Part shown: positions 1 through 64,000 of the stretch, one piece after another
Position numbering within the stretch: position 1 is the first letter of the stretch
How the letters are laid out: the number at the start of each line of letters is the position of its first letter
Source of the DNA: Aurantiochytrium sp. KH105
Taxonomy: Eukaryota > Sar > Bigyra > Thraustochytrida > Thraustochytriidae
Direction: 5' to 3'
Assembly (NCBI GenBank): GCA_003116975.1
Contig: BGKB01000027.1
Coordinates: 310,001-374,000, forward strand
Length of the DNA stretch: 64,000 nucleotides
Position numbers and translations under genes: made by a program
Notes under the pieces: generated by a model
What the model was told of the DNA's origin: nothing
Seen by the model: only the letters and a program-made list of their open reading frames with translations
Databases searched by the model: none

Positions 1-1
1 T

Positions 2-3000
2 ACAGAGTACACGCTGTCCCAGGCTGATCGAGTGGGAACCTTTACTGCGACAAGCACAGCTCTTTCCATCATCGCCAATCGCATTTCCTACGCCTTTGAC
101 CTGTCTGGCCCCTCTATGACAATCGACACGGCATGTTCTTCATCGCTCGTCGCTCTGGACGCCGCGCTAAAGGCTCTTCACGCAGGTGATTGCACGAGCG
201 CGCTCGTTTTGGCCGTCGATCTGATGCTTTCGCCCCACCGCTTTGAGACTACCTGCGTGGCACGCATGCTTTCGCCAAACGGTCGTTGCGCGACCTTTTC
301 GGATGCGGCCGACGGATATGCTCGCGGTGAAGGCTGCGCTGCTTTGGTTGTGACACTTGACCATTCAAGTGAACTTCCAGCTTGGGGCATTGTTCACGGC
401 ATCGCGCTCAATCAGGACGGCAAGAGTGCAAATTTGACATCTCCGCGTGGGCCCGCCCAAATCGCCTGCATCGAGTCTGCCTTGCAGCGTGCAGGTGTTG
501 TGGATCGCGATCAAGTCGTCTTTATCGAAGCACATGGCACGGGGACCAAATTAGGCGATCCTCAAGAGCTCGAGGCTCTGTCGACCGTCTTTAAAGAGCG
601 ACGCAAGCCCTTGCATGTTGGTGCCGTCAAGTCATCGATTGGGCATCTCGAGGCCGCCGCTGGTCTTGCGGGTGTAATCAAGGCACTATTAAGCCTCAAA
701 CACGGCGTGCTGCCTCCGAATTTGCACTGTGATCAGCTCAATCCCCGTATTGCAAAGCTTCAGACGCGCTGTCCTCTGCGCTTTCCTCAAGGCCAGATGA
801 TCAAATTGGAACCTGCAGCGCACCGCCTTGCTGGTGTCTCTTCGTTTGGATTTGGTGGCACGAATGCTCACGTGATTCTTGGATCCGTACCGGATGCACG
901 TGCCGACCGCGCAGCTCGTTGCTTTCGGCCAAACCTCTTTATCGCACCTGCGATCGAACTTCGTCCGGTAACCGGTGTTCCAGGCAAGTGGAAGGAATTA
1001 TTGCTGCCTAGGACCGCAAATCTCATCCGAAACCACCGCGTCGGCTCACTTCCAGTGCTCCCTGCGACATCGTACATGGAGCTCGTGCACCCACTCTTTG
1101 AAGGGGCCGCCCTGGAGTTTTCGGATCTTGATTTGCGTAGTATGTACTTTCTCGAGATGGCGAGGCGCAGGGAAGCAAAAGCAGACGCCTCTTTGGAGTT
1201 TGATCTCGAGCTAGATGAAGTCACCAGCACTGTGTCGATTTCCTCGGCCCGCGACGGACGCCTTCGAGCGACGATGAAAGTAAGAAAGTTGGAGAACGCG
1301 CCTCCACGAGTTGATCTCGCCATGCTTCGTGAAAAGTGCAGGCGCGAACTCCCAAGTGGCGACGCATTGTACGAAACAATTGGAAACCAATACCAAGGGC
1401 CATTCCGCGCCGTGTCTGCCGCATGGTCTAGCAAGGATGGTGACTTGCTGCTTGGTCGAGTGTCAATGGACCAGTTCGTTTCAGCGGAAACCCTTGCTTC
1501 TGCCTGGCTAGACGCGGCATCGCACGTGGCGCTAGCCGCAATGGACTTGGAGCATCGCAAAAAACCAGTCTATGCAGAGAGTGTAAAGGGCTACATGCTT
1601 GCGGCAGCGAACATGAAGCGCCAAGCCGCTGCCGATCCCTTTGTTTGGTCGTGTCTTACAAAAACGTCAGACAATACTTTCGACATGGAGATCTGCAGAG
1701 ACTCCGGCGAGGTTCTCGCTCAAGTTCGTCAGTTCAGCTTCGGGTTCTTCTCTGCGACGTCATCCGAGATCTCGAAACCGTTGCAAGATTCGACTCGATT
1801 GTGGAGAGATGAGTGGGTCGAGCTTAACCTTGGAAGGGACGACTCGCAACTCGCTGTTGAGGTCATCGATCTTCCTACCGTAGAAAGCTTACTCCCAGAG
1901 TTGGCCCATCGCTTGCGCATGGGTCCATCCAATTCTTATGTAGTGCTGGCGCACACAGCCATGCACTGTGGGCTCATCGCATGCACGCGGCGCGAGTACA
2001 CTAGTGCAACGCTTGTCACCGTAGAGGGCGGCAGATTACCTAATGGCGTTCATGCTGCTCAGCTCGTCTCTGTGGCACACAAAACTGGAATGACCTCGTT
2101 TCGCGTCAGCTCTACGGATGCAAGCATATATGGTCGAAGAAGAGTTGCCATAGAAGCTGCGAGCCCACAAGACGCGCTTTTGCGCGTGAAGCGTGGCGCG
2201 ACGTATCTCGTGACCGGTGGCGGCGGAGCTCTTGGACTGCAGGTCGGGAGGGAAATTGCATTGCGTGGTGGCACCGCTGTCCTCTTGGGGCGCTCTGCGC
2301 ATTTAGCACCTGGTGTGGAGCTCCCTGCAGGCTGCCGCTATGTATGTTGTGATATTACGGACTCAAGTGCTGTCTCCCGAGTTCTCAGCAAGTCGGAAAA
2401 TCTTCGTGGAATTGTGCATTGCGCAGGCGTCTTGCGCGACGGGACGCTCCAATCCGCCCAGCCGAATGACTTTGAAGAAGTTGGCGCCCCCAAGCTGCAA
2501 GGAGCCCAGGCGCTCTTGGACAATGTGGATAGACGACAGCTTGATTTTGTGGTGCTCTTTTCCTCGATCGCGGCTACAATCGGGTCCGCAGGTCAAGGGG
2601 TGTACGGTGCAATCAACGCGTCCCTGGACGCGATTGCTGAACGCGAGCACGCCAATGGCACACCTATCGTGAGCATTCGCTGGGGCCCTTGGTCAGGCGC
2701 TGGAATGGCAGCAACGCTACAAGCAAAGTGGAAAAGGATGCGTCTACAAGCTTTGACGCCTCAAGATGCCCTTGACGAAATGTTTCGGCTGCCCCGTACC
2801 CATGCGGTCGTGACAATTTGCGAATTTGATGATGCAAACGAACAGTCTCTTTCACCGTCAGGCACTGCAAAATTGCATGCGCGATCCGGATGGTCTCGAA
2901 GCAGCTTGTGTGAGCTCATTCTGGACATTGCACAAGAAGTCAGCCCTGATCATACTCGAGTTGGCATGGAGGATCCGTGGCGGGACGCCGGACTCGACTC

Positions 3001-6000
3001 GCTCGCCATGGTTGAGTTTCGCAATCTGCTTCAGGATCGCATTGGCACCGAGACGGCGCAACTTGAAGATACGCTTTTACTTGACTATCCAAACGCTGAT
3101 GTACTGGTTGACTGGCTCGTGTCTCAGCTTCCATCCAGCCCCGAAGGACCTGTCGGAAACGAAACTTCGGTGATGAGCATTGTCAACAGCGACGTCAACA
3201 CGGGGCCAAGATCTCTCGTCGGAGATGAAGAACACATGAAAAGACAGTCTTGCACCACCACCACCACTACCACCAAGAGCAACGACAACAAAAACAACAG
3301 CATTGACGAATTCCGGAAGCAGGCAGAATTCGCTAGTCCAAATGAGGCTGTGGGGTACATGCCAAGGGCTAAAGTAGTTGTGACCGGCGTTGCGTGCAGG
3401 CTTCCAGGAGGTGCAAACTCTCCAGATCGCTTTTGGGAGCTTCTTTGCTCGGGTCGCGATGCCATGCGACCTGTTCCCCTCTCGCGATTCGACATGAGCG
3501 CTCATTTTGACCCTGATCCATCGGTTCCTGGCAAATCTTATGTGGACCGAGGCGCTTTCATTGACAATGTTGATGCTTTTGACAACAATAAATTCGGTAT
3601 CTCTGATCTCGAAGCAGCACGCATGGATCCTCAGCAGCGGATTGCTGTGGAATGCGCCTATGAAGCTCTCGTGAGCGCTGGCGTGGTCGAGGAGCCAACC
3701 AAGTCCGGCGCTAAAGTGTCTCCATCAGCGGTGAAACAAGCCAAAGTCGGCGTCTTCGTTGGAATGATGACAAACGATTGGGCCTCAATGGATCATGGTA
3801 CGCCCTCCGCCTTCACTGCTACGGGTCATTCCCCCGCAGTAGCGTCGAACAGGATCTCATACATCTTTGGCCTCACTGGTCCTAGCATGACCATTGACAC
3901 TGCATGCAGCTCCTCTCTGGTAGCGCTTGATGCAGCGCGCAGAAGCTTGGAAAGCGGGGACTGCGAAGCAGCTCTCGTTGTTGGTGTCAACCTGATACTT
4001 TCGCCCCAGCTATATGTGGAAGAGTGCGCAGCGCGTATGCTTTCTTCGCGGGGCCGCTGCGCAACCTTTTCGGAAGATGCTGACGGATATGCGCGCGGTG
4101 AAGGCTGCGTTGCCATCGTTTTGCAGCGAAGCGATGATCCAAGCCGTTTATCAGCGCTTGGTGAAGTTCTCAGTACTGCAGTCAATCAAGATGGACGCAG
4201 TGCAAACATTACCTCGCCCAATGGACGAGCGCAGGAAGAGGTCATTGGCCTCGCGATCGAGCGAGCCGGAATTCGTCCCGAAAGTGTTGCCTACGTTGAA
4301 ACTCATGGCACTGGGACTGCTCTTGGGGATCCGCTCGAAGTAAGCGCGCTCTCGCGCATTTTCCGGGACAGGGAGAGTCCACTCGTACTTGGGGCGGCCA
4401 AGGCCTCCGTGGGACACACCGAGGGAGCCTCCGGGCTCACGGGTCTCTTGAAGGCACTTCTCTGTGTGCATCATGGTGTGGTACCAGGAAATGCAAGCCT
4501 CGAAGATGGCCCCAACGCAAAACTTAATCCCAAAGTGCAACAAGTTGCACTGTCGCAGATGCGATTTCCTGGGCGCGGGGCCAGTGTTACGCTTCCAGTG
4601 GACGCGGTGGCGGGCATCTCAAGTTTTGGTTTCGGCGGGACGAACGCTCACGTTATTGTACGAGCTCCGACTGCACATGAAGGACATTTTGATATGAGTC
4701 GGGGCAGAGAAGATATTAGCTGGGCGCCAACGCACTTTAGAAGTCCTCTCGCCAGGAAGGACACTCTCGTGACTGGTCACCATAGTCTCATGAGGGATGG
4801 AAACGACCGTGACTTTCGAAAAAACCGTGCGCCACGTGAATTTGGACTCTCGGTCAAGGCTACAGCCCATGAGGTGCTTGATCTCTTTCTCTGGGAGATG
4901 GCCGCTGCACAGCCGCGCGGGCAAGGCGATCAAGAATTTTGGAGCATCCATTTCGAGGATTTGCATCAATGCTCGATGGGCCGTCTCTCTGTCGACGCAA
5001 AGCACCGTCGGATCATCAGCAAGGATGAGACGCCAGGAGACCAAGTCATTTGCAGCGCCGCAGAGCCCTGTGGCAGCGGGTCGCATACATGGCTTGATAA
5101 AAGTAACGCAGAAGACGTTTGGGAGCAGCAATCAGTCACATGGTTTCGCGAGCAGACGTCCTCGCTTGGATGGCGCTCCGATATACTGACAGCAAGTGAG
5201 ATTCTCGTTTCACGAGAAACAAATGCTATTCGACTGAACTTCCCGCAAGGTGCGTTTTCCCAACAGGGTTATCTATATGCGCCAAATTCTCTTGGCGAGT
5301 GCGTGTTGGCTTTGGGGTTGACGCAAGTATGGGAAGAAGAAGCTCGGACGGGCCATCGTGTTACGACTGTTCCTTCCTTGACGTCAATCGATAAGTTGTG
5401 GCACGCTACAGGCCCAAATTTGTCAAGGTCCACGGAGGAAGGGGCGTTTTATTGTGTTGTTCGTGCATGTGGGGAATTGACGCTCATTGACGAGGCTTGC
5501 AACAAGACAATTTTGAAAATGCAAGGTGCACAATGCGCTTTTGGACAAGGTTTTGGCGGAACGTCGACGTACACTCGATCCTGGACACCTCGCCATATAT
5601 CTGCATGTGCGAGGTCGTCCGTCATCCGTCAAGTTGGACTCGAGGCTGCACATCGACATGTGCACCCCGTTGAAATGAAGGATCCTGTGGGCGATGAAGC
5701 ATTGGAGCATTATTGTGCTGAGCACATTCGAAAGACGCTCGCCGCAATGCCTTCCGGTTTCGAGCCCTCTGAACCACATCTCGCGCTTCTCTACCGTCGA
5801 TGGCAGCGCGCCTATGGCCATACGTCTGGCGATGTAAAAGCGCAGCAAACGTACCAATCAGCGCCTTCGGGTGTAGAGTTTGACTTTGCTCAAAATTGTG
5901 TCGACGCGCTGCCTGCGATTATCAAGGGAGAACGGCCCGCTCTAGACGTTCTCTTCTCGAAACCTGCGTTAACGACCCGTTTGTACAGTGAGTCTACGCC

Positions 6001-9000
6001 TTCGAATACATGCAATCGAGCGATCGCGCAGAGTGTCCAGGGCATTGCAGAAACCATTTACAATACAGCGTCTAGTTCTCAGCTTTTGCGCGTGCTCGAG
6101 CTTGGCGCGGGAACAGGAGGCACTACAATGCATGTAGTCGACTTGCTCGACCAAGAGCGCACGGAATACGTCTTTACGGACATTTCCGACTACTTTTTAC
6201 GTCAAGCCGAAACCACCTTTGCGTCTTACAAAGACATGATGCGCTATGCATTGCTGAATGTGGAGGAGCCTCTCGCACCGCAGGGCTTTGGCCCGAGTCA
6301 GTTTGACGTTATCATTGCTTCCAACATTGTTCATGCAACGCAGGAGCTGCACGTGACCTTGAGCAACATCGCCAAACTTCTGGTCCCGGGTGGCTGCTTT
6401 TTGCTCAATGAAGCCACAGTTTCAACTGCGTTTCTTGACGCGACATTTGGTCTTACAAGTGGGTGGTGGCGATTTGCAGCCGCACAAGATGCTTCAAGGC
6501 CCGAGCGAGATGGACCCTTGCTAGCACCACTGAAATGGCGTTCTTTGCTTTTGTCCGAGGGCTTTGCTAGCTTTGATGTGGTGCACGAAGCGGCGCAAGG
6601 CCAGGTCGTCATGGCAGCTATCCTCGATTCCAGTACTTTGCAGCCGCCCTTGGCCTTGCAGCCCTCAGCGAGGGCTGTTGGGATCAACGTCGTAAGCGAT
6701 CGCCAAGATGACGAACTCTTTCATACGCTCCACGCAAGCTCGCAAGGGGAAGGCGCCTCGATTGACGCACTCGTTCTTATCGCCTCAAGGGAGTGTGAGG
6801 TCGGCCTGGAAGCTGATGCAACACGTTTCTGGTTCGATACGCTGCAAACATTTGCAAGCAAGCCACAAGGCACGCTTGTGGTCGTGACGCGGAGCGATGA
6901 GTGTCCTTTGCATGCAGCGCTCTGGGGTATGGCGAGGAGTCTCTCCTTGGAAATGTCTCCAGGATCGTGGCGCATCGTGTGTCTCGATCTTGACAGAGAC
7001 TCGCAAGTACAAGACATAGTTTCCGCCGTGCATGCCGAAGTCCTTTGGAAGCCTTCCAGCAAGGGATCAGGAACGCTTCAGGTTCGTCTCGTGAGCGGGG
7101 AACGATATCTCGGTGTGCTCGACCGGTATGCGGTGCCGATTCCACCTCGTTTGCCTCCAAAGCTGGACGGCACGTATGTAGTGACGGGCGGACTGGGTGG
7201 TCTTGGTTTGCTCACGGCCTCACTGTTACTTGACCGTGGTGTAAGGAACCTCGTGCTCGTGTCAAGGTCTGGGCGTCTTCGTGAGAATGATATCAACGCG
7301 TCGACAGAGGCAGACATTATGGATCGCATCTTGAGCTGTGAAGGTGTTACTTTGAGACGCGTGGCGTGCGATGTTGGCAATCGAGAGGATTTGGAGCGCA
7401 AGGTCTTTAATCGAATCGATGCAGACGACCGCCTCCCTCCCGTGCGGGGCATTGTACATGCAGCCGGCATTCTGCGCAATCGTGCAATGAAAAGTATGGA
7501 CTACGCAGCAGAATTTTTGCCTGTATTCGTGACCAAGGCCAAGGCGGCAAGGCATCTTGACCATATCGCCCGGGAGCGCAGGTATGATCTCGAACACTTT
7601 GTGCTGTATTCTTCTGCTGCAAGCACCTTTGGTTCTGCTGGGCAGAGCAACCACGCTGCAGCGAATGCAGTAATGGACGCCATTGTGTCCCAACGACGCA
7701 CAGCAGGCCTTTGCGGAACGTCGGTGCAGTGGGGCGGATGGGATGATCTCGGCGCAGCAGTAGCGTCACAGCGAACGCAGGAAACGGTACTTGGTCGTGG
7801 AATGGGGCTACTTCCGATTGAGAACGGCGCGAACGCGATTCGAGACATTTTCCAGAGCGAAACAGCGCCTGTTTTCGGCGTCAGCGCGGTTTCGTGGCCA
7901 ATCTTTGGGCCTCAGCAGGCGGATCCTACCTTTATTGATCGATTCTACCAGGCAAAACACCCGACTGGTGCAAGGGAAACGGAAGATGCGCAACCGACGT
8001 CCACACAGCCTGAAACGAAGAGCATGCAGGAAGAGGGATCGACTGCCAAGAGCGAAGCGCAGGCATCGTCGCTCGTTGAAGCTTTGCTCAGTGAATGTGG
8101 TATCCAAGATATGTCCGCATCGTTGGCTGATCAGGGCCTTGACTCACTGACCTCAATCGAACTCATCGGACTCGTGCGCGCGCAAACAGGCGTGAAGCTT
8201 TCACCAACATTCTATCTCGACTGTGTCAATGGCCACGGTCTCGCTGCATTACTTGCTCCGTCTCTGAGTAAGCATAGTACTTGCGCACCGTCCCTGAATG
8301 ATACTGGGAAGGTTACAGAAGCGCCATCACAAGTGGAGACAGCGACTGTGACAACTCATAAGAGCGCTTCTGCTTCAGCTCTAGATGGTGCAGAGACAGA
8401 TCTCCCCTCAACTTCGGCGTGGCTCGAGCCACTTTTTGCTCCGAAAATGCGTTTGTTCTGCTTTGCCTACGCGGGAGGGCATCCGAATGTATTTCGAGAG
8501 TGGACAATGCACATTCCCGCTTGCGTCCAGATTTGCCCTGTCGCTATGCCTGGCTACGGAAAACAGACAGATCGCGCGTTTTGGCGCTCGATTCCGGAAT
8601 TAGCTGCGAGTGTGAGCGCCTCGCTTCCCTCAGATGTTCCATTTGCGCTCGCTGGATCGTGCCTTGGCGCCATAATTTCCTTTGAGGTAGGGCGAACGCT
8701 TCGGCAAACGGGCCGCAGACTACCGCTGCACCACTTTGCAATGGCGTGCAGCGCGCCTCAGGATTACTCGCGTGCACTGCGTCTCCTTTACAGCCATCGA
8801 CTAAAGGAAAATGCATTCTTTGTCCCATCTGACGAGGCGCACGCTGCTGTGCGTTTCCAGGATCTAAGTGAAAAGGAGCGCGACGACACAGTGCAAGATT
8901 TACATCAGCTAGGCTTCTTCAAGGACGACGAGACGTTGTCAAATCTTGCATCCAACAAGGTATACTTTGAGCATGTCATGGCTCAAATTGCGGGACAGAT

Positions 9001-9241
9001 GCAGCTTGCGGAGCGCTATGTTTATGAAAAGACGTCTTCCTCTGAGGGCCCCGTAATCCCTGTGACTGCAATCAGCGGAAGGCTTGACGATACAATTCCT
9101 ACTGGTTGGCCACAGGCATGGGAAGCTCACGCTCCCCAGGGAAGTTTTCGGCACGTGGAGATCGCAGATGGTGGGCACTACATTTTGCAAACACATGCGG
9201 CTCAGGTGACTCATGCGATCATCGAAGACTTGCTCGACTGA
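2..9241 (+). CDS. Bimodular AT-less type I polyketide synthase, 3' part
   Basis: Open from the left edge (frame 2) to TGA at 9239-9241, about 3,079 codons without an intron; the start lies outside the window. Order seen: truncated KS1 (Cys codon 134, His 533, His 644), dehydratase hot-dog (HRVGSLPVLP, then LDAASH), KR1 (TGGGGALG; Tyr codon 2603), ACP1 (DSL Ser codon 2999), Thr/Asn-rich linker, KS2 (Cys 3905, His 4304, His 4415), a degenerate DH-like stretch, SAM C-methyltransferase (ELGAGTGG near 6098), KR2 (TGGLGGLG), ACP2 (Ser codon 8144) and an alpha/beta thioesterase (from about 8440). Neither KS is followed by an acyltransferase with GHSxGE, so extender units must come from a separate enzyme, as in trans-AT PKSs. 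In KR2 the expected Tyr is His (7652-7654). In the thioesterase the nucleophile motif reads GSCLG with Cys at 8660-8662; a C-terminal DGGH supplies the His. The product is unknown; one C-methyl and two ketoreductions are implied if all domains work. Confidence 0.95.
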   Translation, partial: TEYTLSQADRVGTFTATSTALSIIANRISYAFDLSGPSMTIDTACSSSLVALDAALKALHAGDCTSALVLAVDLMLSPHRFETTCVARMLSPNGRCATFSDAADGYARGEGCAALVVTLDHSSELPAWGIVHGIALNQDGKSANLTSPRGPAQIACIESALQRAGVVDRDQVVFIEAHGTGTKLGDPQELEALSTVFKERRKPLHVGAVKSSIGHLEAAAGLAGVIKALLSLKHGVLPPNLHCDQLNPRIAKLQTRCPLRFPQGQMIKLEPAAHRLAGVSSFGFGGTNAHVILGSVPDARADRAARCFRPNLFIAPAIELRPVTGVPGKWKELLLPRTANLIRNHRVGSLPVLPATSYMELVHPLFEGAALEFSDLDLRSMYFLEMARRREAKADASLEFDLELDEVTSTVSISSARDGRLRATMKVRKLENAPPRVDLAMLREKCRRELPSGDALYETIGNQYQGPFRAVSAAWSSKDGDLLLGRVSMDQFVSAETLASAWLDAASHVALAAMDLEHRKKPVYAESVKGYMLAAANMKRQAAADPFVWSCLTKTSDNTFDMEICRDSGEVLAQVRQFSFGFFSATSSEISKPLQDSTRLWRDEWVELNLGRDDSQLAVEVIDLPTVESLLPELAHRLRMGPSNSYVVLAHTAMHCGLIACTRREYTSATLVTVEGGRLPNGVHAAQLVSVAHKTGMTSFRVSSTDASIYGRRRVAIEAASPQDALLRVKRGATYLVTGGGGALGLQVGREIALRGGTAVLLGRSAHLAPGVELPAGCRYVCCDITDSSAVSRVLSKSENLRGIVHCAGVLRDGTLQSAQPNDFEEVGAPKLQGAQALLDNVDRRQLDFVVLFSSIAATIGSAGQGVYGAINASLDAIAEREHANGTPIVSIRWGPWSGAGMAATLQAKWKRMRLQALTPQDALDEMFRLPRTHAVVTICEFDDANEQSLSPSGTAKLHARSGWSRSSLCELILDIAQEVSPDHTRVGMEDPWRDAGLDSLAMVEFRNLLQDRIGTETAQLEDTLLLDYPNADVLVDWLVSQLPSSPEGPVGNETSVMSIVNSDVNTGPRSLVGDEEHMKRQSCTTTTTTTKSNDNKNNSIDEFRKQAEFASPNEAVGYMPRAKVVVTGVACRLPGGANSPDRFWELLCSGRDAMRPVPLSRFDMSAHFDPDPSVPGKSYVDRGAFIDNVDAFDNNKFGISDLEAARMDPQQRIAVECAYEALVSAGVVEEPTKSGAKVSPSAVKQAKVGVFVGMMTNDWASMDHGTPSAFTATGHSPAVASNRISYIFGLTGPSMTIDTACSSSLVALDAARRSLESGDCEAALVVGVNLILSPQLYVEECAARMLSSRGRCATFSEDADGYARGEGCVAIVLQRSDDPSRLSALGEVLSTAVNQDGRSANITSPNGRAQEEVIGLAIERAGIRPESVAYVETHGTGTALGDPLEVSALSRIFRDRESPLVLGAAKASVGHTEGASGLTGLLKALLCVHHGVVPGNASLEDGPNAKLNPKVQQVALSQMRFPGRGASVTLPVDAVAGISSFGFGGTNAHVIVRAPTAHEGHFDMSRGREDISWAPTHFRSPLARKDTLVTGHHSLMRDGNDRDFRKNRAPREFGLSVKATAHEVLDLFLWEMAAAQPRGQGDQEFWSIHFEDLHQCSMGRLSVDAKHRRIISKDETPGDQVICSAAEPCGSGSHTWLDKSNAEDVWEQQSVTWFREQTSSLGWRSDILTASEILVSRETNAIRLNFPQGAFSQQGYLYAPNSLGECVLALGLTQVWEEEARTGHRVTTVPSLTSIDKLWHATGPNLSRSTEEGAFYCVVRACGELTLIDEACNKTILKMQGAQCAFGQGFGGTSTYTRSWTPRHISACARSSVIRQVGLEAAHRHVHPVEMKDPVGDEALEHYCAEHIRKTLAAMPSGFEPSEPHLALLYRRWQRAYGHTSGDVKAQQTYQSAPSGVEFDFAQNCVDALPAIIKGERPALDVLFSKPALTTRLYSESTPSNTCNRAIAQSVQGIAETIYNTASSSQLLRVLELGAGTGGTTMHVVDLLDQERTEYVFTDISDYFLRQAETTFASYKDMMRYALLNVEEPLAPQGFGPSQFDVIIASNIVHATQELHVTLSNIAKLLVPGGCFLLNEATVSTAFLDATFGLTSGWWRFAAAQDASRPERDGPLLAPLKWRSLLLSEGFASFDVVHEAAQGQVVMAAILDSSTLQPPLALQPSARAVGINVVSDRQDDELFHTLHASSQGEGASIDALVLIASRECEVGLEADATRFWFDTLQTFASKPQGTLVVVTRSDECPLHAALWGMARSLSLEMSPGSWRIVCLDLDRDSQVQDIVSAVHAEVLWKPSSKGSGTLQVRLVSGERYLGVLDRYAVPIPPRLPPKLDGTYVVTGGLGGLGLLTASLLLDRGVRNLVLVSRSGRLRENDINASTEADIMDRILSCEGVTLRRVACDVGNREDLERKVFNRIDADDRLPPVRGIVHAAGILRNRAMKSMDYAAEFLPVFVTKAKAARHLDHIARERRYDLEHFVLYSSAASTFGSAGQSNHAAANAVMDAIVSQRRTAGLCGTSVQWGGWDDLGAAVASQRTQETVLGRGMGLLPIENGANAIRDIFQSETAPVFGVSAVSWPIFGPQQADPTFIDRFYQAKHPTGARETEDAQPTSTQPETKSMQEEGSTAKSEAQASSLVEALLSECGIQDMSASLADQGLDSLTSIELIGLVRAQTGVKLSPTFYLDCVNGHGLAALLAPSLSKHSTCAPSLNDTGKVTEAPSQVETATVTTHKSASASALDGAETDLPSTSAWLEPLFAPKMRLFCFAYAGGHPNVFREWTMHIPACVQICPVAMPGYGKQTDRAFWRSIPELAASVSASLPSDVPFALAGSCLGAIISFEVGRTLRQTGRRLPLHHFAMACSAPQDYSRALRLLYSHRLKENAFFVPSDEAHAAVRFQDLSEKERDDTVQDLHQLGFFKDDETLSNLASNKVYFEHVMAQIAGQMQLAERYVYEKTSSSEGPVIPVTAISGRLDDTIPTGWPQAWEAHAPQGSFRHVEIADGGHYILQTHAAQVTHAIIEDLLD

Positions 9242-9572
9242 TATGTTCAAACGAATTCAAAAGACAAATGGAAAGAAAAATCTAAATTCGATTCCTTATC
9301 CAAAACATCAATGCAGCACGTAGAACGCTGAAGCGTAAAAGTGGCACCTTGTAGGTACTAGGGTGAATGAAGAATGGTATCAGGTGCGGCGGAGCGGCTT
9401 CGTTGCAAACGCTAAAGGTCAGAGACCTAGTATGGACAACGAAAGAAAAGGAAAAGACGCATGTCGATCGTTCAATGATAAATTTTATCGTGTACGAGCA
9501 AGCTCAGGTGCTCCCAATAAACTGACAAAAGCATTGACTTCTATTTTAGCAAAATGATTTATAAGCCTCGGC
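9242..9572. other. Intergenic, between convergent genes
   Basis: AT-richer 331 bp between the stop codons of two convergent genes. It probably holds both 3' UTRs. I see no ORF or RNA gene I can support. Confidence 0.6.
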
Positions 9573-10705
9573 CTAGGGTACTGTGGCCATCTTCTTGCCG
9601 CTCGCCGTGACCGCCGCACTAATGTCAGCAGCATGATCTCCGCCGGCGAGAGACTTGCGCATGCGGGCGACAGCCTTGATTCCATTGACAGCATTCTTGA
9701 ACTTGCGCGTAGCGTTGTACTCCCTGAGCTTGTCAAGGTTGCCCGTAAGGTTGGAGTTGGCGTCACCTTGCAGCCACTTGTGCTGGAGCACCTCGGAGAT
9801 CGTCGGACGCTCGACCGGATTGGTCACAAGCATAAAGTTGATAAAGTCCTTGGCGTCTTGAGAGACATCGTCCCAGTACGGAGAAGGGAACTCGTACTTG
9901 CCTCGTTTGATTTGACGGAAGAGCTCCGCGTTGTTGGGGTGGTAAAAGGGCGGAAATCCGCATAACAAGATGTAGGCGATGACGCCAAAGCTCCAGACAT
10001 CGACCTTGAAGTCATACTTGTCGCCCTGGAGAATCTCAGGAGCCACGTAGCCCGGCGTCCCGCACGCGGTCTTCATGAAGGGCTCCTCCTTGCAGACCTT
10101 TGCAAGACCAAAGTCTGCGAGTTTGACGACGGCATCGTTTGTCTCGTCAGAGTAGAGGAGGTTCTCAGGTTTGAGATCGCGATGTACAATATCCTGCTTG
10201 TGGCAGTATTCGAGAGCCTTGGCAATGCTAATGAGGTCCCGTCGGGCCATGCTCTCTTCGTAGTGCTCCTTTTCTACGATGCGATCAAACATTTCTCCGC
10301 CCATCATGAGCTCCATGACCAAGTATACGTTTTTCTTTGACCGATACGTTTCATAGAGCTTGACGATATTTGGATGGTCCATGTCGTAGAGAATTTGCAT
10401 CTCTGTTTCAAGCGCTTCGGCGTCCTCGGCCTTCATGGTCAGCAAGTTCATGATTTTGACAGCGCGCTGGACATTTTTATCCTCCTTGAGGGTGCAAACC
10501 TTGACGGTGGCAAAGCTACCTGTACCGAGGGTCCTGCTCACACGATACCGCTTATTGAATTCCTATTGGGCGAGAGCGATTGCGCAGCACGTATATTGTG
10601 GTCAGTCTTCTCGTGCGTCACGTCTTTGGCTACCGCCTTGGTAAATGTCGGGGCACGTCAACGCGCGCAATAACTTACGTCCGTGTTAAAGAAAAACGAC
10701 GGCAT
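9573..10705 (-). CDS. CaM-kinase-like Ser/Thr protein kinase, two exons
   Basis: Exon 1 is 10679-10705 (MPSFFFNTD) and exon 2 is 9573-10562, joined in phase 0 across a 116-bp intron (10563-10678) with a GTAAGT donor and a TAG acceptor; 338 aa. I chose this model because the exon 2 reading frame meets a stop at the acceptor, and the join gives an uninterrupted kinase N-terminus (FNKRYRVSRTLGTGSF). Seen: Gly loop GTGSFATV, VAIK-type lysine in RAVKIM, HRDLKPEN, DFG, GTPGYVAPE, and subdomain XI Arg. After the kinase core comes LREYNATRKFKNAVNG, which resembles the autoinhibitory and calmodulin-binding segment of CaMKI. No EF hands follow, so it is CaMK-like rather than CDPK. Expected role: Ca2+/calmodulin-dependent phosphorylation in the cytosol. 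It is convergent with the PKS gene; no functional link is evident. Terminates with TAG. Confidence 0.93.
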
Positions 10706-11975
10706 GGTGGCGATGTACCGGAGCGCACGTCGCTAGGCACGCAAGAAGCGGGTGGAGGTGCCGCGTGCACGTCTGCGACGCAACAACGATTTGGGTGCGG
10801 ACGTGCTTGCACCGACGGCCAGCAGGTGCGCGCAACTCTGCTTTGCCTTGTCCCTAGAGCCTGACCCTGTTCCCACTATCTCGGGAGGCCGCGAGCCTGA
10901 GAAAAGGGGTGACTGAGCTGCCGCTAATCCAGGATTCGTTGATGCGATGCTTCGGAGACACCTTCTTTCCCTTTCGCGCGGTCTGCCCCCGCTTCTCCTT
11001 CTCCTTCTTCTTCCACCACTACTTTTGTTTATATTTTGTCTAATTCGGAAGTGGATTGCGTCGGGTCCGCGCCGCCGCAATCACCGGCCGCGTCGGCCAA
11101 CGGGAGTCGGCTTGGAAGAATATCACCCACTCACTGTTGGGGCGATCGCAAAACGAGCCAAACTTGCCAAAAAGCATAAAAGCAGCGAAGTAAAGGGCGA
11201 AATGGATCCCCGGCCTTTGGCCCTCCGCGCGCGGTCCCGTCCCTCTCTCTCTCTCTCATTCTCTCTCAGGAATAAAAATGGCAACCGCTGCTGCGCATTC
11301 CGCGCCCAAATCCACGATGGCGCCAATCAGCAGCTGATGAGTCTATCTGTCTCCAGCTCCAGCCAGCACGGATGCTCTTGGTCGCACGCACGCACGCACG
11401 CACCCACGCACCCACGCAAATAAGCTCGCTCGCTCGCTTGCTTGAAGGTTGGCGTTTTAGCCAACCTAACGCGCTGGAAGCTCCCGGGCGCCAACATTCA
11501 ATTTACGAGACCGGTGTCATCCGTGGTGTGCTGTGGGGATCTGCGGGGCCGCTGGCGGGGCGTAGGCTCGGGGTGGATAGGGGCTTGCTGGAGCGAAGCT
11601 GCATTCATAGGGCTCAAGCAGGGATGGGAAAAAACGCGAGGCAACGGCACCAGACCGCCATTCGATCATTACCAACGACGCCGCGTCAGTCCACGTCTAC
11701 GCGCGCGCTCACGATCGTGGACACGAGAAGACGCGCGCGCTTGGCTCTCGACCGCTCCTTGCCCTCCCCGACACGCGCTGGCCGTGTGACCGTCGCAGGT
11801 GCCCCGCGTCCTCATGAACATGAGCGATGACAGCAGCACGGCGGACGGCTACACGGTCGCGTCGCAGGCTCTCGCGCCGGTCATGTCTTCTGACGCTGCC
11901 GAGAGAGCGTTGGGAAGCACCAGCATAGAGGACGCTGCGCTTGCTTTGCCATCCAATTCCCCCCTCTGCACGTGA
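10706..11975. other. Intergenic region upstream of the kinase
   Basis: GC-rich with CT runs (about 10985-11020 and 11235-11270) and a short (GCAC)n-like tract near 11384-11418. Contains the presumed kinase promoter and perhaps the left flank of the degraded transposon. The short ORFs here have low-complexity Arg/Thr-rich translations and are not supported as genes. Confidence 0.5.
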
Positions 11976-14379
11976 GTGGGTTACCTGTCGCGCGAGCGTC
12001 CGGGGAACGCCTTCTCCAAGGATGACGACTACGACTACGACTACGACAACGACGACGTCGACAACAACGAGCCCATGTTTGATGTCGACGCAGACGAGCT
12101 TGATTACATTATCTCGTCGCAGCTTAGCTTTCTCTGCGACCCCAAGGCCATGCGGGCCGTCCACGACAATGCTGTTTTGAGGTTCTCCGTCAAGGGGAAG
12201 GGCTCGTCAATCAAGCTCGTATTCATCTATCACGATGCCATCGCTCAGTTGGCCTTGAGCCACCTTGGCTGCGATGCTTCTTCGATCATGCCACGAAGCT
12301 CCAGAATCGTGATCAGATGATTCAGGATCTGCAGAAGTACGGCAAATATCTGCTCTTTGATGCTTCGCACAATGTGACCACTGCAAGGGGCTTCAAGCTC
12401 TTTTCAATCTTCGGCATCGATGACATGGGTGCAGGTGTTGGATTACTCTACGTCGTGGTCAATCACGTGACTGTCGCCGTTTGCGAGCGAGTCTTTGCAG
12501 TCCTCGCCAACCTCCATAATGACCCAGACTACGAACCTCAGTGCGTCATGTGTGACATGGCCAATGGGCCAATCACTGCCATGCATAGCATGTGGCAGGG
12601 TGTCTCGGTTCAGTACTGTGTGTGGCACGTCCTCCGTGCGTTTCGCGGAAGGCTGGAAAAGCTGAAGAGAGGCTCCTTTGTCGCGAGAGCATTCCGCGAT
12701 CGTGAGCAGAAGATCTGGTTACTTCTCCAGGAGGCAGTCACGACGCACTCTACCTCGGTTCTGAACAAGTCAATTGAAGCGGTGAAAGCTTCCCTTCGTG
12801 GCACGGACGAAGGGGCGCTTAAATTCTTCGTAGAGAACTACTTTGCTGATGAGGAAAAGGTTCTCTGGAGTGCAGCCCATCGGCGAGGCAACCTAGATGC
12901 CACGGGGCGCATGCGGATGACCAACATGATTTGCGAGGCGTGGCACTCTGTTCTCAAGACTGTCTACTTTCGCAATCGTCGTAATCGCCGGCTATCGACA
13001 GTCCTCAGGACTCTGACTACCGTGCGAGGGAGCGATTGTTGCGTGCAAGCCGTGAAACTGCAGGGCTTGAAAAAGCGCCTTCTTGCATGTGGCAGATCAG
13101 CAAGGACAATCCGACAGTCATGGCGGTGAGAGACGTTCGCGACCTTCGAGATGATCTTCCTGACCAGAGTCTGCGCCAGAGCACAAGCATGGTGGACTTA
13201 AGTTCTATTGGAGGACACAATTGGGACAAAGATGGCGAGAGTGACCCCACTGAAATTGCGGCCCGTGATCATGCGGCCAGCCCTCATCAAGACTCGACGC
13301 CTGCACCCGTTGCGCGGGCAAGCATGCAAGGAGTCTATCGAACGCTCGAAGCTACGAACAAAGCAGCGCATGAGAGTGAGTGCTTCCGCTCGAATGTACT
13401 AGGTCCCCTGTGCAGGAATGCTCGGGGCCTGAAATGCCTCGTGCACCATAGGTATCACCCAGAAGAAGACCCGGCCAGGCGCAAGCTTCTGCTCGAATTG
13501 CGGCGGGCCGCAGCCCGAATAGATTTCGTCTTTGAGGAGCTTGCTTTCATGGTGACAATCGAGGAGAAGGGCTACTTAGATTCCGACAGTGTGAACCCGG
13601 CTGAAGACGTTCGACGCCTTCCACGCGACGTGACCAGTCGTTGGGAGCGACAGCCAAGGAAACAGCGGCGAGGAACCGCATTTAGAGAAACTACTGATGT
13701 GAGCATGTCAGCTTCATCTCCGGAGCACGAGGAAACAGCAGCCGCGGACGACTTTCACGCATGGAAAACTAAGATCACGTCATTGAAGCCTCTCATCCGC
13801 GATCAAACTATGCGGGAGCGTCTCGTTGCCTCTGCCCGGGAGCACAGAGATCGCCATCACCGCGGCCTACCTTTCAGCAATTACATGTCGTCTCAACGCG
13901 GCCTTGTGGATGAGATTCTCGCGGGAATTGAGGAACAAGAGCGCTCTCGGCTTCCACCGGGTGAGCGCTACCTTCTCAATGGGCCTTATCGGGAGCACAT
14001 GCCGGATCTTTATGCGTGCATCAAAAACAATCTCCAACTAGACAAGACGAAGGTCTATCGTCATCAGTATCGGAAATGCAATATGGCTCGGGTTCCTCAT
14101 GGCATGACCTTGTTCAAAATCAATGAGACGGTCATTCGCGACTACGACCATTTCAAGTCAATTTACAATGCAGAACGCGACGCTTACGCAAATGTATGGT
14201 TCAGGAAAGTCTATTCAAGCGCCTCGCATTCCTCTCAAGCCCCTCCGGCCGATGGGGGCCAGCCCTGGCGTCCTGATTCAGCCTCTCCAAGGGTGCACCA
14301 AGGGGCACCAAGGGGGCCAAAATACTTAGTGATTGATTTTCAGCCGCCCGTACTCCACACCTCCCCGCATGCATACTAA
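11976..14379 (+). mobile_element. Degraded Mutator-like (MULE) DNA transposon
   Basis: Three overlapping ORF pieces in different frames (11976-12320, 12317-13129, 13036-14379) read as one former transposase gene. The middle piece has the MULE core: first Asp in LLFDASHNVT, second Asp in CDMANGPITAMH, the CVWH motif that follows it, and a Glu in TNMICEAWHSVLK, giving a D-D-E order. The N-terminal piece has an acidic Asp/Tyr repeat and no recognisable DNA-binding domain. The third piece is about 447 codons, charged and unrecognised apart from continuity with the core. Frame changes near 12270 and near 13010-13030 imply at least two frameshifts, so the copy is probably inactive; introns are less likely because the frames overlap without clear splice sites. 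I found no terminal inverted repeats, so the limits given are those of the coding remains only. Confidence 0.75.
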
Positions 14380-15250
14380 CTCCCTTACCACACTCTCGCC
14401 CACACCCAACACAAGGCCTCATATATTGTTGAATCAAGATCCCGCATCTTAGCCCCGCAATCACCGCACCTGGGCTGTCATTTATCTGGTGGGTGGTAAT
14501 CCACTCGGGTGGTTCGTAGATACCTAAAAATACCGGAATTATTGCGTTTGGTTGGCTAAAACTCCAGGCGAGTAAGACTGCGGCAATCGACGTTTCTCGC
14601 CGGTGGGCGAACGGTCGACCAACCGATTCGAAAAAAAAATCAAAGCCGGAGGGGTCTAGGTGCCGATTGGCCTTCGCAAAATCATGTATTTCTCTCGTAG
14701 ACTCCGTGTTATAAATAAGAGCAGGAGCAAAAATATACGGAGATTTGACAGACCCGAAAATCCGCACTTGCGTTTCGCAGACCGCGGCGAGGACGCCTGG
14801 CTTCGGCTCGGCCTGGAGAGCGCGAATCTGGTCTTTTCGAGCCACGAAATTTCGTAGACGAAAAGTTATCGTGTTTGCGGGCCGCGTGGGGTGGTGGTAA
14901 TAGGCGCTAATATGGGCAGAGAGTACCAAGTCGTAATAGGGCAAAGGCAGACGCAAAAGCGCCTGATAAGGTACTAAAAGACTGTTGAAGATCCCAGCAT
15001 CCTGAACAAGCTCCTGGTGTGGTAAGCGATGACATTTTGTTCGAGGAAACGCTTTGGGGAGTACACTTGCTAAATGTGCTTTGTTGTGGCATAGTTTGTG
15101 GTCCTCGTCAGCCTGGGCGTCATGCTTCGCCGGGCGATGCAACAAACGAATACTTTGACAGCTTGTCAGACCAACATCGATCGCAGCAGCAAGCACAGCA
15201 GCAACGATCGGCAAACTTTGTCGATTCCAAGCGGCAAAATGTCGTTGCAT
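14201..15250 (-). CDS. Possible hypothetical protein ORF opposite the transposon flank
   Basis: A 349-codon ORF on the minus strand in a stretch (14380-15000) with no plus-strand coding signal. Its central part has a protein-like composition (many aromatic and hydrophobic residues, for example RLPLPYYDLVLSAHISAYYH) and T-rich third codon positions. Its ends overlap plus-strand transposon ORFs and look like shadow translation. I recognise no family. It could be a remnant of another element or a chance ORF. Confidence 0.22.
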   Translation of the reverse strand: MQRHFAAWNRQSLPIVAAVLAAAIDVGLTSCQSIRLLHRPAKHDAQADEDHKLCHNKAHLASVLPKAFPRTKCHRLPHQELVQDAGIFNSLLVPYQALLRLPLPYYDLVLSAHISAYYHHPTRPANTITFRLRNFVARKDQIRALQAEPKPGVLAAVCETQVRIFGSVKSPYIFAPALIYNTESTREIHDFAKANRHLDPSGFDFFFESVGRPFAHRRETSIAAVLLAWSFSQPNAIIPVFLGIYEPPEWITTHQINDSPGAVIAGLRCGILIQQYMRPCVGCGRECGKGVSMHAGRCGVRAAENQSLSILAPLVPLGAPLERLNQDARAGPHRPEGLERNARRLNRLS

Positions 15251-15951
15251 ACGCAGTTCGTCGCATGGTGGAGTCGATGGACCATAGTGGAGACTTGCTT
15301 ATGTGAGCCACGGCCTCGACTGGCATCGACTTGCGTGATGATGCCCAAAATGACAAGGGTACAATCGAGCAAGCATGCGAGACAATCGGCGAGGACAACG
15401 CAACGCCGATAGCAAGCAACGACTCGCAAGCGATGATCAGCCTGCGAGACGGGAGAAGCGATATGCCAGAGTATGCGCTCGCGGAACACCACGTCCTTCC
15501 AGCGAAACCTCAAGGTTGGGCGCGGCGGCCTCATCACGGCTCGACTTACGGTAGCGACTACATGGGCCCTTACAGGGAACGAGTCGAAGACATCTCTGAA
15601 TTAGGCGTCGAGAACTCGTCGCACAAGATGGGGCCAGGTGCGATGCGCGCGCATCTCGAGAAGGAGTTCCCAGGACGATCGTGTCTTCCTTCTGAGGAAC
15701 GCATCAAGTTGCTCATCGGGCAGCTCAGCACTCAACAGAAGGCTCGAGAGCAAGCTGAAAGACTGGCAAGGACAGCAGAGTTTGCACCGAAGGACGCAGC
15801 AGCTGCAGCAGTTATACAGTCTGGGTCATCAGGAACAGGGCGAAAAGGCATGGAAGCCAAATCTGCCAGCGAGATTCAACTTCTCACGGTCACGAACCCA
15901 AGCAAGACACCCAAGCAAGATCCCCAAGCAAATCATGAAGACTGTTCTTGA
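15019..15951 (+). pseudogene. Broken ORF, probably transposon-associated
   Basis: Frame 1 is open over 15019-15306 and again 15331-15951, separated by an in-frame TGA at 15304-15306. The first part is Gln/Ser-rich (near 15180-15230). The second has a compact segment, MGPGAMRAHLEKEFPG followed by LPSEERIKLLIGQL, that looks like a small helical domain of the kind found next to MULE-type transposases and other mobile-element proteins; this link is from memory and weak. The C-terminus is Ala/Lys-rich and ends with TGA. It lies just downstream of the degraded MULE in the same orientation, so it may be part of the same insertion or of a nested one. Confidence 0.4.
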
Positions 15952-16852
15952 TCAAAACGTTGGGCCCAAGCCAGCTAGCTTCCCTGCAGAGACCCAGATC
16001 AAGGCAGAGACAGTCGACGTGAAGACCAAATATCGCAAAATGCAAGCAAAACCGACCAAAAACGATATTTAACAGCAAGTTTGTCTTCTCCACGCGTTTC
16101 CTTGCCTCTGCCTGCCATCTAGCCCAGCTGCGCGGCAGTCTCCTCCGCAAACACGGTCGCAAAGCCCGCGCAAAGTCGCCCTTTCGCGCAGTTCTGCGCT
16201 GGTCCATCCTCGATGATTAGACTCATGAGGTGAAAAAAGGGGGGTAACACAACTTTACAACGAAGGCTTGCACGGCCGTGCCGCCGGGTGTTCTGGGCAG
16301 CCAGGCGGCGGCAGAGCGAGTCTGCGCGCCGGCGAGGCGATTGGCTGAAGTGCGGAATATCGCGAGTGCCAAATCTCCGTAACCTAATATGGGAAATCGT
16401 CTCCTGATCTTACGTGGAGACGGTCTTAAAAATAAATTCAGTGATTCCAATCCAGCGAACTCATACCCCCAAATTGACTTCACGCCAAACTTAGGCGCTT
16501 TGATCTCTCGTCTACGCAAGATTGGCGGCGCAGCACTCCGTGCAGCGCACTAGGTCCGCTTCAAGACGCACTCAATTTCAATTTTCAAAGTTTCGCACAA
16601 GAGTTGACCATGTTTTTTTTTGTTTTGTTTTTTTCCCAATCTTGCGGAGGATCTCTGTCTTTTTGCACAGGGCTTCGAAACGGAACAAATCGCATACTAA
16701 TAAGGTTTTTGTTTGATTGGAACAAATGGGAAAAAGATAGATACAAGGACTATAAGTGAGACACAGATATTGCGAGTGCAGCGAGCGATTTCACAATTTC
16801 AAAGAGTCAGAGTCGGGCGCAAAAGCAAAAGCACACAGACACATATTAATTC
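15952..16852. other. Intergenic
   Basis: No supported gene. Contains T-rich runs (about 16612-16635). It probably includes the 3' end of the NLR-like gene on the minus strand. Confidence 0.5.
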
Positions 16853-19800
16853 TCAGGTTCGAAGCCCTTGGGCATGCAAAATGTGAACCATTCCGCTAGC
16901 GTCGCCAATAGCGTAAACACTTCCCATGCGAACTGTTATAATGATGCTGTGATCCGTTGTAAAGCCTATACCTTCGCTAAGCTCAATATGCGTTCCATTC
17001 ACATCGTCCACAAGAATGTTCTTTTCAAGCGGAAGTGCCACTACCTCATCTGTGCCGAGTTCCTCGCCCGTTCGAGCACTCCAGTAAAGGGTATGCTCGT
17101 ACGACTGGGACATAACCGTATCGCCCCGAATCGCCACATTTAGGACCCTAGCAGAGTGCCCCCGCAATACGTGCTGCTCCTCGCCCGACATAGCGTTCCA
17201 GATGCGCACCGTACCGTCTTCGGCCCCAGACACGATCGCATGGAGTCCAATTGCCATGCAAAGAACTCGACGAGAGTGCCCTTTCAACACGTGCTGCTCC
17301 TCGCCCAAGGTAGCGTTCCAAGTGCACACCGTGTTGTCAACGGACCCAGACACGATCGTATCGTCCTCAATCGCCACACTGTTGACCCAATCAGAGTGCC
17401 CTTTCAACACGTGCTGCTCCTCGCCCGTAGTAGCGTTCCAGATGCGCACCGTATTGTCATTAGACCCAGAAACGATCGTATCACCGTCAATCGCCACGCT
17501 GTTTACCCCCTCAGAGTGGCCCTTCAAAACGTGCCGCCCCTTGCCCGACGTAGCGTTACAAATGTGAATCGTATTGTCATCAGATCCAGACACAACTTTA
17601 CCGCCCTCGATCGCCACACTGTTGACCTTATCAGAGTGCTCCTTCAACACATGCTGCTCCTTGCCGGACGCAGCGTTCCAGATGCGCACCGTGTTGTCAT
17701 TAGATCCAGACACGATAGTTTGGCCCTCAATCGCCACGCTATTTACCTCATCAGAGTGCCCCTTCAACACATGCTGCTCCTCGCCCGACGTAGCGTTCCA
17801 GATGCGCACCGTCTTGTCCCAAGACCCAGACACGATCGTATTGCCCTCAATCGCCACGCTCCTGACCGGCCCAGAGTGCCCCTTTAAGATGCGCTGCTCC
17901 TCCCCAGACGTAGCGTTCCAGATCCGCACCGTGCCGTCATAGGACCCAGAGACGATTAAATCGCCCTCAATCGCCACGCTAGTGACCGGAACAGAGTGCA
18001 CCCTGAACACGTGTTTTTCCTCGCCCGAGGTAGCGTCCCAGATGCGTACCATGCCGTCTTTGAACCCAGAGACGATCGTACCACCTACAATCGCCACGCT
18101 ATCAACCCAATAAGAGTGTCCCTTCAAGACATGGATCAAGGGGTCGCGGGGATGAGGAAGGCTGGCACGAATAGGCTCCAGCCATGGCCGATTGGGTGCT
18201 TGCAGACCACGTGCCAGAGGATTTTTCGAGTCGTGACCAAGACGCGCCAGAACTTGCGACGCAAGTTCGTTGGGATCGTAGCTGAGAGCATGCACTGCTT
18301 TGCTCAGGAAGCGGGGTGTGTCACTTTCGGGCGCAAAGTAGATGTCGAGTTCGACGCAGTCGCGAATGAGGTTTCCGATTGTGGCACGCCTTTGTGCTTC
18401 ATCGTCACCGACAGAGATGGCGCTCTTTACCCATGCAAAGTCATTTAGAAGCTTGAAAGCCTCGGCGTGCTCGCCGCTATTGACGAGGTGAAAGACGGCG
18501 TGACGGAGCGAAAAATCGTCGTCCCGCGAGCTGCTGCAGAATTTGGCCAAAGTATCATGACCGTCTTCAATGTCCACGCCAAGATCTCCGCTCTGATCGA
18601 AGTCAATCAGCCAATCCGTCATTCGCTTGTGGGTGAGCGCCACGCGACCATCACCGCCCTGGTACAAGAGGTTACGTGCGTCGTCAATAATCTTTTTGGT
18701 TTTCTTCTCGGATTTGTTGAGAAGCACGGCGAGTTGCGCGGCGCTCAGTGGCTCGCGTGCTGCCACGATGGGAGTCAGCAGTGACTGGTAGGCTTCATTC
18801 CCACCAACTTTATTTTGCAGACGCGCAAAATACTTTTCGAACATACCACCGAGCCCATTAGGAATAGCGTCTTCGTGAGAGATATCCTGCAAGGTCAGCA
18901 GTGTACCCTTTTTCCGCTTGTGCATTCGGTTCAGGGTCTTGGGAAGGAAGCTTGCCCAAAGAAAGAGACCCTCGGAGCGTTCCGAGAGAAGCTTGGCGCA
19001 ACGAGCAACGTCGCTTTGTTCCACGACACCGCCCATGTCGCGCAGCAGGTGCTCGATGTGCTTCTCGATGTCGCGAAAGTTTTCTTCGTCCTTGAGCTCT
19101 AGGAATTTGAAGTCAAGGCTGTTGTTGGTGATGCGGCGTTGAATCTCGCCTTCGGGGCGCGTGCTCACAATCAAACTGAGCCACGAGGGCATCTCTTCGT
19201 CCCACGTACGAATGATTTCTCGCAGAACATCGTCGCTCTTGCTGCACTCGTCGAGAGCGTCAAGCACGACCACTTGTCGCATCTGGTCTGAGCCGAGCTT
19301 GGCTGCAGGATTGACGATAATGGCCTGAAATACATCGGCCAGAGGCTTATCGCGGATACCGCCAAAGCTCTCGGAGTCCAGCGCATCGGCAAAGCCAGGC
19401 ACGCTCAGGCAGAGCTGCCATGCAATGCTCACAACAGCCTCTTTCGGCGCAGCGGTCGTGACTTGATCATGCCGAAAGAAATGATACGCCGCAACAAAAA
19501 TAGGCTGGCGTTCTTTATTGCTACGGCGCCACAAGCTACGTACACGTGACGACTTTCGGCGCAGTTCGGGGCCTTCATCAGCACCACTCCTTTCAGCATC
19601 TTCGCCAATCATAAGAGCGCCTCCACGGCGGCAAAGCTCGGCCATGATGACGCTCTTGCCAACGCCGCCATCACCCACAAGAATGAAGACGGCACTCTTG
19701 TTGTCGTTGTACCAATCGCAGAGGTTGTCGATAATCCAGCTCCGCGTGCCGATAGTAAACTTTTTCGCCTTACCCTTGGCCCACGCTTCTGATGTGCAGG

Positions 19801-20977
19801 GATTCAAACTTCCTTTTAAATCACGGAGTCTGGGTGTGATATCAGACGAGGCCTCGGGCGTATTGATGCGCATTCGAATGGCATTGGCGAGGCAATCAAT
19901 AGCCGTGTCAGAGACTTCCGTAAGGTCCACAGGTTTTTGCCGCGCGAGGGTGAACTGAAACTGTCCGGTCCACTTTGCCGCGAACTGCATCATATCCGGT
20001 TCCAGCGCAGCGACAACGATGCGGTCAAATCGTCTGTTGTCAGCGTGTTGAAACTCCTTGAGGCAATAGTCCGATCGATCACCATCATTAACCTTCTTCA
20101 TATACCTTTCGGTTGCGAGAATGAGAAAGACCTTTGACCTCTCGATGCCACGTGACATGCTCTCGTTCATGCTTCCTCGCATCTGCTCATTGTCGAGCCA
20201 AACCTTCAATTTGTGCTCGTCTTCAAGCTTCTCAGCAATCTCTTTTACTTTTTCGTGGGCGCCCCACTCGTGAGACATGAAGACGTCAAACGTCTCAAGC
20301 TGCTCACCCCCAGATTTGAGTCGAATCTGGCGAATGAAGGATGACAAGTCGGCCTTTTCCGGAGCACTGTAGTCAAAGTAAAACTCGTTGGCCATGTACC
20401 AGCTGAGTGCTCCACGCCAGGACTTCTGAAGTCTCATACTGTCGGACACAAGAACCGGAATGAGACTATTTGGCAGTTTGGAGGCCACAGCCTTGATGAG
20501 TGCTTCGTTCTTTTCAAGTGCAGCACTCACCAGAACGGCGACAACAACATTCACGACCTTGGCCTGTTTCTTTGCCTGAGCAGCTATGCTCACGTCCTCA
20601 GCCCGTTTCCTTGCCTCAGCAGCTTTGCTTGCGGCCTTGGCCTGTTTCCATGCCTCGACAGCTTCGCTTGCGATCTCAGCCTGATTCCGTGCCTCATCAG
20701 CTTTGCTAGCGATGCAAATGGACACGCTGAGGCGAGGCTGGATCGCGTCGCCCAGCTGCACAGCCACAATTTCGTCCGCGGGATCGTGTACGATGAGGAC
20801 GATGAGGTCGTTGAGGACCTCAGAGACCTCGAGGTCCGCCTCCACCTCCACCTGCTCAGACGTAGCAGTCTGGAGCTCCGCCTCCGCCTGCGCGGCTTCG
20901 TTCTCCTCGACCTCAGAATGCGCTCCACCGACGCGTCCTCCATTAAAGCGCGCAATCAAGTCCTGCACCAACCTCAT
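16853..20977 (-). CDS. TIR-NACHT-WD40 NLR-like receptor
   Basis: Single ORF of 1,374 aa from the first ATG (20975-20977) to TGA; the frame is open a few codons further upstream. Order: acidic N-terminus; Ala/Lys/Glu-rich helical repeat about residues 95-155 (probable coiled coil); TIR domain about 228-365 (FDVFMSHEWG; Glu308 in SDYCLKEF, the position of the NADase Glu in enzymatic TIRs); NACHT-type STAND NTPase with Walker A GDGGVGKS (about 435-442), Walker B VVVLDALDEC (about 570) and ISTRP-like SLIVSTRPEG; helical and winged-helix region; then nine WD40 blades of about 40 residues from about 950 to 1310. Known families with this plan include fungal NWD/HET-E-type proteins and bacterial STAND immune ATPases. 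The inferred role is a cytosolic sensor that oligomerises on ligand binding through the WD40 propeller and activates its TIR domain. The blades are strikingly alike, which indicates recent amplification. Intronless. Confidence 0.93.
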   Translation of the reverse strand: MRLVQDLIARFNGGRVGGAHSEVEENEAAQAEAELQTATSEQVEVEADLEVSEVLNDLIVLIVHDPADEIVAVQLGDAIQPRLSVSICIASKADEARNQAEIASEAVEAWKQAKAASKAAEARKRAEDVSIAAQAKKQAKVVNVVVAVLVSAALEKNEALIKAVASKLPNSLIPVLVSDSMRLQKSWRGALSWYMANEFYFDYSAPEKADLSSFIRQIRLKSGGEQLETFDVFMSHEWGAHEKVKEIAEKLEDEHKLKVWLDNEQMRGSMNESMSRGIERSKVFLILATERYMKKVNDGDRSDYCLKEFQHADNRRFDRIVVAALEPDMMQFAAKWTGQFQFTLARQKPVDLTEVSDTAIDCLANAIRMRINTPEASSDITPRLRDLKGSLNPCTSEAWAKGKAKKFTIGTRSWIIDNLCDWYNDNKSAVFILVGDGGVGKSVIMAELCRRGGALMIGEDAERSGADEGPELRRKSSRVRSLWRRSNKERQPIFVAAYHFFRHDQVTTAAPKEAVVSIAWQLCLSVPGFADALDSESFGGIRDKPLADVFQAIIVNPAAKLGSDQMRQVVVLDALDECSKSDDVLREIIRTWDEEMPSWLSLIVSTRPEGEIQRRITNNSLDFKFLELKDEENFRDIEKHIEHLLRDMGGVVEQSDVARCAKLLSERSEGLFLWASFLPKTLNRMHKRKKGTLLTLQDISHEDAIPNGLGGMFEKYFARLQNKVGGNEAYQSLLTPIVAAREPLSAAQLAVLLNKSEKKTKKIIDDARNLLYQGGDGRVALTHKRMTDWLIDFDQSGDLGVDIEDGHDTLAKFCSSSRDDDFSLRHAVFHLVNSGEHAEAFKLLNDFAWVKSAISVGDDEAQRRATIGNLIRDCVELDIYFAPESDTPRFLSKAVHALSYDPNELASQVLARLGHDSKNPLARGLQAPNRPWLEPIRASLPHPRDPLIHVLKGHSYWVDSVAIVGGTIVSGFKDGMVRIWDATSGEEKHVFRVHSVPVTSVAIEGDLIVSGSYDGTVRIWNATSGEEQRILKGHSGPVRSVAIEGNTIVSGSWDKTVRIWNATSGEEQHVLKGHSDEVNSVAIEGQTIVSGSNDNTVRIWNAASGKEQHVLKEHSDKVNSVAIEGGKVVSGSDDNTIHICNATSGKGRHVLKGHSEGVNSVAIDGDTIVSGSNDNTVRIWNATTGEEQHVLKGHSDWVNSVAIEDDTIVSGSVDNTVCTWNATLGEEQHVLKGHSRRVLCMAIGLHAIVSGAEDGTVRIWNAMSGEEQHVLRGHSARVLNVAIRGDTVMSQSYEHTLYWSARTGEELGTDEVVALPLEKNILVDDVNGTHIELSEGIGFTTDHSIIITVRMGSVYAIGDASGMVHILHAQGLRT
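17050..18135 (-). repeat. Nine 120-bp in-frame WD40 repeats
   Basis: Each 120-bp unit encodes one blade of the form KGHSxxVxSVAIEGxTIVSGSxDxTVRIWNATSGEEQHVL (shown only as a pattern). Units 2-7 are nearly identical at DNA level; units 1, 8 and 9 are more diverged. Differences cluster at the two residues after HS, the residue after the next Val, and the residues flanking the Asp in SGSxDx. Confidence 0.9.
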
Positions 20978-23282
20978 AGTCTGGCTCACAGAGACAGGGC
21001 CGGGGCCGGGTCAAAACTCGCCGCGGCGCTCTTTCTTTGTTCGACCGCACCCCCTTCCTCGCGCCGTCCCCCGCGCGGCTGCGCGTCGCGTCCTCGCTCC
21101 CCGACCCTCGTGCAGCGAATCGGTTTTGCTGGACGCTGCCCCTACCGCCCTCGGCTGGGAGATAGCAAGCAACGAATTTTGCATTAAAGTTCTGGAATAC
21201 CCCCAACTAGGCTTAGGCCTATTCAAGAAAGTGCCAATGTTGTTCTATTAGAGGGGAATAAGCAAGAATTGTGTGACGCGCGTGCTGCGCATTTTTTTCG
21301 GAGCCCTTTTTCTATAGAATTAGAATGGCGGGGTGTGCGCGTGCACAACGCAGCAGCCACAGCCAGCAGCCTAGCGGCGTGCGTGTGAAGGACATAGCTC
21401 AAAGTATACCGCGCCGCGCGCCAGTGCAATATGCACACGTCGGGCGAGCCCGTCCGAGGTCTTTTCCCTTCTCCCTCCTTCGAATCGCCACTGGCTGTGG
21501 CAGGGCTGCATGCGCGAGTGGAGGTGGTTTTCATATGTCAGTCATCGTGAAGGGCAGGGCCGCGGGGCTCTCTCTGTGGGCGCTGCTCACCTGCAGTGCA
21601 GCCGTCATGCATCGGAAGAGGGCGAGGGGTCGAGGAAAGGGGGCGATGACTGTCAAATCTGCAGTACGCGCTGCGAGGGCCGCCTCGAGGTTGCTTCTGG
21701 TCGCATCGCGCGCTTCGCCAGAGCAGCCTGGGGTTGACAGTTGGCTGGCTGGTGACGCGCTGGCCCTGGTGGCACCGAGATGACGATGCCCGAGAAACGA
21801 TCAGAGTGGTTTTTCAAGGGGGAAAGGGGGGGGGGTCATGCAAGGGCAAGCTGCATGTTCCAGGCCTATTCTCTCCTTCAAAGAGGTTTCCATTTATTTC
21901 TTTTTTATTACCAAAAAAATATAGACGTACACACAGTTAGTAGCAACGATGGACCAGGGTCGCAACCTGGTAGCGGAGCTCCGCTCGGTGGAGGCGCGCG
22001 CGGCGGCAGACCGGTCAAGGCTCGCGAGGCGACGGACCGGCCGGGACGTTGGCGATCGCGGGAGCTAACGCACAGCGTAGCCGCACGGTTGAGTGGGCCG
22101 TCTACGCTGTGCATCGTTGTGCTTGCCCGGTAAATGTAGCATGGCGTTGGCACGATGCCCACGCTGGTCAGGGTGTACTCGTCTGGACTGCGGGAGCGCA
22201 GACGGCTGCGGGCGGTAGGTACGGCGCGCGGGCGCGCGTAGCTAGACCGCGTGTTGGCCGGCCCGCGCGCCAGGCTGCACAGCGGTCAAGCCGCGCGAGT
22301 AGGCCGCGCACGTGCCAGCTTGAGCCATTGTGTGTATGGCACATGAGCCCTTGGAACCTTCAGGCCGTTCGGCCTGTTAGGCCGAGCAACTAGAACCTGC
22401 AGAACGCTCCGCCTGCTAGGCCTGACGGTTACATTCGGCGTGCGATCATAACGGACTGTTGATCTTGGTTTTCCCTGACTCTTCCCTTATCAGTCTCAAC
22501 ATACCATTCAGCCAAATAGACTTGGCAGCGACCAAAGTCAATGCCAGAAGCCGGCAGAATCGAAACATACCCGATTAGACCAAACATTCAAGCCTATTCT
22601 GAGCAGCAACGTGAGAAGCTTACCATATACTTAACATGTGTGCCGAGCGGCACGTGCGTGGTAGTTGACGATATCTTGTTGACTTTGTAGTACGTGGAGA
22701 AGAAGAGAATGATGATTTGACTGAACGTAGAAGAAATTCCGCTTCGTGGCTGTGGCTAGCACAAAACGGGAAAGTGTAATGTGACGCAAGTGTTTCTCGC
22801 TGCTACTCGGGCGTTCTTGCGGATAGTTTCGGTTCTGCCTGCGTCGATCTGCAACTTGTTGTCGAGTCCCGACTGCTTGGCTCAGTAGTGACTAAGTCGG
22901 AGATCCAGTCTATCTTTTTTGGATGCTTCTAGTGCTATGCTAGGACTATTCTTGGTGCTGACCGTTGGTCGCTTCCAAGATCGTGGCGCAGACGTTTCGT
23001 CGCTTCCCTTCCACTTGTCTGTTCGCACAACGAACACTTTCGTTGTGGACCAGGACCTCAACGCATCTTTGGCGTGATCCTTCTTTGGCGGTGATCCTGC
23101 GCGGAGCTGATTGCTCCCATCTTAGCTTAGCCTGGTCGATGTACTTTCGCATCGATACTCTAACTAGCTTTCCTCCCGGCGCTAGAAAACTAAGAGTACC
23201 CACTCTATCTTTTTCGGCTGAGCACGTGGGGTCAATTTCATGAACCGATGGAGAAATTGGCCAGGAGAAGAGAATTGCTCGA
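20978..23282. other. Intergenic, 2.3 kb between two minus-strand genes
   Basis: No gene I can support. The first ~200 bp are the presumed promoter and 5' UTR of the NLR-like gene. 21950-22440 is GC-rich with short palindromic Gly/Cys-codon-like runs (for example around 22365-22430, two imperfect copies of a GCC-TGTTAGGC-like motif). 22440-23280 is AT-richer and featureless. Confidence 0.5.
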
Positions 23283-26200
23283 TTAATCGCGTCGCCTGCG
23301 ACGCGCCTGTTCGAGAAAGGCGTCGAGCTCATCATCATCATCACTGTCATCATCCTCACCCTGCTTTCCAGAACCAGAACCAGAACCCTGAGAAGCACCT
23401 TCGCCGCCGTCTTCGGCCACGCCCGTATTCATCCGCGACTTCGCAAGCAGCGCCAGCAGCATGCTGAGACCGGCCGCAGACTCATCCGGCATATTGGCCA
23501 ACTCATCACGGAGCTCGTTCAAGTCGCGAATTTCCTCGTCGGCCACGAGGGACGAGCGAAGGTCGTAGAAGCCTGGGATAATCATGGCGCCGCGGTCGCC
23601 ATCTTCATGAAACCAGACAACCGGGAGGCCCGTCCCTGGGTTGGGAAGAAGGCCGACCACCGTGAACGCGCGTCTCCTGCTGTCGCTGCTCTGATTACGA
23701 CGTCGAAAGCTGAGTACGGTGCCCGGCTTAAAACCGCACAGCCTGCCGCAGACCTCTGGGCGAACGTCAAAGAAAGCCGTGCGCGCGCCAGATTTGCCCA
23801 CAGGAAACTCCAGCGAAGGCTGGAGACGGAGCCTGCGGAGCTCCGCTTCGCTCGGAGGCGTGAAATCATCGACGACAACTGTTACAGGGCGTACAGTTTC
23901 TGCCCCATCCTTCTTAAGGCGACCTTCCTCGCCTTCGTGATAGTCTTCGTGAAGGCGAGGCCATACAGTGGCACCAGCATGATTATCTTGGTGCATAAAC
24001 AGCCTCGGGCGCTCGCTATTGTGCTTCGCGACACCAATTACTGTGAGTGTTCTGTAGCCTTGGTCTCCTGCGTTGAGTCTGAGCTGGTCGCCACATTTCA
24101 GACCTGGGGCGAAGACACCGATTATCTCGGGCCGCGTGTCAAACATGCCCTGCTCCTCATACTGAGCGCCGATGACGTAGGGAAAGTCGGCTTCCATGTC
24201 AAGAGCTACCTTAGCTATGCGGTCATTGCTCGGACCTGTATCCGCATGGTACGACATACCGCGGTGCTTGACCTCGATGACGCGCGAAGTTTTAAATTTG
24301 CGCGCCCCCTCGGGTTTGCCCTGGCCAAAAACTCCAGCGCCTTCTGCTTCGTCCATCTTGGGCAAAAAGTACAGCCGTACCCCTGCATCATCTCCTGTGA
24401 GACCGATGCAGGTGGCCTCAATCTGGTCCATGCGCACCACGTCACCAGGGACAAAGCCACCAATAGCCCGGCACACGTCGGGGCGCACGTCAAAGCGGGC
24501 CCAGTGCGGGTTCCGAAGGCCCTTGCGGAAGCCAAACGTGCACCGAAGATTGGCCTTGGTGAAGGTTTCCAAGTGCGACGGGGTCGCATATTGGCAACGG
24601 AATGGGTTATTGGGCTCCGCTTTTAGGATACCCACATCTTCGCCAACTTCATACATGAGGTCATGGCGATCTTCATAGCCGATCCGGTAGCAGTTGGTGA
24701 AGCCCGTCGCGAACCAGTGGACGCGACACCAGCCAGGCAGGACGGGCGCGTCAAAGGCGGATGGATTTCCGGTCCAATCATGAGGAGTTCGCGTCGTGCC
24801 ATGCACTTTCCCGTTTATATCAGTCCAGGAGAGTACCATGCCGGGGCCAGACCAGTCCTGGTCCATTGCGTCATGACCGTCATGATCCCAGACTTCTTCG
24901 TTGCGCATGACGATGGCGCCCTCAAAAATAGTACTCGTGGAAACGGGTTGCTGCTTGAGGACCTCCTCGCGCCACTTGTGGTATTGCAGGAGCTGAGGGA
25001 AGTTGAGCTCGAGTCGGTCGCGGATTTCGTGATCATCAAGGGTAAGGAGTTCCGCGGCGCTGAGGCCCGATCGAAGGAGACCCTCAGTGGGAATGTCAAG
25101 ACCGCGAAACTCATTGGCAACCACAAAGTTGGGCGCCACCGGGCCCTTACTTCCGGTGTTGCGCAGATTGTCGCAGTCTTCTACGGTCCATCCGAAAAAG
25201 CCGGTCAGGTGGATTTCCTGGAGACGCATGAGATCCGTGATGGTAAGAATGCCGGCAGCAGTCAGGCCCTGAAGCTTGTCCTCAAGAGCCTTTGCCCGCA
25301 GGAACTCGGCGAGCTCGCGCGCCTCTTCGGGGACAGTGTTCTCTCGGAAGAGATCTGCGACGGTACGAGGGTCGGCGAGCACGCGGCGGCAGTCGAAGAG
25401 GTCGTTCTGCCGTGCCTCGACACTGAAACGCCGCAGCTCAGCAAGTGTCTTTTCTTTTTCACCTTCGTCGAGGGGGTCGTTGTCGACAAAGTAGCAAGGG
25501 ATGTCCTTGCTGGTACGCAGCATTTCCTCGATGGCCGGGAAGTGCTCTCGCAGCTCGCCGTTCCACTCGGCCTCAAGATCGCCTGCTGACTTGGGTCGCC
25601 GCCGTTGCGAGATCGGGTCATCATACCAGCGGGTGAACATGATCAAAGTGTGCTCCCAAAAGCCTGTCTTGAATCGGCGCTCAAAGACAGAGAGCATCTG
25701 CTGGAGCGGGCCTCGCAGGCGCGGGTCCTGCGAGTTGAAGAGCACAACAAAGGTGTGGACACCGCCGAGGTCCGCCAGCTTGCCGAGCATGTCGGAAACA
25801 TTAGCGTCATCCCTGTGCTGACTGTCCGAAAGTCCAGGGGTGTCGATGACAATCACCTCGTTGCCCTCCTCCTCCTGCCCGAGCCAGTGCGTTAGGTACA
25901 TGTCGGTGGTACTGGTGACGGACTTGGCCGTGGCATCAACACGGAAGATGGTGTTGTCGGGGTCCAGGCCGGCAAGTTGAGAGCACAAGAGGCTCTTGCC
26001 CACGCCAGTCTCGCCAAGCACAGCCACGACGGGGATGATCGGCTCTCCACGGAGCTTGCGAAGCGTTTGGAGCCAGCCAACGGCCTGAAACACAGTCTTG
26101 CTCCGAAATTCGTACTTGCACGGCTTGCCTTTGCGCGTGACCGTCAAGTACCATTTGCCCTCGCGTCTGGCCGCTGGACCATCGTCGAGGCCGAAGTCGA

Positions 26201-26456
26201 GGATGTCTTCGAGCACCGCGACCTTCTTGCCTTTGGCGCTATTGTGTCGAATTGCATCATGGACTTTTTGCACAATGGTTCTTGAGAAGACCACGAGGGT
26301 GACTCCCTCGGCGCTAGCGCGCAGGAGGCCCTCGAATTCATGCTGCGGCTCGTTAAGCAACAGTGTTGGGATAGTTGATCGTCGCAGGGTCGCCCTCGAC
26401 GGGGGCATGTTCACGATGGTCACTTCATGCTCGCGAACGTCGCGAGCCTCGCTCAT
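23283..26456 (-). CDS. AIG1/GIMAP-like GTPase with MIB_HERC2 domain and triple C-terminal repeat
   Basis: 1,057 aa, intronless, ATG at 26454-26456, stop TAA. Residues about 15-135 look like a PH-type fold (KWYLTVTRKGK, then a hydrophobic C-terminal helix); this is inference. Next is a TRAFAC GTPase of the AIG1/septin/Toc34 kind: G1 GETGVGKSLL (about 147), G3 DTPG followed by LSDS (about 203) and G4-like FTRWYDD (about 275). A helical region follows. At about 533-606 is a MIB_HERC2-type domain (DQDWSGPGMVLSW, later VHWFATGFTNCYRIGYEDRHDL). The C-terminal half has three copies of a module of about 70 residues beginning FDVRPDVCRAIGGFVPG, FDTRPEIIGVFAPG and FDVRPEVCGRLCGFKPG, which I cannot assign to a family. 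The tail is Asp-rich (DDDSDDDDELD). Vertebrate and plant relatives of the GTPase act in immunity and at membranes; the neighbours support an immune role here, by inference. Confidence 0.88.
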   Translation of the reverse strand: MSEARDVREHEVTIVNMPPSRATLRRSTIPTLLLNEPQHEFEGLLRASAEGVTLVVFSRTIVQKVHDAIRHNSAKGKKVAVLEDILDFGLDDGPAARREGKWYLTVTRKGKPCKYEFRSKTVFQAVGWLQTLRKLRGEPIIPVVAVLGETGVGKSLLCSQLAGLDPDNTIFRVDATAKSVTSTTDMYLTHWLGQEEEGNEVIVIDTPGLSDSQHRDDANVSDMLGKLADLGGVHTFVVLFNSQDPRLRGPLQQMLSVFERRFKTGFWEHTLIMFTRWYDDPISQRRRPKSAGDLEAEWNGELREHFPAIEEMLRTSKDIPCYFVDNDPLDEGEKEKTLAELRRFSVEARQNDLFDCRRVLADPRTVADLFRENTVPEEARELAEFLRAKALEDKLQGLTAAGILTITDLMRLQEIHLTGFFGWTVEDCDNLRNTGSKGPVAPNFVVANEFRGLDIPTEGLLRSGLSAAELLTLDDHEIRDRLELNFPQLLQYHKWREEVLKQQPVSTSTIFEGAIVMRNEEVWDHDGHDAMDQDWSGPGMVLSWTDINGKVHGTTRTPHDWTGNPSAFDAPVLPGWCRVHWFATGFTNCYRIGYEDRHDLMYEVGEDVGILKAEPNNPFRCQYATPSHLETFTKANLRCTFGFRKGLRNPHWARFDVRPDVCRAIGGFVPGDVVRMDQIEATCIGLTGDDAGVRLYFLPKMDEAEGAGVFGQGKPEGARKFKTSRVIEVKHRGMSYHADTGPSNDRIAKVALDMEADFPYVIGAQYEEQGMFDTRPEIIGVFAPGLKCGDQLRLNAGDQGYRTLTVIGVAKHNSERPRLFMHQDNHAGATVWPRLHEDYHEGEEGRLKKDGAETVRPVTVVVDDFTPPSEAELRRLRLQPSLEFPVGKSGARTAFFDVRPEVCGRLCGFKPGTVLSFRRRNQSSDSRRRAFTVVGLLPNPGTGLPVVWFHEDGDRGAMIIPGFYDLRSSLVADEEIRDLNELRDELANMPDESAAGLSMLLALLAKSRMNTGVAEDGGEGASQGSGSGSGKQGEDDDSDDDDELDAFLEQARRRRRD

Positions 26457-28098
26457 CTTTCTTCCTTTTCTTGTTTGCTTCTCTTGCTGCTGTTTCCGGT
26501 GTGCTGCTCCGGCTGCCGCTCGACTTCGCCGGCTACACCAAGCGAGCAGCTACTATGCTGGCGCTTTTTTCGTCAAGGTGCAGAGCACACCAAGCTAAGA
26601 AAATGCCTTCGAGGTGCGGGGCGTGCAGTTCGTTCACAGTCAGTCAAGCATGATCATACAAAGCTCGTGCCCTCAGCCATCGCTCGCCTCGATTCGACTC
26701 GAGCCGTCAAGCAGTTTCGCCTTGCTATGGAGTAGCCTGGCGCATGCTGGTAACAAGCCAGCAGAACTCGACAACCCAAGTCGAAGGCGCGTGCGGCCGG
26801 CCAGCTTCTGGCCGCCTCGCGGCCAAGCACAGAGGGGAAGGCAGCACAAGCCTCGGCTGCATGACCTTCCGCAGACGCTGTGGGAGCAACCATGTTCCGC
26901 TGCGGGCCGCATCGTGGCCTCTGCGGGAGACGGCTAGGAGGATGGTTTTCAGTGTAGGACGTATTAGTGTCTAGAAACATGCAACGAGAGGTGTGGGGGC
27001 TGCTGTGGCAGGCGCCGGGACGGACCTGCACGCCGACGCGCGCCACCCGCTGCCGGCGTCGCAGCACAGGCTGCTTGCTGGCTGCCAGCCATTCTTCCGG
27101 CTAGTGTGAATCCAGGCTGCGCGCGCAAGCGGCGCGGTGCGCCGCGGACGGTAGACCGCAGACGGCTTTCCGACCGCCTCCGACTCTGCAAGGCTGCACA
27201 GCTGCCCCTCCCTCTCTTTGTCCCCTCTCTTCCTCTACTCAGAGTTCGTGAGGCAGCCGTCAGATGCAGCAGGTCATGCCAGAGTGTGCGTGTGTATGAA
27301 TGCCACGTAAAAAAAGGTGGTGTGTATCAAGAAAAAGCTTCGGGCTCCGTTTCCTTCCGTGTGTGGGAGCGGCACGTTAACGAACGCACACTTGCACTGC
27401 GCCGGCAGGACGTCCCTTTGAATCCATGGCGAGCGAGCTTGTCGCGTGGATCGTTCGCTCTGACCGGGGACGGCTGAGCCTGGCTCAGCCGGCTGTAGCT
27501 GGCTTGAAAGCTTAAGCTTGTGCACGCGCACGCGCACGCAAGCGTACCTCATTGCGGTCGCTCGCGGGCCGAGGCCAAGTGTGACAGAGAGAACAATCTG
27601 CCGTCAAGGTCAGTCGGTCGGCCAGCCGCTGCCGCGCGAGCGTGTGCAGGAAGAATATTGGCTGCAGCACGGCGTGTCCACCACCATTGGATCGGGCGCT
27701 CAGCCCGGGGCGTGCGTGCTCGCGGCCGCTGCAGCGGGCTGGCCACGCGCGGCGAAAAAAAATGGTCCGCACGCGAGGAAGAGCTCGGAAGAACTCGTGC
27801 GCTTCGTCAACCAGCAGCTGCGGCTGCTGGCTGCGACACATTGCGCGTACGTCTTGCCGAGGAGTAACTAACTTTAACGCGAATGAAGACGCGGGGAAGT
27901 GAGGGAATAGGAACGGTAGCAGATAGAAACGACCCGCGCCGAGAAAACGAAGCCGAGCAGAGCCAGAAAGAGCATAGCAGAGAAGAGCACAGCAAAGCAG
28001 TGCATCAGCAAAGCAGATCAGAGCAAGAACATTGCCGAGCAATAGCAAGAGGACCTTGCTCAAAAGGACGAAACCAGGCAGTCAAACAGGCAGCCAAG
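26457..28098. other. Divergent intergenic region of two immune-type genes
   Basis: 1.6 kb separating the minus-strand GTPase gene from the plus-strand TIR gene, so it should contain both promoters. Pyrimidine-rich just upstream of the GTPase ATG (26460-26500). 26750-27130 is GC-rich with several short inverted GCC/GGC motifs. No ORF or RNA gene is supported. Confidence 0.5.
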
Positions 28099-30486
28099 AT
28101 GCCGCGCAGGTTCAAGAAAGGTGACCTGGTGCGGCTGACGAATGATGGCTACGCCTTGGAGCGCAAGGGCTACGACCGCGCCATGGGCAGATATCTGGGC
28201 GAAGTTGGGCGCGTCACCGAGGTCCTGACGCTTGGGTCCGGCAGCGACACGCGCCACATCGTCACCGTTGATCGCTTTGGTAGCTTCTGGTAGGACGAAG
28301 ACGTCCTTTCTCCCGCGGACGAGGAGACCGATGAAGTAGACGACACAGAAAACCTCGCGCGCGCCGAAGACGAGGACACATCTCCCGCATCAGGCGCCTC
28401 CGAGACTCTTGGCACGCCGCGCTCTGGCAAAAATGTGGGCGCAGCTGCTCTTCGCAAGATCTTGCAAATGCTCGTGGAATCCGGAAATGAAGATAACGAA
28501 GCGGAGCAAGACAAAGAGGCCGGGCAGGAAGACCGCACCGAAGACCCCGATCGAGGCGAGCTGCTCAAAGGTGACTATGTCCAACTCGCAGTCAGCAAAA
28601 GCGAGCTGGAACGTCTCGCCGAAGGACATGGCGGGTATGTTGACGACATGGGCAACTACTGCGGTTCCTTCGGCTTTGTATGCAAAGTGATGCCCGAGCG
28701 ATGCATGGTGCAGGTCACCTCAATGGGAACCTGGTGGTACAACATGAAAGCCTTCCTCGTGGTGCGTCCGGTCGGCAAGCTCATCTTTGAGGGCAATCTT
28801 GTGCGGCTCACGACGAATTTGGAGAAACTCAGGTCTCAAGAGGACTACTCGTCTATCATGGACGAATATCTCGGCAAAATGGGCATCGCTACCAAGGTCG
28901 ACATGACCAAGATGGTCTGCAAAGTACAAGGCTTTGGTCACCTTTGGTATTCGCTGGACGTTACCGAGCGCATCAAGATTCCGCCTGGACTCAAGTGCGT
29001 CAAGTCAAACCATTTTGTCGGCGATCATACCCTGAAGCCATTTCGCACCACGCACTCGAAGTTCCGTTGCGACAACTGCAAAAAGTATCAACCTGCGCAA
29101 AGCTGGCTCCTTAGCTGCAGGAAAGACGACTACGATCTATGCTTGTCCTGCGCTGAGCCCAGGCTCGAAGAGCTCTTGCCAAATCCCTCGGCCAGAGAAG
29201 AGCCTCAACCGGCGTCCACAAGGCTCTCGCGCCGATCCTCTCCTCTAGCAACCACGATGCGTCGCTTGAGCCAAGCAACAGGTCGGCGCCAACGCCACAG
29301 CCAACCTGCAGCCGGATCGGTGCTCATTTGTGTCGTTTCGCGACATGAAGACGTCAGTGAACAGACCATCGCGCTCTTGGAAGGCCACACCTTGGACGCA
29401 AGCGAAGGCAGGGCATATCTCTTGGGCTTGCCAGAGTTTGGTTCTGGGGACGGCACAACAGAGGAGATTTTTGCACGTCACGTTGAGCGCATCAAGCATT
29501 GCAACTGCATGGTGGTAATCGTGACTCCAGAGTACTTTCAAAGCGAGTATTGCCTCTTAGAACTCGGACTAGCGGCTCGCTACGACATCCCCGTCTTCCC
29601 TCTTGCCATCTGCAAGGATAGCGAAGGTGTCGATAATCGCGAGGTCATGCGCCCGATCTTCGAAGTTTTCAAGCAGACCAAGGGCCACCTCACAAAGTCG
29701 TCGCAAATCTTTGGCGACCAGATTAACTGGCAAAGGTTCGATAGCGAACGGATGCAGGAACTTTGTTGCGGCACCGAAAACATCCTCAGAGGCGTGGAAC
29801 GTCTATACCTCGCCACCCAAGGAAACTCTCTCTTTCTTTTTGGCCCTCTCGATGACGCCGGGTTGATGCGTTCGAGCGCCGCCGATCTCTTGAAGCAGCT
29901 GCGCCCGGCCTGCAGCAATCCGCGCGAGACTTTTCACCGCTTTTGGCTTCCTCGTCTCGGATTGGCCGTGCGTCACATGACCCATCTACCACTTTCGGAA
30001 GGCATGGAATCGCATATTTTCCTGAGCCATGCTTGGGGTGCGGACCAGGCGATACACAAACGTGTGATTGAGCTGAAAGAGTCCCTTCGTAAGCGTGGGA
30101 TCACTGCCTGGGTCGACGACGGGCACATGCACCCCGGCTCATCCATCCAGCAAACCATACTTGGTGCAATGAGGGTTTCGCAATTCGTTGGAATTTGCGT
30201 CACGCAAGAGTACCTCGAAAAGTGTGATGAGGAGCCTGTCGATCCCCATTATGTTTCCGTAGAGTATAACTGGGCAACCAGACATCGCACACATCAAATT
30301 GTGCCCATTGTCATGGAGCCCGAGTACGCGTCTCGTGATGGGGACTGGGGCTATGGAAACCCAAGTATATTCCTTAGCAAATTGCTCAACATCCGCTACT
30401 GCTCCGAGGAAGACACAGTGGATAGGGTCGCTGAGCAAATTGAGGCACACATTCTCGACCAAGCGATCCGCGCGGGAACTATCTGA
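28099..30486 (+). CDS. Mind-bomb-repeat / ZZ-like / double-TIR protein, with in-frame TAG
   Basis: The frame runs from ATG 28099 (AAGATGCCG context) to TGA at 30484-30486, 795 codons, interrupted by one TAG at 28291-28293. Modules: three SH3-type repeats of the Mind bomb kind, starting KKGDLVRL, LKGDYVQL (with EGHGGYVDDMG) and FEGNLVRL; each ends in a W-Y pair (WWYNMKAF, LWYSLDV), and the TAG replaces that Tyr in repeat 1. Then a ZZ-like zinc finger (RCDNCKKY, CRKDDYDLCLSC), a Ser/Arg linker, TIR-A (about residues 405-570, Glu488 in SEYCLLELGLA) and TIR-B (about 638-790, HIFLSHAWG, Glu in VSVEYNWA). Both TIRs keep the Glu aligned with the NADase residue. If the TAG stops translation, an ATG further in (MLVESGNEDN, about 28468) would give a product lacking only repeat 1. 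Alternatives are readthrough or a recently inactivated allele. Possible role: TIR signalling or effector enzyme. Confidence 0.85.
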
Positions 30487-30983
30487 GCGGTGATGATGAC
30501 CCGAGAAGCTCTGCAGTATTCATTGTTTCGTTCCCACCCCCATGATATTCCCTTCAAAGAAATTGTTGTTGTTGATAGTTCTCTTTCTGCCTTTCGCCTT
30601 GACTTGTTTCCTTTGAAACTTTAGCCTCATGAAGGTCAGGAGGGGATGGTGCCCAAAGGGTCAGAGATGCAAAAGATGATGTATCGAATAGACACGAAGC
30701 GGGAACAATGGATTCCGTATCGCGCCTGCGTCATCAGAACACGTTGAAGTTAAAACCAGCACTCGGCCACGCCATAGGTCTACGCCAGAACTTTGGACCC
30801 ATGACCAAAAAAAATTAGCGCATCTTTTGTATTCGTGCCAGGTCATCACCGGCAGAACCGAAACGAGCAGGAACAACAACAGCAACAACAACAACAACAA
30901 CAACAACAAGTTGAGCAAGCCCAAACAAGCCCAAGCGAAAGCGCCGACACGACAAGCAAGAAACAAGAAGTCTTTGTCTGAAG
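30487..30983. other. Intergenic with (CAA)n microsatellite
   Basis: Holds the 3' region of the TIR gene and the 5' flank of the lipase remnant. The only structure seen is a CAA repeat at about 30871-30909. Confidence 0.55.
30871..30909 (+). repeat. (CAA)n microsatellite
   Basis: About 12 CAA units with one CAG, directly upstream of the lipase remnant. Confidence 0.95.
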
Positions 30984-32257
30984 ATGGCGGCGCGTGTGAG
31001 TGACGAGGAGATGGCGGCGACGATGAAGAGCCACATCGAGGTGGTGGTCCTTGTGCAGTGCTTCACTGGGGTCTCGCAGACCGAGATGTTCTCTGATCTC
31101 CAGCGCAACTGGAAGCTGCCGGAGCGAGAGAGGGATTTCAGACTGTCCTTGCAGATGTGTCGCCATTCAACTCCAACTGGGATCGCGCATGCGAGCTGTA
31201 CGCCTCGCTCACGGGCGGCAAGGTAGACTATGGGATTGCGCACAGCTCGAAGTGCAATCACGACCGGTATGGCAAGGACATGCCTGCCGTGTACCCGTAG
31301 TGGGACGAGGATCGCCCTGTGCACATGCTTGGAAACTCGATGGGCGGAATGACGATTCGCATGTTGGATCATCTGTTGCATGAAGGAAACCAGGCGGAGG
31401 TGGATGCTGCCCTTGCCGCCGGTGAAGCGCCGCATCCGCTGTTTACAGGAGGCAAGGCTAGTTGGATCAAGAGCATCACCACTGTGGCCTCTCCGCACGA
31501 TGGGAGCACGTTGGCCAAGTACGGCACGGAAAAGGAAGTCGGCTATGTGCTTGGGACTTTCATGAAGCTGGGACTCGTCGTTCTGGGAGAGGCCCTTGCC
31601 GGAAACTGGTTTTACGACATTGACAGCAAGCATCACAGGCTGTTGTCGATCACAGACGGGTCGTACAAGGACTTTGCGCTGCAAGATCTTTCTCCGGCAA
31701 AGGCGCTGGAAATGCAGCAAATGATGCCGATGGCGTACGAGGATCGTCGCTACTTTTCCTTTTCCGCCTTCACGACAAGACCGAGTGCGAAGGACAGCTC
31801 GGTGCAGGTGGCTAGCCCTTACACTATGCCAGCAACGATGAAGCCTTTGGCTAACATCATGGGCGGATGGTACTCTACATGGTACAAGGCATTTGACTTT
31901 AGCGAGACGCTGCGGACAAACGACGGTGCCGTCCCCTTGCACGCTGCGCGTTGCCCGCACTTGGCGTACTCGCCCGAGGAGGTGAAGGCCAAGAGTGGAA
32001 TGTACGACGAGACGTCGGCACAGTGGGGCCCGGGCAGGTGGTGGTACAAGGACGTCGAGCTTTCGCACCTCGAGGTGTTCTACACCAAGTTCACGCCCGA
32101 GGACGCCCGCGGCGACTGGGCTCGCGAGACCTTTGAGGACATGTACAGGATGCACGCGCGTCGCATTCTCGCCTCGGAGAACCTCGGTTCGTGGTCCGCA
32201 GTCACCCCGGTCACAACCACGCGGACGGCGGTCCGCACTCGATTTGTAGAAAAATGA
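30984..32257 (+). pseudogene. Broken family I.5-type lipase gene
   Basis: Two same-strand ORFs (30984-31226 and 31319-32257) together match the layout of thermoalkalophilic and staphylococcal lipases (bacterial family I.5). Seen: N-terminal VVLVQCFTGVSQTEMF (like the LLHGFTG oxyanion region, with HG replaced by QC); SPFNSNWDRACELYASLTGG in the lipase frame; nucleophile elbow GNSMGG; TVASPHDGSTL; Asp in TNDGAVPLH; and His in ELSHLEVF. The copy is damaged: the frame changes between EMF and the SNWDRA segment (near 31100), the conserved YWGG stretch is not found, and a TAG interrupts the frame at about 31301, just before the nucleophile elbow. The C-terminal half could still be translated from the internal ATG at 31319 but would lack the oxyanion region. 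The family is mainly bacterial, so acquisition by transfer is plausible. Secretion signal not seen. Confidence 0.85.
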
Positions 32258-32801
32258 CCTAACAGGTCTGAAAAAGCCCTAAAAGATATTGGGACTCTTG
32301 CGTTCCGAGGGACAACTGCCCATAGTACCCCCTCAATGCGTTGCTCGTGAAATCAGTTGGCCCGTCATTTTGCTGTGTTCATGGCGACGCTCTCTACTGC
32401 GTGCATCTGCGTGCGTGTATCGACCAAGTGTGCGTAATCAGCTTTGATTGAAACGATGCAGCGTCTTAGTTTAAAAATTAAAATGCAAAAAATGAAAGTT
32501 CGTTGCCGCGTCTTCTCGTGTGGGAGACTTGTCTGCGACACGACATGCGAGAGTGATCCGGATGCACGAGCAATAGACTGCTGCATCATGGGGAGGGGTA
32601 GTACAGTCTGTTCGCACAAGAAGCATGAGCAGATGCATGGGCCCGTTCATAACCGTCGCTGTTACCATGGCGCTGCGCGATGACAGATTCGGCAGATCCA
32701 GAAATCTCAACTCGACTGCGACATGCGACTCGTGAGAGGGCGCAGGTTATCATGAAGCAAACGTAGACAGACATAGAGTCGTAGCATGTGGCAGGTGCGG
32801 T

Positions 32802-32998
32802 CGCAAGACGCCATGATGGTCTCGGGGACTTTTCGTTGTCCGTCCATGACGCAAGCATGGCGAACGCAAGGTGGTCGTCGAGGAGCTCTGTTCAAGACGC
32901 GTTAAAGTGCGCTCTCACAAGGCGCCATGATGGTTTTGAGGAGAGTTCGCTGTACGTCCGTGACGCGCAAGTGAAGCGGTCGCTCGTGAGGTGGTTCG
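32802..32998 (+). repeat. Diverged direct repeat, two copies
   Basis: Copies at about 32802-32878 and 32915-32998, each with GCCATGATGGT, then a TCCGT-CATGACGC-like segment and ending near AGGTGGT. Identity is moderate by eye. Function unknown. Confidence 0.6.
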
Positions 32999-34624
32999 AA
33001 CGCGTCGACAAGCCGAAAGTCGGGAGGACGGACGGTATGTATGACCAGGCGCGTCTTTTTGTCGCGACGAGGGTGGATGTGAAATGAGTCGAAAAAGAGA
33101 CAGGGACGCAGTCGGGACCCTTGCATCGGCCATGCAAGGTCACCTTGCCATCGAGAGCAGCTGCAGCTGCCTGCGCGGCACGGCTGCATTCCTTTTTTTT
33201 CATTTCTCTTTTTTTTTCATTTTTCATTTTCTGTTTCTTTCTTTTTTGCTACCACGCTCCATTATCATTCGCGTGTCTGGGACTCGTCTCTTCTTCCCAC
33301 TCCGTCGCCACGGTTGATCATGAGCCCGCCGCAGTGGCCGCCGCTGCCGCTCCGCAACTCATGTGACTCACTGAGGGTAGAAACTGCGCGACGCAGGTTA
33401 TAAGAAAGATAAATAAACTCTTGGGTCTCACACGTCAACCACTTCTCAGACTCGATCCTGACAGAGATCGATCGATTGCAAGCGCGAACTCGCAGCCAGC
33501 CATGTGCAGGTCCACCGCAGCCGCAAGATCGGTCTCGGGGTGAGCACGAGCCAGCTGCAGCTGGTGTGGCTGCAGCGCAGCAGTCCTGCTGCACACGAAG
33601 GAGCTTGCTTTTCTCGCCCCGGAAAACCTGCGCAGCTCCCATAACCTGCGCTTGCGGCAGGCCCCTAACCCGTCCCTTCCTCCCCTGCTTCTGGTACACA
33701 CACACATCCGGCACCCTTGCTCTTCTCCACGCGCTCTCGGTGGCGTTCTCTCCACGGACCCGGACGCCCCGGGTCCCGGATACTTTCGCGGCCCGGCGCC
33801 GCAGCCGGCACAGGCCATGTCGGGCGGCGCGGCAGGCGCCCAGCACCGCGCGCCCTCCCTCCCCCCTCCCTCTTTCCCTCCCTGCCTCCGGCGCGGGCGT
33901 GCCTGCAGCCAGCTGCTTTCGCGCAGCAGCAGCATCGTCGCAGCGCCGCGCGGCCTCGCCAACCGCGCAGCTCCCGGCCGGCGCTCCCTCGCGCCCGCAC
34001 ACTGCCCTCCCTCCCTGGCCGCCGCCGCTCCGCCGCCCTGGTCTTACCCCGAGCGCGGCGCGGCTGCGGCGCGCCCCGCGCATTTCATCCGCTGCATCCC
34101 GCCTCGCGCCGCCCGTTCTCGGGCGCGGGGACGCGGCAGGTGCGGACATACACGCCTGCTGCTGCACGTGACACAGCAAGCAAGTAAGACGCGGGGCGAG
34201 GCGCGGTGGCGTACGCGCGGGGCGCGGGCTTCTCGCTTGCTGCTGCCTGGTTGCCGGCTGCTCGCTCGCGTTGTATCTTTCTCGCCTCCTTTCTTTCTGC
34301 GGCCAGCTGCGGACGGATGACGTCGCCGTGACGCTCGCGGGCTCGCTCGCGGAGGCCGCTCCGCCCCGCGCGCGTCGCGGCGGCGCCCACGAAGGCGACG
34401 TCATCGCGGGCGAGCTGCCGCTGCGCCTCGCAGCCTCGCCGGGAAGCAGCGGCGGCGGCGCGGATGAATGAAATGCGGCTCCCGCGCGGCGCCCGAGGTA
34501 AGAGGAGACGGCGGGAGGAGGAGGAGCTGCGTGCTGCCGCAGCTGCTGCTGCGCGGGAGCGGGACTGCCAAGATCTCCTTGCGGCGGCGCGGCTCGCTTC
34601 CAGGTGCAAAGCGCAGTGCAGTAC

Positions 34625-34660
34625 CGCGCGCGCTGCGCTGCGCTGCGCTGCGCTGCGCTG
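34625..34660 (+). repeat. (GCTGC)n short tandem repeat
   Basis: Six or so GCTGC units in GC-rich DNA. Confidence 0.85.
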
Positions 34661-35261
34661 CACCGTCTTACGGAGGAGGCGAGGCGGAGCGCGGTCGTGG
34701 CAGGCTCGCTGGGCGCGCATGCGTCCGAGGACGGGGAAGAGGTCGCGGAGCGGAGTGTATGGTATCCATGCAGCAGCCGTCCTGGCGGGCGGGCTGGCTG
34801 GTTGGCGGGGCAGGCAGGCAGGCGCCTCGCGCCGTTATTTTTTCATTTTTCTTTCTTTGGGGTTTTTTCATTGTTTCGAGTTTCATTTTTCTTTCTTTTT
34901 TCGGTCAAAAGAAATTCTTTCTTTCCTTCTTTCCTTCTTTCTTTTTTGAAAATAAATTCGAAAACGCGATCGAGCATGAGGAGGGAGGAATGAATTCTTG
35001 GAGGCGCAAGCAAGCGCAAGGCGAAGGAGGCCCTGCGCGCGCGCGCCGTTCCTGTCGCGCGGCCTCCGTCCAGCCGGTCCTTCGCGCCCGCGACGCCGCG
35101 CCGTTCCGCTTCGATCGCCCCGAGCCCAAGCCCGAACGAACAACCGGCCCGAGATAAAGAAGCCAAGATACAGTAAGAAGATAGATAACCTAACCCCCAA
35201 AAATTCGTGCTAACGTAGTTGCAGTAGTATCACCCATCCTCAGCCCCTCGCGGTCCGCCCG

Positions 35262-35303
35262 CGACGCAAGCAAGCAAGCAAGCAAGCAGGCAGGCAAGCA
35301 AGC
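35262..35303 (+). repeat. (AAGC/AGGC)n tandem repeat
   Basis: Tetranucleotide tract of AAGC units with AGGC variants. Confidence 0.85.
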
Positions 35304-35330
35304 CTGCGCCCTCCTCCTCCGCGGAGAGAG

Positions 35331-35367
35331 GCCGAGCCGAGCCGAGCCGAGCCGAGCCGAGCCGAGC
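35331..35367 (+). repeat. (GCCGA)n tandem repeat
   Basis: About seven perfect GCCGA pentanucleotide units. Confidence 0.95.
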
Positions 35368-35839
35368 AGAAGCGCGGCGTCCGTCCGCGGGCCGTCCATC
35401 CCTTGCTGTTCTTCTGCGTCCTGGACATCCGTCCCTCTGTATCTTAGCCTCTCTTGTCTCGTCTTATCTTATCTATGGCCGCCGCCGCAGGCGCTGTTTC
35501 CTTTCGGAAGGGACGCGCCGCGCCGGAAGAGCGGCGCCGGTGGTGGAAGGCGCGCGCAGCGCAGGGCGGCCAGGAACTGCGGCGGAGGAGGAGGCAGGGA
35601 GCGGGCAGGACAGGGCAGGCCAGGTGCTGTCGCTGTCTGGCGAAGGCAGGGCCGGCTTTCGTGGTTTCTGATGGCTTCGACGCTTGGTTGTTTGCTTACA
35701 TACCAGTCTTTTCTCCTTTTCAGATCTCCTTCTTTTACCTTTCCTTTCTTTCTCTTTTTTCTTTTTCCACGAAATTATTTTTCTTTCGGGTTTCAAACCT
35801 TCTTTCTTTCTTCCTTTCTCGTTCTTCTCCTCCTTGCTC

Positions 35840-35915
35840 TTCTTTACTTTACCATACTTTACTTTACTTTACTTTACTTTACTTTACTTTACCATACTTT
35901 ACTTTACTTTACTTT
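35840..35915 (+). repeat. (ACTTT)n pentanucleotide repeat
   Basis: About 15 ACTTT units with two ACCAT interruptions, about 230 bp upstream of the PEPCK start codon. It may affect promoter structure, which I cannot judge from sequence alone. Confidence 0.95.
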
Positions 35916-35970
35916 GCTGGGCATGGTCTCTCTGCTAGTTTGGGGTGTGAGGGAGTGAGTGAGAGTGGTT

Positions 35971-36018
35971 TCCCTTCCTTCCTTCCTTCTTTCTTTCTTT
36001 CTTTCTTTCTTTCTTTCG
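35971..36018 (+). repeat. (CTTC/CTTT)n pyrimidine tract
   Basis: All-pyrimidine tetranucleotide tract ending about 125 bp before the PEPCK ATG; probably 5' UTR or core promoter. Confidence 0.9.
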
Positions 36019-36142
36019 TTTTTTCGAAGGCAGGGCCAAGCTGGAGCGGCGGCGCAGCAGCAAGCACGCAAGCAATCCCGCAACCCGATCGCAGAGACCT
36101 CCGGCACCAACGAGCCCGGCGCGACAGACGAAGGAGCACAAG

Positions 36143-38392
36143 ATGATGCTGAGCCTCCGCAAGGCGGTGCGCGCGGGCGCGCGCAGCCAGCAGGCCATGC
36201 GCGTGGCCGCGGCGCGGTTCTCGACGAGCGAGACCCTGAGCGCGAGCGACCTCAAGCTCGAGGCGTACGGCATCAACAACTCGTCCGCCACGGTGTACCG
36301 CAACCTCTCGTACGAGGACCTCGCCAAGCATGAGCGCGAGGGCAACGAGGGCGAGGCCACCAAGGACGGCGTCTTCTCCGTTGACACCGGCATCTTCACC
36401 GGCCGCTCCCCCAAGGACAAGTGGTACGTCGAGACCGAGAGATAAGAGATCAAGAGAGAGAGAAACAGAGACACAGAGAGAGACGACGCCCTCCCTCCGC
36501 CAACGCCAAGATCCTCGACCCCAGCCAGCATCGTATCCACCTTGCTTGGTCACGCCGATGTTGCATTGCACTCTTGCACAATTGCACTGCATTGCAATCC
36601 GATGCGTTGCATTGCAGAGGTGCGCAATGCCGACCAGCAACGGTGCACGCCCTATGCATTGCACCAGTGACGCTTGCCTGCTTGCTTACTTTCTTGCTTG
36701 CTTGCGCTTCTTAATGGCTGGCCAGCTTGGAGGAAGGACGGCGTAGGACATGGACGAGGGACGCACGGACGGAAGAAGGAAAGCGAGAGAGAGAAAGAAG
36801 GGGAAAGAAGGAGAGGAGAGAAACGGCGGGCGTAGGTGCGCTTGCGCTTGCGCTCGCCAGAGAGAGAGAGACGCGGAGATGGGGGCGAGAGGGCGGTGAC
36901 ACGCGCGCGTGCCCTAGGGAGCGAGAGGACGCGAAGACTGACAGAGTGCGTGCATGAATGACTGAATCGATGGAACAACAGGATCGTCAAGCAGATGCCC
37001 TCCGCAGAACACCTCGACTTCGGCCCCGTGAACCAGCCCGTGAGCGAGGAGATCTTCGACGAGCTGTACGAGAAGGTCGTCGACTACTACGGCACCGTCC
37101 CCAAGATGTACGTCAACGACCTCTACTGCGGCGCCAGCCCCGCCTCGCAGAGGCCCGTCCGTTTCATCACCGAGCTCGCGTGGCAGGCCCACTTCACCCG
37201 CAACATGTTCATCCGCCCCGAAACCAAGGAGGAGGTCAACAACTTCGAGCCTGCCTTCACCGTCATCAACGCCTGCAAGCTCTCCAACGAAAAGTGGAAG
37301 GACCACGGCCTCAACTCGGACGTCTTTGTCGGCTTCAACATCGAGAAGAAGGTCGCCATCATCATGGGCACCTGGTACGGTGGTGAGATGAAGAAGGGTA
37401 TCTTCTCCATGATGAACACCTGGCTTCCCCTCGAGGGCACCCTCGCCATGCACTGCTCCGCCAACAAGGGCAAGGACGGCTCCACCGCCCTCTTCTTCGG
37501 TCTCTCCGGTACCGGCAAGACCACCCTCTCCGCCGACCCCAACCGCGCTCTCATCGGTGACGACGAGCACGGCTGGGACGACCACGGTATCTTCAACTTT
37601 GAGGGCGGCTGCTACGCCAAGACCATCAACCTCACCGAGGAGAACGAGCCCGAGATCTACCGCGCCATCAAGGCCCCCGGCGCCCTCCTCGAGAACACCA
37701 TGATCAAGGACGGCACCCCCGACTACTTTGACACTAGCAAGACCCAGAACGGCCGCGTCAGCTACCCCATCGAGTACATTGAGAACTTCGACAAGGAGCA
37801 GATGGGCGGCCACCCCAAGGATGTCATCTTCCTCACCGCCGACGCCTTTGGCGTCCTCCCCCCGGTCTCCAAGCTCACTGGCGACCAGCCCATGTACCAC
37901 TTCCTTTCCGGCTACACCGCCAAGGTTGCCGGCACTGAGCGCGGCGTCACCGAGCCCACCGCCACCTTCAGCACCTGCTTTGGCGCTGCCTTCATGACCC
38001 TGCCTCCCGCAAAGTACGGTGAGCTCCTCGAGAAGAAGATTGACACCCACAAGACCAACGTCTACCTCGTCAACACCGGCTGGAGCGGCGGTAGCGCCAC
38101 CAGCGGTGCCAGCCGCATGAGCATCAAGGACACCCGCGCCTGCATTAACGCCATCCTCGACGGCTCCATCCTCGACGCCGACTTCCAGACCGAGCCCTTC
38201 TTCAACCTCCAGATCCCCAAGGCCCTCGGCAAGATTGACCCTAAGGTCCTCAACCCCCGCGATGCTTGGTCTGACCCCGCCGAGTACGACGCTGCCGCCA
38301 AGAAGCTCGCCGATATGTTTGTTGAGAACTACAAGCAGTTCATCAAGCCCGGCCTCAAGGACTTTTCTGCCGGTGGCCCCCCGCAGAACTAA
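36143..38392 (+). CDS. PCK: ATP-dependent phosphoenolpyruvate carboxykinase, two exons
   Basis: Exon 1 is 36143-36423 and exon 2 is 36982-38392; the 558-bp intron (36424-36981) has a GTACGT donor and an ACAACAG acceptor. The join restores [15 protein letters not shown], the expected PEPCK sequence, and gives 563 aa. Catalyses oxaloacetate + ATP to PEP + CO2 + ADP (gluconeogenesis or anaplerosis). Seen: [12 protein letters not shown], the kinase-1a P-loop in [20 protein letters not shown] (kinase 2/metal), and NTGWSGG. This is the ATP-type enzyme (bacteria, plants, fungi, trypanosomatids), not the GTP-type of animals. The N-terminus ([15 protein letters not shown] to [11 protein letters not shown]) is Arg-rich, lacks acidic residues and has an RFS-type cleavage context, so mitochondrial targeting is likely. 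Start chosen as the first of two adjacent ATGs. Codon use is strongly C-biased in the third position, suggesting high expression. Confidence 0.97.
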
Positions 38393-39463
38393 TTTGCTAC
38401 ATCACCCTTAAAACAACTGCGCTGTCCGCTATTTTGTTCCTCCTCCTCGCCTCCAGTCTCTCTAGCTTGGCCACTCGTTCTACCGCTACACCACCATCAG
38501 CACTTTTACCTGTTTAGAGTTGTTACCAGCCAGGGTCATGATTGACTAGGGCACAAAAACAATGTCCGAGGCGCGGACGGGCCACAGCGGCAGCCGCAAA
38601 TGCAGTCGTGTCGTGAATCCTTTTCTGTATGTGACTGTGTTGGCTGCAGGTAGCTTGCCAAGTTCGCCGCTCTTCAAATCCTCAGATTTGACCTTTTCGC
38701 TAGTGTGCTGTTCGTAGACTAACAAAGGCCAGCTGGCTGCGGCCCCACCACGCATGGTAGGTTTCCCGAGTTTGTGGCGCATAATGAAGTGTCAGTGGCA
38801 GGCTTTTCAAATAGAATAGAACAAGCAAGCAGCCACAAAGGGAAATGGAAGGCGATTTTTAAAACTCACCAATGTATAGTAAGACTATACGAAAACGGCG
38901 TCTGTTTCCTTGGTTGCTCAACCAGCCACGGCGAGCCAGCTGACTGTGAGACTGAGTGTCTCGCAAGTCAACTTTATTTTATTATTGTAGTTGTAGTTGT
39001 TTTGAATGTAGTTGCTTGATTCGTTTTCAGGATGGTCACAAAAGGAGTGCTGGCATCGGTCATGCTGCGACAAGCGAGATGGACGAGTTGCAGCAATCAT
39101 GAAGAGTCCCTCTAACTTACGTAGACCTGCGTCCAGACATCCGAGTCTACAACAAACCTTGCCGTTCTCGCTACGAAATTGCAACTTGATCTTCAGCTCC
39201 CCTCGTTCAGGCAACCAAAACAAGCCTAGCTGCTCTCGCTTCTTGAAGTTTCAGCTCCTCTTGCTACCACGACAGCATCGTCTTTCGCTCAAATAACTGC
39301 AAGACGGTTCATTCACCTGTCAACGCTGCAGGCGACGAGCTATAGCTAGCAAGCTTTCGAAAGTAGTTCTAAAAGTAATGCAGCCAGCAAAAGCTGTCTT
39401 GCGCAACCCATTTTGCTTGTCTGTGCTGGACGTCGAGCCGCGACCACACACAGAATTGCGCCC
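38393..39463. other. Intergenic
   Basis: PEPCK 3' UTR and the promoter side of the LRR-NEL gene. AT-richer than the genes. No ORF or RNA gene is supported. Confidence 0.55.
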
Positions 39464-41851
39464 ATGGAGGAGCGCCGGCGCTCAGGCGCGTGTAGCCTGC
39501 TCAGCCCGTTGCAAAGGAACTCGCACAAGCGCCGGCGCAGACGCGACGTCCTCGCCGACCTCCTACGCGCGTGGAGCGCAGCGTACACTGAGGAGCAAAA
39601 TGTGGACGACCCCGAGAACGACGGAGGAGCACACGCTCGTCTGCTCGCCGCGCGCAAACTTGCTGCCGATCGGCTGCTTGAGACCTGCGAGCTGGTGACG
39701 GACAATACGCTACGCGGAAATGTGAACCTGGCCGGAATCGAGGACCTCGATACCTTGCCCGAGTTTCTGCATTGTGTTGAAGGAGACCTCGACCTCGAAG
39801 GCTGCACGGCCCTGGAATCGCTCGGAAATGACCTCGAGCTCGTGACTGGCAACTTGAATTGCCTCCGCTGCGCAAGCCTCGTCACGCTCCCGGGGCAGCT
39901 CTGTGTCGACGGCTGGGCAAATTTTGGGCGCTGCCATGCCCTGCAAGAGATCCCATCAGGCGTCAGAATTGCTGGCTGGGTTTCCCTTCACGGATGCACC
40001 TCCCTCGCTGCTCTCGATGGCCTTGCCAACGTCGGCGGCGCTCTCCGTCTGTACCAGTGCCAAGGCCTGCGCATGCTTCGCCAGCTTTCCATCCGCGGAA
40101 ACCTTGACGCTTCTGCCTGTGCGCTTCAGGACGTTGGTGGTTTGCGAGTTGGCGGCCATCTCGACCTAAGTCACAACAGATCACTGCGAGCGCTCATGGG
40201 CCCACTACGCGTCGGTTGGGCGCGCCAGCGCGCCGAAGAACTCTCTCATCCGCACGCATACTCTATCAATTTGGCCGACTGCGGCCTGCGCGAGCTTCCG
40301 CCAGACTTTCTCGAGATCAGCGACCAGGGCGGCATCAATCTCGCCGGCAACAATGCTCTCGAGTCTGTGCACGCCCTGCGGTGCGCTGTTGGAAAGCTTA
40401 ATCTGTCCAACTGCGTATCCTTGCGCGAGCTCGGCCCCGACCTGTCCGTGCTGTGGACACTCAATCTCGAAAATTGTGCACAGCTCCGTGCGCTGCCCTC
40501 GGGACTCTGTCTTCGAGGCGATCTCACAGTGAGCCACTGCGCCTCCCTCCTCGAGCTTCCTGCGGACCTCGAAGTCCTGGGCGACCTTGAATGCGTGAGC
40601 TGCCATGCTCTTGCCAGAGTTGGCGCCTTGCATGTAGGAGGTCGCGCCAATTTCGCACATTGCAATGCCTTGCACTCTCTCGACGCGGGAGCGACATTTG
40701 GCAATTCCATCATTCTCGACCAATGTGTGTCATTGCTCCGTCTCCCCGACGATTGGACAGTCGTGCATGGAGACCTTTCGCTCCGCCTCTGTGCGGACCT
40801 AGTTGAACTGCCTTCTGAATTGCGTCTCGTGCACGGCGTTCTCGACCTTTTCGGGTGCGCCAGCTTAAGGGCCCTTCCATCTGGTCTCATCGTGCGGAAA
40901 GGAACCGTTGGCTTTGACCCTGAGCAAACGCAACAAAGTCAACGCAAATGGTCTCTAGAGAGCGCGCTCGACTTTTGGTCTCCCAACGAGGATGATGAAA
41001 TGCGTGACCGGATGAGACGCGCCATTTGCTTTGAGCCCGCCTATGAGCGCAACATTGTCATCTTTCTTGACAAAGTGCGACACACGAAAGATTTCGCCAT
41101 TGCCCCGGAAGTCGTGCGCGACCAAGTGATCGATGCACTCGACCTGGTTGCCTCCGACCCGTCTAGTGATGCAGCTCAAGCCATACTTTTGCGCATGGCA
41201 GACGCCGTTAACGCTTGTCACGACAAGCCGGCGTGGGCACTCTCAGAGCTCCATGCACTCGCTCTCGTTGAAAATGCACGCGGAGATCGCGACGCGCTTC
41301 AAGAGATTGGCCGTCGCATGATGCGACTTGGCATGGTTCAGGACGCTGCGCTGGAGATTGTCCAGACAGACCGCACTCTCGACGACGTTTCTGTCTTTCT
41401 CGCGCTTCAGTGTCAGCTCAAGGAGTCTCTCGACCTTCCTGTTCTGGTGCAGGACTTTCTCTTTCGCAAACTCTGCAGCATTCAACCGGAGCGAGTCCAG
41501 GCCCTGGAGAAGGCAATCCTCGAGGTGCCCGAGTCGGCCTTTCAGACATGGCTCGCGGCGTGGTCACCGTGGCAGCGTCAGCTTCGGTTTGAGACGGCGG
41601 AGTCTCTCCGTCTCGCCCCCGAGAAACTTCCCTATGCCAAGGTTACGGCGCGCGACCTTTCCGCGGCGCGCGATCTTTTGGGAGAGAAAGTCGCAACGCC
41701 GGTCGTTTTGCGTGGGCATTCTTCCGAGATCTTTGACTTGGATCAGCTCCTGGATGTGTGGACGGCCACCGGCCGAGGCATCTCGCCCTCTGACCCGCTT
41801 TCCTCGGAAGACTTGCGCCACGCGCTTGCGCAATGTCGATCCTCGACGTGA
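39464..41851 (+). CDS. LRR protein with NEL-type (IpaH/SspH-like) E3 ubiquitin ligase domain
   Basis: 795 aa, intronless; the first ATG (39464, MEERRRSGAC) was chosen because the open frame upstream has no ATG. Residues about 75-480 are leucine-rich repeats of about 20-22 residues, with a pattern like LDLEGCTALESL, LHGCTSLAALDG, LSNCVSLRELG. Residues about 490-795 match the NEL fold of bacterial IpaH, SspH and SlrP effectors: catalytic C-x-D in NACHDKPAWALSEL (Cys585, Asp587; codon 41216), then a long helix pair, VFLALQCQLKESLDLP (IpaH has a YLAFQ..L.EKL-type segment here) and WLAAWSPWQRQL (IpaH WFSLWGPW-type). Known NELs transfer ubiquitin through this Cys and are restrained by the LRR. In this nuclear context it may act as a host E3 ligase, origin by transfer from bacteria being the simplest idea. 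No signal peptide or membrane segment. The assignment rests on remembered motifs. Confidence 0.85.
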   Translation: MEERRRSGACSLLSPLQRNSHKRRRRRDVLADLLRAWSAAYTEEQNVDDPENDGGAHARLLAARKLAADRLLETCELVTDNTLRGNVNLAGIEDLDTLPEFLHCVEGDLDLEGCTALESLGNDLELVTGNLNCLRCASLVTLPGQLCVDGWANFGRCHALQEIPSGVRIAGWVSLHGCTSLAALDGLANVGGALRLYQCQGLRMLRQLSIRGNLDASACALQDVGGLRVGGHLDLSHNRSLRALMGPLRVGWARQRAEELSHPHAYSINLADCGLRELPPDFLEISDQGGINLAGNNALESVHALRCAVGKLNLSNCVSLRELGPDLSVLWTLNLENCAQLRALPSGLCLRGDLTVSHCASLLELPADLEVLGDLECVSCHALARVGALHVGGRANFAHCNALHSLDAGATFGNSIILDQCVSLLRLPDDWTVVHGDLSLRLCADLVELPSELRLVHGVLDLFGCASLRALPSGLIVRKGTVGFDPEQTQQSQRKWSLESALDFWSPNEDDEMRDRMRRAICFEPAYERNIVIFLDKVRHTKDFAIAPEVVRDQVIDALDLVASDPSSDAAQAILLRMADAVNACHDKPAWALSELHALALVENARGDRDALQEIGRRMMRLGMVQDAALEIVQTDRTLDDVSVFLALQCQLKESLDLPVLVQDFLFRKLCSIQPERVQALEKAILEVPESAFQTWLAAWSPWQRQLRFETAESLRLAPEKLPYAKVTARDLSAARDLLGEKVATPVVLRGHSSEIFDLDQLLDVWTATGRGISPSDPLSSEDLRHALAQCRSST

Positions 41852-42788
41852 TCAATAACTTTATTTGATGTCATTTTGCCATGCTTGTTCGAAAATGTCT
41901 TGCGTGTCGTCGGTTAGAAGCTTATTTTATCCATCAGTGTCAAGACTCGCTGGTCGTGAACCGACCACTGCAAGTCCTTCATGTCCTCTGTCTCTATCCC
42001 TCTCGTTGTCTTTCGGGCCAGCCAGAATACCATACCGAGACGGACAATTTCTTCAGACTCTCTTTCCCGAAACCAGCCAGTATAAATGACGAGCGCGTGT
42101 AAACAAACGCTGCCTCTCTTTTTCCCGTTATTCCTGGGACGCGCAGTCCATTTTCGACGAGCCAGTCTCGAGCCGTGCTCGCGCCGGCTCCGCCGAAGCC
42201 GGCGCCCGGTCCTCTCCCAGCCCGCCGCAGAGGCCTCGCGTCGCGCGCGTCGCGCGGGCGGGGGGCCTCCGCGTCGTCGCCGGCCGGCACCGATCGCGCA
42301 GGGCGCGGCCGTGCAATGCGTTTCCCGGCGTCGGTCGCCACGCGCGGCACGCGCTTCAGGCCTGGGTTGCGACCCGGCGCAGACTCGGCCGGCGCCCCCC
42401 CGAGGCCGGGCCGCGAGCAGGCGGACGCGGCCGGTGCGGGGGCGCGGAGCGAGTCTCGTTTCGCGTTTGGCGCGCGGGCGAAGGGGGTTATAGCGGCGGC
42501 GGCAAGTGGAGAATGGGCGCGCGGCAAGCGCGGAGAGGGGGCGGGGAAGTGAAGTTTAGCGAGCGGAGGAAAGGGGAAACAGGAGGAGAGAGAAAGACCC
42601 GGAGAGGGCACAGCAAACCTCGATTGCGTAGGACCCGACGCGCTCGCAGAAGAGGCGCGCGCGCGGAGCCCGAGCGGAGCCCGAGCGGGAGAGCGAGCGG
42701 GAGAACGAGCGGCCGCGCGAGGAGTGGCGGGCTCGCCCGTCCGCGGGTCGGCCCGGTGCCGGAGGAGAAAGAACGCGATCTGGCCGTC
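41852..42788. other. Intergenic, GC-rich upstream of the coactivator gene
   Basis: The first 200 bp are the 3' flank of the LRR-NEL gene. 42150-42780 is very GC-rich and probably 5' UTR or promoter. The frame upstream of 42789 is open to 42513 but translates to Arg/Gly-rich sequence and is not counted as coding. Confidence 0.55.
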
Positions 42789-43805
42789 ATGGGGGCCGCC
42801 GAGCCGGGTTGGCAGGACGAGGCCCGCGACAGCACGGTGCGCGCCGAGAAGCTGCAGATTATCAAGGAGATCGTGAGGAACAAGATGGGCACGCAGAACG
42901 GGGCGCAGAGCCCTGCGGATCAAAAGGAGAAACTGGCGGCCACGATCGAATTGCGCTGCTATCAGAACGCGAAATCGCTCGATGAGTACACGAACAACTT
43001 CCTCATGGTCATGCAGCGCTTCCTCGTCATGGAAGCCAAGAAGAAGCCTTCAACGACAAATTCAAAGCCACTTATCTGTCCAGTAAAGCCCAAAAAGGGG
43101 CCTAAATCTGAGGCGAATCCTTCAGCCGTGCCTAAGGCGCGAAACCCAAACTTTTCCGGGCCCGTAAATGCGGCGGATCCAAAGACTCCCTCGCGTCAAT
43201 CAGGCGATATTCGGTACGGCCCCGGGCCCGAAGTGCGGCCAATGGACCCCCTCCTAGACCCGAACGCGGCGTTGCGCGGTGAAAATTCCCCTATCCCAGG
43301 GCCGGGAAACCCGTATTCTTACGGGCATAACCCGCAACTCTATGAGCCTTGGGCCCCGTTTCTAAACTACAACAATCTCTACGGTTCTCTGGACGGGACC
43401 GTGCCTCCGACTTTTGCACAGCAAATTCAGGTGCAACAGCATGCACACCATCATTCTTTGCCGGCAGTTTACATGGACTCGCAGCATGCAAGCCACCAGC
43501 AGCGTGTCCTCCAGCAGCAGCAGCAGCAGCAGCAAGGCTCATTGCAGCAGCAGCATGCGCCCTTTTCCCACCAGTACCAACCGCATCCTTCACTTGTGCA
43601 TAGTAGATCTCTGCCCGCTGGAGAAGGCCCCTCGACCTGGTCGGCGCACAATACATCTCCTAAACAGACGCCGAAGCGCCCTCGCTTTCAGGACACTGAT
43701 CACATGCAGCAGCAGTCTGGGGCTTTGTCAATGGATCATGGCGAGTTCATGGATGTGGTGGACCTGCTCGCGATTGACGATGAGGATGATCAGGCGCACG
43801 AGTAA
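42789..43805 (+). CDS. KIX-type, MED15-like transcription coactivator
   Basis: 338 aa from ATG 42789 (MGAAEPGWQDEARD), stop TAA. Residues about 17-80 fit a KIX-like three-helix domain: RAEKLQIIKEIVRNKMG, then KLAATIELRCYQNAKSLDEY and NNFLMVMQRFLVME, the spacing seen in plant and fungal MED15 and in CBP-type KIX. The rest is Pro/Gln/His-rich and disordered, with a polyQ run coded by CAG repeats (43511-43537), and ends in an acidic hydrophobic segment (DVVDLLAIDDEDD) that resembles an activation-type tail. Likely nuclear, bridging activators and Mediator. The start is less certain because the upstream frame stays open. Confidence 0.68.
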   Translation: MGAAEPGWQDEARDSTVRAEKLQIIKEIVRNKMGTQNGAQSPADQKEKLAATIELRCYQNAKSLDEYTNNFLMVMQRFLVMEAKKKPSTTNSKPLICPVKPKKGPKSEANPSAVPKARNPNFSGPVNAADPKTPSRQSGDIRYGPGPEVRPMDPLLDPNAALRGENSPIPGPGNPYSYGHNPQLYEPWAPFLNYNNLYGSLDGTVPPTFAQQIQVQQHAHHHSLPAVYMDSQHASHQQRVLQQQQQQQQGSLQQQHAPFSHQYQPHPSLVHSRSLPAGEGPSTWSAHNTSPKQTPKRPRFQDTDHMQQQSGALSMDHGEFMDVVDLLAIDDEDDQAHE

Positions 43806-43970
43806 ATTGTCATTGTTTTTAATATTCAGTCGATCTTTGTACTGCTTCTCATCGCTCTGCTAGCACCTCAGGGAGCTTAGAAAGTGTGGATGGCGGCGAT
43901 GCAAACATTGAGACGACCTGTTTTCTACTGGGTTCCACTGAACGAGATTGCGTTCATTTGCTTGTCCATT

Positions 43971-44034
43971 TGTTCGTTCGTTCGTTCGTTCGTTCGTTCG
44001 TTCGTTCGTTCGTTCGTTCGTTCGTTCGTTCGTT
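43971..44034 (+). repeat. (GTTC)n microsatellite
   Basis: About 15 GTTC units, near perfect, between the convergent coactivator and RING genes. Confidence 0.97.
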
Positions 44035-44097
44035 TGTTTTACTGTCCTTGACGTAGATGAATGTAAGGCGAATCACCGAATGCGCGTAGGCTCGTGA

Positions 44098-44682
44098 CTA
44101 CTGTATTGCACAAGAGTTGCCGTCGCCGCCATGTTGAGCCGATGTTTTGGCCAAATGCTTTGCTGCACCCTTGAACCGTCGGCGAAAACCAGGAGGCAGA
44201 TTCGAGCTTGTCGCGGTCGTATAAGCCCAGTATTCCTCGAGCTCTTCGCCCTCTCGATACTCGCGCATGTAAACAATCTCTTGCATGCATAGTGGGCAAG
44301 CGTGCCAGGCAGACTTGAGTCCACCCTGCGCAGACGTCTTGCGCCAAGGCCCGATGCGATGTTCGCTGATGCAAGCATCGCAAATGCACAGGTGATCGCA
44401 AGGAAAGAGAACCTTTGTGCAAGGCCGATCATCACTAGAACAGAGGCAGCAACGTATTGCCTCTGTTTCAAATTTGAGCGTCGCGAGATTGCGGGAATAG
44501 GGAGCTCTGGCAGCGTGATCTCTTGCGAGGCCCAAGTAATCTGGTTTCTTCACCTCGTCCTCTATGTACATGAGGTCCATCGTTTCACTCGGTCCTGTTC
44601 GAAGTTCGTCGTCAATTTCGGCATTCTCACTGTCTTCATACTCTTCATTGTAAAAATCATCATCGCTCGTTGCGTAGAACAT
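44098..44682 (-). CDS. RING-finger E3 ligase-like protein with CaaX tail
   Basis: 194 aa from ATG 44680-44682, stop TAG. The N-terminal about 45 residues are very acidic (DDDFYNEEYEDSENAEIDDE). A RING-type finger follows: CCLCSSDDRPC, then FPCDHLCICDACI, and after a longer loop ACPLCMQEI. The last four residues, CAIQ, form a CaaX box predicted to be farnesylated (Gln at the last position), preceded by GGDGNS. It is therefore probably a ubiquitin ligase tethered to a membrane. A TGA lies in frame a little upstream of the ATG, so the N-terminus is likely complete unless a 5' exon exists. Convergent with the coactivator gene. Confidence 0.85.
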   Translation of the reverse strand: MFYATSDDDFYNEEYEDSENAEIDDELRTGPSETMDLMYIEDEVKKPDYLGLARDHAARAPYSRNLATLKFETEAIRCCLCSSDDRPCTKVLFPCDHLCICDACISEHRIGPWRKTSAQGGLKSAWHACPLCMQEIVYMREYREGEELEEYWAYTTATSSNLPPGFRRRFKGAAKHLAKTSAQHGGDGNSCAIQ

Positions 44683-45650
44683 ATCTTGCCGCCCGGGCGC
44701 TTGAGACAATCACGTGCATGCAACAAAGTCAGACCCCGTTGACGTTTGCGTACTGCCACGTGCCACGATCGGTCAATGCAAACGTTGCCTCTCTTGTCAA
44801 TGGTTTTGCAGCCAAAGACTTCTCCTGATTCGAGCAAGCGTCTCCTTTGACAGCAGCCAGGCTGCTCGTGCTTGAGCGCGCGCGAGCGATTGGCCGAGCG
44901 AGGGTAATGTTGAGCGCGCGATGGTTTACTTGATCGCCTGCTCAAGCGCACATATGATGCTTTCCCCCCTCGCACAAGTGGACTGTTTGCTCGTCAAAGT
45001 TGGATTTTCGACCTCACTTCTATCAATGCCCTGGCGCTCTTGACTCTTCCAAAACTTAGAGTTCCCCGGTCTAGACACAACCTTTTGGCTTTGCAGATCC
45101 GTGCCTGCTACTGCCTTAGACCTGCTCTACGTTTCCCATTTATTTTCGCGTTGGTGTCGGGCTCAACTTGGCAAATTCTCGAGTCTGCGGACCTCTCGCG
45201 CCTTTGCGAAAGCGTGTGCGAACGTACGGCTATAAGAATCTGTGCTCCGCGTTATTCCTTTTCGCTCGCGAGGCAAATTTCACTCGACTCCTAGCACAGG
45301 CGACCACGCCCTCCACGCACCAGTGCCAGTGACCTTTTACCGGTATCGGTCGTGAGGTTCTTTGGACAAAGTTCGCACAAGCCACGGGCCGCTGCGCGTA
45401 GTTTGAGGCCCCGGAGGTCCTCCCCGATCGCGGAAGCACCGGGCTGGTACTCCAAGACCGCTCGGAACCTTTTGCGATTCTCAGTGTCAATGGTCGCTGC
45501 CGTGGCCAATGGTCCGCTCAACGGATCAATGACTCGAAAAGGCTTATAAAAAGGGAACGTCGCCGCTGCAACAGGTTGGCGAAGGCGGGATAGTACGAGA
45601 AGTTCCGCGATCGCATCGAACACACGTGCGTCGACTAAGAGGATAGCGGC

Positions 45651-45696
<46 letters not shown>

Positions 45697-46408
45697 TTAG
45701 CACCTTCCTGTCGGTAGCCATTTCGTTCTACTGGCTGGTCAGGGTTTTTAGACTCTGAGACACTCGCTCTCACATGAGTGGTCCCTCCGTCCAAGCGTGA
45801 TTTTCGTGGCGCAAGGGTGTAGCCTCGCTCGCTCTTTGTTGGGAGTCGCTCGCTGTCGCTTGCACGTTTGTTCGCTTGAGCGGGCGGATGGGCTGATGCA
45901 GACGGACAAACGGGACATGGCGTGGACCTACTTTTACTGCCGAATCCTCGTATATTTTTCAACTGTGCAAATAGCGTGGCACATGGTTGACAGATTTCCG
46001 TCATATCACACACAGTGCCGCGCCACTATGCAGAGAGGGGCGCGAATTTCGAGCACGCACTCGATTTGACCCCCCCTCTCTCAAATGAGTCAGTCCTTTG
46101 TCCGGACTCCCATAATGGAGAGACGCTGCGCATCAAGTTTGCACCCGAGAGACTTGTTCAAAGAGCACCGTCGACCTCTCTCAAAGGATGTTGCCACGTG
46201 ATCCGGTCTCTGACGTGAGTCGAGGTTTCTGCCTTCGGCCTGGCAGTGAGCTCACTGGCAGTCATCACTGCAACATGAAGCAGCATAAGCCAACGGACTT
46301 TTCTCTCCATCCCACCTCGCCTCGACCCCCCCTTGCCCCACCCCTTTTTTCCTGGGACTCGCGAGGCCCTCGGACGGAGCAAACCTTGAAAGTCGCAACC
46401 AGGAGACG
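44683..46408. other. Intergenic with (GCA)n tract
   Basis: 1.7 kb between the RING gene and the first sulfotransferase-like gene, presumably with both promoters. A minus-strand ORF of 240 codons (45291-46013) contains a polyAla run coded by the GCA tract; its remaining sequence is not recognisable and I do not call it a gene. Confidence 0.5.
45652..45695 (+). repeat. (GCA)n microsatellite
   Basis: About 14-15 perfect GCA units. Confidence 0.97.
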
Positions 46409-47941
46409 ATGAGTGGCGAGCGCGCGGCGCGGGGGCGATCGAGCCATACCGTTCGACCCAGACCGGAGGCGACTGATTATGCGAAACTCGACGCATTCAA
46501 GCCTGGCGTGCAAAAGGATCTCAAGGACACATCGACAGCAAGAGACGAGGACTTGCAAAAGCAAAAGGGCTGGACTACAGGACAATTAAGAGTCGCCGTC
46601 AAGTCTCTTAGTCTCGCAGTCGCTGTGCTTTTTTGTCTCGTATTATACCTCTCCGGGCAGACAAAATCTGGGTCATGGATCCAAGCGAGCTCTTCCGAGG
46701 TTCTGTACGCTGACACTACGGAGCATCACAGGGACCGGGCCCAGACCACGCATCAGAGCGAATGGGACTCTGGAAGTAGTGCTGGGCAACAGCAAAACCA
46801 GGTCGGGACCACGGCTCCTCAGGGGCCGGGACACGATGCGCCGACTGTTACGTCGCCAACGCGACAAGGGAATCTGCGAACACAGGCGAACATGCTCAAG
46901 AATGCCATCGCTGCTCACCCAAGTCATCCTGAAGAGAGAGCAGACAGCAAGTCCAAAAGAAGTCCTGTCACGACGCCGAAGAATGTGAAGACAATCGATG
47001 CCGGTTCGTCCGAGCCGAGACGAGATTCTCGCGTGATCTTTCTACCGTTTGAAAAACGTGGCAAAGATGGCTTTCGCGTCATTCACATTCCTAAAACGGC
47101 AGGCGAACTCTTTACGACCTTTGCTCGTCAGCATGTTTCCCCGAACGAGAAAAGAGAGTGGGACGAAGACTGCTTGCTTGGCAGAACCACACGCTGGGCT
47201 TCGTACGACCCCGAGGTCCACTTTGCAGCATCCTTTTTCCGCTCTCCGCAAGAGCACGTCCTCTCCCAATACTTTCAGTGTCTGCATGGGTGGGGAGGCA
47301 TATACGAGAGGGAGATTCGTCAATTTCCTCGTTCCGTGCCCAAGAAAAGCCTCGAAATGGCAGAAATTCGAATGACACGTGGAGTCTACTCGAGCAGCAC
47401 AAGTGCCCGTGCCAATTACGACAAACTTTACAAGCGAGCCATTGAAGGGATTGACAAGTGGCTCGACTTCTTTCTCGATGGATGGTACATTGAAAAAGGC
47501 TACTTTGGCTGCTACCACCCGTTGTCCATGCAGGTCCGTGCCATGACGTGCTACGGTCCGTGGGACTGGATGCACGGCATCTTTCAGGAGAGATATCTCA
47601 AACCGGACGTGCCGCAAGCCATTGCAAACATGCGTTCGCTGTGGTTTGTTGGCATCAAGGAAAAGGTGCACGAGTCGCTGTGCATTTGGGAGTATCAGTA
47701 CTCTCGCGAGCTTCCCGCGTATTGCGACTGCAAGAGTGGCTTGAAACGCCCAGCTCTGGAGTCTCATGTTCACGGCGTTCCCAAACACTCTCTTTCAGAT
47801 CTGTCGGCTGCACAGCTGGCCAAGATCGACAGACTCACCGAGGGCGACAAGGAGCTCTACGCGGCCACGGTGGACGAGTTTATGCTGCGTCTTCGTGAAG
47901 TGGAAGCCAAGACGGGCAAACAGATCTTGTGCCCCAAATAG
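46409..47941 (+). CDS. Golgi-type sulfotransferase-like protein, copy 1
   Basis: 510 aa, ATG at 46409, stop TAG, intronless. A short cytosolic N-terminus, one membrane segment at about residues 62-82 (LAVAVLFCLVLYL) and a Ser/Thr/Gln-rich stem give a type II topology typical of Golgi transferases. The catalytic part has a 5'-phosphosulfate-binding loop in VIHIPKTAGE (compare IPKTAGTS of family-2 sulfotransferases) and a 3'-phosphate-binding segment in FFRSPQEHVLSQYFQC. Later conserved parts include CYGPWDWMHGIF and the C-terminal VDEFMLRLREVEAKTG. It should transfer sulfate from PAPS to a glycan or protein Tyr; the acceptor is unknown. Copy 2 lies 1.1 kb downstream in the same orientation. 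Confidence 0.8.
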   Translation: MSGERAARGRSSHTVRPRPEATDYAKLDAFKPGVQKDLKDTSTARDEDLQKQKGWTTGQLRVAVKSLSLAVAVLFCLVLYLSGQTKSGSWIQASSSEVLYADTTEHHRDRAQTTHQSEWDSGSSAGQQQNQVGTTAPQGPGHDAPTVTSPTRQGNLRTQANMLKNAIAAHPSHPEERADSKSKRSPVTTPKNVKTIDAGSSEPRRDSRVIFLPFEKRGKDGFRVIHIPKTAGELFTTFARQHVSPNEKREWDEDCLLGRTTRWASYDPEVHFAASFFRSPQEHVLSQYFQCLHGWGGIYEREIRQFPRSVPKKSLEMAEIRMTRGVYSSSTSARANYDKLYKRAIEGIDKWLDFFLDGWYIEKGYFGCYHPLSMQVRAMTCYGPWDWMHGIFQERYLKPDVPQAIANMRSLWFVGIKEKVHESLCIWEYQYSRELPAYCDCKSGLKRPALESHVHGVPKHSLSDLSAAQLAKIDRLTEGDKELYAATVDEFMLRLREVEAKTGKQILCPK

Positions 47942-49015
47942 CGAACGTAGAAGCGTAAAGCCAAACTCTGATATTCGTTGGACCTGAACTTGGGCGAGCA
48001 GCTCGGGCATCAATGAAGGCGCCAGTCACAGCAGTGCTTGCATTCGTACCGTCGCTCAGCTGCGCCCGCGCGTAAGCATAGGTCCCGGCGACACAAAGGT
48101 CTCCTCTTTTGTGTGACGCAAGTTCTTCTCCTCCTTTTCACCTCCGAACGACCAAGGCGAGGAAGGAAGCAGCAGCAGCTGCAGCCTGTGATGCGCGCCG
48201 GCCTCCTTGACTGCCTGACGCTCAAAAGAGCCTCCGCTGAATGAGCGGGAGGGAAGTTTTGCTAGGCGACTGACTGACTCGCCTGCGTGATCTGCCGCCA
48301 TCGCTCCATCCAGCATAAGGTCGCGGTAAGCTACGGTGGCTTTAGCGAGCACGATGACAGACAGCATGGCTACCGCCCAAAGCCGCTCGCACCCGCGTCT
48401 TCACTCCGCACCGTGCACCGCGCCGCCTCGGGCGCCCCCGCGTGGCGCGGTGTGCTGCGCTGTGGTAGTTCGTTCCTGAGCTAGTATAGCTGCAGCCAGC
48501 AGCAGATGTGAGCGGGAGCGAGGGGGCTCAGGGAGGCCGCTGTGGCGCCGCCGCTCCAACCCGGCACACCGCGGCGCCACCGCGGCCGGCCCCGCCCGGC
48601 CTGCGAGGCGCCGCGCCTTTTGCGGCGAGCAAGCGCGAGCGAGGAAAGGCGACGCGGCAGGGCCGAGAGCGCGGCGTCGGGGCAGGGCGGCTCGTTGCGG
48701 CAGACGGAGGCCGGGAGTGGGATGAGGAGGCATCGCAAGGCATCGCAGGCACAGGCACGGCACGGCGCACGTGTGGCGGCCTGACTGGGACGCGAGCTTC
48801 CCGCTGCGACTCCGACCAGCGTGGTGCAGGGCAGACGCTGGCGAGTCTGCAGGTACCGGCGCTGGCGCGGCAGGCAAAACGCAAAACCCGATCGTGCGCG
48901 GAGCGCGAGGCCGGCCAGCCGCAGGCGCTGGGGCCCCGGCGTGGACCTGGGGAGCTCGCACGGGTTGAGCTGCGCGCGAACTGCTGATTGCGAACTGCAG
49001 GGGGCAGCAGGGACG
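47942..49015. other. Intergenic between tandem sulfotransferase-like genes
   Basis: 1.1 kb. 48400-49010 is GC-rich and probably the promoter and 5' UTR of copy 2. ORFs on both strands here are compositional. The upstream frame of copy 2 is open to 48821 but looks non-coding. Confidence 0.5.
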
Positions 49016-50317
49016 ATGCGGGAGCATGGGACGAAGGTGAGGCAGCCCAGCGTGAGGTGCATCTCCGTCGCGCTCGCGATTGTGGGCGTGCTCTCGCTCA
49101 CGTACCTGTGCTTGGTCTCGTGGAGGGCGAGCAGCGTGCAGCCAATGCGCGTGGAGTTTGGCCTCGGGAATGCGAACACCCGGGCCTCCCTTCGATCCCC
49201 GGAAACCCGAGCTTCAATTCATGTCGCGAGCAATGAGCGGGAGAGCGGACGCGAGGTCGCTCGAACTGAGGAAGCGTCTCAGGGAAACGAAGCATCGCAG
49301 ACGCCCGAGAAAACGCAGGCGCCCGGAGCAGCAACGCAGACGCGTCAGGATGAGTCTCCTGCGGTAAAAGAATCGCAGCACTCGCAGAGCTCACGACGAG
49401 ACTCTCGCGTGATGTTTTTGCCGCTCGAAAAACGAGGCAAAGACGGCTTTCGCGTCATTCACATCCCCAAAACGGCAGGCGAGCTCTTCATAAACTATGC
49501 GCGCAAGCACGTCGCTCCAAGTGAGAAAAAGGAGTGGGACGAAGACTGCCTGCTGGGCAGAACCACGCGTTGGGCGTCATACGATCCCGAAGTCCATTTC
49601 GCGGCATCTTTTTTTCGCACGCCGCGAGAGCACGTCCTTTCCCAATACTTTCAATGTGTCCACACATGGGGTGGCATGTATGAGAGAGAAATCAAGCAGT
49701 TTCCTCGCTCCGTGCCTAAGGGCAGCCTCGAAATGGCAGAAATTCGAATGACACGTGGAGTCTACTCGAGCAACACAAGTGCCCGTGCCAATTACGACAA
49801 ACTTTACAAGCGAGCCATTGAAGGGATTGACAAGTGGCTCGACTTCTTTCTCGATGGATGGTATATTGAAAAAGGCTACTTTGGCTGCTACCACCCGCTG
49901 TCCATGCAGGTCCGTGCCATGACGTGCTACGGTCCGTGGGACTGGATGCATGGCATCTTTCAGGAAAAGTATCTCACGCCGGACGTGCCGCAAGCCATTG
50001 CGAACATGCGTTCGCTGTGGTTTGTTGGTATCAAGGAAAAGGTGCACGAGTCGCTATGTATTTGGGAGTATCAGTACTCTCGCGAGCTTCCCGCGTACTG
50101 CGATTGCAGCAGCGGCGAGGAGCGCCCTGCATTGCTAGTAATCCGGCATGGTGTTCCAAAATCTTCTCTCTCGGATCTATCGGCTGCGCAGCTGGCCAAG
50201 ATCGACAGACTCACCGAGGGTGACAAGGAGCTCTACGCGGCCACGGTGGACGAATTCATGCTGCGTCTTCGTGAAGTGGAAGCCAAGACGGGCAAACAAA
50301 TCTTGTGCCCAAAGTAG
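49016..50317 (+). CDS. Golgi-type sulfotransferase-like protein, copy 2
   Basis: 433 aa from ATG 49016 (MREHGTKVRQPS), chosen because it puts the membrane segment (SVALAIVGVLSLTYLCLV) right after a short basic tail, as in copy 1; the frame is open 65 codons further up. Stop TAG. Catalytic motifs are the same: VIHIPKTAGE and FFRTPREHVLSQYFQC. The stem is rich in Glu, Gln and Ser and unlike that of copy 1, whereas the catalytic domain is nearly identical in protein and, over long stretches, in DNA, including synonymous sites. Acceptor unknown. The different stems may give different Golgi positions or partners. Confidence 0.8.
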   Translation: MREHGTKVRQPSVRCISVALAIVGVLSLTYLCLVSWRASSVQPMRVEFGLGNANTRASLRSPETRASIHVASNERESGREVARTEEASQGNEASQTPEKTQAPGAATQTRQDESPAVKESQHSQSSRRDSRVMFLPLEKRGKDGFRVIHIPKTAGELFINYARKHVAPSEKKEWDEDCLLGRTTRWASYDPEVHFAASFFRTPREHVLSQYFQCVHTWGGMYEREIKQFPRSVPKGSLEMAEIRMTRGVYSSNTSARANYDKLYKRAIEGIDKWLDFFLDGWYIEKGYFGCYHPLSMQVRAMTCYGPWDWMHGIFQEKYLTPDVPQAIANMRSLWFVGIKEKVHESLCIWEYQYSRELPAYCDCSSGEERPALLVIRHGVPKSSLSDLSAAQLAKIDRLTEGDKELYAATVDEFMLRLREVEAKTGKQILCPK

Positions 50318-50883
50318 ATGTTGCATCCGTTTGATCGGTGAGGAATGTGATTGTGCGCGCACTGAAATGTATTTACTACGCTGACGTCTTCATTCGGATT
50401 TTGTGGTCCTTATTTTTCTCTTTCATTTCATGCAGAATGGAAATCTACTTTTGCTCTTTTTGTTGTTCTTGCGGAGAGCTTGTTCAAGCGTCAAATTTCC
50501 GGAAAATATTTGCCAGCGTGACTTCGTCTCGCTTCGGAACGGTGTCCATCCACTTCTGCATGGGAAATCGCTACTAACCTAGCTTCTTGCTCCTCCCTGA
50601 ACTCAACGCAAAGTGAAACTCTTGAGCAAAGGTCGACCACCCTGCTCCCTCGTTACAACGACGAAAAGACCAGACCTGATAAGGGACACTGTTCTGTATA
50701 CCTGTAGTTGCACCTGCATACCTGTACCTGTACCTGTAACTGCGCGTCGTGGAGCAGAACGGTCACCCGTCGCGCTTTTATCGCCTTCGCCTCCCCCCGC
50801 GCTCTGCGCGAGTCTGCGCGACGCCAACCTTGGCCCGGTGCGCGCACCCACACGTTCATTCTGGCAAGAGCGCCCTACCCTCC
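50318..50883. other. Intergenic
   Basis: 3' flank of the second sulfotransferase-like gene and promoter of the next gene. A short degenerate ACCTGTA repeat lies at about 50698-50742. The frame upstream of 50884 is open from 50749 but is not needed for the next protein. Confidence 0.5.
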
Positions 50884-52881
50884 ATGGCCGGCGAAGAGCT
50901 CTCACGCGAAGACTTCGTGGCGCTCCTCGTGGCGCAGCTGCGCGCCAACGAGGAGGTTGCCGTGCAGGCCGATGTCGAGGAAGCAGCAGCGGTCGCAGGC
51001 CAGAGCAGCGCCGCCGAGACGCCCGCAAAGCGCGAGCAATTGGCGCAAAAGGCCTTTCGCGAACTCGGCTTCGACTTTCCGCTCGTGAGCGACCGCGCGC
51101 TCGCTGCCCTAGCGGCCACGCTGCGCAGCTCGGGGAAAAGCAACTCGCCTTATCCTTCGTGGCTATGGGTCTCCCCGGATGTGCTCGAGGGCGTCCGCTT
51201 TTGCCTTCATGAACGCGAGAAGGACCAGGTGTCACCGGCTGCAAGGGCCGATCTCCAGCGCATCAACGTTGCACTTCGACTCGGCCTACTCGAGCGCATC
51301 GCGGACGCGTCCACGAGTCCTGCAGAGAGACGACGGCTCCTGCTTGGCCCCACCGATCTTGGCGACGATGATGGAGACAACGATTCACAAATCCCGATAC
51401 CAGCGTCCACGCACGACGCGTTAGTTCGCCGTTTTTGCGCTGCACTTCGAACGCTCTCGTACCAGCCCTTTAGCGGGCTTTCTCTTACAGAATGGGACGA
51501 TTTGTTTGTTGCTGGCTCGCTCTTTCGCCTTTTGCGGTCTGTGCTGGGATTGCGAGAACGAGCTTTTTGGTTCTTCGACGCTTCCGAGCGGCAAAAGACG
51601 GACGACGATGCAGAGAGCCAGAGTCGGATCGTGTCTTGGGCTACAGATGCCCAGGCTGTCTGGCCTCAGTTCCTGCTCGTCCTCCGCGATCGTCTTACGG
51701 ATCAGCCGCAAGCAATGCGCACGGTGCTGCCGGCTCTGTTAGAAATGGCTGATCTTTGCCACGCGCACTGTCTCAAGGTCGAAACGAGCGTTGCACACGC
51801 CGACGCTGCCGCCTCGCTTGGCGCGAACGGCAATCCCGTCGTCATGGGCGTCCTCAAGACTCTCGCTGCCGAAGACGCTCTCGCGACAGCAAGCCTGCAG
51901 GACAAGGCAATGCTTTGGGAGGCCTTGCATCGTCGCATCGTCCCGCACGCCATGCAGCTCTTTCAAAGCACCCTCGAACGCTCCAAGGACGAAGAGCCGC
52001 AGGCGCGAGAGCAAATGCGAGGTCTCCTCGACGTTCTCGCCTTTTATGCGCTCGGAGATCCGCGCCGGGGTGCTTTTGGTGCTGCCAATGCCATAGCTAC
52101 GCTCCAAAAGGTGGGTATCATCCGCGCAGCGGCTGCTTCATGGTGTCAGGGCCATTTTGGCGCCGGCGGTGTCGACGATCCTCTTGGCGCTTTTCTCTGG
52201 ACATGCGCACTGCGCTCGCCTTCGGTACTCTCGTATTTGGTATTCGTCCCTGGATTCTGCCGAACCCTGGGCGATGGATCTGTCCTTGATCACACGCATG
52301 GCGAGGCCCGTCGACTAGCATGGGCCATTCTTATTGCGTCGAGCACGGCCGAGGTTCTCTCAACACGTCCTCGCTTCGACATCTCGGCCGAGAGCACGGT
52401 GTCCTGGCCCAATTCCCAAAACCAATTTGCTCAAGCTGCCCAATCCCAGATTCGTCGCTTACCTGAGGATGACGTCGAATCAAAATTCGGTCTCAAACGT
52501 ACGGCCGCCATAATCGACGTCCTCGATGAGAGCGCCGCAATGCTTCGCGTGCTTCACTCGAGCCCCTTTCGCGATGATCTCATTGCCTCGTTTCAGCAGG
52601 TATCGCGTCGCCTTGCCAAAGTACCACAAGCATCAGCTCAATCTTCTGCTAATCCACAACAGGACGAGGTTTCCCGGGAGGACGGCGGCATCAATAGCAC
52701 CAACAATGGAGATCTCTCTCATGCAGAAAACGGCAACGAGCCACCTCTTGCACCGGACTGTTCCACACGAGCAGAGGACGAGGAAGCTCAGGTTCACGCG
52801 GATTCGATTGTTCGTGTGCGCTTGCTCGCTAAGCGGTTTGTATGTAAACTCCAGGGCGCAGCAGCAACCAAGGCCGATTAA
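50884..52881 (+). CDS. Unrecognised helical protein, 665 aa
   Basis: ATG 50884 (ATCCATGG-type context, MAGEELSREDF) to TAA at 52881; 665 aa, or 710 if an upstream ATG at 50749 is used. Mostly Ala/Leu-rich helices (for example LVAQLRANEEVAVQ, VLPALLEMADLCHAH), suggesting an alpha-solenoid. The C-terminal about 110 residues are polar and acidic, likely disordered, and end in a short basic helix (RVRLLAKRFVCKLQG). No signal peptide, clear membrane segment or catalytic motif. I do not recognise a family. Intronless, with codon use like that of its neighbours, so it is probably a real host gene. Confidence 0.8.
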   Translation: MAGEELSREDFVALLVAQLRANEEVAVQADVEEAAAVAGQSSAAETPAKREQLAQKAFRELGFDFPLVSDRALAALAATLRSSGKSNSPYPSWLWVSPDVLEGVRFCLHEREKDQVSPAARADLQRINVALRLGLLERIADASTSPAERRRLLLGPTDLGDDDGDNDSQIPIPASTHDALVRRFCAALRTLSYQPFSGLSLTEWDDLFVAGSLFRLLRSVLGLRERAFWFFDASERQKTDDDAESQSRIVSWATDAQAVWPQFLLVLRDRLTDQPQAMRTVLPALLEMADLCHAHCLKVETSVAHADAAASLGANGNPVVMGVLKTLAAEDALATASLQDKAMLWEALHRRIVPHAMQLFQSTLERSKDEEPQAREQMRGLLDVLAFYALGDPRRGAFGAANAIATLQKVGIIRAAAASWCQGHFGAGGVDDPLGAFLWTCALRSPSVLSYLVFVPGFCRTLGDGSVLDHTHGEARRLAWAILIASSTAEVLSTRPRFDISAESTVSWPNSQNQFAQAAQSQIRRLPEDDVESKFGLKRTAAIIDVLDESAAMLRVLHSSPFRDDLIASFQQVSRRLAKVPQASAQSSANPQQDEVSREDGGINSTNNGDLSHAENGNEPPLAPDCSTRAEDEEAQVHADSIVRVRLLAKRFVCKLQGAAATKAD

Positions 52882-53648
52882 GAAATTCCGACGAAGCAAA
52901 TGCCAGCCTCGACGTAACGCCTGAGACTAGATGAAGGAAGACTTGTCATCTTGCTTTGCTGGTACCTTGATGAATGAGTTATCAAGTCGAGATTGGTCGA
53001 GATTCCCACCAAAGAATAGTTGGAGAAGAAGGCTCATTGGCTATTTTGGGCCAGGCAAAATGCAAATTGCCGAGATCAGCCTTCACCACCTGTGTACTCA
53101 TCGTTCTCCGGATGGATTGGCAGCGCCTTTCGCCAAGGGTGGACTGCAAATCTTCCCTATTTTCTCGTGATCCTAATAAAAAAAATAGACAGAGTCCGTT
53201 CCGAACTCTACTACTCCTACCTTGTCGATGAGAATCTGCGCGGCCCACACAGATCCAGCCTGGGTCTTTGGTTTCATTCGAAACGGTCGACTCGTGTCTC
53301 TTTGTCCCAGGCTTTACTACTAGTAGGCTAAGCTAGGGCAACTCGCACGGGTTTACGGCGCCATTTTTTTCTTCAACGGCTATGTCAACGCGCGTATCAG
53401 GGTCTTGGTATCTGTATGAGCCCGACTGCGTGGGCAGGGCCTTGGGCGAATTGCAGCTGGAGCGTGTAGTGCAGAGCGAAGCAGAGCGGAGCAAATCGCA
53501 TCCCGGTAGGAGGGGAGTGGAAAGTCCAAAGAACGAGAGCGCGAGAGACGCACGCAAAATAGTGAGCGATTGCGATTGCGATTGCGAGCGCGTGTGTGCA
53601 TGCGTCACGTCAATCTAAGGTTCTACAAGCAAAGCAACGTAAATAAAC
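52882..53648. other. Intergenic
   Basis: No supported gene or RNA. Contains the promoter side of the MGC-protein gene; a GATTGC repeat is seen near 53570-53585. Confidence 0.5.
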
Positions 53649-54581
53649 ATGGGCTGCGTTAGCTCGAAGTCTGCAGGGGATGCATCTGGCTCAGGAGATG
53701 CTCCAACCACGAAAGATCATCATGACGAAGAAAAGGTGCTTGTTCAAGAGCACAAGGACGAAGAACAAGAAAAGAATGAGCACCAGGATGGACGCGCGCA
53801 TGACGAGTCTGAAACTAGAGACCCAAAGGAAACAGAGGACGTCGCGGCAGCAGAAGCTGCTACAGAGGCTGCAGAGGTCTCGCTCGTGACTGAAGAAGCT
53901 GCAAGTTCTGGCGCAAACAACGCAACTCCTGATCCTGCAGAGGAGACGGAGACGTCTTCTTCGCACGAAGGTAAGCTAGCCGCCCCCGAACTTGATGTTT
54001 TGCATGAGGACGAGGAAGGCACGAGCGCCGGCGGGCGTGAAGAGGAAAGTTCCATGCCATCGCGCTCAAACTCAAGTATAAAGTCACAAACATCGATGGA
54101 CCGGACGCCGCGCGACCCTGCTACGGAGCCCCGATCACCGGAAGCCAAGGAGCCTTCTGAGAACAATGCTGCAGCATGCCAGGACATTGAGCAAAAGGGC
54201 GAGGGAGACGATGATGGTGAGCCCCACGAAGAAGTGTCGAGCAAAGATGGCGAGCGTGATGTATCCGAATCCCTTTCTGTCAAGGAGAAGGCAGCACTTT
54301 TTGCAAGTGGAAAGTTGTCATCCCATAGTAATTCTTCCCTCGCAAACAAGACATCCGCGGTCGCCTCTTCAGATCCAAGCTGTTCCGTTCGGGCCATTGC
54401 CGCAAGGTACAGCAGTGGGGCCTCCACCATCGATGCTAATCTTGCGCAAGCGTCCACTGCAGAGCGCATGGAAGAGGTTTCTGAGGCCACGAAGAGAAGA
54501 AAGTCCTCGGTGACCATGCGACAGTATTGGCAGACCAAGGAAGAGATTGAGCGTGTGGTCGTTTCCCGTAAGGAGTTTTGA
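53649..54581 (+). CDS. Acidic disordered protein with MGC acylation signal
   Basis: 310 aa, ATG 53649, stop TGA. It begins MGCVSSKSAGD: Gly2 with Ser6 fits N-myristoylation and Cys3 fits palmitoylation, so plasma-membrane anchoring is likely. The body is Glu/Asp/Ser/Ala-rich, without a globular domain up to about residue 200. The last 100 residues have a more ordered look (SLSVKEKAALFASGKL, AIAARYSSGASTIDANL, TMRQYWQTKEEIERVV) with possible short helical motifs and Ser/Thr phosphosites (RRKSSVT). No family recognised. It might be a membrane scaffold; that is inference. Confidence 0.82.
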   Translation: MGCVSSKSAGDASGSGDAPTTKDHHDEEKVLVQEHKDEEQEKNEHQDGRAHDESETRDPKETEDVAAAEAATEAAEVSLVTEEAASSGANNATPDPAEETETSSSHEGKLAAPELDVLHEDEEGTSAGGREEESSMPSRSNSSIKSQTSMDRTPRDPATEPRSPEAKEPSENNAAACQDIEQKGEGDDDGEPHEEVSSKDGERDVSESLSVKEKAALFASGKLSSHSNSSLANKTSAVASSDPSCSVRAIAARYSSGASTIDANLAQASTAERMEEVSEATKRRKSSVTMRQYWQTKEEIERVVVSRKEF

Positions 54582-54936
54582 TAAAAATGATAACATAAAA
54601 TAGCGTCACACGCAGAGATTCTTGATCCTGATGTTTGGACTGGCAGGTGGCAAGCTGCGCCAACTCTTTTTATTGCGGTTCGCTGTAAGGCATGCTTCAG
54701 ATCGATGCTGAGGACGCGGTGGATGTCCATGTCGAGAACAAAGATCTTGTTTGAGCGTGAAGCGCAGTGTGGCCTCATGCTGAGCAACACATGCATTGTA
54801 TACATACACCTTTATGATAGATCACGCTCCATTGCGGACCAAATCTGCGAGCTTGGGACCGTGTATTACACATATACCGTGAGCCGACGGGCTCAAACAT
54901 TCTGGCAACTTTTGCCTTCTCCGGTCGCCGTTCGGG
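54582..54936. other. Intergenic
   Basis: 355 bp between two same-strand genes; 3' UTR and a short promoter. Nothing else seen. Confidence 0.5.
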
Positions 54937-55332
54937 ATGCGGGCCGACAGTGCGCGCGCAGAGGCGGAGGGGAAGGCGGGCAGTAACACCAAGATTGTCT
55001 CGGCGCAAGAGCGGCACCGCATCGAGGCCCTCTTGGCTCTTCGAGACTACGATGTCGCAGAGGAGCTCGACAGGCTTAGCACGCGCGTCGTAGAGGCGAC
55101 GGGCGACCTGGCTCGGGCCGTCGGGGGCGAAAATGGTGCCTCGAGCGTGCGCGTCGCAGCTGCAAGCGAGAAATATCACCGGAGATGCGATCAAAAGGTG
55201 CAAAGGATGGAAGCGAGACTCTTCGGAACCTTGCAGACACTTGAGGATGCCAAAAACCGCGCTTCGCACCTTGCTGCTGCACGTCAACAGCTCTTGGACT
55301 GTCTTCAGGATCTCCCTCGTTCGACAAATTGA
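54937..55332 (+). CDS. Small helical protein, unknown
   Basis: 131 aa, ATG 54937, stop TGA. Nearly all predicted helix: RHRIEALLALRDYDVAEELDRL, then KYHRRCDQKVQRMEARLFG and AARQQLLDCLQDL, so a coiled-coil subunit of some complex is possible. I cannot match it to a named family. Tail-to-tail with the large RGG/RS gene. Confidence 0.6.
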   Translation: MRADSARAEAEGKAGSNTKIVSAQERHRIEALLALRDYDVAEELDRLSTRVVEATGDLARAVGGENGASSVRVAAASEKYHRRCDQKVQRMEARLFGTLQTLEDAKNRASHLAAARQQLLDCLQDLPRSTN

Positions 55333-55624
55333 CCGACGGACACTAGCAAGTAACGTAATCTAAAAGTAAGACCTGAACCTTTAGGATTTTCAAATTTGAA
55401 CATAGAGATCTCACAACAAAATCAGTTGCTTAACCATTCAGACAATTATAAAATGCAGAGGCTTGCTTCCAGAGAAAAGAGGTCAAGCGAAGGGAGACTG
55501 CACGGGATTCAATTGCCGAATAATTGTGGTCTGCCAAAAAAATCTTCGCTCACACTCGGGGACAGAATTGCAGGAAAATATGGCAATCGCCAGAAACGCC
55601 TGTGCGAACCCGCTCGCTACCCAA
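55333..55624. other. Short intergenic, convergent genes
   Basis: 292 bp of AT-rich sequence expected to hold the 3' ends of both flanking genes. No other feature seen. Confidence 0.5.
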
Positions 55625-58600
55625 TCACGTGACCGAAGGCCCATCAGCGTTAGGATGCAGGACGATGAAAATGAAGCGGATCTTGGCCACATTGGTATCG
55701 CGATTTTTGCCTGGAACTGCACCGACCAAATACACGCTCGACGTCCTGCGAGTGGACACCTGCACATACCAGTTCTTGAAGTCGACCACGTCACGGTCAA
55801 GTGCGCGCCGAGGCTCCACAAACATCTCGGGCTTAATGTGAAAAGTGTGCAAAAGTGCATACGAGTCCAATGACTCGGCTTGGAACCTAAACGAAATCTT
55901 GCCGGAGACGTCTTCTGGCGACATCGCAAATGCCTTGGCCGTACCAGAGGGGTAGACGCATCGCGAGACAGCGGCCCGGGCCACTGCAGGTCCCAAACCC
56001 GGAGAATTGGTGATAAAGTGTTTCACCGCTTCCAAGCCTCGCGTCAAAACAGGAGACGGCTGATCTTTGGCTCCTGCAGCGAGACTCAGAAAGTATTCAT
56101 TGCTCCTCGACCCAGGCAGAGGATGTAACTGAATGTTACTCGCTCCCCACGGCTCACGGTCTCTTCTCGTCTGCTGAAGCTCCACCACGTATCGGTACGA
56201 GCGCGGGTTTCGGAGAACGAGTGATTTGTGCAGGGTGCGCCGGGAACCAGTTCTCGCATCGCTCTGAGCAACAGTAGATGCAACACGGACGCTTCCTGCG
56301 GTCGAAGCGCTTGAGCTTGAATTTGCATGAGGCCCGCGTGCTGCAACGCTCGATTCTTCGCTGACGATCGCGCGCGTCGCTGCCTCCGCGTCCCAGACGG
56401 AGCGATTCGGTTCTTCTTTAATCACGACCTCGTCGTCGTCGTCATCATCATCATCATCATCGTCACCACCGTCATCATCGTTGCCGCCGCCGTCGTTGTC
56501 CACAGTCGTTCTGTTGTTGCGCCTCGCGTCGTTGTGAAGGCCTGCACCTTGACCTGAGCCAGAAACAGATGATGTACGATCTCTCTGAGAGTTCGAGTTC
56601 ACGAAGGCATCTGCCTCACGCTGCGCAAGCTCTTCTGCGAAGTGGTCGACGGATTGCTGCAGAGCAGACACTTCTGAACTTGATTTCGTTGCTACATCCT
56701 CAAGCTTGCGCATCTGCGCCCTGATTGACTTGACCTCGGACAGGGAGGACTCGCCCTTACTTGCCACCCTCTGCAGACTCTTTTGAATCTCTGAAACCGA
56801 TGTTTTCAATGTACTAACACTCTTGTCCAATTGGTTGGTTTTGCTTGTGGCCTCATCCACAAACGACTTCTGCGAAACAGACTCCCGGGCCTGCGTTTTG
56901 CGTACTTCTTCGATCTGAAGGTCAAACTCGCGCCGCAGTTTGAGTTCTTGCGCGATCAAAAGGGCCTTGAGCCGCTCTTCGACCTTGTTCATCTGATCTG
57001 AAGATATACTATCCGAGGCGACAGAAGCAGCCGCCGTCTTTGAGCTCTTTCCCGAAGCCTTTGCGGTGCTGCTTTCCTTCAATGCCTCAAGTTCTCGGCC
57101 TAATGCTTCTGATCTGAGTTTGTACCTACCTGACGAGAGCTCCAATTGCTCCACGCGAACTTGCAGGTTGCGCGTTGTCTCCTCCACGGATCGAAGAAGC
57201 TTGTCCACGTGCACCTTCCACGCCTCGTCGCCTTGGCGCGCGACCTTGAGAAGGTTTTCGACGGTCGCTGTGGAAAGTGCCGCGCCCGACAACTTCGTGC
57301 TCGAGTCCATCGAAGTGGCCGTCTCCTCATTTGAGCCCTTGGAGGCCATCGAAGAGGTCACAACAGCCTTGTCCTGCTGGGCCTTGTCTACCTTGGGCGC
57401 CGCCCCGTTGGCAGGAGCCGTGCTTGACTCTTTTGTTGTGTGTGACGCAGCGAGCACTGCTGGAGCGGCAATACCCACCCTTGCGGTTGAAGAGGGCTTC
57501 TCTGGTGACACTCGCTCCGTCGATTTAGCAGATGTCGGACGCCTTGAGTTTGCGGATAGAGGGCGTGCGACATCATGGGGCGATCCATCGTGCCATGATA
57601 CCGAACGCTTGTTGTACTTTGATCGACTCGGCGAACGAGAGCGCGAGCGGGAGCGCGAGCGGGAGCGCCTTCGGCTTCCTGATCGACTGCGGCGCACGCG
57701 AAAGTCAGTGGAGGGCGACCGGCTCCTGCTGGGTATTCTCCGTCCATTCCACGAACCATCTGACCCGCGGTACCTCTGGGTGTTTCGCGAGCCTGGGCCA
57801 TATGCGTCGTCATAATAGTGATCGCGTGTTCGCCAGCGATTAGACGGCGACCGGGACCTGTCTCGGTCGGAATACCGTCGACGACTGCCACGTTCGGAGT
57901 GGCTTCCTAAGCTAGTCCCGGAAGGTTCTCTCCGCAGCGAAGGCGTTGCTGATGAGCCTCTACCAGCTTCTTTTGCATCTTGCTTGTCTGACATGTTCGC
58001 TGCAAGTGTAGATTTCTCTGTCGTTTGACTTGGTGGCGCTCCGCTCTGGCTATCCGCTGCCTTTGCTGCAGGCGGTCCCAAGATCGACGCCACCGTCTTG
58101 TTCGCGCCTCCAGCCTGCGAAGACGATCCATTGTTTTCTGCAGCAGATGTGGACCCATTGGCGTTTGATTTCAAATTCTTGCCCTTGTCTTGCGATGTCG
58201 CCGGCGCGGGACTCACGGACCTTTTCGACGATTTCGTGCTTGCATTCTCGCCACTTCCCGGGGCAGGAGACTTTGCTTTGCTGTTTGACGGGACCAATCC
58301 GGGACCTCGTGGCATGTCATTTTGCACAGCAGACCCGGTTGTCCCAGAAGCACTTGAACTGCTCGACGGCCCTGGATTGCCCGTCTTGTCCTCGATGCTC
58401 TTTTCAGAAAAGGCCCGCATAAGAATACTTCCTGTCTTGTTTAGACGAGATTCACGTGTGCCATGCGCATCGCCAGCCGCAGCACCAGTTGGAGCCGAAG
58501 CGTAGGCATTCCAGTTAGCAGACGGGTTGCTGGGAACACCCCATGAGCCGGTCGCGTGACCAGGGCCGCTGCCGCTCGTTCCGCTTTTCGATATTACATC

Positions 58601-58909
58601 CTCCGGAGGCGGGGTATACCTTTCCTCGAGAGAGGCTCGCCACGCATACTCGGGTCCACTGGACTGCGGTCCGAGGCGCGGATTCTTGGCCAGCCTTGCG
58701 CTCGAGTCCTGGGCGCCGGCGGCGTACTGCGGCTCCCAGGCCCTTTTCTGCGGAGCACTGGATTCTGCGCCGCCCCGTCCGCGTCCGCCTCGTCCGCCTG
58801 CGGCGCCGCGGCCTCTCCCGCGCGGCGCCGCGCCCCGCCCGCGGCCCCTGCCGCCGCCCTTGCCGCGGCCGCCGCCGCCGCCGCTCGTGGCGGCGCCCAA
58901 GGCCTCCAT
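55625..58909 (-). CDS. Large RGG / RS / coiled-coil protein, probably nuclear
   Basis: 1,094 aa from ATG 58907-58909 (MEALGAATSGGGG), stop TGA; the frame is open further upstream, but that stretch is Pro/Cys/Arg low complexity. Order: an RGG-type box (GRGRGAAPRGRGRG) near the N-terminus, a Ser/Ala-rich disordered region, an RS domain (alternating Arg-Ser, coded by tandem GAGCGC-type units near 57634-57665), further disorder, a coiled coil of about 200 residues (about 650-850), a polyAsp run (near 56440-56470) followed by VVIKEEPN, which fits a SUMO site (psi-K-x-E), and a folded C-terminal about 220 residues starting KSLVLRNPRSYRYVVEL that I cannot assign. RGG plus RS suggests RNA binding and a link to splicing or nuclear speckles. 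Role otherwise unknown. Confidence 0.8.
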   Translation of the reverse strand: MEALGAATSGGGGGRGKGGGRGRGRGAAPRGRGRGAAGGRGGRGRGGAESSAPQKRAWEPQYAAGAQDSSARLAKNPRLGPQSSGPEYAWRASLEERYTPPPEDVISKSGTSGSGPGHATGSWGVPSNPSANWNAYASAPTGAAAGDAHGTRESRLNKTGSILMRAFSEKSIEDKTGNPGPSSSSSASGTTGSAVQNDMPRGPGLVPSNSKAKSPAPGSGENASTKSSKRSVSPAPATSQDKGKNLKSNANGSTSAAENNGSSSQAGGANKTVASILGPPAAKAADSQSGAPPSQTTEKSTLAANMSDKQDAKEAGRGSSATPSLRREPSGTSLGSHSERGSRRRYSDRDRSRSPSNRWRTRDHYYDDAYGPGSRNTQRYRGSDGSWNGRRIPSRSRSPSTDFRVRRSRSGSRRRSRSRSRSRSRSPSRSKYNKRSVSWHDGSPHDVARPLSANSRRPTSAKSTERVSPEKPSSTARVGIAAPAVLAASHTTKESSTAPANGAAPKVDKAQQDKAVVTSSMASKGSNEETATSMDSSTKLSGAALSTATVENLLKVARQGDEAWKVHVDKLLRSVEETTRNLQVRVEQLELSSGRYKLRSEALGRELEALKESSTAKASGKSSKTAAASVASDSISSDQMNKVEERLKALLIAQELKLRREFDLQIEEVRKTQARESVSQKSFVDEATSKTNQLDKSVSTLKTSVSEIQKSLQRVASKGESSLSEVKSIRAQMRKLEDVATKSSSEVSALQQSVDHFAEELAQREADAFVNSNSQRDRTSSVSGSGQGAGLHNDARRNNRTTVDNDGGGNDDDGGDDDDDDDDDDDEVVIKEEPNRSVWDAEAATRAIVSEESSVAARGPHANSSSSASTAGSVRVASTVAQSDARTGSRRTLHKSLVLRNPRSYRYVVELQQTRRDREPWGASNIQLHPLPGSRSNEYFLSLAAGAKDQPSPVLTRGLEAVKHFITNSPGLGPAVARAAVSRCVYPSGTAKAFAMSPEDVSGKISFRFQAESLDSYALLHTFHIKPEMFVEPRRALDRDVVDFKNWYVQVSTRRTSSVYLVGAVPGKNRDTNVAKIRFIFIVLHPNADGPSVT

Positions 58910-59533
58910 GCCGCCGGATCGCGCACGCCTTGAGCGGCGGGCAGGCGGGCAGGCGGGCAGGCAGGCAGGCAGGCCGGGATCGGGGCCGCGCGCGACCGGC
59001 CCGAAGCCGGGCACGACGCGCGAGCAGGCCGCCGCGCCGACGCCCGCGCCAACCCCGCGCGCCGCGCTCCCGGCCGCGCCGAGCGAGTCGAGCGAGTCGA
59101 GTCTGCCGCGCTCTCACCGCGGGCCCGGACGCTGCGGCGCGAAGGGACCTATCGCGCGCGCCGCCGGATAGACCGCTTTCGGCCTGCGCGCCCCCCGCCG
59201 CTGGCCTCCGCGCGGGTCCGGCCTGACGGCGCGCGGCAGAAGAAGGGAAGCGAGAGAGAGAGAGAGAGAGAGAGAGAGCGCCAAACGGCCGCGAGGAGCG
59301 GCGAGAGGGCGCGCGGCGAGCGGAGCGAGAGGAGGGGGAGGAGGAGAGGTCGGGGACTGCTAGATCTTTGGTGGGCGAGCGAAGAGAAACGAGGGTTTGA
59401 AGGGAGAAAGCAGCGGAGCACGGGACGTGCGTGCAAGGCGCAAAGACAGAGAGATATCTCTGCGCCCTCTCCTTGGCCTTTTCTTGCCTTGCTTTATCTC
59501 TCCTTATCTTTCCTTACCGTCCCTGTGCGTACG
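58910..59533. other. Divergent, GC-rich promoter region
   Basis: 624 bp between the minus-strand RGG/RS gene and the plus-strand TPR-glycosyltransferase gene, so a bidirectional promoter. Includes (GGCA)n-like units at about 58945-58976 and a (GA)n tract. Confidence 0.55.
59250..59279 (+). repeat. (GA)n microsatellite
   Basis: About 14 GA units in the bidirectional promoter region. Confidence 0.95.
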
Positions 59534-60865
59534 ATGGAGTCCCAGGCGAGCTTGCTGAGGATTCCGAGCGGTCACACGAGGTTCTCGTGGGCTGGGCGAA
59601 ATCATGCCGAGGACATTCCGGTGGGACACACGTGGGAAAGCTGGTATGGTCGAGACGCGACTCCAGAGCAAGAAAAGCGTGCGCGCGCATATGGTAAACT
59701 CGCCGGAGTGGTCCGTCGACGAGGCCAACACAAACGAGCATTGGCAGGACTACGATCTGCACTAGAAATGGCGCCGGCCCTCCCGGCGACGCACTACAAC
59801 CTTGGGTGCGTTTGGGACGATCTCGGTGCCCTTCCCCTCGCTATTGCGCATTTCGAAATGGCGACAAGTCTGAAACCATCCTTTCTTGAGGCCTTTGACT
59901 GCTTGGCCGGAGCTTTGCTCAAGCGTGGTAGTCGTAAGGATCTGGAGCGCGCAAGAGTGGCCTGCGAACAAGCCTTGCGTCTTGCGCGAAACGACAGCGC
60001 TGCGCACTGGAATTTGGGGAGTGCCCTGCGAAGACTCGGTAAAGCCGATGAAGCGATTGCGCGGGCGTGGAGCGCGATTCTCCATGAGTGCAAGTCTCCA
60101 GGGTTTACCCCTTTGCTCGTTGATGTGAAGACGCTTGGTGGCAACGATCCCCGTGAAGCGAAATTACCGCAAGGCTCAGCAGTCGCTGTCGTCTGCGTCA
60201 AATGGGGTACAAAGTACGATGCAGTTTACGTAAACAACCTGCGCGCAGCAGTGTCTCGACACATCGGCAACCTTTCACACGAGTTTTTTTGTTTTACCGA
60301 GGATTCTTCGGGCGTTGACGGCACGACCCGTCCGCTTCCAGACAATGAATGGACAGGGTGGTGGCACAAGGCGTCGGTTCTCTTTTCGGGTCATCTAGAG
60401 AGACATATTCCAGAACGCTTCGAGCGCGTTCTGTACCTGGACCTTGACACGGTCATTGTGGGTCCGATTCAGGACATTGCCGAATACGCGGGTCCGTTTG
60501 CGACACTGTACACAAGCGATTTTGGCAAGACGGAAGATAGAGAAGGTGGGTACAATAGTTCAATGATGGCGTTTCCGCGCGGGTGCGAAGCGCTGCAAGC
60601 GGCGATCTTTGGCCAACTCGACGCTTTGGGCGTGGACCACGTGAAGCGGTTCGTGCACCGACTGGATTTCTGGCTGGAAATGACGGTGCGTGGCGCTGCG
60701 TCCCTGCAGTCGCTCTTCCCCGGCCGTCTGCTCGACTTCAAGACGCACGTGCGCGAGACGGACTCGCTGCCGACCTCCGCGAGCGTCGTGAACTTCCCGC
60801 TCCGACCAAAGCCGCACGAGGTCGCGGACGCCGCATGGATGCAGGCGCACTGGCGTCCCACGTGA
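59534..60865 (+). CDS. TPR-glycosyltransferase fusion protein
   Basis: 443 aa from ATG 59534 (ACGATGGAG, MESQASLLRI); the open frame upstream has no ATG. Stop TGA. Residues about 55-190 contain TPR-type helices (LPATHYNLGCVWDDLGALPLA; AAHWNLGSALRRLGKADEA). From about 205 a nucleotide-sugar-type Rossmann fold follows: VAVVCVKWGTKYDAVYVNNL, then TGWWHKASVLF and VLYLDLDTVIVG with a DxD motif (about residue 303), as in GT-A enzymes resembling GT8 or bacterial TPR-GT proteins. No signal peptide or membrane segment, so a cytosolic enzyme seems likely. The product is unknown; protein glycosylation with the TPR as substrate holder is one idea. Confidence 0.83.
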   Translation: MESQASLLRIPSGHTRFSWAGRNHAEDIPVGHTWESWYGRDATPEQEKRARAYGKLAGVVRRRGQHKRALAGLRSALEMAPALPATHYNLGCVWDDLGALPLAIAHFEMATSLKPSFLEAFDCLAGALLKRGSRKDLERARVACEQALRLARNDSAAHWNLGSALRRLGKADEAIARAWSAILHECKSPGFTPLLVDVKTLGGNDPREAKLPQGSAVAVVCVKWGTKYDAVYVNNLRAAVSRHIGNLSHEFFCFTEDSSGVDGTTRPLPDNEWTGWWHKASVLFSGHLERHIPERFERVLYLDLDTVIVGPIQDIAEYAGPFATLYTSDFGKTEDREGGYNSSMMAFPRGCEALQAAIFGQLDALGVDHVKRFVHRLDFWLEMTVRGAASLQSLFPGRLLDFKTHVRETDSLPTSASVVNFPLRPKPHEVADAAWMQAHWRPT

Positions 60866-61718
60866 AATTTTAACTTTATAGCAGGCCCTCTACCTGCGCG
60901 AATTTCTACAATGATTGCTCGCTCCCTCTGCTGCCTGTGCTCAACGCGCACGACCGCAGCAGCCGCCGTGCGACTCCGGTCTGCGCCAACGCACGGCATG
61001 GCACGGCTCGATGTTCCATCTTCTTGTGCGCACACTGTCAGCACTCCTCTTGCGCGCAGCGCCCCTCCCGCAAGCCTCGCCAGGGCGGCCCCTCGCGGCC
61101 TCGTATCCTCGCGGTCTCAGTCCTCGTCGCGGTCGTATTATTCGTCGCGGTCGTAGTCCTCGTCGCGGTTGTAGTCCTCGTCGCGGTGCGCGTTGCTGTT
61201 GCTGCCTGCCGCGGCACGTGCTGGCATCTCTTCCTTTTTCAGGCTGGACCCGGCGGAGGGCGCGGAGACCCTCTGCGGGCGTCCCTGTCTTCCCCCTCAA
61301 TTTTTCTTTTCTAATCTTTCTTTACTTCCGCCGTCTCTTTTGGCGCGCGACTGCTCTCCCAGCGGGGGCCGCTGCTGCGCGTGCTGGCTGGCGCTGCGCG
61401 GCCGCGTCGGGCTCCGAGTTGCGGGCGTTGGCCGGGCCGCCATCGATGGACTGGCCGGCCGCCTGGCCGCGAGGCGGAGTTCAAGTTCGCCTTCTTGCCT
61501 GTTCACTTCTTTTTCGGATCGTCTTCTCCTTCTCCTTCTATAGGCCTACCTCTCTCTGCGTCTGCACCGCGCGATCTTTGCATGCACGGCATGATGGGTT
61601 CTCCCAAATCGCGAACGACGAGGAGCGCGAGACGCACGAGGAGCACGCGGCGCGCGGCGAGGGCGAGAGCGAGCGCGAGCGCGGGAGCGGGGAAGCGAGG
61701 GAGAGCGGGAAGGCGAGC
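60866..61718. other. Intergenic, promoter and 5' UTR of the SOD-like gene
   Basis: 853 bp. The frame of the next gene stays open from 60915 but encodes Arg/Ser/Cys-rich low complexity, so I treat it as untranslated. Contains an 18-bp tandem repeat. Confidence 0.55.
61121..61192 (+). repeat. Four 18-bp tandem repeats
   Basis: Four units of 18 bp with the core TCGTCGCGG, each differing by a few bases from the next. Confidence 0.9.
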
Positions 61719-62906
61719 ATGGCGACGCGCAAGCTGGTCCTCGCGGGCGCCGCCGTCCTGGCGGCGCTCGTAGGCGGGGCGCACGGCGTGCGTGTGGAGG
61801 AGGTGGCGGAGACGCAGCTCAAGGAGAAGGAGTGGGAGGCCAGCGGGATGATGAACAAGGACTGGCGCGGCAAGGACAAGCCCACGGAGATCACCCTGGA
61901 GGACCTCACGGCGGGAAAGTACCAGCTCGACTTTGACCTCAAACCGTTCTTGCTCAAGGCCCAAGACGGCTCGGCGATCGGCTTTGGCGCGGTGGAGGTC
62001 GAGGACGGCGACGAACTCGACGGCGGAGACGAGGACGGCGAGGAGGGCGAAGAGGGCACGGACGACGGCGGAGATGAAGAGGGCCCGGGCGAAGGTAGAT
62101 CGAACATGGTTCCTTCGGCTCAAGTCGTGCAACTCGAGGCCTATCCTGGCTCCGGCATCGAAGCCGAGGAAGTGGTGACCGTGATTGAGCCCATTGTTGT
62201 GCACCTTTACGAGGAGAACGACATGGCGACCATCTGCGGTACCCTTGGTAACCTCGAGCCCAACTCGAGTGGCGGCATTCACGTGCATTCCGGCAGCACT
62301 TGCGAAATTGCTGGACCTCACTACTGGGAGGGCGATGGCGAAGACCCCTGGGCTGGGGCCAAGTGGTACTCTGACGAGAACGGCGTCGCTGTACTCAACA
62401 TTTCCACGTCTCAGCCGTACGTGGCCCTCGAGCGCGACTCGACGCCTGGACGCACCGTGGTCGTGCACAACTCCGAGGGCACTCGCGTTGCGTGTGAGGC
62501 GCTTCGCGTGGAGCATGCCGTGCAAACTACCATTGAACCCGTCGGGGATTCAACGATGAACGGCTTCGCCTACTCCAAGTATGAGGATGGTCAGCTCTAT
62601 GTTTTTACCTGGGCTGACACCATTGCGGAGGCCGTTGATGGAAAGGTGTACCTAATGGCTCGCAGAACTTGCCCAGAGGATGACGACTTTTCGAGCTGGA
62701 CCGGCGCGAAAGTCTGGAAATCTCAAGAATACACTGTCTCTTCGACGTATCAGGGCTCGAGCCTGCTGAATCGCACCCAAACGTACTTTCCTATTCCTCT
62801 TGGTGGACTTTCCCCGAAAAAGGCTTTCCACAAGTACGAGCCAATTGCCCTGGTCTACCGCGATGTGAATGGCAACATTCTCGGATGTGGCGATGTTTCT
62901 GCCTAA
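61719..62906 (+). CDS. Secreted Cu/Zn superoxide dismutase-like protein
   Basis: 395 aa from ATG 61719, stop TAA. A signal peptide is clear (MATRKLVLAGAAVLAALVGG, cleavage near AHG). An acidic Asp/Glu/Gly-rich segment lies at about residues 90-125. A Cu/Zn-SOD-type beta-barrel follows at about 155-265: GTLGNLEPNSSGGIHVHSG with the His-x-His copper ligands, a Cys in the position of the SOD disulfide, GPHYW, GVAVLNIS and GRTVVVHNSEGTRVAC with the copper-ligand His. Several canonical Zn-ligand residues are not obvious, so dismutase activity is uncertain. The C-terminal about 120 residues (FAYSKYEDGQLYVFTW onward) are an extra domain I cannot name. Likely extracellular or in the secretory pathway. 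Confidence 0.8.
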   Translation: MATRKLVLAGAAVLAALVGGAHGVRVEEVAETQLKEKEWEASGMMNKDWRGKDKPTEITLEDLTAGKYQLDFDLKPFLLKAQDGSAIGFGAVEVEDGDELDGGDEDGEEGEEGTDDGGDEEGPGEGRSNMVPSAQVVQLEAYPGSGIEAEEVVTVIEPIVVHLYEENDMATICGTLGNLEPNSSGGIHVHSGSTCEIAGPHYWEGDGEDPWAGAKWYSDENGVAVLNISTSQPYVALERDSTPGRTVVVHNSEGTRVACEALRVEHAVQTTIEPVGDSTMNGFAYSKYEDGQLYVFTWADTIAEAVDGKVYLMARRTCPEDDDFSSWTGAKVWKSQEYTVSSTYQGSSLLNRTQTYFPIPLGGLSPKKAFHKYEPIALVYRDVNGNILGCGDVSA

Positions 62907-63540
62907 GGTCGTTTCAACATACCTTTTCGACATCATCCACACCTCCATTCAGGCTCGTCCATTTTAACTCAATGACGCGCGCAAAGAATTGTCAAGATTT
63001 TCTTTTCCAAGAATCGTTTCGTTCTTCACCTTTGATTTGCTCTCTCTTGACACTCCAGACCAGCGCTCAACTGGTCTCGGACCTCTTTTCCTTGACCTAT
63101 ATTTTCTGAGATGGCTCCATTTTGCGCCTGCGCAGAGAGGCAAGCAATGAGATGCCAGAGAGTTATCGTATCAAAAAGGCTTGCGTGGTAAGCTTTCAGA
63201 TCATCGATCCAATCATCACATTAAACTTTGCATGCACTGGATTGGTTGGGGGCGACTCACAGTTCGTAGTATCTGCGCAACGCATTTCACCAACGGCTAT
63301 ATTTTCATTCGAGAGGAAGGTGGACATCTCCTTTTACATCGACACTGCGGACGAGCGAGCGAGCGAGCGAGCGAGCAAGTGAGCAAGTGAGCAAGGAAGC
63401 GAGCATGATCTACTGCAGGTGACTATATCACGCTCCAAAGCGCCCGCTTTCTTGCTTTGCGGGCGAGCTCTCGGTGCAGTTTATCACTGCACTTCGAACG
63501 ATAGATCACAAACGATTCATCAGGGTTCACGTACAGCACC
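62907..63540. other. Intergenic with (GAGC)n tract
   Basis: 634 bp between two same-strand genes. A GAGC/GAGT tetranucleotide run lies at about 63355-63395. Nothing else is supported. Confidence 0.5.
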
Positions 63541-64000
63541 ATGGTAATGAGAGCGCCCTCAAAACCGAGGAGCACAACTCGATCAAAAGGTTCGCGCCGC
63601 ATGCGCCGACCCAGCGCGGCGCGCATTCTGACCGATTTTAGCGAACCTGTCTACAAGGCGGGAGCAAGACTATACGTAACAGACACAGGAGCCAGGACCA
63701 CCGCGCGTGTCTTTATTCCCCTCGAACTGAGACTCGAGAAGCTCCCCAGCGATGAATCTTTTCCTCTTGATGGACAAATTGCTAAAGGCACGCCCAAAAA
63801 TCTGACGCGCTCGTTGTGCGTTATCGCGCAAGAGCCAAAGTCCCGCGCAAAGTCAAGACTCGTCTTGCACGTTGCGGACATTGATGCTTTCCGAAGCTTT
63901 TTGCAAAATACCAGCGAAGGAAAAAATGCAATGAGTAGCGACATTGAAGCAGTGCGAGACTGGCTGCAGAGTGTGCCAGGGGCTAGCATACCGTCGAATC
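63541..64000 (+). CDS. Hypothetical protein, 5' part (runs off the right edge)
   Basis: ATG 63541 (CAGCACCATGG, a good start context) with an in-frame TAG upstream at 63502; the frame is then open to the end of the window, 153 codons. Basic N-terminus (MVMRAPSKPRSTTRSKGSRR), followed by KAGARLYVTDTGARTTARVF, a region with several strands, and ADIDAFRSFLQNTSEG. No family recognised. A 112-codon minus-strand ORF overlaps it and looks like its shadow. Confidence 0.6.
   Translation, partial: MVMRAPSKPRSTTRSKGSRRMRRPSAARILTDFSEPVYKAGARLYVTDTGARTTARVFIPLELRLEKLPSDESFPLDGQIAKGTPKNLTRSLCVIAQEPKSRAKSRLVLHVADIDAFRSFLQNTSEGKNAMSSDIEAVRDWLQSVPGASIPSN

Follow-up and report, generated by a model that had tools for sequence, protein, structure and literature searches.

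NEL-type ubiquitin ligase genes with a predicted U-box-like module form a family in the genome of the protist Aurantiochytrium sp. KH105

In the part considered here, a review of the NEL ubiquitin ligases treats the family as bacterial (PMC9320238). Does a gene of the thraustochytrid Aurantiochytrium sp. KH105 encode such an enzyme, is the gene the protist's own, and how would its product work? The locus lies in the window, by which we mean the whole 64,000-nucleotide stretch analyzed, belonging to contig 27 of an assembly of 76 Mb in 367 contigs. A sequence-only reading had proposed here a NEL ligase of the bacterial effector type, joined to leucine-rich repeats (LRRs) and flanked by eukaryotic genes. 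The features concerned are as follows.

39464..41851, + strand: gene of a likely LRR-NEL-(U-box-like) E3 ubiquitin ligase, 795 aa, single open frame
39464..39697, + strand: N-terminal helical region, residues 1-78, helices at low confidence in the predicted model
39698..40903, + strand: leucine-rich repeats, residues 79-480, with Cys-x-x-Leu-x-x-Leu spacing
40946..41620, + strand: NEL ligase domain, residues 495-719 (Pfam core 529-713 = 41048-41602)
41216..41218, + strand: Cys585, expected ubiquitin-accepting cysteine of the C-x-D motif, by conservation
41222..41224, + strand: Asp587 of the C-x-D motif, by conservation
41381..41383, + strand: Asp640, third conserved acidic residue, by conservation
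41651..41848, + strand: C-terminal module, predicted U-box-like fold, residues 730-795
36995..38392, + strand: flanking ATP-type PEPCK, Pfam match, context only

The frame starts with an ATG at 39464 and ends with a stop codon ending at 41851, with no interruption across 795 codons, and the other-haplotype allele has an identical start and length (795 aa). Profile search bore out the NEL identity proposed earlier: Pfam-A NEL (PF14496, curated cut-off 24 bits) matched residues 529-713 of the window protein at 93.1 bits and E 2.1e-26. A chance match is excluded, because this genome has 32 places where the NEL model exceeded its cut-off, none with an internal stop, and the 14 control genomes have 0. 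Phmmer against PDB sequences retrieved IpaH, SspH1, SspH2, and SlrP chains, from E 5.7e-19, the best alignment covering residues 267-718. SspH2 led the structural matches of the predicted model (E 1.2e-8), with SlrP and IpaH3 also matched, the pTM of the model being only 0.52; when the whole model was submitted to VIA-align, the matches were taken up by LRR chains and gave little information on the NEL domain or the C-terminal module. The LRRs preceding the NEL domain, also claimed earlier, were found again from the phmmer alignments, the regular C-x-x-L-x-x-L spacing, and the predicted fold, with no LRR family matched by Pfam in the window protein. They make up its putative substrate-binding part. 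A K/R-rich cluster read at residues 22-28 is a possible nuclear signal.

The NACHDKP, FLALQCQLKESL, and WLAAWSPWQ blocks were all found in the order first described, with Cys585 and Asp587 correctly placed in a catalytic motif that reads Cys585-His-Asp587. Both positions are invariant in 32/32 NELs of this genome and in the 29 bacterial rows retained. The Asp640 position is D in 30/32 and E in 2/32 of the protist's NELs, and D in 26/29 and E in 3/29 bacterial rows; by sequence, it is probably the Asp397 position of IpaH9.8, a residue whose role is described in the part of PMC11354881 considered here. By domain, motif, and predicted fold, the window gene is thus a member of the NEL family, and ligase activity of its protein appears likely. 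That the family has lost its ligase activity and serves as an LRR scaffold is improbable in our judgment: the window gene has diverged furthest of all, its NEL being no more than 40% identical to that of any paralogue, which would suit a scaffold, but the cysteine, the aspartate, and the third acid are all retained.

The IpaH/SspH/SlrP effectors (PF14496, NF046045, NF011917, NF011897) share with the protist genes the order of LRR and then NEL, the C-x-D motif, the third acid, and the predicted fold, whereas the protist genes are nuclear eukaryotic, occupy 16 loci, and carry varied N-terminal domains and a predicted U-box-like C-terminal module. The NCBIfam equivalog scores were far below cut-off (IpaH_Shig 61.5/550, SspH2 60.5/1243, and SlrP 53.7/1113 bits). 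The window gene is not a type III secreted effector, either by these cut-offs or by context, since the host is no secretion-system bacterium: the locus is eukaryotic, as indicated by its synteny between haplotypes and by its window neighbors.

That synteny was evident from a second copy of the NEL gene on contig 32. Blastn of window 33001-46000 against the corresponding 8.5-kb locus (L028) gave a single match of 8241 columns at 94.0% identity, which spans window 35882-43995 and covers PEPCK and the NEL gene together with the gene that follows. Between the two alleles of the window gene there are 42 synonymous and 15 non-synonymous differences (dN/dS 0.12). Both flanks had been called eukaryotic. 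This held for PEPCK, which scored 617.9 bits over profile positions 54-463 of 465, the start at position 54 leaving space for an upstream exon, but not for the supposed KIX coactivator, whose simple ORF (42513-43802) gave no Pfam match at E 0.001. The NEL gene shares the window with genes of PEPCK, protein kinase, and TIR-WD40 type. GC3 was 0.56-0.73 in the NEL genes and 0.53-0.90 in three window neighbors, so the NEL genes fall inside the neighbors' range.

The window holds several other features. A long ORF (16853-20989, − strand), some 19 kb away from the NEL gene, encodes a TIR domain, an NPHP3_N-type NTPase, which we read as NACHT-like, and WD40 repeats, which makes an NLR-like architecture in a protist. 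Another ORF (28435-30483, + strand) has two TIR stretches and one Mind-bomb-type SH3 repeat. A very large open frame, which runs to 5708 codons in the genome search, includes window 32-9241 (+ strand); its repeated matches of ketosynthase type suggest a multimodular polyketide synthase. The omega-3 PfaA model reached 930 bits at two places of the genome, under its cut-off of 1010, and matched 11 of 14 control genomes as well at E 0.001. By eye, the ORF at 12317-13129 (+ strand) is similar to a MULE-type transposase. Tandem ORFs at 46409-47941 and 48821-50317 (+ strand) have near-identical C-terminal halves, the first without a Pfam match at E 0.001.

By domain identity, the 32 NEL ORFs fall into 16 pairs, 96.8-100% identical within pairs, whereas the next best match of any member outside its pair reaches at most 75%; we therefore take them to be 16 genes, each present in two haplotypes, occurring as allele pairs on about 30 contigs. 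With all 16 pairs pooled (C94 and C82 contributing ORFs truncated at the locus edge), the NEL domain showed 154.5 synonymous and 33.5 non-synonymous differences, a dN/dS of 0.069, compared with 0.202 for the ORF parts outside it. The NEL domain is under purifying selection. Pfam domain architectures, determined on one ORF per pair, differ among the genes. SPRY was over cut-off in two members (L011 and L024), SAM in one (L016), LRR families in L011 and L024, and LRR_EndoS in L026; an armadillo repeat in L015 was slightly below cut-off (18.7 vs 20.6). In the remaining genes, the window gene included, Pfam LRR matches were weaker or absent, and LRR-like Cys-x-x-Leu-x-x-Leu repeats are readable by eye in several family ORFs. 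These differing architectures indicate that the substrate-side part has been exchanged while NEL stayed constant. At C31:323992-329179 and C93:135042-140343, two different NEL genes stand divergently about 4 kb apart in both haplotypes. The C31:328652 gene (L009:2352-5201) has N-terminal hydrophobic stretches that, by eye, could be membrane segments.

Effector sets commonly expand in this way, with substrate-binding parts that vary, and the NEL genes might accordingly be secreted effectors that the protist deploys against other cells, as bacteria do with theirs. We regard this as unlikely, given a window protein with a charged, basic N terminus and, by eye, no apparent signal peptide, and a NEL domain as conserved as its dN/dS indicates. 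Bacterial contamination, the alternative named with the sequence-only reading, is ruled out by the haplotype synteny across PEPCK, the 16 allele pairs, and the purifying selection. The same evidence leaves a recent, decaying transfer next to no probability: the nearest solved relatives are bacterial and the window NEL gene shows no intron, but the genes form one protist clade merely 17-29% identical to the sampled bacterial rows, and NEL is fused to SPRY and SAM in family members. Taken together, synteny, allele pairing, and selection support the view that this eukaryote has a NEL-type E3 in its nuclear genome.

Where the genes came from was approached through their bacterial relatives. A profile search found NEL in 9/398 sampled genomes from the phylum of a Pseudomonas genome (G001), that genome counted. 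When 84,980 prokaryote species genomes were scanned, only 4 loci were confirmed, each from Pseudomonas and 23-27% identical; because the scan relies on two short peptide patterns, distant NELs were missed, as the profile search shows. In viral contigs, a pattern search matched 7 stretches, none encoding a relative. The large NEL proteins of Pseudomonas, most with ORFs of 1600-2400 aa, likewise have a NEL domain with C-x-D, but are about 22% identical to the protist genes in mean NEL identity and end in tails that look helical and lack the module.

The tree and the residue count comprised 16 protist NEL domains and 29 of 31 translated bacterial rows, L071 and L077 being dropped as weak and lacking C-x-D. 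L066 (internal stop), L074, L075, and L078 (partial matches), and L054 were left untranslated, and L040-L043 lay outside the row set. In this unrooted tree, the 16 protist genes form one clade apart from the 29 bacterial rows, on one side of a branch supported at 100/99, so that the phylogeny suggested with the first reading sets them together. The window gene was the first to split from the other 15, with support of 80/88, which is not strong. Three bacterial rows whose ORFs are about 600 aa long grouped with the protist side (100/97) against the 26 others, mostly long ORFs. Mean NEL identity was 47.2% among protist rows, 33.3% among bacterial rows, and 22.5% between them. A single protist clade fits one entry followed by expansion, in an unrooted tree and with one eukaryote genome as the search scope. 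The protist genes may have been domesticated after transfer or may be part of a wider NEL family. We give a small chance to NEL being an old eukaryotic E3 class that combined a U-box-like E2-docking part with the NEL cysteine, from which the bacterial effectors derived by losing the U-box-like part.

The module behind the NEL domain, about 60 residues long, is found in all 16 genes, weakly in one. Like the size of the family, it had gone unnoticed in the sequence-only reading. A held-out HMM of it recognized 32/32 rows of this genome and 0/31 bacterial NEL tails, and a genome search with one query placed 28/28 matches inside NEL ORFs and nowhere else. Two separate predicted models retrieved U-boxes for the module, with Foldseek probability up to 0.99 and E values that were not significant; among the nearest named structural matches is the Prp19 U-box dimer. 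The module is thus predicted to have a U-box-like fold. A U-box recognizable by Pfam was rejected: the PF04564 profile found 11 U-box places over the genome, no NEL ORF among them, and 0/32 family members matched at a threshold of E 10. The first expected E2-contact position, which we take to be the equivalent of CHIP Ile235, is hydrophobic in 15/16 rows. The proline following T-G-x-D, presumably the second expected E2 contact after CHIP, occurs in 0/16 rows. The likeness to U-box E3s (Prp19, E4B/Ufd2) lies in the predicted fold; unlike them, the module has no sequence-family match, is fused behind NEL, and lacks that proline. We infer that the module and NEL make up a two-module E3.

On this evidence we think it rather probable that the window gene encodes a native intracellular LRR-NEL ligase whose module probably docks the E2~ubiquitin. 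In such a ligase, the LRRs would bind the substrate, and the helical NEL domain would take ubiquitin from the E2 onto Cys585, helped by Asp587 and Asp640, before passing it to the substrate. To judge from bacterial NEL proteins, the LRRs would keep NEL off until the substrate binds, and the U-box-like module would probably dock or position the E2~ubiquitin. A relay in the manner of RBR ligases, in which the module holds E2~Ub and the NEL cysteine takes the ubiquitin, is plausible by analogy. In RBR ligases, a RING-type part docks the E2 and another part carries the catalytic cysteine. The protist NEL proteins would be alike in pairing such parts, but they have no RING, IBR, or Rcat sequence, and their catalytic fold is unrelated.

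PMC7943720, in the part considered here, describes NEL as a HECT-like ligase that works through a catalytic cysteine and has an E2 surface of its own, inactive under the LRR until the target binds; the window gene possesses the parts required. As NEL domains bind E2 on their own (PMC7943720), the protist proteins could be domesticated bacterial-style NEL ligases whose C-terminal module is a non-catalytic structural cap or dimerization element. With the second-contact proline missing in 16/16 rows and the first contact kept in 15/16, a changed E2 interface or a structural role has to be taken seriously as a rival; some U-boxes, Prp19 among them, do dimerize, and the dimer stands among the module's nearest named matches. 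The retention of the module beside every NEL of the family, together with the hydrophobic residue at the first contact position, speaks against a purely structural part, and we give the non-catalytic module appreciable weight, at less than even odds.

Among the matches listed in a literature search of partial coverage, no eukaryotic catalytic NEL family or NEL/U-box fusion was found. In the parts of the sources considered, PMC7029713 only lists PF14496 among its search profiles, and PMC6557245 and PMC11354881 have bacterial NELs as their subject. PMC7145615, in the part considered, describes in NLR proteins of Klebsormidium a segment that is NEL-like and of LRR type, and so also claims a NEL relationship in a eukaryote; there, unlike in the protist NELs, the match is to an LRR-type superfamily domain (ODAL), with no catalytic motif given. 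What appears new is thus a eukaryotic NEL family with a module of predicted U-box-like fold and swapped substrate-binding domains, which suggests that the NEL enzyme class is not only bacterial. If true, a 16-gene family with a constant core of NEL and U-box-like module would mean that the NEL fold serves normal eukaryotic cell biology; such a core is a possible new two-module E3 architecture, and a eukaryotic NEL family would make the origin of the NEL effectors testable.
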